Origin: Pseudomonadota bacterium
GTDB taxonomy: Bacteria > Pseudomonadota > Gammaproteobacteria > Steroidobacterales > Steroidobacteraceae
DNA length: 37,036 nt
Assembly (NCBI GenBank): GCA_025360865.1
Contig: JANYBG010000164.1
Span: 1-37,036, forward strand
Reading direction: 5' to 3'
This document shows positions 1 through 37,036 of this stretch, one piece after another (the first letter of the stretch is position 1; each line of letters begins with the position of its first letter). Under the pieces are notes generated by a model. The model was not told the DNA's origin, did no database searches, and saw only the letters and a list, made by a program, of their open reading frames with translations. A program made the translations under genes and the position numbers.

Positions 1-205
1 CGTTCCTGCCGCCGTTATCCGCCTGGAACGACTACTTCGCGCGTCTAACAGTCGCCGTTGCTGGTTGACGGCGGCGGATAAAATCAACGGATGGGCAATC
101 CGTTGGTGCAGTGGTTCAGATGACTGGAAACGGTGTAAGCAGGCGACCTGGTGAGAATGTATCGTGCAAAATCGGTGCGGCGCTCCGCGCCGCGACTGTG
201 CGTCC
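1..205. other. Non-coding segment with nested inverted repeats
   Basis: No gene is supported here. TTATCCGCC at 15-23 is complementary to GGCGGATAA at 73-81. CGCCGT at 53-58 pairs with ACGGCG at 68-73 inside that span. CGTTCC at 1-6 pairs with GGAACG at 25-30. A separate hairpin lies at 85-106. The segment is downstream of the minus-strand TIR gene, so it may end that transcript, but no T-tract supports an intrinsic terminator. Confidence 0.4.
85..106. repeat. Hairpin repeat, copy 1
   Basis: An 8-bp perfect stem, CAACGGAT (85-92) with ATCCGTTG (98-105), encloses the loop GGGCA. The 22-nt element recurs at 9021-9042 with one substitution. Both copies are outside genes. Function is unknown; a dispersed palindromic element or the relic of one is possible. 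Confidence 0.6.
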
Positions 206-1984
206 CTAGCCTGCCCAGGCCGTTTTCGAGGACTTGGCGAACCGCGACTTCATTTCCTGCATCATCGCCACGAAGCGAGGATCTTGGCGAATCGAGTCAA
301 AATCAGGGTCCGCCTCCATCCAGCTGACCATGCCCGGTGAAACCCTTGGGGAGATCTCGGAAAGAGTCTCCAGGGCGACATCAATCTCTCCTAGCGAAGA
401 CATCGCGCATGCCAGGTTGTAGTGAAGGTTGACGTTATCCGGGTCGACTAGTCTCGCCCTGGTGGCCCACTCGCGGGCTCTGTCGTTCTCGCCAAGGGTC
501 GCGAGCATGGCGACTCCCATTCCGATCGCACGGGAGTGGCCCGGCTCGGCAACGACGATCTTCTCAATGCGATCAAGAGCCTTACGTGCGGCCCCTCTCA
601 TCCGCCCATCGTCGCCCTTGGCTTTGTAGCACTGCGATATGAAGGTGGAAGCCGTGAAATCGGACTCCATCATGGAGACCGCGTGCTCAAAATACCCGAT
701 CGCTTCGTCATAGAGTCGCAGCCCAAGGCAACACAGACCGGCGATTCTGTTGCCGACATAGGTGTCCGGTTCAAGCAGCAGGGCCTGCTGAGCGCTGCTG
801 AGCCCCTCCTGAAATCGTCCCTTGCTGCGGTGAGCCGCGCCCATCGCGGCATGTGAGTCCGCGAGGTTCGCGTCAAGCCGTAGTGCTGCTTGCGCGGCAC
901 GCTCGCCATCGTCGCCGGAGTCGCCGCGCCAGAACATGTTCCACTGCGCGAGTGCCATCGTGGCCCATGCCTGCGCGTACCCCGGGTCAATTTCAATCAC
1001 CCGCCCGCAGATGCGTACGACGATCTCGTTATATTTCTCGTTGTCCAGGAGCCAGAACTGACGCGCCATTAGATACAGCCGGTACGCTTCCGGATTGGCG
1101 GTGCCGCGTTGCTGGAGTGCCTGCTTTTCTTCCGGCAGAAGTGTCAATTTCAGCGCGGCAACGATGGCCTTTGAGATCTCATCCTGCAGTGCGAATATGT
1201 CGTTCAAGTCACGGTCATAGCGCTCGCCCCAGAGGCGCTGATCGTTGGCTGCGTCAACTAGTTGGGCGGTGATGCGCACTCTCGCGCCAGCCTTGCGCAC
1301 GCTCCCGACCAGAACGTAGGTCGCCTTGGTTTGCCGTCCAATCTTGGCGACATCAGCGGGTGCACCCTTGAATGAGAAGGCGGTGTTACGCGAAACAATC
1401 GCAAGGGCGGACACCTTACCCAGATCCGTGATGATGTCCTCGGTGATGCCGTCGCTGAAGTACTCCTGTTCTGGATCGCCGCTCATATTGGCGAAGGGGA
1501 GGACGCATATCGACACTGTGGGACGCTTGTCCGGTGAGACTCTTGCGTGCGCCGCCGGGGTCGACTGCTTTAGCTTCGCATTAAGCGCTCCGCGGAGGGC
1601 GCTGAAGGAAGCGCTATCACGATTCCCGGCCCAATCATCAAGGTCAATTGTATGGATCGCGCGCACGTCTATCGGGAGCTTCGCGTTATCGAAGCGAACC
1701 GGCACCAGAAGGCCTCGATCCGCGGCGTCGCGCGCCTCACCCTTTACCCATCGCGAATCGACTGAGGCCGGACTCCAGACGACGACGACTGCGCGCGCCT
1801 TCTCTAGCTCGGCACCTATCAATCTGTCGAATTCGTCACCGGGGGTGATTTCCGGGTCCCACCAGACTGTCCAACCCTGGGCTTCCAGTGCCGCCACTAG
1901 GGGAGCGACGCGATCCTTATCAGTTCTGGAATAGGAGACGAATATGTCTGCCATTGAGCGAATGCCTGCGATCTTTGACTGCAC
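206..1984 (-). CDS. TIR domain / TolB-like / TPR protein
   Basis: The 592-residue protein has three parts. Residues 11-140 form a TIR domain: it opens with MADIFVSYSRTDKDR and carries the WV-x-x-E stretch (SRWVKGEARDA) whose Glu corresponds to the catalytic Glu of TIR NADases. Residues 155-285 form a FlgO/TolB-N-like domain (VLPFANMSGDPEQEYFSDG, then LVGSVRKAG), often seen in adenylate-cyclase-type signalling proteins. Residues 295-570 are TPR-like helices. There is no signal peptide or membrane segment, so it should be cytoplasmic. The listed start is GTG at 1984. An ATG at 1954 sits exactly at the TIR domain start and may be the true one. Neither has a good ribosome-binding site. A 16-bp inverted repeat lies just upstream. 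Role in signalling or NAD-based defence is possible but unproven, and no defence genes adjoin it. Confidence 0.85.
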   Translation of the reverse strand: MQSKIAGIRSMADIFVSYSRTDKDRVAPLVAALEAQGWTVWWDPEITPGDEFDRLIGAELEKARAVVVVWSPASVDSRWVKGEARDAADRGLLVPVRFDNAKLPIDVRAIHTIDLDDWAGNRDSASFSALRGALNAKLKQSTPAAHARVSPDKRPTVSICVLPFANMSGDPEQEYFSDGITEDIITDLGKVSALAIVSRNTAFSFKGAPADVAKIGRQTKATYVLVGSVRKAGARVRITAQLVDAANDQRLWGERYDRDLNDIFALQDEISKAIVAALKLTLLPEEKQALQQRGTANPEAYRLYLMARQFWLLDNEKYNEIVVRICGRVIEIDPGYAQAWATMALAQWNMFWRGDSGDDGERAAQAALRLDANLADSHAAMGAAHRSKGRFQEGLSSAQQALLLEPDTYVGNRIAGLCCLGLRLYDEAIGYFEHAVSMMESDFTASTFISQCYKAKGDDGRMRGAARKALDRIEKIVVAEPGHSRAIGMGVAMLATLGENDRAREWATRARLVDPDNVNLHYNLACAMSSLGEIDVALETLSEISPRVSPGMVSWMEADPDFDSIRQDPRFVAMMQEMKSRFAKSSKTAWAG

Positions 1985-2002
1985 AAGTTATCACATTGGC
2001 CT

Positions 2003-2018
2003 TACCAAACTTTTGGTA
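2003..2018. promoter_or_regulatory. 16-bp inverted repeat upstream of the TIR gene
   Basis: TACCAAA, two centre bases, then TTTGGTA form a perfect 7+2+7 inverted repeat. It lies 19 bases before the GTG start and 49 before the alternative ATG of the TIR-TolB-TPR gene. Position and symmetry suit an operator or 5' leader hairpin. No regulator has been identified. Confidence 0.4.
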
Positions 2019-2380
2019 GCTCCTGCGCGAGGTGGGGGGCTGCCGATTAGATGCATTTTAGTTCCACTCACGAGGTGTTAGTGGGTCGCATGTTCGTGCT
2101 GGGCGCCCGGTGTCACTTACAGCCGGCCGTTGGCTCCAGCTACCGCGCTATCAGCGACGGAATCGATCTCGCCGTGTGTCGGAAGGCGTGACCCGATAAA
2201 GCTTTTCCTGCCGATTCTCACCAGCATTACCTGGCGAAGAATCCGGGGGAATTGGGGGGTCGAAAGGGACGAGGATCAGTTGTCCTTGGGTGGAAGGGTG
2301 CAGGTTCCTGCGCACTGAGCGCTTTGCTCGGGGGAAATGCCGATTTTAGGCGTATACGCTTCACAAAGCAGGCAACGAGA

Positions 2381-2409
2381 TTGAACTTCTGATGCCATCT
2401 CTATAGGAT
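2381..2409 (+). promoter_or_regulatory. Possible sigma-70 promoter for EF-G gene
   Basis: TTGAAC at 2381-2386 is followed after 17 bases by TAGGAT at 2404-2409, matching four of six positions of the -10 consensus. TATAGG at 2402 is an alternative with a 15-base spacer. The site is about 155 bases before the chosen EF-G start, implying a long leader. Confidence 0.3.
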
Positions 2410-2563
2410 GCCGGGCGCTTCTGCCCTCGAGTCCCGGATTTGCCAGCGCCAGACATGGGACCGAGGAGGGCGCTGCTACTCAGCGCAGATCTTTTGAGCC
2501 GGGCCAGCACGCCTGGCGCGCTGCTCGACAGTGTGGACCGAAAACCCGAACCGGAAACTTGCC

Positions 2564-4720
2564 ATGGCCCGTACGACCGCTCTTTCTGATATCCGCAACA
2601 TCGGCATCATCGCCCATGTCGATGCCGGAAAAACCACGACGACGGAGCGCATCCTGTATTACACCGGGCGCAAGCACACGATCATCGACATCCATGACAC
2701 CAAGGATCTGAAGACCTCGACGACGACGGACTACCTCGAGCAGGAACAGAAGCGCGGCATTACGAGTCAGAGCGCCGCGGTGTCCTGCTTCTGGCGCGGG
2801 AAAAAGATCAACCTGATCGACACGCCGGGGCACGTCGACTTCACCATCGAGGTGAATCGCTCGCTGCGCGTGCTCGACGGCGCCGTGGTGGTATTCGACG
2901 GTGTCGCTGGCGTGGAGCCGCAGTCTGAAACCAACTGGCGTCTCGCGGACAACTACGGTGTGCCGCGCATTTGCTACGTCAACAAAATGGACCGCAGCGG
3001 AGCCAACTTCACGCGCTGTGTGGACATGATCAAGAAGCGCCTCGGCGCGCGCCCGCTGCCGGTACAGATCCCGATCGGCTCCGAAGACAACTTCAAGGGC
3101 ATGATCGACCTCGTCGAGATGAAGGCGCTCGTGTGGGACTCGGACGACAAGGATGCGGAGTGGCAAACGCTCGAGGTGACACCGGATCTCGCCGACAAGC
3201 TGGAAATCCACGTGCCGGCGGATCGCCAGATCCTCGCGGAGGTGGAGAAGTACCGTACGGAACTCGTTGACACCTGTCTCGAGATGGACGACGACGCCAT
3301 GCACAAGTACATCGAGGACGGTCACGCGCCTGCGGCGGACGTGCTGCGCAAGTGCCTGCGCAAAGGCACTGTGACTGGCGCGTTCAACCCCGTGCTGTGC
3401 GGCTCGTCATACAAGAACAAGGGCGTCCAGCAGGTGCTCGATGCCGTTGTCGACTACATGCCGGCGCCCACGGACGTCTCGGCGATCAAGACGCTGGACG
3501 AAGACGGCAACATCATCGGCGAGCGCAAGTGCGCGGATGACGAGCCGTTCAGCGGCCTGGCGTTCAAGGTGATCAACGATGTGTACGGCGCTCTGACGTT
3601 CGTGCGCGTGTACTCGGGCGTGCTCACCAAGGGCGCGTCCGTGCAGAACACCACGCGCGACAAGCGCGAAAAGATCGGCCGCATGGTGGAGATGTTCGCC
3701 AAGGAAGCGAATGCGATCGAAGAGGCGCGCGCCGGCGACATCATCGCGCTCGTCTCCATGCAGGACACGGAAACCGGCGACACGCTCTGCGATTCCGCCA
3801 ATCCGGTGATCCTCGAGCGCATGCGCTTCCCGGACCCGGTGATCAGCGTGTCCGTGACACCGAAGGTCAAGGCCGATCAGGAGAAGTTCGGCGCCGCGCT
3901 CGGCAAGATGGTTCGTGCCGATCCTTCGCTCCACTTGGAGACCGATCGCGAGACAGGCCAGACGATTCTGCGCGGCATGGGCGAGCTACACCTCGAAGTG
4001 ACGCTCGATCGCATGCGCACGGAATTCAACGTTGAAGGCGCTATGGGCGAGCCGCAGGTCGCCTACCGCGAGACCATCACCCGCAAGCTCGACCACCAGT
4101 ACGTGCACAAGAAGCAGACCGGCGGCTCGGGTCAGTTCGCCGAGGTGTGGATCACCTTCGAGCCGCTCGAGCGCAGCAAGGGTTTCGAATTCGTCGATGG
4201 AACCTCGGGCGGCTCCGTGCCGCGTGAGTTCGTGCCAGCGGTGGAGAAGGGGCTCAAGATCCAGAAGGAGGATGGCGTGCTGGCGCACTTCCCGACCGTG
4301 GACTTCCGCGCCACGTTGACGGACGGGAGCTACCACGATGTCGATTCGAACGCGCTGACGTTCGAAATCGCGGCCAAGGCATGCTTCCGGGAGGCCGTGC
4401 GCAAGGCTGGCCCCATCCTGCTCGAGCCGGTGATGAAGGTCGAGACCGTGACGCCGGGCGACTATCTGGGTGATGTCATCGGCGACCTGAACCGCCGCCG
4501 CGGCGTGATCCAGGATCAGCTCGAGCGCGGCGCCAACGCCGCCGTCGTGGCGAGCGTGCCGCTGTCGGAAATGTTCGGATACATCGGGCAGCTACGCTCG
4601 ATGACCAGCGGTCGCGCGTCATACACCATGGAGTTCTCGCACTACGAGCCCGTGCCGAAGACCGTGGCGGACGAAGTGATCGCCGCCGTCACTGAGGCGA
4701 AGTTGGCCGCGAAAGCCTGA
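2564..4720 (+). CDS. fusA: Elongation factor G (paralogue-like, with switch I insertion)
   Basis: A 718-residue translational GTPase of full EF-G length. It would catalyse ribosomal translocation or act in ribosome recycling. G motifs are [12 protein letters not shown] (G1), RGIT before SQSAAVSC (G2/switch I), DTPGHVDF (G3) and NKMD (G4). Domains II-V follow, including the [15 protein letters not shown] and RRGVIQDQ regions. Compared with canonical EF-G (HDG-AATMDW-MEQEQ), the switch I segment carries about five extra residues ([19 protein letters not shown]). ATG 2564 is chosen because GGAA lies eight bases upstream and the upstream GTG at 2531 adds only a non-conserved tail. No rpsL, rpsG or tuf is adjacent, so this may be a second EF-G rather than the str-operon copy. 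The symbol is family-level. A protease gene follows closely. Confidence 0.93.
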
Positions 4721-4760
4721 AGACGGCGGTGCGGCCCGCGTGAGTTCTGGAGCGACGGTG

Positions 4761-5603
4761 ATGCAACAGCGGTCGGAACTCCCGTTCCGAGCCGTGCGGC
4801 TTCGTTGTCTCGACGACGGTGGAAAGCCGCTGAAGCACGCAAGTGCCTCGGGCTTCGTGCGCATCGAGGACGGTGTTCCGTTCCTGTACACGTGCTGGCA
4901 CGTTGTCACCGGGTACGACCGCAACCGGCTGCGGGTGACGAACGCGCTGCCGAAGCGGGCATTCCTCGAAGTGAGCGTCCAGGATCATCAGCGGCTGACC
5001 GATAACGCCGCGGTCGTGGGAGGACCGCTGTCATTCACCATTCCTCTGTATGACGAGTCCGTGTGGCCCAAGAAGCCTCTGTGGTACCAAGATCGCGCGC
5101 ACCTGCCGCATCCCGATCTAAACTCGATCGGACTTCGCGTGCCTTCCTGGCACGATGCCGTGAAGATTCCCCTGTCGACTGCTGTGAAAGTGTCGCAGGC
5201 GCAGCTCGTGTCCAACCCGGTTCTGGCGTCGAACACGCTGCTTAAGCCCGGCGACAAGATTTATATCGTGGGATTTCCGTACGGGGTCGGTACGGCCGTA
5301 CTCGGTTCGCCCACGCCGGTCGTGCTAACGAGATTCGTCACGGCGGCGGCCGTCAGCGACAGACCGCGGGAGTTGCTTTTGGATTCGGGGGGCGCACCGG
5401 GTATGTCCGGTGGTCCAGTGTTCGTTGAGCGTGCCAGTGATATCGCTTTGTTGGGTGTATACACGGGCATCATCTATCCCGATCCGGTGATCGAGCGCAA
5501 TGCGCAAGTCACGGCTCTGGGCGCGTGCGCGGATCTGAGTTTGTGTTGGAGGGGTAGCCTTCCGTTGGTCCGGGAGCCAACTGAAGCCTCAATCAGCTCC
5601 TGA
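4761..5603 (+). CDS. Trypsin-fold serine peptidase-like protein
   Basis: The 280-residue protein shows the signature of a chymotrypsin-fold serine protease. His-47 lies in LYTCWHVVTG, a candidate Asp-119 in PDLNSIGLRV, and Ser-216 in GAPGMSGGPVFV (the GxSGGP motif). The Asp assignment is the weakest, since the usual Asp-x-Ala context is changed. No signal peptide or membrane segment is visible, so it appears cytoplasmic, unlike most members. ATG 4761 has GGAG at 4749-4752, eight bases upstream; an in-frame GTG at 4740 is less likely. It begins about 40 bases after EF-G and may share its transcript. Substrate unknown. It could also be an inactive binding protein if the Asp is wrong. Confidence 0.75.
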   Translation: MQQRSELPFRAVRLRCLDDGGKPLKHASASGFVRIEDGVPFLYTCWHVVTGYDRNRLRVTNALPKRAFLEVSVQDHQRLTDNAAVVGGPLSFTIPLYDESVWPKKPLWYQDRAHLPHPDLNSIGLRVPSWHDAVKIPLSTAVKVSQAQLVSNPVLASNTLLKPGDKIYIVGFPYGVGTAVLGSPTPVVLTRFVTAAAVSDRPRELLLDSGGAPGMSGGPVFVERASDIALLGVYTGIIYPDPVIERNAQVTALGACADLSLCWRGSLPLVREPTEASISS

Positions 5604-5785
5604 CGTGTCCACTGAGCGCTGAGGCGACCCGTCCGTCGAAATCCCGGGCCGATCGCCATGCTGCAAGTGGTGCGATTTTAGACTCCTGATCGGCGGTCAT
5701 ACAGTGCTGCATGCCCCACACAACTGGATGAGAAAATCCGCCGGTGGGGTGTTTTGGCATTGCCTGGCAGGGGCATAATTCGCCT

Positions 5786-6361
5786 ATGACGCAGCAGGAA
5801 CTGTTCGCCGGCCAGAGCCCCGCCACGCTTCCCGGTCTCAACTATGCACCGGAGTTTCTGAGCGCGCCGGAGGAGACGCAGCTGCTCGCGCTGATCGGTG
5901 GATTGCCCTTTGAGGAAGCACAGTACAAGGAATGGCACGCCCGGCGGCGCATCGTGAGTTTCGGGGGACGCTATGACTTCACTCGGCATCAGTTGAGCGA
6001 GGCGCCGCCAATCCCTGAGTTCTTGCTGCCACTGCGTGAGCGGGTCGCACGCTTCGCGAACGTCGCGCCCGAGGACATCCAGCATGCGATGGTTGCCGAA
6101 TATCAACCGGCGACTCCGCTTGGTTGGCACCGCGACGTTCCCGACTTCGAAGTGATCGTGGGTGTTTCTCTGCGGGGGCACGCACGCCTGCGATTTCGGC
6201 CATGGCCGTCGCAGCTGAACGCGCGTACCGCTTTTGCCGTCGAGCTGGCGCCGCGCTCGGCGTACGTGCTGCGGGATGAGGTCCGCTGGCACTGGCAGCA
6301 CGCGGTTTCACCGACCAAAGAGCTGCGCTACTCCATTACCTTCAGGACGCGAAGACGGTGA
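5786..6361 (+). CDS. AlkB-like 2-oxoglutarate/Fe(II) dioxygenase
   Basis: The 191-residue protein has the complete AlkB-family active site. His-115 and Asp-117 (WHRDVPDF) and His-172 (WQHAVSP) bind iron. Arg-181 and Arg-187 in RYSITFR match the RxNxTxR-type motif that holds 2-oxoglutarate. The family removes alkyl groups oxidatively from nucleic acid bases or proteins. This member is the short, single-domain type resembling the bacterial AlkB2-type or ALKBH-like group. ATG 5786 starts the conserved region; a further upstream ATG at 5744 would add 14 unlikely residues. Its stop overlaps the GTG start of the YheU gene, indicating co-translation. The real substrate (DNA, RNA or other) cannot be read from sequence. 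Confidence 0.87.
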   Translation: MTQQELFAGQSPATLPGLNYAPEFLSAPEETQLLALIGGLPFEEAQYKEWHARRRIVSFGGRYDFTRHQLSEAPPIPEFLLPLRERVARFANVAPEDIQHAMVAEYQPATPLGWHRDVPDFEVIVGVSLRGHARLRFRPWPSQLNARTAFAVELAPRSAYVLRDEVRWHWQHAVSPTKELRYSITFRTRRR

Positions 6362-6636
6362 ACGGGTATGAGGATCTGCCGCTGCGTCTCGTGGGCGGCG
6401 CGGAGCCCCAGGAGCCGATTGCGGTGCCGTACGCGGAGCTGTCAGCAGACGCGCTCCTGGGAGTCATCAAGTCATTCGTGCTGCGCGAAGGCACCGACTA
6501 CGGTGAGCACGAGGTCACGCTGGAGCGGAAGATGGCGCAGGTACGGGCGCAGCTGGAAAGCGGCGACGCCCAGATTCTTTTTGACCCATCTAGCGCCACG
6601 GCGAATATCGTCCGAGTCCCTGGCCGCGGGCGATAA
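6358..6636 (+). CDS. yheU: YheU / UPF0270 family protein
   Basis: The 92-residue protein matches the UPF0270 family through VPYAELSADALLGVIKSF, then VLREGTDYGEHEVTLERK and a C-terminal ANIVRV. The family is about 70 residues and largely restricted to Gammaproteobacteria; its function is not known. This copy has about 20 extra N-terminal residues. The GTG start at 6358 overlaps the TGA of the AlkB-like gene (GTGA), so the two are probably translationally coupled. A shorter form could start at an internal GTG in the same frame (GTGCCGTAC), where the conserved region begins. It is useful as a taxonomic marker for the window. Confidence 0.87.
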   Translation: MNGYEDLPLRLVGGAEPQEPIAVPYAELSADALLGVIKSFVLREGTDYGEHEVTLERKMAQVRAQLESGDAQILFDPSSATANIVRVPGRGR

Positions 6637-6729
6637 GGCTGATCCTTGAGGGGTCCCCGCCCTTGTCCACGAAAGCCATCCGGCAGTCACGCATCCTCGG
6701 AGTACCCCAGACCGTGGATGCTTGAGCCC

Positions 6730-7587
6730 TTACCTTGAAATAGCAAACGTTCGCGCGTGGTCCGGTTTATTTTGCTTAGCGCGGTACATCGCATTGTCCG
6801 CGCTTTTTACCAGCGACTCTGCGGTTACACCGTCATTTGGGAACACGGCGATGCCGATGCTGGGTGTAATTGTCACGCCAATCACAACTTCATTCACGGT
6901 TATGTCACATGGTTGACCGATAGCCCGGATGAGCTTTTGCGCGACTAGGGTAGCGTCTTGCTCGTTTTCGAGTTCAAGCAGTAGGTAAAGGAACTCGTCA
7001 CCACCGTGACGACTGACCGTATCCTCCGCGCGCATCGTACGCGTTAGTCTTTCCGCAACCGATTGCAAGACTTGATCACCTGCCGAATGACCGTGCGTGT
7101 CATTTATGCTCTTAAAGTTGTCCAGGTCTATAAACAATACGGCGAGCAGCCGCCCATGTCGCTTCGCCTGGGCCATTCCGTGCTCCAAGCGGTCGTCGAA
7201 GAGCGCCCGATTCGGAAGCGACGTCAAAGGGTCGTGAAATGCCGCGTGGCGAGCGGTCTCCTCGAGTTCTTTGGTCGCATTAAGTTCATGTTCAAGCTCT
7301 CGACGTTTCTCCACTTCCCCTTCCAACGCTTGGTTGAGAGTCGCCAAATCCTCGGCGCAGTCTTTGATCTTATCTTCGATGATTTCGCTTTTTTGGAGCG
7401 CGCCGTCGACTACGCGGGGGTGAACAGGTCGACTAGTCAGCTCACCCTTAAGGGTCGAATTCACCGATGACAGTTCCGCTGCGCATTCCTTTACGTTACC
7501 CGTTATTTGCTCGCTTTTGTCCAACACGCGAGCTAACGAGGGCGGCGTTGGGGTTTCTGTTACAACTTTGGGCTTTAGCGTGGACAT
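6730..7587 (-). CDS. Diguanylate cyclase (GGDEF) with duplicated coiled-coil N-terminus
   Basis: The 285-residue protein would make cyclic di-GMP from two GTP. The GGDEF active-site motif is intact at 195-199, with metal-binding Asp-154 in LFIDLDNFKSIND. An RxxD inhibitory I-site (Arg-186 to Asp-189) lies five residues before GGDEF, so product inhibition is expected. Residues 1-110 are helical and hold two related segments, about 22-50 and 64-92, each reading roughly LxKSExI...KxCAxxL...LNxxL. They probably form a coiled coil for dimerisation. There is no membrane segment. The start at 7587 has AGGT about seven bases upstream. A response regulator gene lies 87 bases upstream on the same strand and may control it. 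The gene looks AT-richer than its neighbours. Confidence 0.92.
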   Translation of the reverse strand: MSTLKPKVVTETPTPPSLARVLDKSEQITGNVKECAAELSSVNSTLKGELTSRPVHPRVVDGALQKSEIIEDKIKDCAEDLATLNQALEGEVEKRRELEHELNATKELEETARHAAFHDPLTSLPNRALFDDRLEHGMAQAKRHGRLLAVLFIDLDNFKSINDTHGHSAGDQVLQSVAERLTRTMRAEDTVSRHGGDEFLYLLLELENEQDATLVAQKLIRAIGQPCDITVNEVVIGVTITPSIGIAVFPNDGVTAESLVKSADNAMYRAKQNKPDHARTFAISR

Positions 7588-7674
7588 TTTGGTGACCTAT
7601 AGAACGGCTTGACCGCAGTAGTTGTAAGCGAGCGGCGAACCGTACCCCCCAAGTCCAATGCTAGGTGTTGCCAG

Positions 7675-8112
7675 TCAGTGGGGCGCAGCGAGCAACGTCC
7701 GGATGGTGCTCGCCAGCTCATTCAGATCGCCGGGCTTTCTGCACAGACTTTCATATAGGCGTGGCGTGGCCGGTGGGGCGAGTACGGTGTAAAGAATAAT
7801 TGGGACGTGGGCCGTTTTCCGATGTGAGCGTAGATGACTGCATAGTTCGAGGCCCGGCATGTCAGTCATTGTGCAATCTGTGATGACCAAATCCGGCGTG
7901 CGCTCCTTGGCGCACATCAACGCTTCCTCACCATCCAAGGCGGTAATGACGTCAAACCCTTCGCGCGTCAGAACCCAGCGCAAAGACACGAGCACATCAG
8001 GCTCGCCATCCACGCAGAGAACTACTGGGACTGAATGCGGCCCCGAATGCGCATTGCTAGAAGCATCGAACTGAGGCGTGGCGGTGGACAGGCGTCCTAA
8101 TCGGGAACCCAT
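7675..8112 (-). CDS. Stand-alone response regulator receiver protein
   Basis: The 145-residue protein is a single CheY-like receiver domain. Acidic pocket residues are Asp-35 and Glu-37 (CVDGEPDV). The phosphoacceptor is Asp-79 (LVITDCTM), the switch Thr is Thr-109 (ILYTV), and the conserved Lys is Lys-126 (CRKPGDL). There is no output domain. The first 25-28 residues are non-conserved, so a later start is possible. It precedes the GGDEF gene on the same strand, 87 bases away, suggesting a phospho-relay that feeds c-di-GMP synthesis. No histidine kinase is in the window. Confidence 0.88.
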   Translation of the reverse strand: MGSRLGRLSTATPQFDASSNAHSGPHSVPVVLCVDGEPDVLVSLRWVLTREGFDVITALDGEEALMCAKERTPDLVITDCTMTDMPGLELCSHLRSHRKTAHVPIILYTVLAPPATPRLYESLCRKPGDLNELASTIRTLLAAPH

Positions 8113-8253
8113 AACGCGTCACAGTACGCGCGGGTGCATCAGTTCGCCTGTCGGCGTACCCCCAATTCCCCCGTGTCGCATCCCCCTACGCCGGTAGGCA
8201 CCGAACTGGAGCGTCTCGACCCTCGATTGGCGGGCTTCCCATAAGACTTCGCC

Positions 8254-8853
8254 TCAATAGAAAGGCCCAGGAGCAGCGATGAGGGCTACCCCCATACCCC
8301 GATACGACCAAATTTTCTGGGCGGGCGCGCCGTAGCCAAGGACACGACCTAGTTCTTTGCGAGTAATGGTCTCGTGCATGTGTCCGACAGGGACGCCTAA
8401 CAAGGTCAGGGTTCCGATGTTATCGATCGTTCGCCCGTCTTGCATGAGTTCCAGTTCCTGGTGCATCACAAGAGGTCCCTTGACCCGATATTGCAGGCCG
8501 AGATGTGCGCCATTGGAAGTCCCGGTCACGGGACCCGCCGCGTCACTTAATGTGGCTGAATAGTGATGGGGGCTTGTGGTGGTGAGATGCCACACGCGGC
8601 TCTTGGAAGGCTCGCCTTGGAAGGTCACTATCTGTTCTAGGCGAAATGTTCCGTCGGTCTGTTGTATTCCGCGACTCTCGACATGGAATCGACGCGCCTC
8701 CCCAAAGATCAGTTTTAGGGACCCGTTTCCCGCGCTTTCACCACCGAACCCGTTCTGAGGGGTGAACTCGACCACGTCAGCGGTGAACGTGACGCCTCCA
8801 GCGACTGGGGTGAATGCGACGAGCAGTACGAGAACGGTAGTCTTTCTTATCAT
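8254..8853 (-). CDS. Exported protein, probably DUF3833-like
   Basis: The 199-residue protein starts with a signal peptide (MIRKTTVLVLLVAFTPVAGG), so it should be periplasmic. The mature part is beta-rich. Features such as GEARRFHVESRG, an internal DG-x-F-x-LEQ stretch and a C-terminal GVPVGHMHETITRKE resemble the DUF3833 family, whose function is unknown. This is family recognition from memory and is moderate. There is no lipobox. It is followed on the same strand by the response regulator after 141 bases, so it may head the minus-strand group or stand alone. Confidence 0.65.
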   Translation of the reverse strand: MIRKTTVLVLLVAFTPVAGGVTFTADVVEFTPQNGFGGESAGNGSLKLIFGEARRFHVESRGIQQTDGTFRLEQIVTFQGEPSKSRVWHLTTTSPHHYSATLSDAAGPVTGTSNGAHLGLQYRVKGPLVMHQELELMQDGRTIDNIGTLTLLGVPVGHMHETITRKELGRVLGYGAPAQKIWSYRGMGVALIAAPGPFY

Positions 8854-9305
8854 ATCTAACGTTCCCGCCAGTGGCGCTGAGTGAGTCCCACGAGCGAGGG
8901 TAGCCCGGAACGCGAAGCAGGTGCGGGGGCGTCGGCTGGAGTGCGCTCACCGGAGCCCCCGCCAAATGAATGGTGCATTAGCCACCTGGCGCGCGTACGC
9001 CGGCACCAGCTTGGAACTGCCAACGGACGGGCAATCCGTTGGCCGCTGATGTAAGTATTCGATGGCGATACACGTAGCAACGTCTTAGGCTCTTCCTAGG
9101 GCAAGTTCCGTGCAGTGAGCTCAGGCATCCGTCCGCGCCCTGCGGCGGACGCGCCACCACGATCGCGGCGGGGCTGCCGGCGATCCAGCTCGAGGTGCCC
9201 CTGTCCGGAGTGGCCCTCGACCCTGCTCCGCTATCGGGACCGTCAGGCGCTGAGGGTTCTGTATCATCAGCGCCGCTGCCCAGGATCCGGCACGGAGGTT
9301 TTCGC
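8854..9305. other. Non-coding gap with hairpin repeat copy
   Basis: About 450 bases between divergent genes. It contains copy 2 of the 22-nt hairpin repeat and the ribosome-binding site of the downstream amidohydrolase. The open frames across it show no recognisable protein. Confidence 0.45.
9021..9042. repeat. Hairpin repeat, copy 2
   Basis: CAACGGA at 9021-9027 pairs with TCCGTTG at 9035-9041. It matches the element at 85-106 in 21 of 22 positions; the single change shortens the stem from 8 to 7 bp. I saw no third copy in this window. Confidence 0.6.
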
Positions 9306-10649
9306 ATGCGTTCCAAAATCGGCCTCGCGGTACTCGTGTGTTCGCTCGCCCGACTGTGCTGTGCGCAGGGGTCGGAGTCTGCCCCAGTGGCAAGCGTCCC
9401 CGAAGAGGTATGGGTGGTCAGGGCCGGCGCGCTGATCGATGGCACCAGTCCCAGGGCGCGCCTGAACCAGGAAATCGTCGTGCGCGGCAACCGGATCACG
9501 CAGGTTTACGCCGCCGGCTCGCAGCCGCTGCCCGCGGGGGCACGCCTGATCGAGCTCGGCACGGCAACCGTGCTGCCCGGTCTGATCGATTGCCATACGC
9601 ATATCTTTCTGCAGGGTGAGGTGCCCGCCGCCGGCGGCTACGACGTGCAACTGCTGAAGTACCCCGCCTCGTACCGCGCCGCGCGCGCCGTGGTGGCGGT
9701 TCGTCGCGCACTGGAGCAGGGGTTCACCACCATCCGCGACGTCGAGACCGAGGGTGCAGGCTATGGCGACGTCGGCATCAAGCAGGCGATCGAGGAGGGT
9801 TATATCCCGGGCCCGCGCATGTTCGTCGCCACGCGCGCGATCTCATCCACCGGGGGTTACCCGCTGGAGGGCTATGCACCGGAGGTCACCGTGCCCAAGG
9901 GGGTACAGCTGATCGACGGGCCCGTGGAGGCGCGCAAGGCCGCGCGCGAGCAGCTGGACCATGGGGCCGACTGGATCAAGGTGTACATGACCCATCGCTC
10001 CTGGGTGGATGACAAGGGGGAACTGGTCTCGCAGCCAACCCTGACGGTCGAGGAACTGCGCGCGATCGTGGACGAGGCGCATGGGTGGCGCAGGCGGGTG
10101 GCCTGCCACGCTTACAACGGCCCGGGCTTGCAGCGCGCCCTGGATGGCGGCTGCGACTCCATCGAGCACGGCCTGGAGCTCACCGATGCCCAGATCGCGC
10201 AGATGCTGAAGCAGGGGACCTGGTACGTGCCCACCCTGGCGGTCTATTACTACGACCCGGACCCGCAGGACACCCCCAGCGGCCAGCGCGACCGCAAGCG
10301 CGTGTCCTTACACGGGGTCTCATTCCGCAAGGCACTGCATGCCGGGGTGAAGATCGCCTTCGGCACCGATGTTGGCGGCTTCGTGTGGAGCGATCCGATC
10401 GCCCAGGAGTTCGAGCGCGAGGTCGAGTTCGGGATGACGCCGATGCAGGCGATCCAGTCGGCCACTTCGCGCGCGGCCGAGCTCCTGGAGCAGACCTCGA
10501 AGATCGGCGTGGTGGCCCCGGGGGCCTACGCTGATCTGATCGCCGTTTCCGGGGATCCCCTGGCGAACGTGGCGGCGCTCCGGGACGTGGGTTTTGTCAT
10601 GAAGGATGGTCGGGTGTTCAAGTCCGCGCTCGGTGCGTCGCACAATTGA
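9306..10649 (+). CDS. Exported metal-dependent amidohydrolase
   Basis: The 447-residue protein has a signal peptide (MRSKIGLAVLVCSLARLCCAQ) and an amidohydrolase-superfamily TIM barrel. Metal ligands are His-97 and His-99 (DCHTHI), probable carboxylated Lys-225 (DWIKVYMT), His-268 (ACHAYNG), His-288 (SIEHG) and Asp-355 (FGTDVGG). The arrangement fits the imidazolonepropionase-like / Xaa-Pro dipeptidase-like branch, whose exported members hydrolyse C-terminal peptide bonds or amides. ATG 9306 has GGAGG at 9294-9298, seven bases upstream, and places the signal peptide at the terminus. A longer frame from 9195 is rejected. Substrate is not readable. Nearby exported hydrolases suggest peptide or amide scavenging. 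Confidence 0.88.
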   Translation: MRSKIGLAVLVCSLARLCCAQGSESAPVASVPEEVWVVRAGALIDGTSPRARLNQEIVVRGNRITQVYAAGSQPLPAGARLIELGTATVLPGLIDCHTHIFLQGEVPAAGGYDVQLLKYPASYRAARAVVAVRRALEQGFTTIRDVETEGAGYGDVGIKQAIEEGYIPGPRMFVATRAISSTGGYPLEGYAPEVTVPKGVQLIDGPVEARKAAREQLDHGADWIKVYMTHRSWVDDKGELVSQPTLTVEELRAIVDEAHGWRRRVACHAYNGPGLQRALDGGCDSIEHGLELTDAQIAQMLKQGTWYVPTLAVYYYDPDPQDTPSGQRDRKRVSLHGVSFRKALHAGVKIAFGTDVGGFVWSDPIAQEFEREVEFGMTPMQAIQSATSRAAELLEQTSKIGVVAPGAYADLIAVSGDPLANVAALRDVGFVMKDGRVFKSALGASHN

Positions 10650-10952
10650 GCAGCGGCCGGGGCTCATGCGACCGGCCCACGGTGGCTAGCCGGGAGCTGC
10701 CGAGCCACCGGTAGGCGATGATGCGATCGCGACGGGGTTCCGCCAACCCCACCTTCCGCATCAAGCTCGCCGTCGGCCAATCGCAGCGGGCACGCTCCGG
10801 TAGTCCGCGCGCGTCGATGCGCACAGCCACCATTCGCGCGGAGACGGCTCGTGAGTTCATGACCGACGGAATACCCTCGCACGCACGAGGATGGCCGAGG
10901 CTCGTGCCCGTTGGCGTACAGTGGCAGGGCGTTACAAATCGAGGCTCGCCCC
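10650..10952. other. Intergenic region
   Basis: About 300 bases without a recognisable gene. It starts with a hairpin (10655-10677) and should end with the SDR promoter, which I could not pin down. Confidence 0.4.
10655..10677 (+). terminator. Weak hairpin after amidohydrolase gene
   Basis: GGCCGG (10655-10660) pairs with CCGGCC (10672-10677) around an 11-base loop just after the stop codon. No T-tract follows, so intrinsic termination is doubtful. Confidence 0.25.
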
Positions 10953-11870
10953 ATGCACCACGTCATTATCGCGTCGCTCATGATTCTCGCCGTGCTGCCG
11001 GCAGGCGGCAAAGCTCAAAATTCCTCCCGTGACCCCCAAAGGGCAATTCTGGTTACCGGCGCCAGTACCGGTATCGGCCGCAAAATCACCGAACAGTTGG
11101 CTGCGGACGGATACTTCGTCTACGCCGGCGCTCGCAAAGAGGCCGACCTTCAGTCCTTGGGCGCGATCAAGAACGTCCAAGCCCTGCGGCTGGATGTGAC
11201 CAAGCCCGCCGACATCGACGCCGCCGTTGCCACAATCGTCAAAGGCGGGCACGGCCTCTACGGGCTCGTGAACAACGCCGGTGTCGTCACCGTCGCGCCA
11301 CTGATCGATACCAAACCCGAGGAGTTCGATCTCGTGATGATGGTCAACGTCTATGGGCCATATCGCATGACCAAAGCCTTCGCACCGCTGATCGTCGCTC
11401 AGCAGGGCCGGATCATCAATATCGGCTCGATCAGCGGGATTCTCAACGAAACCGAAGCGGGTGCGTATCAGATGAGTAAGCACGCCATGGAGACCTTCAC
11501 GGATACGCTGGCGCAGGAACTGGCCCCGTCCGGGGTGCGGGTCAGCATCGTCGAGCCTGGCAGTTACAAATCCGAAATCTTCAAGAATGAGGTTAACCGA
11601 TCAGGCACGGGTGCCCAGGAGGCAAAGGACTGGGAGAAGCTCAAGGAGCCCGATGAAGTGGCGGCCGCGGTCAAGTTGGCATTGTCCGACCCCAAATCCA
11701 AGCGGCGGTACATGGTGGTCCCGGATCAGGGAGAGGCTGAAGAGACGATCAAGACGCAGGTCGCGCAGCTTGTTCAACTCAACGAAGGGCAGCCGTACAC
11801 GTACGATCGCAAGACGCTCATCAAAATGCTGGATGACGCGCTCGTGGGAGCCCGACCGAGATCGCAGTGA
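10953..11870 (+). CDS. Short-chain dehydrogenase/reductase with N-terminal leader
   Basis: The 305-residue protein is a classical SDR. It shows the TGASTGIG cofactor loop at 35-42, NNAG at 107-110, a catalytic Ser near 149 (NIGSISG) and Tyr-162/Lys-166 (AYQMSKH). The family carries out NAD(P)-dependent oxidation or reduction of alcohols and ketones. Unusually, the first 22 residues (MHHVIIASLMILAVLPAGGKAQ) look like a signal peptide or membrane anchor. An in-frame GTG at 11039 would be too late to keep the first strand intact. ATG 10953 is the most natural start; the frame continues to 10911. Export of an NAD(P) enzyme would be odd, so the leader may be an anchor or a misread start. Confidence 0.85.
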   Translation: MHHVIIASLMILAVLPAGGKAQNSSRDPQRAILVTGASTGIGRKITEQLAADGYFVYAGARKEADLQSLGAIKNVQALRLDVTKPADIDAAVATIVKGGHGLYGLVNNAGVVTVAPLIDTKPEEFDLVMMVNVYGPYRMTKAFAPLIVAQQGRIINIGSISGILNETEAGAYQMSKHAMETFTDTLAQELAPSGVRVSIVEPGSYKSEIFKNEVNRSGTGAQEAKDWEKLKEPDEVAAAVKLALSDPKSKRRYMVVPDQGEAEETIKTQVAQLVQLNEGQPYTYDRKTLIKMLDDALVGARPRSQ

Positions 11871-11992
11871 TTGCCGAATCTGCTCGCTCGCTCCGCCATG
11901 TCTACGGATTTCCAGCGGTTGTGGTTGGCTCCCCGGTTTAGATTCGAACCGACAGGGACCGAGCTGCCCAGGTCACGATGGCGGCAGCCACC

Positions 11993-13087
11993 TCAACGCT
12001 GGCCAAACCCGGAAGCCTCGGCCAGGACCTCGCGCGCCAGGGGTACCGGGTCCGCCTCCGCGAGATTCGCCAGCAGCACCACCGTGAGGCCGCTGACCGG
12101 ATCGCGCTCAATCGCCGATCTAAAGCCCTGCCAGGATCCATCAAATTCCAGGACTTCATGCCCGGCCACGCTGACGTGATCCCAGCAAAATCCGTGTTCG
12201 GTGAGGGATCCGTCGCTCAGCCGGCTGCGCGCCCAGAGCGCGTTCCACGAAGCGGCCGACAGTAGAGCGCCCCGGTCCATGGCAGCCACCCAGGCGCGCC
12301 AGTCATCGAGCGACAGATACAGGCTGCCGTCCGCGGTCGCGTTAAGCGATGCGGAGGCGAAGTCCTGGTTGCGAATCCCCGCGGCGGTGCGAATGTAGCC
12401 GGCGGCCCTGTGCGGCACGATGTCCGTGTCGCTGATGATCCGCGCCGTCCTCATGCCGAGCGGTTGAAAGATCTCTCGCGCCAGAAAGTCGCCGTAGAAG
12501 ACACCGGCCACCCGCGTGATGATGATGCCCCCGAGGATGTAGCCCATGTTGTTGTACTTCCAGCGGGTGCCTGGCGGGAAGTTGAGCGGGTAGGACTGCG
12601 CGATCTTGATGATTTCATCGTCGGTGTACTCGCGCCGAAGATCAAAGACTTCGCCGCCGTCATCCTCCGAGTCATGGATACCCGAGGTGTGATCGAGCAG
12701 CTGACGCACGGTGATCGGTTCCCAGGCCGCCGGCCCGGGCGGCAGGTATTGACCGATCCGATCGGCGAGGGAAAGCCGCTGCCGCTCGGCCAGCAGTAGC
12801 AGCGCCGCGGCCGTGAATTGCTTCCCGAGCGAGCCACTCTGGAACATGGTGTCATGCCGAACCGGTGCGCCGTGCTCCACGTTCGCAAGCCCATAGGTGG
12901 AGACCCGCACGGGCTGACCATGACGCATGACGAGCAGCGCCATCCCCGGAATCCGCTCATGGGTCATCGTCGCGGTGATTCGCGCATCCACCCGGTCGGC
13001 GCGGGCGCTCAGCGGCGCCAACCCGAGCGTCGCGAGCAGCAGCAGCAGCACGGCACCGCTGGAACCACTGACACGGGGTTGCGCCAT
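11993..13087 (-). CDS. Exported S12-family serine hydrolase (beta-lactamase-like)
   Basis: The 364-residue protein begins with a signal peptide (about residues 1-30, ending LSARA). It carries the class C beta-lactamase/DD-peptidase motifs SxxK at Ser-86 to Lys-89 (SGSLGKQ) and YxN at Tyr-178 to Asn-180 (KYNN). The third motif, normally HxG, reads EFDGSWQGF, so the His is replaced by Phe. ATG 13087 has AGAGGGAA upstream. Family members are esterases, D-aminopeptidases or beta-lactamase-like enzymes. It is divergent from the TonB receptor with about 100 bases between, and convergent with the SDR. Confidence 0.85.
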   Translation of the reverse strand: MAQPRVSGSSGAVLLLLLATLGLAPLSARADRVDARITATMTHERIPGMALLVMRHGQPVRVSTYGLANVEHGAPVRHDTMFQSGSLGKQFTAAALLLLAERQRLSLADRIGQYLPPGPAAWEPITVRQLLDHTSGIHDSEDDGGEVFDLRREYTDDEIIKIAQSYPLNFPPGTRWKYNNMGYILGGIIITRVAGVFYGDFLAREIFQPLGMRTARIISDTDIVPHRAAGYIRTAAGIRNQDFASASLNATADGSLYLSLDDWRAWVAAMDRGALLSAASWNALWARSRLSDGSLTEHGFCWDHVSVAGHEVLEFDGSWQGFRSAIERDPVSGLTVVLLANLAEADPVPLAREVLAEASGFGQR

Positions 13088-13191
13088 GAGCCGGTTCCCT
13101 CTGGTGTTCCCAAAAGAATAGGTTATTGTAATGATATAGAACCGGGCGACCATCTAATCCGGGCGCTTTAATGAGAATAAAGGATCGAGCT
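13088..13191. promoter_or_regulatory. Divergent promoter region
   Basis: This short spacer separates the S12 hydrolase (minus) and TonB receptor (plus). Around 13110-13140 there is an AT-rich island (GGTTATTGTAATGATATAG) in otherwise GC-rich DNA, which probably holds one or both promoters. AAAGGA at about 13179-13184 is the receptor's ribosome-binding site. Confidence 0.45.
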
Positions 13192-16083
13192 ATGGGACGT
13201 TCGAGCGACCGGGGACCCGCTGCGGGCACTGCGGCCCTCGTGGCAGGCCTGTGCTTCGCCGCGGTGCTGCCCGCGGCACTGGCGGGCATGCCTGCCACCG
13301 GCACAGACGCCGATCAGGCGGGGCCACCGTCCAAGGACCCTGGGAGCGGGCCGCTACAGACCATCGTCGTGACCGGCTCGTACCTGCGTCGCACGGATAC
13401 CGAAACCCCCTCACCGGTGCAGGTCATCAGCAGCGAGGAGATCGAGAAGAGCGGTAAGCTTGCGATCGCCGATGTCATTCGCGGGGTCTCCGCGGACAAC
13501 AGCGGCTCGCTGACTCAAAACTTCAGCGGTGCGCTGGCCGGTGGGGCGAGCGGAGTGTCCCTGCGCGGACTCACCGTCGATGCGACGCTGGTGCTGGTCG
13601 ATGGCCATCGCATGGCGCCGTACCCGCTCGCGGACGACGGCCAGCGTCCCTTCGTGGATCTGTCCTCGCTCCCGCTGTCCATGGTCGACCGCGTTGAGGT
13701 ACTCAAGGATGGCGCCTCAGCCATTTACGGATCCGACGCGATCGCTGGCGTGGTGAATATCATCCTCAAGCCCCAGTTCACCGGCTTGCGGCTTGACGCG
13801 GATTTCGGCGGCTCCTATCGCGGCGACGGCCTCACGCAGCGCGGCTCAGTGCTCTTTGGCTTCGGCGACCTCGATCAGGATGGCCACAATCTCTACTTCA
13901 ACGTCGAGTACCGGCACCAGGCTTCCATCAGTCAGGCTGACCGCCCCTCCTACCTGAGCAACCTGGACCTGACGCCGTATGGCGGCCCAGACCGCCGCGG
14001 TGGCGTGGTGCAGCAGTCGTACCCCAACAACGGTACGTTCACCGTGCCCGGAATGGTCGCGCCGCAGGGGGCGGTGCGGGCCGGTGATGCCAACGCCGGG
14101 TACTACCTGCTTCCGGGCTGCTCCGCGCAGAACCTCCTCCCCAACGAGGGCGGCTGCGTCTGGGACATCAACCAGTACAACAAGATTCAGCCGCGCACCT
14201 CGGGGCTGAATCTTTCGGGGCGGTGGACCCAGAATCTGGCCAGCGCCTGGCGCAATTCGCTCACCGCGTCCTTGTTCAATTCACAGGCCGAGCAGTACCG
14301 GCAATCCGATGCCTATAGCACCGGTCCGGTCACCGTGCCATATACGTGGGTGGGTTCGAAAGGGACCTTGGTTGACCAGACTGATCCGAATACCAGCAAC
14401 GTGGTGCTTCCGGCGAACAGCCCCGACAATCCGTTCAATCCGAGCAGCCCGTATTTCGCCGCCGCCGCGGCCTATTACACCGCGCATGGCGCCAACTTCG
14501 CCTCCTACATCGGCCAGCCCGCCCTGTTTTACGGCGTGCTCACCGACTTCCCGGACCAGCAAGTCAGGTTCAACACGAACGTCATTCGCGCGGTCGACGA
14601 CATCACCGGCGCACTCGGCGGCTGGAACGTCGACTTAAGTCTCGGGTACGTGCACGCCGCCACCCGCGCCGAATATTTCGGCTTCATCCGCAACAGCCTG
14701 TTCACAGCGGCCCTGGCGAGCGGCGCCTATCGGGTCGGGGCCAACGCCTACCTGAACCCAGCCTCCCTGTACGCGGATTTGGCGCCGGTGACGCACGACA
14801 CCGCGACCTCAGAGCTTGCCTACATCTCCGCGACCGCCAACCGCACCCTCTTCAACCTGCCCGGGGGGCCGCTGGGAATCGCGGTCGGAGCTGAGGCGCG
14901 CACGCTGCGCAGCGACAATCCCGGCGCGCCCTACGCTCCGGAGGGCGACATCATCATGGATGGCAGCGCCTACGCGCGCGGTTCGCAGAGCATCTCCGCC
15001 GCCTTCGTCGAGCTGTCGGCCCCGGTGTTTTCTTCGCTCGAGGTCGATGCCGCCGGCCGCGTCGACCACTACAACACGCCGAGCACCTCGTTCACCCCGA
15101 AGTTTGGCGTCAAGTGGACCCCGCTGCCCCAGGTGGCGTTCCGCGGCACTTTCGCACGCGGATTCCGCGCGCCGGGAATCGCCGAGTCCGGTAACAGCGG
15201 GACCGGTTCAGCGACGACGGCGCCCGTTGATCCGCTCAGGTGTCCGTACACCAACAAGCCCTCGGACTGCGGTCAGGGGTTCGCCGCGACACTCAGCGTC
15301 GGCAATCCGGCCCTTAAGCCGGAGAAGTCGCGCAGCTTCACGATCGGGGTGGTTCTCGAGCCGGTCAAGCGTGTCAGCTTTACCTTCGACTACTACAACA
15401 TTCGTCGTGACGATGAGATCGTGCCGGCCCCGCTGGGGCTGCAGGCGCCCGTGCGTGGCGTGCAGCAGCCCGGCACCACCTATCCCGGGCCGATCATCTA
15501 CTACCCGCAGCCTTACGTGAACGCCGCCAACTCGTCGACCTCGGGCTACGACGGCGGAGTCCATGTCGAGGTGCCGATGGACAGCTGGGGGCGCCTCACC
15601 TTCACGGTCGACGCGAACTACGTGCTCACCTCGGACCAGACCTTCATCGATCCCATCAACGGCGATCAGACCTTCCACTACGCGGGCACCGCCGGCCCCA
15701 CCGCGGTCGGGGGCGCGGTGGGCACGCCGCGCACCCGCGGGTCGTTCACGACGGACTGGACCCGTGGAGCGCTCTCGCTGGGCACCATCATCTACTATCG
15801 CGAAGCGATGAAGGGCATCGACGAATCGGTGTCGGGGGACCAGTGCCTGCAGTTCTCGGTCAACAACCCGCACTGCTACATCGCAGGCTTCACCTACGCC
15901 GATGTCTACGGTCAGTACGTGTTCAACCATCACCTGCGGCTCAATGGCACGGTCGCCAATGTCACCAACCGCATCGCGCCCTTGAATACGATCACCTATG
16001 GCGGTTTCAACTACAACCCCTCGCTCGATCAGGCGGGCGCGGTCGGACGCTTCTACCAGGTTGGGGTCCGCTATCTGTTCTGA
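13192..16083 (+). CDS. TonB-dependent outer membrane receptor
   Basis: The 963-residue protein has a signal peptide (about 1-32), a TonB-box-like LQTIVVTGSYL, a plug domain (TPSPVQVISSEEIEKSG, then VLVDGHRMAPYPL and VEVLKDGASAIYGSDAIAGV) and a long beta-barrel ending in RYLF with a terminal Phe. It imports a large or scarce substrate across the outer membrane using TonB energy. The type is the large iron-free family common in oligotrophs; substrate cannot be told. ATG 13192 has AAAGGA upstream; the earlier ATG at 13171 adds seven residues. The M61 peptidase follows with overlap or a tight junction, suggesting uptake of peptide-like material. Confidence 0.93.
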   Translation: MGRSSDRGPAAGTAALVAGLCFAAVLPAALAGMPATGTDADQAGPPSKDPGSGPLQTIVVTGSYLRRTDTETPSPVQVISSEEIEKSGKLAIADVIRGVSADNSGSLTQNFSGALAGGASGVSLRGLTVDATLVLVDGHRMAPYPLADDGQRPFVDLSSLPLSMVDRVEVLKDGASAIYGSDAIAGVVNIILKPQFTGLRLDADFGGSYRGDGLTQRGSVLFGFGDLDQDGHNLYFNVEYRHQASISQADRPSYLSNLDLTPYGGPDRRGGVVQQSYPNNGTFTVPGMVAPQGAVRAGDANAGYYLLPGCSAQNLLPNEGGCVWDINQYNKIQPRTSGLNLSGRWTQNLASAWRNSLTASLFNSQAEQYRQSDAYSTGPVTVPYTWVGSKGTLVDQTDPNTSNVVLPANSPDNPFNPSSPYFAAAAAYYTAHGANFASYIGQPALFYGVLTDFPDQQVRFNTNVIRAVDDITGALGGWNVDLSLGYVHAATRAEYFGFIRNSLFTAALASGAYRVGANAYLNPASLYADLAPVTHDTATSELAYISATANRTLFNLPGGPLGIAVGAEARTLRSDNPGAPYAPEGDIIMDGSAYARGSQSISAAFVELSAPVFSSLEVDAAGRVDHYNTPSTSFTPKFGVKWTPLPQVAFRGTFARGFRAPGIAESGNSGTGSATTAPVDPLRCPYTNKPSDCGQGFAATLSVGNPALKPEKSRSFTIGVVLEPVKRVSFTFDYYNIRRDDEIVPAPLGLQAPVRGVQQPGTTYPGPIIYYPQPYVNAANSSTSGYDGGVHVEVPMDSWGRLTFTVDANYVLTSDQTFIDPINGDQTFHYAGTAGPTAVGGAVGTPRTRGSFTTDWTRGALSLGTIIYYREAMKGIDESVSGDQCLQFSVNNPHCYIAGFTYADVYGQYVFNHHLRLNGTVANVTNRIAPLNTITYGGFNYNPSLDQAGAVGRFYQVGVRYLF

Positions 16084-18016
16084 GCGAAGGACCCGCTCGC
16101 GCCGTACGCCGCGAGCGCGCGTCGGCGCCGCGCTGGCGTTGCTCGCGCTGCTGGCGCACGGCGCGGGCGCTGGCGCGGCTGCGCCACCCGCGGAAGCTGT
16201 CGCGACGGTCGAGGTGGATGCCCGCGAGGCCCCCCGGGGCATCCTCAAAGTGCATCTCGCGCTGCCCGTGACCCCGGGTCCCCTGACGCTGGTGTATCCG
16301 AAGTGGCTGCCGGGGCGCCACGGGCCGGCCGGCCCGATCACCAACCTCGCCGGGCCGGTCTTCAGCGGCGCCGGAGCCGGCATCCCCTGGCACCGCGACG
16401 AACTCGACATGTACGCGTTCCACCTGGATGTCCCCGCAGGCATCCAGAGGCTCGATGTCTCATTCGAAGTTCTCACGACGCTGCGTCCCGACGGCCTGGT
16501 GAACGGACTGGAGGCGCCGCGCACGGCGACCGACGCGCTCGCGATCCTCGAGTGGCACCAGGTGGTGCTGTATCCGGCCGACAGCGACACGGATGACCTG
16601 CGCTACCAGGCGCAGGTGCTGCTGCCGGGCGGCTGGCGCTATGCGACGGCGCTGCGGGCTGTGCGGGAGCTCCCAGACACGGTCATGTTCGAGCCCACCT
16701 CGCTCACGACGCTGCTGGACTCGACCCTGCTGGCGGGTCGCTATCTTGAGTCGTTCGAGCTGGGGGGTGATCCTCCGGTGCGCCTGCATGTGGCCGCCGA
16801 TGGCCCCGCCGCGATGAATTTCACGCCGCGGATCCTCGCGAATTACCGTCGGCTCGTGACCGAGGCGCAGCTGCTGTTCGGTGCCACGCACTACCGCCAC
16901 TACGACTTTCTCTACGCGTTGACCGACCAGATCATGCCGGACGGTCTGGAGCACCATGAGTCGAGCGACAATCGCTCTCCCTACCGCACATTTCTGGATG
17001 ACGATGTGCGGCGCGCGGAGGCCAACCTGCTGGCGCACGAGTACGCGCACTCCTGGAACGGTAAGTTCCGCCGTCCGATAGGCCTGGCGACGCGCAACTA
17101 CCAGGATCCGATGCGCGGGCGGATGCTGTGGGTCTACGAGGGCCTGACCGAATATCTGGGCAATGTGCTCGCGGTGCGCAGCGGGCTGCTCACGCCGGAG
17201 GAGTTTCGCAGCGAGCTGGCGCACGATCTGGCCGGCATGCAGACCCACCGGGCGCGCGGCTGGCGCAATCTGCAGGACACGACGGTCGCCGCGCAGCTTC
17301 TGTACGTGCAGCCGCGCGACTGGGCGGCGCGCTTGCGCCGGCAGGAGGACTTCTACCAGGAATCGGCGCTGCTGTGGCTGGAGGCGGACACGCTGATCCG
17401 CCAGCTCTCCGCCGGACGTCGCAGTCTCGATGACTTCTGTCGGGGGTTCTACGGGAAACCCAGCGGCCCGCCCGCGGTGCGCCCGTATGACTTCGAGGCG
17501 CTGGTCGCGGCCCTGGGCGCGGTGCAACCCTACGACTGGCGCGGATTCTGGGAAGAGCGTCTGCTGCGCCAGCGCGCGGATGCGCCGGCGGAAGGAATTC
17601 TCGCCAGCGGCTGGAAACTGGAGATCACCGCTGAACCCGCCGTCATGCACCTGGCCCACGAGGCCGATGATCGCGATCTGGATCTGCGCTTCTCGCTCGG
17701 GTTTTACGTCAATGACGATGCGACGATCGCGGACGTGATCCCAGGCTCCCCGGGGGATGTGGCGGGCCTGTCACCGGGCGACCGCGTGATCGGCGTGAAC
17801 GGTCGCAAGTGGTCGAAGGACGAGCTGGGCGATGCGCTGTCGGCGACCGCGCGTGGCCTGCCGACGATCACGCTGCTGATCGAGAGGGGCGACGGCTACC
17901 TCAGTCGCGAACTGACCTACGCTGGGGGCCCGCGCCAGGCGCATCTGGTCCGATTCGCGGGGAGGCCGGATCTGCTCAGCCTGATCGCACGGCCGCGGGG
18001 CGCGGCGGCGCGCTGA
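15998..18016 (+). CDS. M61 family aminopeptidase with PDZ domain
   Basis: The protein matches the M61 (glycyl aminopeptidase) family. The zinc motif HEYAH is at 347-351, and a Glu in VYEGLTEYLG lies further on. GLEHHESS precedes the motif as in the family, and a PDZ-like domain follows near 565-640 (VIPGSPGDVAGLSPGDRVIGVNG). A hydrophobic stretch near residues 42-60 is the signal peptide. Start is uncertain. ATG 15998 overlaps the receptor gene by 86 bases and adds an arginine-rich head. A TTG at 16061 would give a shorter, more typical leader. Probably acts in the periplasm on peptides brought in by the receptor. Confidence 0.9.
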   Translation: MAVSTTTPRSIRRARSDASTRLGSAICSERRTRSRRTPRARVGAALALLALLAHGAGAGAAAPPAEAVATVEVDAREAPRGILKVHLALPVTPGPLTLVYPKWLPGRHGPAGPITNLAGPVFSGAGAGIPWHRDELDMYAFHLDVPAGIQRLDVSFEVLTTLRPDGLVNGLEAPRTATDALAILEWHQVVLYPADSDTDDLRYQAQVLLPGGWRYATALRAVRELPDTVMFEPTSLTTLLDSTLLAGRYLESFELGGDPPVRLHVAADGPAAMNFTPRILANYRRLVTEAQLLFGATHYRHYDFLYALTDQIMPDGLEHHESSDNRSPYRTFLDDDVRRAEANLLAHEYAHSWNGKFRRPIGLATRNYQDPMRGRMLWVYEGLTEYLGNVLAVRSGLLTPEEFRSELAHDLAGMQTHRARGWRNLQDTTVAAQLLYVQPRDWAARLRRQEDFYQESALLWLEADTLIRQLSAGRRSLDDFCRGFYGKPSGPPAVRPYDFEALVAALGAVQPYDWRGFWEERLLRQRADAPAEGILASGWKLEITAEPAVMHLAHEADDRDLDLRFSLGFYVNDDATIADVIPGSPGDVAGLSPGDRVIGVNGRKWSKDELGDALSATARGLPTITLLIERGDGYLSRELTYAGGPRQAHLVRFAGRPDLLSLIARPRGAAAR

Positions 18017-18034
18017 CTCCAGCGGGCGGCTCGC

Positions 18035-18721
18035 ATGAGCGTCACACCTGCAGGGGTGCTCCCGGACGCACTCCCGCGCGCGGTGGTGTTCGACATGGAC
18101 GGCCTGATGCTCGACAGCGAACGCTGGGAGCGCACCGCCTGGCAGGCCGCGGCGCGGCGCCAGGGTCACACGGTCACGGAGGATTTCTACGCGACGCTGG
18201 TCGGACGCCGGGAGGTGGAGACCCGGGGGCTCCTGCGGGAGCACTTCGGTCCGGGCTTCTCGCTCGAGGAGTTTCGCGCGGACGTGGACGCGCAGCTGAC
18301 CGACACCTTGGCCAGGGGTGGACTGCCGGTGAAGGCGGGTCTCATCGAACTGTTGGACGCACTGGACCGGCGGCGCATCCTCAAGGCTGTCGCGAGTTCC
18401 ACCATCAAAGTCAGCGCGTCACAAAGACTCGGCCCGCTGCTGCGGCGTTTCGATGCCACGGCGTTTGGTGATGAGGTGAGCCGCGGCAAGCCTGACCCGC
18501 AGATCTACCGGCTTGCCGCGCGGCGGCTGGGGCTGGCGCCGCGGCTATGTCTTGCGCTGGAGGATTCACCGGTCGGCCTGACGGCGGCGCGGGCGGCGGG
18601 CCTGGTGGTCATCGTCATCCCGGATCTGTTGCCAGCCCCGGCGGAGGCGCCCTTCGTGTGCAAGTCATTGAAGGATATCGCGGATTGGGTCGAGTGCCGC
18701 CATGTCCGTGATAAGCCGTGA
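18035..18721 (+). CDS. HAD-superfamily phosphatase/phosphomutase (subfamily IA)
   Basis: The 228-residue protein has all four HAD motifs: Asp-20 and Asp-22 in VVFDMDGLMLDSE, Ser in ASSTIKVS, Lys in GKPDPQIY and the acidic pair in ALEDSPVGL. The layout with an alpha-helical cap after motif I resembles beta-phosphoglucomutase and sugar-phosphate phosphatases of the YniC type. It lies 18 bases after the M61 gene on the same strand and just before the palindrome of the amino-sugar operon. It could belong to either unit functionally. Substrate likely a small sugar phosphate. Confidence 0.88.
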   Translation: MSVTPAGVLPDALPRAVVFDMDGLMLDSERWERTAWQAAARRQGHTVTEDFYATLVGRREVETRGLLREHFGPGFSLEEFRADVDAQLTDTLARGGLPVKAGLIELLDALDRRRILKAVASSTIKVSASQRLGPLLRRFDATAFGDEVSRGKPDPQIYRLAARRLGLAPRLCLALEDSPVGLTAARAAGLVVIVIPDLLPAPAEAPFVCKSLKDIADWVECRHVRDKP

Positions 18722-18726
18722 TCAAG

Positions 18727-18746
18727 ACATTATAACGTTATAATGT
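18727..18746. promoter_or_regulatory. Perfect 20-bp palindromic operator overlapping a -10 box
   Basis: The sequence ACATTATAACGTTATAATGT is its own reverse complement. It contains TATAAT at 18739-18744, and the permease start is about 90 bases downstream. The only regulator nearby is the GntR/HutC protein at 23867-24613. The central AACGTT, however, resembles LacI-family operators more than the GTnTAnAC pattern of HutC proteins. Repressor binding here would block transcription of the operon. No clear -35 box is visible. Confidence 0.75.
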
Positions 18747-18834
18747 GTGATGGTGCCCGGGCGAGAGCCGACGGCCTTAGAGATGTGTCGGCGAAGCCCA
18801 GCACAATCCAGCACTTATTGAAGAGTTCGTCTTG

Positions 18835-20292
18835 ATGAGCGATCGCCACTCCCAGGAAGTGTCCGGCTCCGGCGGCCAGCGCGCGAGTGCCGCATCGTTC
18901 GGGCTGGGTGATTCGCTCGTCCTGGGTCTGTCGGGATCGGGCCCCGCGCAGACCCTGGCCGTCACGCTCGCAGGCCTGGTGGCCGCCTGTCACTACGGTG
19001 GCGCGCTGCTGGTTCTGGCTTGCCTGTTGCCGATGCTCGGAATCGCCGTTGGCTATCAGCGCCTCAACCGCTGGGACCCGAATTCCGGTGCGACATACAC
19101 CTGGGTTGCGCGAACGTTCCATCCCTACCTGGGGTTCCTCGCCGGGTGGATGATCCTGCTGTACTACACCCTCGGTACCAGTAGCCTCACCATCCCCGCG
19201 GGCACCTACACGCTGCAGCTGCTGGCCCCTTCGCTGGTCGATCGGCCTGTCTGCGTGGCACTGGTCGGTGGCGCCTGGAATGTGGTCGTCACGCTGCTGG
19301 CCCTCAAGGGCCTGAAGATCGCCGCGCGCTTCGAATGGGGGATCGTGATCTTCCAGTACCTCGTGCTGCTGTGCGCGGGGGTGGCGGGCATCGTGGCGCT
19401 GGTGCACGGAACCGCCGCCGTCCCCTTCTCATGGCATTGGTTTTCCCTTGCGGGCATGGGCGGCATGCGCGGCCTCATGAGCGGGATCCTCATCGCCTGT
19501 TTCATGTACTCCGGCTGGGATGCGGCGATTTACGTGAACGAGGAATCCGTGGACCGCAGGAACGATCCGGGACGGGCCGCGATCGCGAGCGTACTGATTC
19601 TCGCCGTGTTCTACGGGGTATGCGTGCTTGGCTTGCAGGCGGCGCTGCCCGCGGCGACCCTCCAGCAGCACGCCGGCAACGCGCTCGCGGTGATTGGGTC
19701 CGCGCTGCTGGGCCCCCCGTGGGGGACCCTCATGAGTCTCGCCGTGCTGACGGGCACGCTGGCGACTTTGCAGGCGGCCGTCATCAGTGCCGCCCGGGTG
19801 AGTTTCGCCATGGCGCGCGACGAGGTCATGCCCGGGCTCCTGCGGCGCGTTGATCCGCGCAGCGGCAACCCGCGCGCCGCCACGGCGGTGATGGGCGTGC
19901 TCAACCTCCTGCTGCTCGCCCTGGCGCTTTCCACCGGCGACGTCGGTCGCGCCCTGAGCAACGTCGTCAGCAGCCTTGGGCTGATCGCGATCGTGTTCTA
20001 CGCGCTGACCGGGGCGGCATCCGTGTGGCAGGAACGGGCGCGGATTTTCCGCTCAGCCAACGCGCTGTTGCTGGGGGGTCTGCTGCCCGGTGGCGGCGCG
20101 CTCTTCATGGTCTGGGTGGCCGTCGAGTCGGTGCGTTCCGGCGCGACCCCCGCGACGGTACTCGCCTACGGCGCGGGGTCCGTGGCGATCGGCGGCGTCG
20201 TCGCCGTCGTGCTGCGGTACCGCGGCCGTTCGACGTTTTTCGCGCGTCCCCGCGCGCCTGACATTTCGCACTCTGGAGACCGTTCATCGTGA
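18835..20292 (+). CDS. APC-family permease
   Basis: The 485-residue protein is a polytopic membrane transporter with about 12 hydrophobic segments. The early glycine-rich FGLGDSLVLGLSGSGPAQT and the NSGATYTWVARTFHPYLGF region match the amino acid/polyamine/organocation family. It would import an amino-containing solute with H+ or Na+. ATG 18835 has GAAGAG upstream; a TTG lies immediately before it. Its TGA overlaps the GTG of the aminotransferase (GTGA at 20289-20292). As the first gene after the operator, it points to an amine-bearing substrate such as an amino sugar, an amino acid or a conjugate. Confidence 0.9.
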   Translation: MSDRHSQEVSGSGGQRASAASFGLGDSLVLGLSGSGPAQTLAVTLAGLVAACHYGGALLVLACLLPMLGIAVGYQRLNRWDPNSGATYTWVARTFHPYLGFLAGWMILLYYTLGTSSLTIPAGTYTLQLLAPSLVDRPVCVALVGGAWNVVVTLLALKGLKIAARFEWGIVIFQYLVLLCAGVAGIVALVHGTAAVPFSWHWFSLAGMGGMRGLMSGILIACFMYSGWDAAIYVNEESVDRRNDPGRAAIASVLILAVFYGVCVLGLQAALPAATLQQHAGNALAVIGSALLGPPWGTLMSLAVLTGTLATLQAAVISAARVSFAMARDEVMPGLLRRVDPRSGNPRAATAVMGVLNLLLLALALSTGDVGRALSNVVSSLGLIAIVFYALTGAASVWQERARIFRSANALLLGGLLPGGGALFMVWVAVESVRSGATPATVLAYGAGSVAIGGVVAVVLRYRGRSTFFARPRAPDISHSGDRSS

Positions 20293-21635
20293 ATCCGACG
20301 TACCCGCACCCGTTGCGCACCGAGCGCAGCGCCGCCCTGTTTCCCAAGGCCGCCGAGGTGATCCCCGCCGGTGTCAACAGCACCGCGCGCGCGCGATTCT
20401 CGGGGTGGGAACCGTATCCGTTGTTTGTCGATCGCGGGTCCGGCGCGCACCTGTTCGATGTCGATGACAACCGTTACATCGACTATTTGCTGGGTCTTGG
20501 CCCGATGCTGCTGGGCCACCGCCCGCCGCGCGTGACCGCCGCGGTCGTCAAGGTGATCACCGAGCGCGGCACCGTGTTCGCGCTGCCGACGGCCGACGAG
20601 GCCCGCCTGGCGCACAAGATCATCGCCGCGGTCCCGAGCGTGGAACAGGTGCGCTTGTGCAACACCGGCACCGAGGCGGTGATCTACGCACTGCGCCTGG
20701 CGCGCACCTTCACCGGCCGCAAGAAGATCATCCGCTTTGAGGGCATGTATCACGGCTTTGGCGACGGGGTCTACTGGAGCAAGCACCCGAATCTTGACGA
20801 GGCGGGTCCGGATGAGCGACCGGTGCCGGTTCCCCAGGGGCCGGGGTTGCCGGCGGCTCTCGCCGACCAGCTGATCATCCTGCCCTGGAATTCAATTCCG
20901 GCGCTGCGTGCCGCCATTGAGCGCGAAGGCGACAACATCGCCGCGGTCCTGACTGAGGCGGTGATGTGCAATACCGGCTGCATCCTGCCGGAGCCGGGCT
21001 ATCTGGAGGCCATGCGGGAGCTGACGGCCGCGCACGGAATCCTCCTCATCTACGACGAGGTCATCACCGGGTTTCGCCTGCATCTGGCCGGCGCGCAGGG
21101 CCGCTACGGCATCCGCCCCGACCTTTCGGTTTTCGCCAAGGGACTGGGGGGCGGCTTCCCGGTCGCGGCCCTGGGCGGCCGAAGGGATATCATGGCGCTG
21201 GCCGCGGACGGCACGGTTTCGATCGCGGGTACCTACACGGCCAACACCATCGCGGTGGCGGCCGCCCTCGCCGCACTCGAGGAACTGAGCGCACCGGGCA
21301 TGTATGAACAACTCAATCGCCGCTGCGAGCACCTGTACGCGGGTCTCGAACAGCTGTTCCGCGACGCGCGCGTACCGGCCCACGTCGTCGGGGTCGGTCC
21401 GGTGATGCAGGTGTGGTTCGCCAATCGTCCCATACGCAACTACCGCGACGCCCACCGCTACGCCAGCCACGCCATCTTCCGCCAATGGTGGGAAGGCATG
21501 ATCAGGCGGGGAATCCTCTTTCACCCGCACGCGTTCGAGAACCTGTTCGTGTCGTTCGCCCATTCGGACGATGACGTCGCGGCCACCCTGGAGGCCGCGC
21601 GTGGCTCCATCGCGGACCTGAAGGCCGATGCCTGA
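20289..21635 (+). CDS. PLP class-III aminotransferase/aminomutase, glutamate-semialdehyde aminomutase-like
   Basis: The 448-residue protein is a fold-type I PLP enzyme closest in look to glutamate-1-semialdehyde 2,1-aminomutase. It starts with FPKAAEVIPAGVNSTARA. It has the phosphate-binding NTGTEA at 125-130, Asp-256 (LIYDEVITGFR) for the PLP ring nitrogen and Lys-284 (FAKGLGGGFPV) for the Schiff base. A GTYTANTIAVAAA segment follows. HemL makes 5-aminolevulinate; this one sits among sugar genes and is unlikely to be the haem enzyme. GTG start at 20289 overlaps the permease stop, and its end overlaps the kinase start by eight bases. A 2,1-amino shift or transamination on an amino sugar is inferred. 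Confidence 0.88.
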   Translation: MNPTYPHPLRTERSAALFPKAAEVIPAGVNSTARARFSGWEPYPLFVDRGSGAHLFDVDDNRYIDYLLGLGPMLLGHRPPRVTAAVVKVITERGTVFALPTADEARLAHKIIAAVPSVEQVRLCNTGTEAVIYALRLARTFTGRKKIIRFEGMYHGFGDGVYWSKHPNLDEAGPDERPVPVPQGPGLPAALADQLIILPWNSIPALRAAIEREGDNIAAVLTEAVMCNTGCILPEPGYLEAMRELTAAHGILLIYDEVITGFRLHLAGAQGRYGIRPDLSVFAKGLGGGFPVAALGGRRDIMALAADGTVSIAGTYTANTIAVAAALAALEELSAPGMYEQLNRRCEHLYAGLEQLFRDARVPAHVVGVGPVMQVWFANRPIRNYRDAHRYASHAIFRQWWEGMIRRGILFHPHAFENLFVSFAHSDDDVAATLEAARGSIADLKADA

Positions 21636-23091
21636 GGATGCCACCGGCCCGTTCGCGCTGGGCCTCGACCTCGGGACCTCGGCGCTCAAGGCGGTCCTGG
21701 TCGACGCGCACGCTCGGGTGCTGGGCGCCGCGGGCGCCCCGATCGCCACGCTGGGCACGCTCCCGGGGCAGGCTGAGCAGGATGCCTCGCAGTGGCTGAC
21801 CGCGGCAGGCCAGGCCGTCGCGGCGCTCGATGCCTGCCTCGCGCGCGGGCCGAGGTGGCGCGGGCAGGTAGGGGCGATTGGCCTCACCGGGCAGCTGCCG
21901 ACGCTTGTGGTGCTGGGCGAGCGCGGCCCGATTGGGCCTGCGATCAGCTGGCAGGATTCCCGTGCGGACGCGGCGACGGCGGCGCTGGTGGGCGCTCGCC
22001 GCGGCGAGCTTTACCGGATAACCGGCATGCCCATCGACGGGCGCTACCTGGCCCCGATGTTCCGTTTCCACTGGCACGAGCGGCGCACCGAAATTCGCCG
22101 TCTTCTGAGCGCCAAGGATTACCTGTGCGCGGCGCTGACCGGCGCCGAGGTCACCGACCCCTCGACCGCCGCCGGATACGGGCTGTTTGAGCTGGCTAGC
22201 GGCGGATTCTCAAGCGCGCTGTGCGCCCTTTGGGACGTGCCGCAGGCCGTGCTGCCCGAGATTCGCCCCGCGCATTCGGTCGCAGGCCCGCTCAGCCCGG
22301 CCGGCGCGGCGCTGCTCGGGCTGGCCACGGGGGTGCCGGTGAGCGTCGGCGCGGCGGACTCCATGAGTGGCGCATATGCCATGGGCTCGCTGGGATCGAC
22401 GGGCCGGGCGTGCGTCGCGATGGGTTCGAGCACCGTCATTCTCGGTGCCGTCCGTGAGCTCCAGCTGGATCCGCGAATGCGCTATCTGCTGAGCCCCCAT
22501 GTGGAATCCGGCTGGTATGCGCGCGAGATGGACCTGCTGGCGACAGGCACGGGCCATGCCTGGTTGTCGGGGTTGCTGGGGTGGGCGCCCGGGGCGCTGG
22601 AACAGCGCGCGGCGCACTCCCCGATCGGGGCTCGCGGGGTGACGTTCACGCCATATCTTGCCGGGGGTGAGCAGGGCGCGCTGTGGAACCCCGCGCTGCG
22701 CGGTGCGCTGCACGGGCTGACGCTGCAGGCGCGGGACCACGACCTCGCCCGCGCCTTCATGGAGGGGGTCGGCTTCGAGATCCGGCGCTGTATCGAGGTC
22801 CTGCACGAGGCGCACAGCGTCACGGAAATCGTGCTGGCCGGTCATCTCGCGCGGGATCCCTTCGCGGCGCAAATGCTGGCGAATATCCTGCGGCGTCCGG
22901 TGCAGCCGTTTCCGAGCGTGTCGCCCGCCGCCCTGGGGGCCGCCCTGGGTGCGCTGCGCGCCCTGCATGCGCCAAACGACCCACCGCCCGCGACGGCATG
23001 GCCGTCACGCTTCGCGCCGGATACGGATCAGCACGAATACCAGCAATGCTATGCCAATTATCTGAAGGTGAGCGCCGCATGCGCCTCCTAG
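21628..23091 (+). CDS. FGGY-family carbohydrate kinase
   Basis: The 487-residue protein matches FGGY kinases, most like xylulokinase. It has N-terminal GLDLGTSALKAVLVD (ATP phosphate loop), IGLTGQLPTLVVL, SWQDSRAD and ADSMSGAYAMGSL. It should phosphorylate a sugar or polyol with ATP. Its ATG overlaps the preceding stop (ATGCCTGA) and its end overlaps the next gene by 13 bases, so it is tightly coupled. In context, it would supply the phosphorylated amino sugar that NagB uses, but substrate is not readable. Confidence 0.9.
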   Translation: MPEDATGPFALGLDLGTSALKAVLVDAHARVLGAAGAPIATLGTLPGQAEQDASQWLTAAGQAVAALDACLARGPRWRGQVGAIGLTGQLPTLVVLGERGPIGPAISWQDSRADAATAALVGARRGELYRITGMPIDGRYLAPMFRFHWHERRTEIRRLLSAKDYLCAALTGAEVTDPSTAAGYGLFELASGGFSSALCALWDVPQAVLPEIRPAHSVAGPLSPAGAALLGLATGVPVSVGAADSMSGAYAMGSLGSTGRACVAMGSSTVILGAVRELQLDPRMRYLLSPHVESGWYAREMDLLATGTGHAWLSGLLGWAPGALEQRAAHSPIGARGVTFTPYLAGGEQGALWNPALRGALHGLTLQARDHDLARAFMEGVGFEIRRCIEVLHEAHSVTEIVLAGHLARDPFAAQMLANILRRPVQPFPSVSPAALGAALGALRALHAPNDPPPATAWPSRFAPDTDQHEYQQCYANYLKVSAACAS

Positions 23092-23870
23092 TGGCCTCCG
23101 GCGCGGGGCAGTTTGGCGCCCTGGCGGCGGACATTGTGCAGGCGCAGCTGGAATCGCGCCCGGATTCGGTGCTGGCGCTGCCCACCGGTTCGACCCCGCT
23201 GGACCTGTACGCGCGGTTGCGGGAGCGCGGCGCGGCCGGCGCGTGTCGGCTGGACAAGGTGCGCTGTTTCAACCTGGACGAGTACGTCGGGCTGGATAGC
23301 GCCGACCCCGCAAGCTACGGGTACTTCCTCGATACGCAGCTGTTCCAGCCGGCGCGGGTACCGCGCGCCAACATTCGACTGCTGCGCGGTGACGCGGGCG
23401 ATCTCGACCGCGAATGTAACGGCTACGAAGCCGCACTCGCCGCCGCGGGCGGGATCGACCTTGCGATCCTGGGACTCGGGGCCAACGGTCACATCGCGTT
23501 CAACGAGCCAGGCACGCCCTGGAACTCGGGGACGCATGTGGTCAGGCTCGCGAGTGAGACGCGTGCGGCGAATGCGCGGACGTTCCCGCCGGGCCGGTCA
23601 GTCCCGCGGTTCGGGATCACCATGGGCATTGGTACCCTCCTCAAAGCCCGCTCGCTGCTTCTGCTGGTGTCGTCCGAGTCCAAGCGTGCGGCCCTGGCGG
23701 CGCTCCTGAGCGGCACGCCGGACCTCGCCTGGCCTGCGACGAGTCTCTATACGCATCCCGCGCTCGTGATCATCTGCGCGGCGGGGCTGGGCGCCGCTGG
23801 GCCCGAACCCGTCATCGCTCCTGCTTGCGACCCGCGCCTCGAGGATCGCGCGTCGCGCCTCCAGCGCTAG
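23079..23870 (+). CDS. nagB: Glucosamine-6-phosphate deaminase/isomerase
   Basis: The 263-residue protein matches NagB, which converts glucosamine-6-phosphate to fructose-6-phosphate and ammonia. Conserved parts are LPTGSTPLDLY, CFNLDEYVGL (Asp-67) and GANGHIAFNEPGT (Asn-136, His-138, Glu-143). The E. coli enzyme has Asp where this has Asn-136; Asn is also found in other family members as far as I recall. ATG 23079 has GAAGGTGAG upstream; a frame reaching 22683 is a shadow of the kinase. The stop TAG forms part of CTAG shared with the convergent GntR gene. It is the last gene of the operon. Confidence 0.93.
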   Translation: MRLLVASGAGQFGALAADIVQAQLESRPDSVLALPTGSTPLDLYARLRERGAAGACRLDKVRCFNLDEYVGLDSADPASYGYFLDTQLFQPARVPRANIRLLRGDAGDLDRECNGYEAALAAAGGIDLAILGLGANGHIAFNEPGTPWNSGTHVVRLASETRAANARTFPPGRSVPRFGITMGIGTLLKARSLLLLVSSESKRAALAALLSGTPDLAWPATSLYTHPALVIICAAGLGAAGPEPVIAPACDPRLEDRASRLQR

Positions 23871-24613
23871 GCCAGCTCCACGGCCTCCACCGCGAACGCC
23901 GGGGCGGTTGCCAGACGAAACGCGAAGGACTTGGCGACGAAGATCATGCGAAACCGGTCGATGGGTTCGCTGCGCGCCGTGAAACTGATGCCGGACACTT
24001 CCACGACCCACTCAAAGTTAAGCAGGCCCAGCAGCTGTTCCTCGCGGGGATCGGCCGGCCGTGATACCAGCGACTGCTCCTCCCGCGATTCCTTCAGGCC
24101 ATAGGATGTCTCGAGAAGACCGTACAACGAGCCCGCTGCGCCCGATTCGAAGTGCGTGCCCAGATCCGGAGCCAGGAGCTTTGGAATGGCGGACAGTTCC
24201 AAAATCATCGGCCGCTGGTTCAGGAGGCGCAACCGGGACAGTTCCCAGACACTCGCCCCCGGCTGCAGCCCCAGGGCGCGGCATTCATCGGCACTCGCGC
24301 CGCGGACCGCACACCCCAGAATTCTCGTTTCCAGGGTGGAATGGGCATCCAGATGCAAGCCATTGCGCAGGCCGCCAACCCGGGTCGTCTCGGCGCGCAC
24401 GCGCGGACGCGCCACGAATGTCCCGCGACCTTGTTCGCGGCGTACCACACCCTGCGTGGCCAGCTCCGCCAACGCGCGCCGCACGGTGACCAGGCTGACT
24501 CCCGCCCGCAGCGCCAGTTTGGCCTCCGGCGGAAGCTGCTCACCCTCGCGCAACTGTTCCTCATCGATGTGCTGCAGGATGAAAGCGATGGTCTTCTCGT
24601 AGAGCGCTCTCAC
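23867..24613 (-). CDS. GntR-family regulator, HutC/UTRA type
   Basis: The 248-residue protein has an N-terminal winged helix-turn-helix (about 5-70: LPPEAKLALRAGVSLVTVRR, then GVVRREQGRGTFVA) and a C-terminal UTRA ligand-binding domain (about 90-240). HutC-type regulators commonly sense the pathway substrate or a phosphorylated sugar, for example NagR with glucosamine-6-phosphate. It is convergent with nagB and its stop overlaps that of nagB. GTG 24613 is the first possible start before the HTH. It is the best candidate for binding the palindrome at 18727-18746, although that site is not a typical HutC motif. Confidence 0.9.
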   Translation of the reverse strand: MRALYEKTIAFILQHIDEEQLREGEQLPPEAKLALRAGVSLVTVRRALAELATQGVVRREQGRGTFVARPRVRAETTRVGGLRNGLHLDAHSTLETRILGCAVRGASADECRALGLQPGASVWELSRLRLLNQRPMILELSAIPKLLAPDLGTHFESGAAGSLYGLLETSYGLKESREEQSLVSRPADPREEQLLGLLNFEWVVEVSGISFTARSEPIDRFRMIFVAKSFAFRLATAPAFAVEAVELA

Positions 24614-25042
24614 GGGGACGGTCGCGGGCGTGACCCAGAGGGATCCCGCTTCGTTCCTTCAACCCCATTCATCGCCTCATTGTACGCCATGGGGTGGCTT
24701 TGGCGTCGCGCCCAGCCGCGGGTATCGACGCGTCACCAGCCGCGCGGGCGGGGCGTCGCCCACGCGCCGCTGAGTCGGACCTGGGGCGGGTTGCCAGTCG
24801 TGCGGTCAGCGCCAAGGCAACATCGTCGTCCAGCCACACGGCGGCCGCGCGGCGGGTTACGCCTCTCTTCGGTACCGCATTCACGCCGCCGCCGCGAGCG
24901 GGCCCGGTGCGACTAACGCGAAGCGCGCAGAGGCCGCGCGGGCGCGCGAAACTCGCCGGGCTGCGTGCCTTTGAGGCGGCACGCGATGTTGACCCCCGGA
25001 CGCTCCAGGTTCACCCGGAATCGCTGTCCTGCCGACGGAGTC
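24614..25042. other. Intergenic region, no gene supported
   Basis: About 430 very GC-rich bases. Open frames exist on both strands but none shows a family signature or ribosome-binding site. The GntR promoter should lie at its left edge. No copy of the 20-bp palindrome is present. Confidence 0.4.
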
Positions 25043-26551
25043 CTAGTGCGCGACCGTGGTGAAGATCAGGCTCGCGATACGCGGCGGACGCGTCGGCGCG
25101 AGCTCCAATTCGCCCCTGAGCCGGCCGTGCGCGCAGCGCCAGGTGAACTCGCCCGACAGCGCTCCGGCGGCCGTGAGGGGTGCGGAGGTATCACACTCGC
25201 CGACGGTGGCCTTGAGCGCCGCGAGGTCGCGCGCGCGTCCGGCGGCATCGCGGTCGAGCAGGAAGTTCATCGCGAACTTGTCGCCCACCCGCAGAACATC
25301 TCCCGCGGAGTAAACAGCGGCTGACACCTGGTAGGCATCCTTGAGAGCGGTGCTCACGGGGACGGAGCGCTCGGCGGGTAACCATCCGGACTGCCGCAAC
25401 GCAAGCGCGGAGTTCCACACCGGCTCGGCGGCCTCGGCATAGGTACGGCTGGCGAAGGCGAAGATGGCGACGCCCCGCTGCGGCAGCAGCAGCACGTGTG
25501 AACCATAGCCCGGATAGCCACCGGAGTGACTCAGAGTGAAACCGAGGTCGCAATCGATCGCAGCCCGCATTCCCATGCCGTAGGTGGCGGCCAGGCGACA
25601 GGGCGTCGCTGCGTCGGCGCCGGGACGGTCGCGGTACTGGGGGAAATTCGAGCCCTGGGCGAGTTCCCTCACGGTCGCGCGCTTCACCGGACCGGACTCG
25701 GGGCCATCGCGGGGCGGCCACGCGGATAACAGGAACGCCACCCACTTGGCGTAATCATTCGCACTGGTCTGCAGGCCGCCCATCGCGCCGAACGCTCCCG
25801 GACCCAGGGTCGGCTCCAGGCGCCAGGCGTTGTCCTCCCAGCGATAACCGAGTGCGCGGCGCTCCGCTGGCGCGGCGTCGGCGATGAAGCCGGAGGATTC
25901 CATACCAAGGGGCTTGAGCAATGTCCGGCTAACGGTATCGGCGTAGTCGCGCTTGGACACATTGGTGACAACGCGGCCGACGAGGGCGAAGCCGAGGTTC
26001 GAGTACTCGTACGCGGTCTGCGGGGCGCGCGTGAAGGGCACTCCCGCGCGCAACAGTTGCGTGAACTCCGCTTCGGGTAACGGCGTCTGCCGGTCGCCCC
26101 ACGGATCGTCGGTCACGAATCCCGCGACGTGGTTCAGGAGATCCCGGACGCGGATCCTGGGTGAGTCCGCGGTCGGATACTTCCAGCCGCGCAGCTCCGG
26201 CACGTAGTCCTCGGCATTGGCATCCAGGCGCACCCGGCCGTCGTCCCGCAGCTTGAGGAGCGTCAGCGCCGTGAAGGCCTTGGTCATCGAGGCGATGCGG
26301 AACAAGGTGTCCGGGGTGACGGGACGACGCGATTCCTGGGACTGTACGCCGTAGGTTCCCACGTGCACCAGTTCGCCGTCAGCGACGATGCCGTAGACCA
26401 GGCCCGGAATATGCCGATCCAGGACAAAGTCGGCGAAGATCCGGTCGGTCTCGACGAACGCCGGCGCGGCGCCCGGGGAGGGCTCCGCCTGCGCCAAGGC
26501 GGCCAGCATGATCCACAGGGCAAAGGGGGAGAGCAGGCGTGAGGTTTCCAC
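25043..26551 (-). CDS. Exported S12-family serine hydrolase (beta-lactamase-like)
   Basis: From GTG 26551 the protein has 502 residues and a clean signal peptide (VETSRLLSPFALWIMLAALA, then QA). GGAG lies six bases upstream. The S12 motifs are complete: SxxK at Ser-88 to Lys-91 (ASMTKAF), YxN at Tyr-183 to Asn-185 (EYSNLGF) and HxG at His-342 (LSHSGGYPGYGS). About 90 extra C-terminal residues form a separate beta-rich tail. Longer starts at 26587 (ATG) or 26773 add non-conserved residues. Family activities include esterase, D-aminopeptidase and penicillin-binding. Probably periplasmic. Confidence 0.88.
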   Translation of the reverse strand: METSRLLSPFALWIMLAALAQAEPSPGAAPAFVETDRIFADFVLDRHIPGLVYGIVADGELVHVGTYGVQSQESRRPVTPDTLFRIASMTKAFTALTLLKLRDDGRVRLDANAEDYVPELRGWKYPTADSPRIRVRDLLNHVAGFVTDDPWGDRQTPLPEAEFTQLLRAGVPFTRAPQTAYEYSNLGFALVGRVVTNVSKRDYADTVSRTLLKPLGMESSGFIADAAPAERRALGYRWEDNAWRLEPTLGPGAFGAMGGLQTSANDYAKWVAFLLSAWPPRDGPESGPVKRATVRELAQGSNFPQYRDRPGADAATPCRLAATYGMGMRAAIDCDLGFTLSHSGGYPGYGSHVLLLPQRGVAIFAFASRTYAEAAEPVWNSALALRQSGWLPAERSVPVSTALKDAYQVSAAVYSAGDVLRVGDKFAMNFLLDRDAAGRARDLAALKATVGECDTSAPLTAAGALSGEFTWRCAHGRLRGELELAPTRPPRIASLIFTTVAH

Positions 26552-26820
26552 TTCGTTCTCCGTCCGGGCGCTGATTCCTGTTGGCATCTTGGCATCGCCG
26601 CAGGGAGAAAACACGCCCGGGAGGAGCCCGAGGCTCACCGGCGCGCACTCTCGATCAGCGCCATCCCGGGCCGGCTTTGATCCGGCCGGCCTAGCACGAT
26701 CTGCGCAGGGGCGCGATTTGAAGGACCGCGCCCCCGGAGACGTCGGAGGGGTAGCCCCCCCGTCACGCGTCAATCCAACGATCTGGCCACGCGAGCCGCG
26801 TGTGGCCGCGCCGCCTGCGC

Positions 26821-27690
26821 TTACGAGCTGTGGCGGATCACATCCTCGCCAAAGCGACTCACGCTTTCCCGCTGCTGGGCAAGATCGGTGGTGCCCGGAT
26901 AATAGGTCTGCCAGGGCTGCGCGATGATGTGGGTAATCCCGGCCGCCTCGAGCCGCTGGTACCCGGCGGGGTCGAAGACATCCGCGGGCGTCGCCATGAC
27001 GTCGAAGGGCAGCTGATCGCGCCCGTATTCGCGGCGATAATCACGGATGCGCCCGATCATATCCAGGATCTGCGCGGAGGGCTGCCAGTCAGACAGCCAC
27101 CCGTCGCCCAGGCGGGCGGCGCGCCGGTGCGCGGCCTCCGACATCCCGGCGATCCAGATTGGGATGTTCCGCGCCGGCTTCGGATTCATCTCCAGACGAT
27201 CGAACTGGTAATACTTGCCCTTGAACTCCACGTACTGGCCCGTCCACAGCAGCCGCATCACCTCGATCATCTCGTCGCAGCGCTTGCCGCGGTTCGCGAA
27301 TTCGCGTCCGAGGATGTCGAACTCGTCGCGCGACCAGCCGACGCCGAACGTCGGGACGATGCGGCCGCCGGAGATGGCGGATATCGTCGCCAGGGATTTG
27401 GCCACCGAGAACGGGTCGCGCATGGGAAGGACGAACGCATTCGTGGTGAAGCGCATCCGTGTGGTCACCGCGGCCATCGCCCCGATCGTCACGAACTGGT
27501 CCGGAAACTCGGTGAACTCGGGCCAGCGCCGCTTGCCATCGGGCGTGTACGGGTAGGGCGTCTTGGGAGACTCGGCATTGACGACGTGATCGGACATCGT
27601 GGCCATCGACCATCCGGCCTGCTCGGCCGCGATGGCCAGCGGCACGATGTGGGACGTGGGCGTCATGAACAGCGAGAGCACGAATTTCAA
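26821..27690 (-). CDS. LLM-class flavin-dependent oxidoreductase
   Basis: The 289-residue protein is a luciferase-like monooxygenase-fold enzyme of the F420/FMN type. Typical features are AEQAGWSMATMSDHVVN, FVTIGAMAAVTTRMRF, GGRIVPTFGVGW and PIWIAGMSEAAHRRAARLGDGW. It would use reduced F420 or FMN to oxidise or reduce a small molecule. The start is TTG at 27690: GGAGG lies five bases before it, a strong ribosome-binding site. The S12 hydrolase follows on the same strand after about 270 bases. Substrate unknown. Confidence 0.9.
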   Translation of the reverse strand: MKFVLSLFMTPTSHIVPLAIAAEQAGWSMATMSDHVVNAESPKTPYPYTPDGKRRWPEFTEFPDQFVTIGAMAAVTTRMRFTTNAFVLPMRDPFSVAKSLATISAISGGRIVPTFGVGWSRDEFDILGREFANRGKRCDEMIEVMRLLWTGQYVEFKGKYYQFDRLEMNPKPARNIPIWIAGMSEAAHRRAARLGDGWLSDWQPSAQILDMIGRIRDYRREYGRDQLPFDVMATPADVFDPAGYQRLEAAGITHIIAQPWQTYYPGTTDLAQQRESVSRFGEDVIRHSS

Positions 27691-28092
27691 GGAAACCTCC
27701 GGGCGGCGGGGGACGAGACGGGGAGGTTATCGCAAGAACCACCGGCCGAGGGTCGCCGTGGCCGTGGCATCGCAAGGGGCGTGCCCGCAAGCCTCGCCGC
27801 GGACCCCATGCAGCCGCCCCCAGCGAGCGTGACCTGACCGGCGCCCCGATCAGTGGGCTCACCAACGGCCAAGCCTACTAATTTCCCGGTTGCCGCCACG
27901 AACGCCGGCGGCGCGTGGGCCAGGTCCAACGAAGCCAACGCGACGCCGACCGTTCCCAGCACCGGTGGCGGCGGTGGTCTCAGCGTGACGGGGCTGATAC
28001 ATCCGGTGGTTTGTGGCTGGCGCCGCAGCCAGAAGCAGGAAGGTCGCGGCCGCGCGCAACCGCTGGGTGCGATCGCGCGGCCGAAGGAACCT
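27691..28092. other. Intergenic region, no gene supported
   Basis: About 400 bases between two minus-strand genes. Frames on both strands lack similarity to anything I recognise, and no T-rich terminator is apparent. Confidence 0.4.
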
Positions 28093-30531
28093 TTAGAAAA
28101 CCTGGACCGCCACGGCCACCGCGTGGGTGATGGGCGCGGCATCTCGCCCGCAGGAGCCCTGCACGGAAACGATGTAGTGGCCCGCAGGGGTTCCCGCGTT
28201 CGCCGGGTGCGAGCTGCCGCCGCAGCCCACCGCGAGCAGGATCCCGCACAGCGCCGCGATCACCGCTGCGACCCGCCGCCGCCGGTGCCACGGAATCACG
28301 AGGCACGACAGGACCGCGAGCGTGAGCGGAAGCCTCGTCGCCAAGGAGGTGGTCGCGCCCGGGGACACGGTGCGGATGCGCAGGGTGACTGAGCCGGGGG
28401 CGCTCAGGGAACCCGGACTCACCGCGCAGGTGCTCCCGATCATGCTCGCCGGCACTGAGCAGGTGAAATCAACGACGCTCGAGAAGCCACTCGAGGTGGT
28501 CATGCTGACCGGGACGCTGCCGGTGTCTCCCTGCGGGATCGCGAGACTCCGCGCGCTCAGACGGAAATCCTCGACCGCCACGGTCACCCCGGGGGAGAGC
28601 GACTGGTTACGGGTGTTGTCGCCTGAGTAGGCCGCCGAGATCGAGTGGCTGCCGTAGTCGGCGAATGGGGTGGAGAGTATCGCCTGGCCGCCGGTGACCG
28701 GGACGGGGTCACCCAAGGGCGAATCGCCATCGAAGAACTGCACGTCGCCGGAAAGATCCTGTCCCGAAGTCGCCGCCGCCACGGTCGCGGTCAGTGTGAC
28801 CGCCGCGCCGGGCGTTCTCTCCGAGGCGGAAGTCATGACTGTGCTGGTCGTCGCGACCCCGCTGGGGAGCACCTGAATCGCGGCCATCATCCCCAAGTCC
28901 TCGTGCGCGAGGATGTGGCAGTGGTACACGAATGTGCCCACGATGTTCGCCGGGCGGAAGTCCATCCGCAGTTTCACGCTCGGGTAGGGTCCGCTGCCAC
29001 TCCAGTGGGGCACGTCGATGGTGTCGCGCAGCGCAGGATCGCTGACCGCGTCCCCGTTAATCGCCAGGGTGTGGAAGCGTGTCTGGTGGATGTGAAAGAC
29101 ATGGTCCTCGAGGGTGCGGTTCTCGACAATCCAGTCCTCGGTGGTGCCCTGGTGAAGCACAATGCTCGGGTCGGCGCCCATCCGGTAGGCGACCGGCGTC
29201 TGGCCCTGCACGGTGATGAAGTAGGCGGCGTCCTGTCCCGCGCTCTCGGAGAAGTAGAGCAGGCGGCGCCCGTCAGGGGCCGCGGCTGAGACCTGGGCGA
29301 AGCGCGTGAGGCGCACGGTAGTGCGCACCGGGCCAAGCCTGGGCGCCGCCCCGGTGCCCCCGGACTGCGCGACGATGTTCGCGAGCGGACGCGCCGGGCA
29401 GGACGAGCCCGCGGGCCCGGTGTCGACTTTCTGAGTGATCAGCTGCGCGGATTGCCCCGCCTTGGGCGTCACCACGATGAACTCAGCGCGCCCGCCTGGG
29501 GCGAGCGCGATGCTCATCTGCGTGACCGTCTGGATCGAGCCGGTTCCCTGGCCGATCGGCACGCCATCGATGGCCACGACCTGCACGGGCTGCGCTACGC
29601 CATCGACCAGGTACTGCAGCTGCAGCAGGGTGTTGGCGGAGGCGTTCAGCGCCCGCCAGAACTCGGTCGTGTTGGCCGGGGTCTGAACCACCGCGGGCAT
29701 CAGCGCCGGTTCCGTCACCGGCACGTAGTTCACGGAAAGATCCAGTGCGGGACCCTGCGGGTCATGTGCCCCAGGGAACCGTTGGTCCCGCAATACGAAC
29801 ACGCGCTGAGGCAGGTTGGCCACCGCGGGGACCACGTTCTCGATGCCATCGACCACGATCGCGCCGGTGGCGCCGCCCAAGACCTGCGGGTTGCTGAACC
29901 CGTGCGCGTGCGGGTGGTACCAGTACAGGCCGGTTGGCTCGTCGGTGGGTATCTGCACGGTGTAGTCGAACGTCGTGCTCGGCTGCACCAGGGTGTTGAG
30001 GACCTCGTCCTGATGACACGTCGGGGGCACGTTCAGGCCGTGGAAATGCAGGTTCGTGACATCCGGGCCCATCACCCCGCCCGCGCAGTCATTGTTCGGG
30101 CTCGCCGCCGCGGCCATGTGCCCCCTGGACACCGACTTGGAATTCTCCATGGGTGGCGCGCCGGGACTCGCGGGCAGGGCGTTGCGCAGGTGGATGATCA
30201 GCTGGTCGCCGGGGAACACGTGCAGTGTCGGGGTCTCGAGCCCCGTGTCGGTCACGTAGCAGTAGCGCCGCAGTCCCTGCGCATCGACCACCGTCTGGAA
30301 CTTGAAAGTTACCTCGAGCAGGCCGTTCTGGCTGCGCAGGCTCGGTGGATCCTGGAGGGTGGAGCCGGTGGCGAACCGCTGGCAGATCTGGTCGGCTGGA
30401 TCCGTCGACAGCGCGCGCGCGGCCGGCGCTAACAGGCTCGCCGCCACCGCGAGGCTCAACACCCACGCGGCCGGAAGCAGGGGAGCGCGCGCGACCGCGC
30501 CGCGTGGCGCGTTAGCGATTCGGGCTGGCAA
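28093..30531 (-). CDS. Multicopper oxidase with Ig-like domain and membrane tail
   Basis: The 812-residue protein has a signal peptide (to about residue 41) and cupredoxin domains with all copper motifs: HFHG at 162-165, HPHAHG at 206-211, HVFHIH at 477-482 and HCHILAHEDLGMM from 537, where Cys-538 is the type-1 copper ligand. It would oxidise phenolics, metals or copper ions with O2. After residue 560 comes an Ig-like domain (about 565-655), then a beta-rich stretch. Two hydrophobic segments (733-748 and 753-770) follow with RRRR between them, and finally a short tail. The tail type is familiar from Acidobacteria. Start is TTG 30531 with GGTGAT five bases upstream. Confidence 0.9.
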   Translation of the reverse strand: MPARIANAPRGAVARAPLLPAAWVLSLAVAASLLAPAARALSTDPADQICQRFATGSTLQDPPSLRSQNGLLEVTFKFQTVVDAQGLRRYCYVTDTGLETPTLHVFPGDQLIIHLRNALPASPGAPPMENSKSVSRGHMAAAASPNNDCAGGVMGPDVTNLHFHGLNVPPTCHQDEVLNTLVQPSTTFDYTVQIPTDEPTGLYWYHPHAHGFSNPQVLGGATGAIVVDGIENVVPAVANLPQRVFVLRDQRFPGAHDPQGPALDLSVNYVPVTEPALMPAVVQTPANTTEFWRALNASANTLLQLQYLVDGVAQPVQVVAIDGVPIGQGTGSIQTVTQMSIALAPGGRAEFIVVTPKAGQSAQLITQKVDTGPAGSSCPARPLANIVAQSGGTGAAPRLGPVRTTVRLTRFAQVSAAAPDGRRLLYFSESAGQDAAYFITVQGQTPVAYRMGADPSIVLHQGTTEDWIVENRTLEDHVFHIHQTRFHTLAINGDAVSDPALRDTIDVPHWSGSGPYPSVKLRMDFRPANIVGTFVYHCHILAHEDLGMMAAIQVLPSGVATTSTVMTSASERTPGAAVTLTATVAAATSGQDLSGDVQFFDGDSPLGDPVPVTGGQAILSTPFADYGSHSISAAYSGDNTRNQSLSPGVTVAVEDFRLSARSLAIPQGDTGSVPVSMTTSSGFSSVVDFTCSVPASMIGSTCAVSPGSLSAPGSVTLRIRTVSPGATTSLATRLPLTLAVLSCLVIPWHRRRRVAAVIAALCGILLAVGCGGSSHPANAGTPAGHYIVSVQGSCGRDAAPITHAVAVAVQVF

Positions 30532-30965
30532 GAAAGATCACCGCGAGATCCATTTGTTCTACTTTTACGGGACCAGCCCGGTCCCGGATGCGGGGGGCGC
30601 CGCGATGATTTTACAACATCGGCGCGGACAGGGCTGCGCGGCGTCGGGCCGGCTTATGTCATCCCACCCCCGCGAACGGGTAATTCGCGACAGCACGCGC
30701 TCTTATCGATAGACAAAGGGCCGCGCAGGGGGGGCGGGGCTTATGTCTGTCCGCCCGTTTCCCGCGTGGAGCCGCCACGGGATCATCTCGGGGGAGCGCG
30801 GCGAGGCGCTGAGGTGAAGATCAGTTCCGCGGACTGGACGGAAGCTCCTCGATCCTGCGCGCACGGGGGGACTGACTCGAGCGTCTCCGCCCCGACTTTC
30901 CGCCCGATCCCGCGGATACCGCCCGCCACCAGCGCGGACGTGCCGGTTTCACCGCAGGCTCCGGA
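30532..30965. other. Intergenic region, no gene supported
   Basis: About 430 bases between two minus-strand genes. One hairpin, CGGGACC (30568-30574) with GGTCCCG (30580-30586), has no T-tract. It may lie in the oxidase promoter region. No coding signature was found. Confidence 0.4.
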
Positions 30966-32669
30966 TCACGGGGCCTGCGTGTCCTGGTAGATCACAGATC
31001 CATTGAAAATCGTCCTGGCCACGCGCACCTTCTCGATCTGCGTTGGCGCCATGCGGAAGATATCGCCCGACAGGACCACCAGATCCGCGAGCTTCCCCGG
31101 TTCCAGCGACCCCTTGATGTTCTCCTGGTGTTCGGCGAACGCCGATCCCACCGTGTACGCATGCACCGCCTCCGCCACGCTGATGCGCTGTTCGCTCACC
31201 CAGCCGCGCGGGTTCCTGCCGTCGAGCGTCCGGCGCGTGGCGGCCGCATAGATGCCCATGATCGGATCCAGTGGCGCGACGGGCCAGTCAGAGCCAAAGG
31301 CCAGGACCGCGCCGCTATCCAGAAGGCTGCGCCATGCGTAGCTTGACCTGATGCGCTCAGGTCCGAGGTGTCGCTGGGCGAACCGGCCGTCATCGATCGC
31401 ATGGTAGGGCTGCATGGAGGCGATGACCCCCAGCGGCGCGAAGCGTGCCGCATCGGCCGGCCGCAAGTGCTGGACGTGCTCTATGCGAATGCGGCGGTCC
31501 GCGGGCCCATTCTGCTTTTCCGCCTTTTCGATCAGATCGAGCACGCCATGGATGGCGTGGTCGCCGATCGCATGGATGGAAATCTGCAGGCCCGCCTGGT
31601 CAGCGCCCTGGACATTCGCGTACATCTTCACCGGGTCGACCAGATCTCCACTGGCGATTCCACTGTTGCCGGGCTGGTCCGAGTACGGCGCATCCATCCA
31701 AGCCGTGGCTGATCCGAGTGAACCGTCCGCGAATCCCTTCAGGTTGCCGATCCGCAGCAAAGGGTCGCCAAAGCCCGCCTGAACGCCGACATTGGCGAGG
31801 TTCTTCCAGTCACGGAGCGCGTCGGAGTCGTAGATGCGCACCGTCAGCAATCCCGCCCGCGCGAACTTCTGGAACTCACGAAGTTTCATCGCCGTTTCCG
31901 GCATGGTCGGCGTGTCAACCAGGTTCTGCACGCTTGTGACACCGTGCCGGGCGGCTTCGCGCATGGCCGCGTTCATCGCCGCATCCAGCTCGGCTATCGA
32001 TGGCGGAGGCACGATGCGCTCCACCAGGCCGGTCGCCTGGTCATTCAGCATCCCGGTCGGATTGCCGTCAGCGTCGCGCACGATCTGCCCGCCTGGCACG
32101 TCAGGGGTGGCGCGATCGATGCCGGCGAGCCGCATCGCCACGGCGTTCACCAGCACCGCGTGGCCATCTACCCGCCACACCATAACGGGATTGTCCGGCG
32201 TGACGTCGTCGATCAGCTGGTGCGTCGGCAATGCGACCGGAGTCCAGAGCGTCTGGTCCCAGTTGCCGTCGAGGATCCAGGCGCCTTTCTTCAGCGAGCG
32301 CGCGTATTCGCCGATCCGATGGCGGAACTCCGCGGCGCTGGTGGCATCTCCCAGCCGGACGTGGTTGAGGGAACTGCCGCCCGATAGAAAATGCACGTGC
32401 GCGTCGTTGAAGCCTGGCACGACGCGCCGCCCGCCCAGGTCGATGGTCCGGCTGCCTGGCCCGGCGAGCCTGCGGATCATCTCGGTGGTGCCCACCGCGA
32501 TGATCCTCTCGCCCTCGATGGCGACGGCCTCGGCCTCGGGAAGTTTCGGATTCTCGGTCCAGATCCTGCCGTTGAGCAGGACCAGCGTGGCTGACTGGGC
32601 GCGCGCCACGCCGGCACCGCAGGCGAGGACGAGGGCCAGGAGAGCCGGGGTTAGGACACCGTTATGCAT
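30966..32669 (-). CDS. Exported YtcJ-type amidohydrolase
   Basis: The 567-residue protein has a signal peptide (about 1-24, ending ARA) and is an amidohydrolase-3 (YtcJ/NfdA-like) enzyme. His-91 and His-93 (FNDAHVHFL) are metal ligands; ISIHAIGD, RIEHVQHL and FGSDWPVAPLDP carry the further His and Asp ligands. This branch includes N-substituted formamide deformylases and other amidases. GGAGCG lies upstream of the ATG. The small membrane protein gene is 62 bases upstream on the same strand, so the two may be co-transcribed. Confidence 0.92.
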   Translation of the reverse strand: MHNGVLTPALLALVLACGAGVARAQSATLVLLNGRIWTENPKLPEAEAVAIEGERIIAVGTTEMIRRLAGPGSRTIDLGGRRVVPGFNDAHVHFLSGGSSLNHVRLGDATSAAEFRHRIGEYARSLKKGAWILDGNWDQTLWTPVALPTHQLIDDVTPDNPVMVWRVDGHAVLVNAVAMRLAGIDRATPDVPGGQIVRDADGNPTGMLNDQATGLVERIVPPPSIAELDAAMNAAMREAARHGVTSVQNLVDTPTMPETAMKLREFQKFARAGLLTVRIYDSDALRDWKNLANVGVQAGFGDPLLRIGNLKGFADGSLGSATAWMDAPYSDQPGNSGIASGDLVDPVKMYANVQGADQAGLQISIHAIGDHAIHGVLDLIEKAEKQNGPADRRIRIEHVQHLRPADAARFAPLGVIASMQPYHAIDDGRFAQRHLGPERIRSSYAWRSLLDSGAVLAFGSDWPVAPLDPIMGIYAAATRRTLDGRNPRGWVSEQRISVAEAVHAYTVGSAFAEHQENIKGSLEPGKLADLVVLSGDIFRMAPTQIEKVRVARTIFNGSVIYQDTQAP

Positions 32670-32731
32670 AAACGTGCGCTCCGTGGGCGGGAGAATGCGT
32701 GGTTCCGGTCCCCGGGTGCCCCGGGGGGATC

Positions 32732-33274
32732 TCAGCCGGGCTTCATGCGTGCGGCGAGCTTCCTAAGCCCCGTCACCAACGCCACGAAAAAGACCGTGGC
32801 GAATCCGAGCGCGACGAACAGCTGGGGAAAGTTCGCGCTCCCCTGGATGTGCGGAATGGTGCAGACCGTCAGCATCAGCATCGCCGGGTTGTTGAAGACG
32901 TAAGGCAGCCAGCCCAGTATCAGGCCGACGATGGACACCGCAACCGCGGCGAGGAACAGTCCGAGCACCAGGTAGGGCTGCGGCGCGTGCGGCGAGTACT
33001 GCAGCAGCCAGGCGGCCGCCAGTCCAAAACACATGCCGACGACGATCGGGGGGACGCGCGCAAGCTGCCCCTGGTCAAAGGTCATCCAGTAGAAGACGAA
33101 CAGGAATCCCACGTAGGCCTCGCGCACGCCCAGGGAAGCGGCGAGGGCCATGTAGCCGGCGATCGCGAGGATGACGATGACCAGAGCCAGCAGGGCCTGC
33201 GGCAGGGAAGGCCGGAAGGGCGGGGCGGCGGGAATCACCGCAGGCTGCGTTGCATTACCTTCAACTGGGGCCAT
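32732..33274 (-). CDS. Small multi-pass membrane protein, function unknown
   Basis: The 180-residue protein has a proline-rich N-terminus and about five hydrophobic segments (near 28-48, 53-67, 76-91, 100-121 and 154-169). No catalytic or transport motif is recognised. ATG 33274 is preceded by GGGAGC at short spacing. It lies just upstream of the YtcJ-type amidohydrolase, and a permease-like or accessory role would be a guess. The frame's hydrophobic pattern supports a real gene. Confidence 0.75.
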   Translation of the reverse strand: MAPVEGNATQPAVIPAAPPFRPSLPQALLALVIVILAIAGYMALAASLGVREAYVGFLFVFYWMTFDQGQLARVPPIVVGMCFGLAAAWLLQYSPHAPQPYLVLGLFLAAVAVSIVGLILGWLPYVFNNPAMLMLTVCTIPHIQGSANFPQLFVALGFATVFFVALVTGLRKLAARMKPG

Positions 33275-33313
33275 GTGCTCCCTCGCTCATCCAGCGTTGA
33301 AACCCCGTAAGGC

Positions 33314-33514
33314 TCATTTGCCTTTCTTGTCAGACTTGGCGAGCCGCTTCTTCAGGTCCTCGATTGTCTTGAGTTGCTGGTCGATCGCGACCTTCATACC
33401 ACTGCCGCTGGAGACCGGCGGTCCGTAGCTCCCGGGACTGCGCTTGCCGGACCGCAGCGACACCAGGCGTTTTTCGGCGAGCTCCAGCTCGTCCTTCAGG
33501 TTCTTCGATTCCAT
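33314..33514 (-). CDS. 66-residue coiled-coil protein
   Basis: The frame is open to 33946, but only its last 66 residues look protein-like. They hold two charged helices, MESKNLKDELELAEKRL and VAIDQQLKTIEDLKKRLA, with a Gly/Ser/Pro linker between. ATG 33514 has GGAG six bases upstream, and the upstream part is a GC-rich shadow. The helices should form a helical hairpin or coiled coil. Function is unknown. Confidence 0.7.
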   Translation of the reverse strand: MESKNLKDELELAEKRLVSLRSGKRSPGSYGPPVSSGSGMKVAIDQQLKTIEDLKKRLAKSDKKGK

Positions 33515-34042
33515 CTTGATCTCCGGGTATGTCGCGGCGACGGCTGAGGTTAGCAGGTGCGGCCGGGCGGGACTATTTCGCCGCGTGGGAGCGGGGGCGC
33601 GCGTGCGCGGTCGCTCCTCCAGTGGCTTGATCAGGCCCTTTGTGATCGTAGGGGCGCGGCTGGCCTCATTGAGCTGGACCGGTTGTTGGATCGCTGCCCC
33701 GAGTGGCTCCTCGCCTTGGCTCCGCTCGGGCACGACCACGGAGCGGCGCGCGGCGGGTCGGGCCCAAGCAGCGCGCGATCCACCGGGGCAGCGACTTCGC
33801 GAGGTCGCGGGTCCGTGATGCGGACCGGGTTCGCCTGAGCGCGTTTTTCCTCTGTCAGGGGTCCCAGCCTGGAGGACGCTGACTCTCACCGCCTGCGCCC
33901 GGAACAATGCATCCGCCGATGCCGTAACACGGTTAAACTGACACATGAGTCTCGATCACCACACAGTGGAACCGCCGCGGCGCGGGATCCGGTAAGACTC
34001 ATACCGTGTCCCACGGCCTTCCATGCGGGTCTTGAGGCTCGG
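33515..34042. other. Intergenic region, no gene supported
   Basis: About 530 bases between the divergent coiled-coil and acyltransferase genes. Frames on both strands are arginine/proline-rich shadows. Only very short peptides begin with ATG in the right half. Confidence 0.4.
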
Positions 34043-34660
34043 TTGCGCATAGTGACGACAGAGTCGCCCCCGCCGCTGCTGCTCTATGACCAGTCGCTGC
34101 CACTGGCACGCCGCTGTGCCCGGGGGACCCTTGGGTTGTTTGGCTGGCGGTGCGTGACGGTGCCGCTGCCGGCGCCGAAGGGAATCCTCATCCTCTACCC
34201 GCACACGTCGAACTGGGATTTCGTCATCGGGCTCTTGTACAAGATCGGCACCGGACTGCCGGCCTGGTGGGTCGGCAAGCACACGCTGTTCCGGTGGCCG
34301 ATGCGCCGGCTGTTTGTGAAGTGGGGCGGCATTCCGATCAGGAGGGACCAGCGCTCGGGATACGTGGAAGCCCTACTCGCGGAGTTCGTGAAGCACGATC
34401 GCATGTGGCTCGCCGTGACTCCCGAGGGCACGCGTTCCCGCACGGCGTACTGGAAGTCCGGGTTTTACCGCATCGCGGTCGCGGGTAAGCTGCCGGTGGC
34501 GCTGGCCTATATCGACTACGCGACCCGTGCCGTGGGGATCGACACGTTTCTGACCCTTACCGGGGATGTCGAGCTGGATTTCGCACGGATCCGCGAGTTC
34601 TACAAGGACAAGCACGGACGCCGGCCCGAGAACGCGGGTGACATCCGTCTGCGAGAATGA
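34043..34660 (+). CDS. PlsC-like lysophospholipid acyltransferase
   Basis: The 205-residue protein shows the HX4D motif (His-54 to Asp-59 in HTSNWDF) and the glycerol-phosphate-binding VTPEGTRSR. It would transfer an acyl group to 1-acylglycerol-3-phosphate or a similar acceptor at the inner membrane. TTG 34043 has GAGG five bases upstream; a GTG at 34052 is an alternative. The short length fits the bacterial group related to YihG/PlsC-like proteins. No neighbour suggests a particular lipid. Confidence 0.85.
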   Translation: MRIVTTESPPPLLLYDQSLPLARRCARGTLGLFGWRCVTVPLPAPKGILILYPHTSNWDFVIGLLYKIGTGLPAWWVGKHTLFRWPMRRLFVKWGGIPIRRDQRSGYVEALLAEFVKHDRMWLAVTPEGTRSRTAYWKSGFYRIAVAGKLPVALAYIDYATRAVGIDTFLTLTGDVELDFARIREFYKDKHGRRPENAGDIRLRE

Positions 34661-34694
34661 TCGTCGCGCGACGGAGCTTCCGCGCGGGCCTTCG

Positions 34695-35345
34695 CTAGTC
34701 CCGGCCGGGATCTCCACAGGGAAATAACGCGCGGAACGGCCGCGCTTCGTTGATCGCGCGGGCGATGCTCGGGCGCGCGAGCAGGCGTGCGCGATATTCG
34801 CGCAGGGCGACCAGATCCTGTGGGATGGGCTGCACCCAGTCGGTATAGAAGAGCGCAGGCGCGGTCGCGCACTCGACGAGGCCAAAGTCACACGCCGCCC
34901 ACAGCCGTCCTCGCATGTGCTGGTCCCACCATCGGTACGCGCCATCCAGCCTGGCGCGTGCCTGCGTGACACCCAGGGGGTCGCGGTCCTTCTCCGCGCG
35001 AATCCGGTCGGAGACGATCGTCTGCAGCGGGCCCATCAGGTAATTGTCAGACAGCCGGTCGAGTTTCCGCACCTCGAGCGCCGCGGAAGGATCCGCCGGG
35101 ATCATCGGCGTCGTTCCAGGATAGTGAAGCTGGAGATACTCAATGATGATGGTCGCCTCCGGCACAATCGACTCGTTGTCCACGAGCAGCGGCATCCGCT
35201 GCATCGGCGAAAGCCGCATCCAGTCCGCCGCGATGGCCGGATCATCGATGCGCTGGTAGTCGAAGCGAACCGCGTTCTCCCACAGCGCGATCAGAACCTT
35301 CCAGCAGTAGGACGAGAAGGGATGGGCGTAGAGTTTCGGCACCAT
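34695..35345 (-). CDS. Glutathione S-transferase family protein
   Basis: The 216-residue protein has an N-terminal thioredoxin fold (KLYAHPFSSYCWKV), the cis-proline segment RMPLLVDNE and a PEAT motif that binds the glutathione glutamyl group. An all-helical C-terminal domain follows. It would conjugate or reduce with glutathione in the cytoplasm. ATG 35345 begins the fold; an upstream start at 35396 adds 17 unlikely residues. It is convergent with the acyltransferase. Substrate unknown. Confidence 0.88.
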   Translation of the reverse strand: MVPKLYAHPFSSYCWKVLIALWENAVRFDYQRIDDPAIAADWMRLSPMQRMPLLVDNESIVPEATIIIEYLQLHYPGTTPMIPADPSAALEVRKLDRLSDNYLMGPLQTIVSDRIRAEKDRDPLGVTQARARLDGAYRWWDQHMRGRLWAACDFGLVECATAPALFYTDWVQPIPQDLVALREYRARLLARPSIARAINEARPFRALFPCGDPGRD

Positions 35346-35686
35346 GGGTACGCGGCCGTGACGAGTTGAGGCGATGTTGCCGCTGGGCCGCGCCACTTTG
35401 TACCAGCGTCTGGTGCGGAAATCGAGTTCCGCCCGGTAATCGGCGCCAGCCGCGCCTTCGATGCGTCACGGGGGGTCGCACAGCCGGGCCGCGGACGCCT
35501 TCGGCATGCTGGAGCATGGCGGCACATCTCTTTCTCGACTCACGAGCGCGGTCGCGATGTAGCGCGATTCCTACAATCACTGAGTGCATCGCCCGACGCT
35601 ATGCGGTGCAAGCCGGCGCGACACTACGATCAGGTCGTGCTTGACCGTAGGGTTATCTTGAATCAAGCGTTTGGAGGTTGATAGCA

Positions 35687-35911
35687 ATGGCGACCCCTTA
35701 CAATGATCAGTGGCGGCTCGAACGGTGGCCTGACGAGGCCGCAAGGCGGGCGGGGCAGCGCGAGATGATGACTTGCGCCCAGCCGCGAGAGGTCATGGCT
35801 GGGAAGTTCCACCCGGAGCTGCCACTGGAGAGGGCGGATCTTGCGGCTAGCGCTCGCAGACATTTGTCGCTGCGGCGAAGGCAAAGAACGGGCTCCGATG
35901 GCCGCGCCTGA
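35687..35911 (+). CDS. Small ORF upstream of a ParB-like gene
   Basis: A 74-residue frame starts at ATG 35687 with GGAGG nine bases upstream, a strong ribosome-binding site. The first 25 residues (MATPYNDQWRLERWPDEAAR onward) look protein-like; the arginine-rich end is less convincing. Its stop overlaps the next gene start by 14 bases, so translation may be coupled. No family is recognised. Confidence 0.5.
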   Translation: MATPYNDQWRLERWPDEAARRAGQREMMTCAQPREVMAGKFHPELPLERADLAASARRHLSLRRRQRTGSDGRA

Positions 35912-36317
35912 TGCGAGGCTTTGGGTGTCTCGACCGGCGCGGAAGGACTACGAAGGCGCCTTTCGTTTCCTGTGTCTATTGGTGGACCCGCGTCACGCGA
36001 AGCGCCTAATCGCCAGGCTGCGTGAGGCGGCACCGGCCAAACATGCGGCGAAGGATGTCCTGCGCGCGAGCGGGTTGGCGCTCTTGCCCCGCGACGAGTC
36101 TCACGTGGCAATCGATCTGAAGCGAATCAAAAAGGGTAAACGCATATCCCCGGTTCTCTTGCTGCGCGGTGACATCGCCACCGGGATGCCGCTCATAATC
36201 GCGGATGGATACCACCGCATTTGCGCTGTTTATCACTACGACGAGGATTCCATGGTCGAGTGCCGCATCGTGTCAGCTGCGGCGCGCATCAGCAGCCCAT
36301 CCGAACGCGAAGGTTAG
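35898..36317 (+). CDS. ParB/sulfiredoxin-like fold protein, uncharacterised
   Basis: The 139-residue protein contains ISPVLLLRGD and then LIIADGYHRICAVYHYDED, where GYHR (104-107) resembles the ParB/sulfiredoxin GxRR/GCHR signature. It belongs to a recurring family of hypothetical proteins with KDVLRASGLALLP and an IKKGK segment. ATG 35898 begins the conserved part; the frame is open to 35841. The small gene before it overlaps by 14 bases. A nucleotide- or nucleic-acid-related role is only a fold-based guess. Confidence 0.7.
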   Translation: MAAPDARLWVSRPARKDYEGAFRFLCLLVDPRHAKRLIARLREAAPAKHAAKDVLRASGLALLPRDESHVAIDLKRIKKGKRISPVLLLRGDIATGMPLIIADGYHRICAVYHYDEDSMVECRIVSAAARISSPSEREG

Positions 36318-36572
36318 GCCACCCTCCGACCACGTTCCAGTTAGCTCAAACTTTTTTGAATCGATGGCATCCCGATGACGACTTTGCCCCACGGGGGAGA
36401 GGGCTCTGCCGCGCGGGCGTGCCCGCTCCTCTAGGCCCTTGCCCATTGTGTCACGACCTCACCGGACGAGGTGGCCCCGTTATTGCTAATGCAGAGCGCG
36501 TATCAAGTGATAGCCGCGAGTCGGCGCGGCGCAGGTTAGACCCCTGATCGTCCAGCGCGCATCTACGCAAGA

Positions 36573-37036
36573 TCACTGCGCCGGTGTAAAGCGTGTGTCT
36601 TCGGAGGCCCTGTAGTGCGCGAGAAAATCTTGAACTACCCCGCGTACGCCGGACTTGTTGAACAGGTAAAACAATTCGTTTGCGCGCGGCGCGCGCCGAA
36701 AAAAATCTTCTTCCGGGGCGCGCGGATAGTCCGGACGGTGCGCGATTGTTGCCGTACCACATGTGATCTGCTCATCCGGAGAGAGTCGCAAGTCATGCAT
36801 GGACTCCAAGGCGAACAATTTCCGCACCTGCAGGGCGTGCGCGACGGGGTACGAATATACTTTTTGCATGCGGACGCGTTGTTCGCCGGGCGGCAGCGAA
36901 ACCACGGTGCCCGCAGGGCCATAGGGATAATGGTTGCCGTCGGCGTGATTGGTGTACAGCAGAAAGATTGGGTTACCTTGCCATTGCTCAAGTGCTTGGT
37001 CGAGAGCCACGCTGGTGAATTCATGATCCAGATGAG
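36573..37036 (-). CDS. Probable PIG-L family deacetylase, C-terminal part (cut by window edge)
   Basis: The frame is open to the window end, so the true start is outside; a GTG at 37010 is internal. Visible residues include HLDHEFTSVALDQAL, LLYTNHADGNHYPYGPAG and SYPVAHALQVRKLFALES. The DHxxT-type segment followed by a Tyr/His-rich stretch resembles LmbE/PIG-L deacetylases, which remove acetyl groups from N-acetylglucosaminyl compounds. The N-terminal HPDDE motif is not in the window, so the call is tentative. Confidence 0.5.
   Translation of the reverse strand, partial: HLDHEFTSVALDQALEQWQGNPIFLLYTNHADGNHYPYGPAGTVVSLPPGEQRVRMQKVYSYPVAHALQVRKLFALESMHDLRLSPDEQITCGTATIAHRPDYPRAPEEDFFRRAPRANELFYLFNKSGVRGVVQDFLAHYRASEDTRFTPAQ

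Follow-up and report, generated by a model that had tools for sequence, protein, structure and literature searches.

Which compound is broken down by an operon in which a relative of the haem-pathway aminomutase HemL is encoded between a permease and a sugar kinase? We addressed this question for a locus of a Steroidobacteraceae bacterium (Gammaproteobacteria; contig JANYBG010000164.1, positions 1 to 37,036, the stretch of 37,036 nucleotides that is called here the window). The operon consists, on the forward strand, of genes for an APC-family permease (AA_permease_2, PF13520; 18832..20292, with TTG as the first start and an in-frame ATG at 18835), a HemL-like class-III PLP enzyme, the proposed amino-sugar aminomutase (PF00202; 20289..21635), an FGGY sugar kinase (PF00370 and PF02782; 21628..23091) and a NagB-I-type glucosamine-6-phosphate deaminase (PF01182; 23079..23870), followed on the reverse strand by a gene for a GntR/UTRA regulator, a probable repressor (PF00392 and PF07702; 23867..24613). 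The Pfam domains of all five proteins score over cut-off, and the positions and domains confirm the gene list of a first-pass annotation. The coordinates likewise confirm the overlaps described there, namely four bases between the APC and HemL genes (GTGA), eight between HemL and FGGY (ATGCCTGA) and 13 between FGGY and NagB; the convergent NagB and GntR genes overlap tail to tail by four bases. The label "HutC-type" given to the regulator holds at the UTRA level and no further, the best NCBIfam match being PhnF (91.7 bits) ahead of HutC (87.2 bits), both below cut-off.

Conservation of the gene set

We compared the best 80 of the 490 stretches that match the HemL-like protein, at 62-85% identity. 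The HemL-like and FGGY genes occur together in 29 of these 80 loci (class A), which span seven major lineages, with a single metagenome-assembled genome each from Bacillota, Spirochaete, Synergistete and Actinobacteria; the other 51 loci lack FGGY. As class A is defined by FGGY, the FGGY count is circular, and the other counts by class are not. Neighbour and operator counts refer to 29 class A loci; locus L130 brings the class to 30, and the window brings the alignments to 31 rows. Almost all class A loci have the two genes side by side, and the correlation of their distance matrices is r=0.91 for 28 loci plus the window (29 rows, leaving out L012, which is incomplete in FGGY), with 0 of 2000 permutations reaching this value; the statistic ignores species kinship and shows joint inheritance, not an excess over kinship.

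Among the neighbours, GntR/UTRA relatives are present in 21 of the 29 class A loci and in 0 of the 51 others, relatives of the APC permease in 17/29 class A loci, and a Dpp permease in 13/29 compared with 1/51. Dpp-type importers, M17 or M20 peptidases and D-amino-acid enzymes are found in other loci. A HAD-IB phosphatase is encoded in 44/51 of the HemL loci without FGGY and in 0/29 class A loci, as if, with this phosphatase instead of FGGY, the same conversion ran in reverse. In surveys of other phyla, HemL relatives were found in 1/149, 2/337, 2/249, 2/296 and 1/247 genomes, the query genome being included each time. The gene set is rare but widely scattered among bacteria, and the neighbourhood comparison proposed in the first-pass annotation, in which the claim of a functional set could have failed, found the genes conserved together.

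The HemL-like enzyme, the kinase and the deaminase

The HemL-like protein resembles glutamate-1-semialdehyde 2,1-aminomutase (GSAM, HemL) in its class-III PLP fold and in keeping Arg34, the PLP lysine (K284) and E417, which we take to be the position of E406 in the Synechococcus GSAM; K284 and E417 are kept in 31 of 31 class A rows, the window included. It differs in its context, which is sugar-catabolic and not that of haem synthesis, and in its active site. Leu70 and Ser311 (31/31 class A rows) stand in place of a Trp and a Tyr, presumably of the substrate pocket, in the five solved GSAMs shown, and a seven-residue insertion at about 162-168, with Y-W-S-K-H-P, sets the protein apart from all five in what we assume to be the region of the gating loop. 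This signature, including the insertion, is common to the HemL-like proteins. Group B of the alignment took in two distant paralogues (L142 and L144), likely the two exceptions in most columns, as well as L128, placed there only because its short stretch showed no FGGY gene.

The protein passes the profile NF000818 (glutamate-1-semialdehyde 2,1-aminomutase; 446.1 bits, cut-off 398), and 6 of 13 plasmid-borne relatives are annotated as the haem-pathway aminomutase, as would be expected if a true HemL were a passenger in an otherwise ordinary operon for glucosamine. However, its score of 419.7 bits against the HemL equivalog TIGR00713 lies below the cut-off of 527.3, other GSAM-like genes (38-45% identity) are found elsewhere in the window's genome, the active-site residues are changed, and the gene is kept with FGGY across phyla. 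The passenger reading, rejected on cut-off, residues and context, therefore retains a near-negligible probability. The evidence says that HemL-like proteins adjoining an FGGY kinase belong to amino-sugar chemistry and not to the haem pathway. A role as muramic-acid etherase was dropped on chemistry alone.

Class-III relatives of the protein also include the C-6' aminotransferases 7lm0 and 7lld, which we take to be aminoglycoside enzymes, and the insertion alters the gating-loop region in a way that could make a mutase a transaminase. The enzyme might accordingly transaminate another amino sugar or an amino-polyol, with FGGY phosphorylating the product and NagB working in another branch. We consider this distinctly unlikely, because an amine lost ahead of NagB would leave NagB without a substrate, and yet NagB-I occurs in only three of the 99 related genomes, each of them one of the five with a HemL-like gene.

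The kinase scores over cut-off for both FGGY domains (FGGY_N 129.3 bits, FGGY_C 70.8 bits) and below it for the XylB equivalog (247.6 bits, cut-off 380.25). It shares with xylulokinase both domains and Asp244, presumably the catalytic residue, but the substrate-site motif GQMHG of E. coli XylB, whose Met-His we take to be the xylulokinase substrate pair, is [GA]Q[LMI]P[TS] in 29 aligned class A rows, with Leu/Met/Ile-Pro replacing Met-His. We know of no FGGY kinase that acts on an aldohexosamine, which would favour an order in which the kinase acts first.

In NagB, the residues D67, E68, H138, E143 and K202, presumably the catalytic Asp/His/Glu and phosphate-binding residues, are conserved in no fewer than 19 of the 20 rows, and N136 replaces the Asp of the E. 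coli enzyme, as Asn also does in the B. subtilis enzyme (2bkv/2bkx). The window protein reaches 212.2 bits against TIGR00502, below the equivalog cut-off of 236.9, and is the only match in its genome at E 1e-15. Among the best 80 of 490 loci, NagB-I is encoded in 19/29 of class A and 0/51 of the others; NagB was not found in 10/29 class A loci, one of which (L012) is cut off inside FGGY. Four gammaproteobacterial genomes without NagB-I have a NagB-II-like gene, and among the 13 gammaproteobacterial genomes with the operon, the 12 that could be resolved each have the operon NagB-I, a NagB-II-like gene, or both. The kept residues and this pairing of the operon with NagB-I or a NagB-II-like gene support the glucosamine-6-phosphate route suggested at first pass. 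The deamination of glucosamine-6-phosphate by NagB-I or NagB-II is also where GlcNAc and glucosamine catabolism (nagAB and its NagB-II variants) ends; here, FGGY and the HemL-like enzyme take the place of NagA, the ROK-type kinase and the PTS, none of which was found among the operon proteins scanned, in agreement with the earlier view that this is not a standard GlcNAc route.

A second known system to be weighed is that for Amadori compounds. In E. coli frl, the permease FrlA belongs to the APC family, and frl systems use a PfkB-type kinase and a SIS deglycase. The operon has the same plan as the frl operons of E. coli and B. subtilis, with a transporter, a kinase, an amine-releasing enzyme and a convergent GntR-type repressor gene; for B. 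subtilis, an excerpt of PMC12632257 describes a transporter, a kinase, a deglycating enzyme and a convergently encoded repressor. If the likeness extended to function, FGGY would phosphorylate a fructosyl-amino acid and the NagB protein would be the deglycase, the alternative closest to the idea of the first-pass annotation, and the peptidases described below would deliver glycated amino acids. In contrast to frl, however, the kinase is of the FGGY and not the PfkB type, the amine-releasing enzyme is of the NagB type and not a SIS deglycase, a HemL-like enzyme is added, and TonB, M61 and S12 genes share an operator. Furthermore, NagB keeps the residues of a glucosamine-6-phosphate deaminase, the double-SIS gene of genomes without NagB-I scores 332.5 bits for NagB-II against 47.8 for fructoselysine-6-phosphate deglycase (one protein scanned), and HemL would have no evident role on a secondary amine. 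Fructosyl-amino acid breakdown of this kind is thus very unlikely. Because no PfkB-type kinase or SIS deglycase domain was found among the operon proteins and the NagB residues are kept, the ordinary Amadori route is unsupported; the classical pathway is disfavoured on NagB residues, SIS gene scores and profile scores. The part of the Amadori idea that stands is the sugar itself, a 1-amino-1-deoxy-ketose being the leading candidate.

The operator and the upstream genes

The regulon is wider than first described and also takes in genes lying between roughly 12.0 and 18.7 kb. These encode an S12 (beta-lactamase-fold), D-peptidase-like hydrolase (11993..13153, reverse strand), divergent from a TonB-dependent outer-membrane receptor, TonB1 (13171..16083, forward; PF00593 and PF07715), an M61 glycyl-aminopeptidase-like protein with a PDZ domain (15998..18016, forward, true start uncertain; PF05299 and PF17899) and, as an optional member identified by domain and family profiles, a beta-PGM-like HAD-IA phosphatase (18035..18721, forward), relatives of which lie 5' of APC in L004, L006 and L007. 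TonB1 relatives are found in nine gammaproteobacterial loci (56-77% identity), and M61 adjoins TonB1 in the same nine (9/29 class A, 0/51 others). The S12 protein has alkaline D-peptidase 4y7p as its best solved relative (E 4.8e-31) and D-aminopeptidase as its best NCBIfam match (94.7 bits, below the cut-off of 443); S12 relatives, only about 30% alike across lineages, occur in 20/29 class A and 4/51 other loci among the best 80 of 490.

What joins these genes to the operon is an operator, TCATTRYAATGA, which is found ahead of the APC or HemL gene in many loci, and likewise 5' of the TonB receptor-M61 pair and the divergent S12 gene. In the window, the site TTATTGTAATGA, with one mismatch (13123..13134, no strand assigned), lies between the S12 and TonB1 genes; the S12 start is uncertain, being ATG at 13153 or ATG at 13087, the latter placing the operator upstream. 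Of the 10 loci with TonB1, the window counted, nine have a site with at most one mismatch no further than 132 bp upstream of this gene. Altogether, 29 sites with at most one mismatch are present in 20/29 class A loci and none in the 51 others, compared with a mean of 1.05 and a maximum of 3 in 20 shuffles. The motif was read by eye from the upstream regions of gammaproteobacterial APC and GntR genes, which makes the enrichment on those regions circular in part; the derivation of the motif drew on none of the TonB/S12, alphaproteobacterial and Bacillota sites, nor on the window site at 13123. No operator within two mismatches was found in the APC promoters of the window, L003, L005 and L007, and no site within one mismatch in 9/29 class A loci, including the Spirochaete, Synergistete, Acidobacteria and Actinobacteria loci. 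In L015, the only other one-mismatch site falls inside the GntR gene. Chance co-location of the genes is rejected on the class A counts, the distribution of NagB-I among the 99 relatives, the matrix correlation and the operator enrichment.

In front of the window APC gene, the perfect palindrome noted at first pass is indeed present, as the 20-bp ACATTATAACGTTATAATGT (18727..18746, no strand assigned). When the 300 bp upstream of APC were block-shuffled 5000 times, a perfect palindrome of 20 bp appeared in four of the shuffles; shuffling the window in full gave one in 18 of 200 cases. The palindrome, which has no operator match within two mismatches, may represent the operator in a doubled and degenerate form. 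As a conserved operator it was rejected: the six sites for its 14-bp core (up to three mismatches) are confined to L003, L004, L026 and L077, four of the 30 class A loci, and only part of these sites lie in promoters.

The TonB receptor, M61 and S12 genes under one shared operator suggest that the substrate is a conjugate of the peptide or amide type, probably containing D-amino acids. Such a substrate could also be a muropeptide-like glycopeptide, with FGGY and NagB handling the amino sugar and HemL acting separately as a D-amino-acid transaminase or racemase. Besides the D-peptidase-like S12 genes, this is consistent with an Acidobacteria protein of the OSBS/N-acylamino-acid-racemase type (TIGR01928, 336.3 bits, cut-off 200.65; scanned for L079), PLP proteins of the alanine-racemase or decarboxylase fold in 5/29 class A loci, a DapE/ArgE-like M20 protein in L076 and a D-Ala-D-Ala dipeptidase domain in L058. 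Moreover, the Caulobacterales locus L022 combines HemL, S12 and an MR_MLE enzyme with neither FGGY nor NagB, which raises the possibility that HemL acts on the peptide portion, and Caulobacterales of this kind account for all four loci with S12 among the 51 others. Nevertheless, we consider a separate peptide arm rather unlikely: HemL and FGGY adjoin and are inherited jointly as described above, HemL matches GSAM far better (353.2 bits) than it does D-phenylglycine aminotransferase (195.8 bits), NagA, NagZ, MurQ and AmpD were not found in the part of the class A neighbour proteins scanned, and most other HemL loci have the HAD phosphatase (44/51) and lack any relative of the S12, M17, M20 or M61 proteins that were compared (46/51).

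A candidate pathway and its implications

We lean, at somewhat less than even confidence, towards a regulon in which an amino-sugar conjugate, peptide-like or an amide, is broken down via HemL, FGGY and NagB. Comparison of the loci supports the gene set, its co-inheritance, the shared operator and, as a well-supported predicted endpoint, glucosamine-6-phosphate; an amine-bearing substrate, as first suggested, is supported as well. The conjugate would pass the outer membrane by way of the TonB receptor and be trimmed by the probably exported S12 hydrolase and M61 aminopeptidase, and the APC permease would import the amine-bearing product. The HemL-like enzyme and FGGY would then jointly give glucosamine-6-phosphate, which NagB would convert to fructose-6-phosphate and ammonia. 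GSAM converts an alpha-amino aldehyde to an alpha-amino ketone; modelled on this exchange, the HemL-like enzyme would be a 1,2-aminomutase linking a 1-amino-1-deoxyketose (fructosamine), with the amine on C1, to the aldose, with the amine on C2, before or after phosphorylation, a step that we infer from chemistry and context. The GntR/UTRA protein would repress the units via TCATTRYAATGA as long as its effector, probably an amino sugar phosphate, is absent.

To our knowledge, no enzyme of the set has an assayed relative with the proposed substrate, and we know of no natural amide conjugate of a 1-amino-1-deoxyketose to name. Counted against this pathway are the class A loci without NagB, the sub-cut-off NagB score, the window APC promoter without an operator, the Caulobacterales locus L022, the low likeness of S12 proteins between lineages and the lineages represented by one genome each. 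The peptidases alone do not account for a free 1-amino-1-deoxyketose, a further point against it. Narrow word combinations, searched in the open PMC literature and not in subscription papers or preprints, found no description of the gene set or of a sugar aminomutase.

It is possible, though doubtful, that the HemL-like family as a whole is a sugar aminomutase interconverting 1-amino-1-deoxyketoses and 2-amino-2-deoxyaldoses (free or as 6-phosphates), which together with FGGY and NagB feeds on a conjugate of a 1-amino-1-deoxyketose and together with the HAD-IB phosphatase makes one from glucosamine-6-phosphate. If so, fructosamine-type sugars would join bacterial metabolism as natural compounds that are both made and eaten. 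The aminomutase step, if true, would be a new reaction that connects two amino-sugar classes and a new entry to glucosamine-6-phosphate, as well as a guide to a peptide-like natural compound. The matter extends to the 490 stretches that encode relatives of the HemL-like protein, which annotation can call haem-pathway aminomutases.

Gene order and conservation of the operon

The first-pass annotation placed five genes in an unusual amino-sugar operon, and its positions agree with the window gene coordinates: an APC permease (18832-20292), a HemL-like protein (20289-21635), an FGGY kinase (21628-23091) and NagB (23079-23870), all on the forward strand, followed by a GntR/UTRA regulator on the reverse strand (23867-24613). 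The family calls hold as well, each gene having a Pfam match above the family cut-off. The APC stop codon TGA, with its last base at 20292, overlaps the GTG start codon of the HemL-like gene (20289); HemL and FGGY share ATGCCTGA, the overlap of FGGY with NagB is 13 bases long, and NagB runs 4 bases into the convergent GntR/UTRA gene. The palindrome described in front of the operon was recovered (ACATTATAACGTTATAATGT, 18727-18746) and is improbable by chance in the APC promoter (a 20-bp palindrome in 4 of 5000 block shuffles) and unremarkable at window scale (18 of 200 whole-window shuffles). As a whole, the initial observation is confirmed and its interpretation is partly supported.

When genomes were scanned with the HemL-like protein as the query, 490 relatives were matched, and the loci (L numbers) of the best 80 were analyzed. 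Within this set, 29 loci also encode an FGGY relative (class A); they come from Gamma- and Alphaproteobacteria, from three Acidobacteria and from single MAGs of Bacillota, Spirochaetes, Synergistetes and Actinobacteria. NagB is encoded at 19 of the 29 class A loci versus none of the 51 others, APC at 17 versus one, and GntR at 21 versus none. HemL distances track those of FGGY (r = 0.91, 29 rows), NagB (r = 0.79, 20 rows), APC (r = 0.91, 17 rows) and GntR (r = 0.76, 22 rows), with 0 of 2000 permutations as high in each case, which shows joint inheritance, although these figures ignore species kinship. Among near relatives, the distribution is patchy: HemL at least 77% identical occurs in 5 of the 99 genomes near the window, the window genome counted, and one further match, the sixth, is 45% identical.

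The operon lacks the kinase and deglycase types that characterize frl operons. It resembles these operons in combining a transporter, a kinase, an amine-releasing enzyme and a convergently encoded repressor (PMC12632257). The FGGY kinase carries Q-[LMI]-P-[TS] where xylulokinase has Q-M-H-G; nine specificities are covered in a review of FGGY kinases, the main text of which does not contain the word "glucosamine" (PMC3245297). Narrow word combinations retrieved no description of the gene set from open PMC papers.

Operator sites and the probable extent of the regulon

The operator TCATTRYAATGA, the proposed GntR/UTRA target, was derived by reading gammaproteobacterial APC and GntR upstream regions. 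With at most one mismatch, 29 sites were found in 20 of the 29 class A loci and none in the 51 others; shuffling the class A loci 20 times gave a mean of 1.05 and a maximum of 3. Sites lie upstream of the TonB-dependent receptor gene TonB1 in seven loci where this gene has its own upstream region, including the window (13123), and these seven played no part in deriving the operator; in L019 and L026, the site between GntR and TonB1 was already in view at that stage. Overall, 9 of the 10 TonB1-bearing loci carry a site. Further sites are found beside a divergent S12 hydrolase gene (L003, L005, L008 and the window), in front of another TonB receptor gene (L008 and L004) or between that gene and APC (L018), amid importer genes (L025) and ahead of APC (L034). 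HemL itself is preceded by a site in the Bacillota locus and in five alphaproteobacteria (L009, L010, L011, L014 and L016).

The sites at TonB1 and S12 suggest that the window genes for the S12 hydrolase (11993-13153), TonB1 (13171-16083, forward strand) and an M61 protein (15998-18016) belong with the operon, and they are probably part of its regulon. Against this extension counts the window APC promoter, which has the palindrome and no operator match within 2 mismatches. A weak operator-like site at 35695 (CCCTTACAATGA, 2 mismatches), distant from the regulon, probably reflects chance.

Probable glucosamine-6-phosphate endpoint and candidate substrate

NagB-I (E 1e-15) was found in 3 of 99 related genomes, all among the five with HemL, a coincidence with a chance of 10 in 156,849 by simple draw, kinship ignored. 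Four gammaproteobacterial genomes with an operon devoid of NagB (L003, L005, L007 and L018) have no NagB-I genome-wide at E 1e-15, and each encodes a double-SIS protein of ~350 residues. The sole double-SIS protein scanned, that of L116, has NagB-II as its best model (332.5 bits against a cut-off of 430) and lies beside a putative NagA-like frame. A NagB-II relative at least 53% identical is present in 7 of the 13 operon-bearing gammaproteobacterial genomes, namely, these four and L006, L008 and L017, which carry it alongside the operon NagB. NagB of the operon stands alone in the window genome, L004, L015, L019 and L026, whose matches in the NagB-II search are GlmS-like (34-37% over long frames). 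With L012 left out because its contig ends inside FGGY, at least one likely glucosamine-6-phosphate (GlcN6P) deaminase is thus encoded in 12 of 12 resolvable genomes. Synergistete and Spirochaete genomes lacking NagB in the locus have NagB-I matches elsewhere (38-41%), and two Acidobacteria genomes have weaker ones outside the locus (32-35%).

In the alignment, the window NagB retains the catalytic and binding residues and has Asn at an E. coli Asp position, like the B. subtilis enzyme. The earlier proposal that NagB points to GlcN6P as an intermediate is backed by NagB-I/HemL co-occurrence, by NagB-II-like genes in genomes without NagB-I and by the retained residues. We consider it quite likely that the regulon and the GlcN6P endpoint both hold.

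In alphaproteobacterial loci, further genes encode a Dpp-type ABC importer, an M17 aminopeptidase and an S12 hydrolase, and at several of these loci they stand in line with HemL, FGGY and NagB; in the Spirochaete and Synergistete loci, the importer accompanies an M20 protein. One Acidobacteria locus encodes an OSBS/N-acylamino-acid-racemase-type protein (TIGR01928, 336.3 bits, over the cut-off), other loci encode alanine racemase-fold or decarboxylase-fold proteins, and alkaline D-peptidase is the closest solved structure to the window S12 protein. Together, these importers, peptidases, racemase-type proteins and the D-peptidase likeness point to a peptide or amide carrying an amino sugar, probably with D-amino acids.

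The window also encodes a second S12 beta-lactamase-fold protein just past the GntR gene (25043-26773, reverse strand), near which the operator search found no site. A frame at 9195-10649 (forward strand), presumably a secreted metal-dependent amidohydrolase judging by eye from its translation, adds to the peptide theme with the S12 and M61 genes.

The HemL-like enzyme and its three neighborhood types

The window HemL-like protein scores below the HemL equivalog cut-off (419.7 versus 527.3 bits) and by that measure is not a true HemL; other relatives in the window genome are 38-45% identical. In an alignment with 30 class A relatives (31 rows), the PLP lysine K284, R34 and E417 are kept and match residues of glutamate-1-semialdehyde aminomutase (GSAM); R34 is not diagnostic because all 9 aligned paralogues share it. 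L70 and S311 depart from GSAM in 31 of 31 class A rows, the gating-loop region has a seven-residue insertion relative to solved GSAMs, and all six positions of Y162-W-S-K-H-P167 are conserved, each in no fewer than 30 of 31 class A and 52 of 55 other rows. GSAM converts an alpha-amino aldehyde to an alpha-amino ketone; by chemical reasoning, the sugar counterpart would be an exchange between glucosamine and 1-amino-1-deoxyfructose. The full model, in which a hydrolyzed conjugate would yield GlcN6P through this aminomutase step and FGGY, and then fructose-6-phosphate through NagB, is tentative and somewhat less likely than its alternatives combined; its weakest point is the link between the peptidases and the 1-amino-1-deoxyketose.

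An MtnX-like HAD-IB phosphatase relative is encoded at 44 of the 51 non-FGGY loci and is missing from all 29 class A loci. The remaining seven non-FGGY loci come from Caulobacterales (five) and Hyphomicrobiales (two). In three of these Caulobacterales loci (L020, L021 and L022), a GMC oxidoreductase immediately precedes HemL, and FGGY, NagB and HAD-IB phosphatase relatives were not found at the locus; L022 also encodes an S12 hydrolase and an MR_MLE enzyme. In the Hyphomicrobiales loci L065 and L068 (of which L065 was scanned), a sulfite-oxidase-type molybdopterin protein and an OpuAC-type binding protein follow the HemL-like gene.

In the phosphatase-type loci (class B; for example, L043, L059, L063, L030, L032, and L163, Aureimonas plasmid pAU20b, 1910-11311), the phosphatase is accompanied by small EamA/ArnE-F-like transporters, a GNAT/FemAB-like acyltransferase, an alpha/beta hydrolase, an arginase-like protein and a two-component system; some Rhodanobacteraceae loci add a ketoacyl synthase and an acyl carrier protein, and some class B loci a fatty-acid desaturase. 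Class B may be a previously undescribed type of locus for lipid or amide biosynthesis. In a HemL tree, which was built by a quick method and contains long branches, every deep non-proteobacterial row belongs to class A, bar L128 (a short unclassified stretch), and the phosphatase type is nested inside, which suggests that the kinase pairing of HemL is probably older than the phosphatase pairing. The kinase and phosphatase sets would fit a single conversion run both ways.
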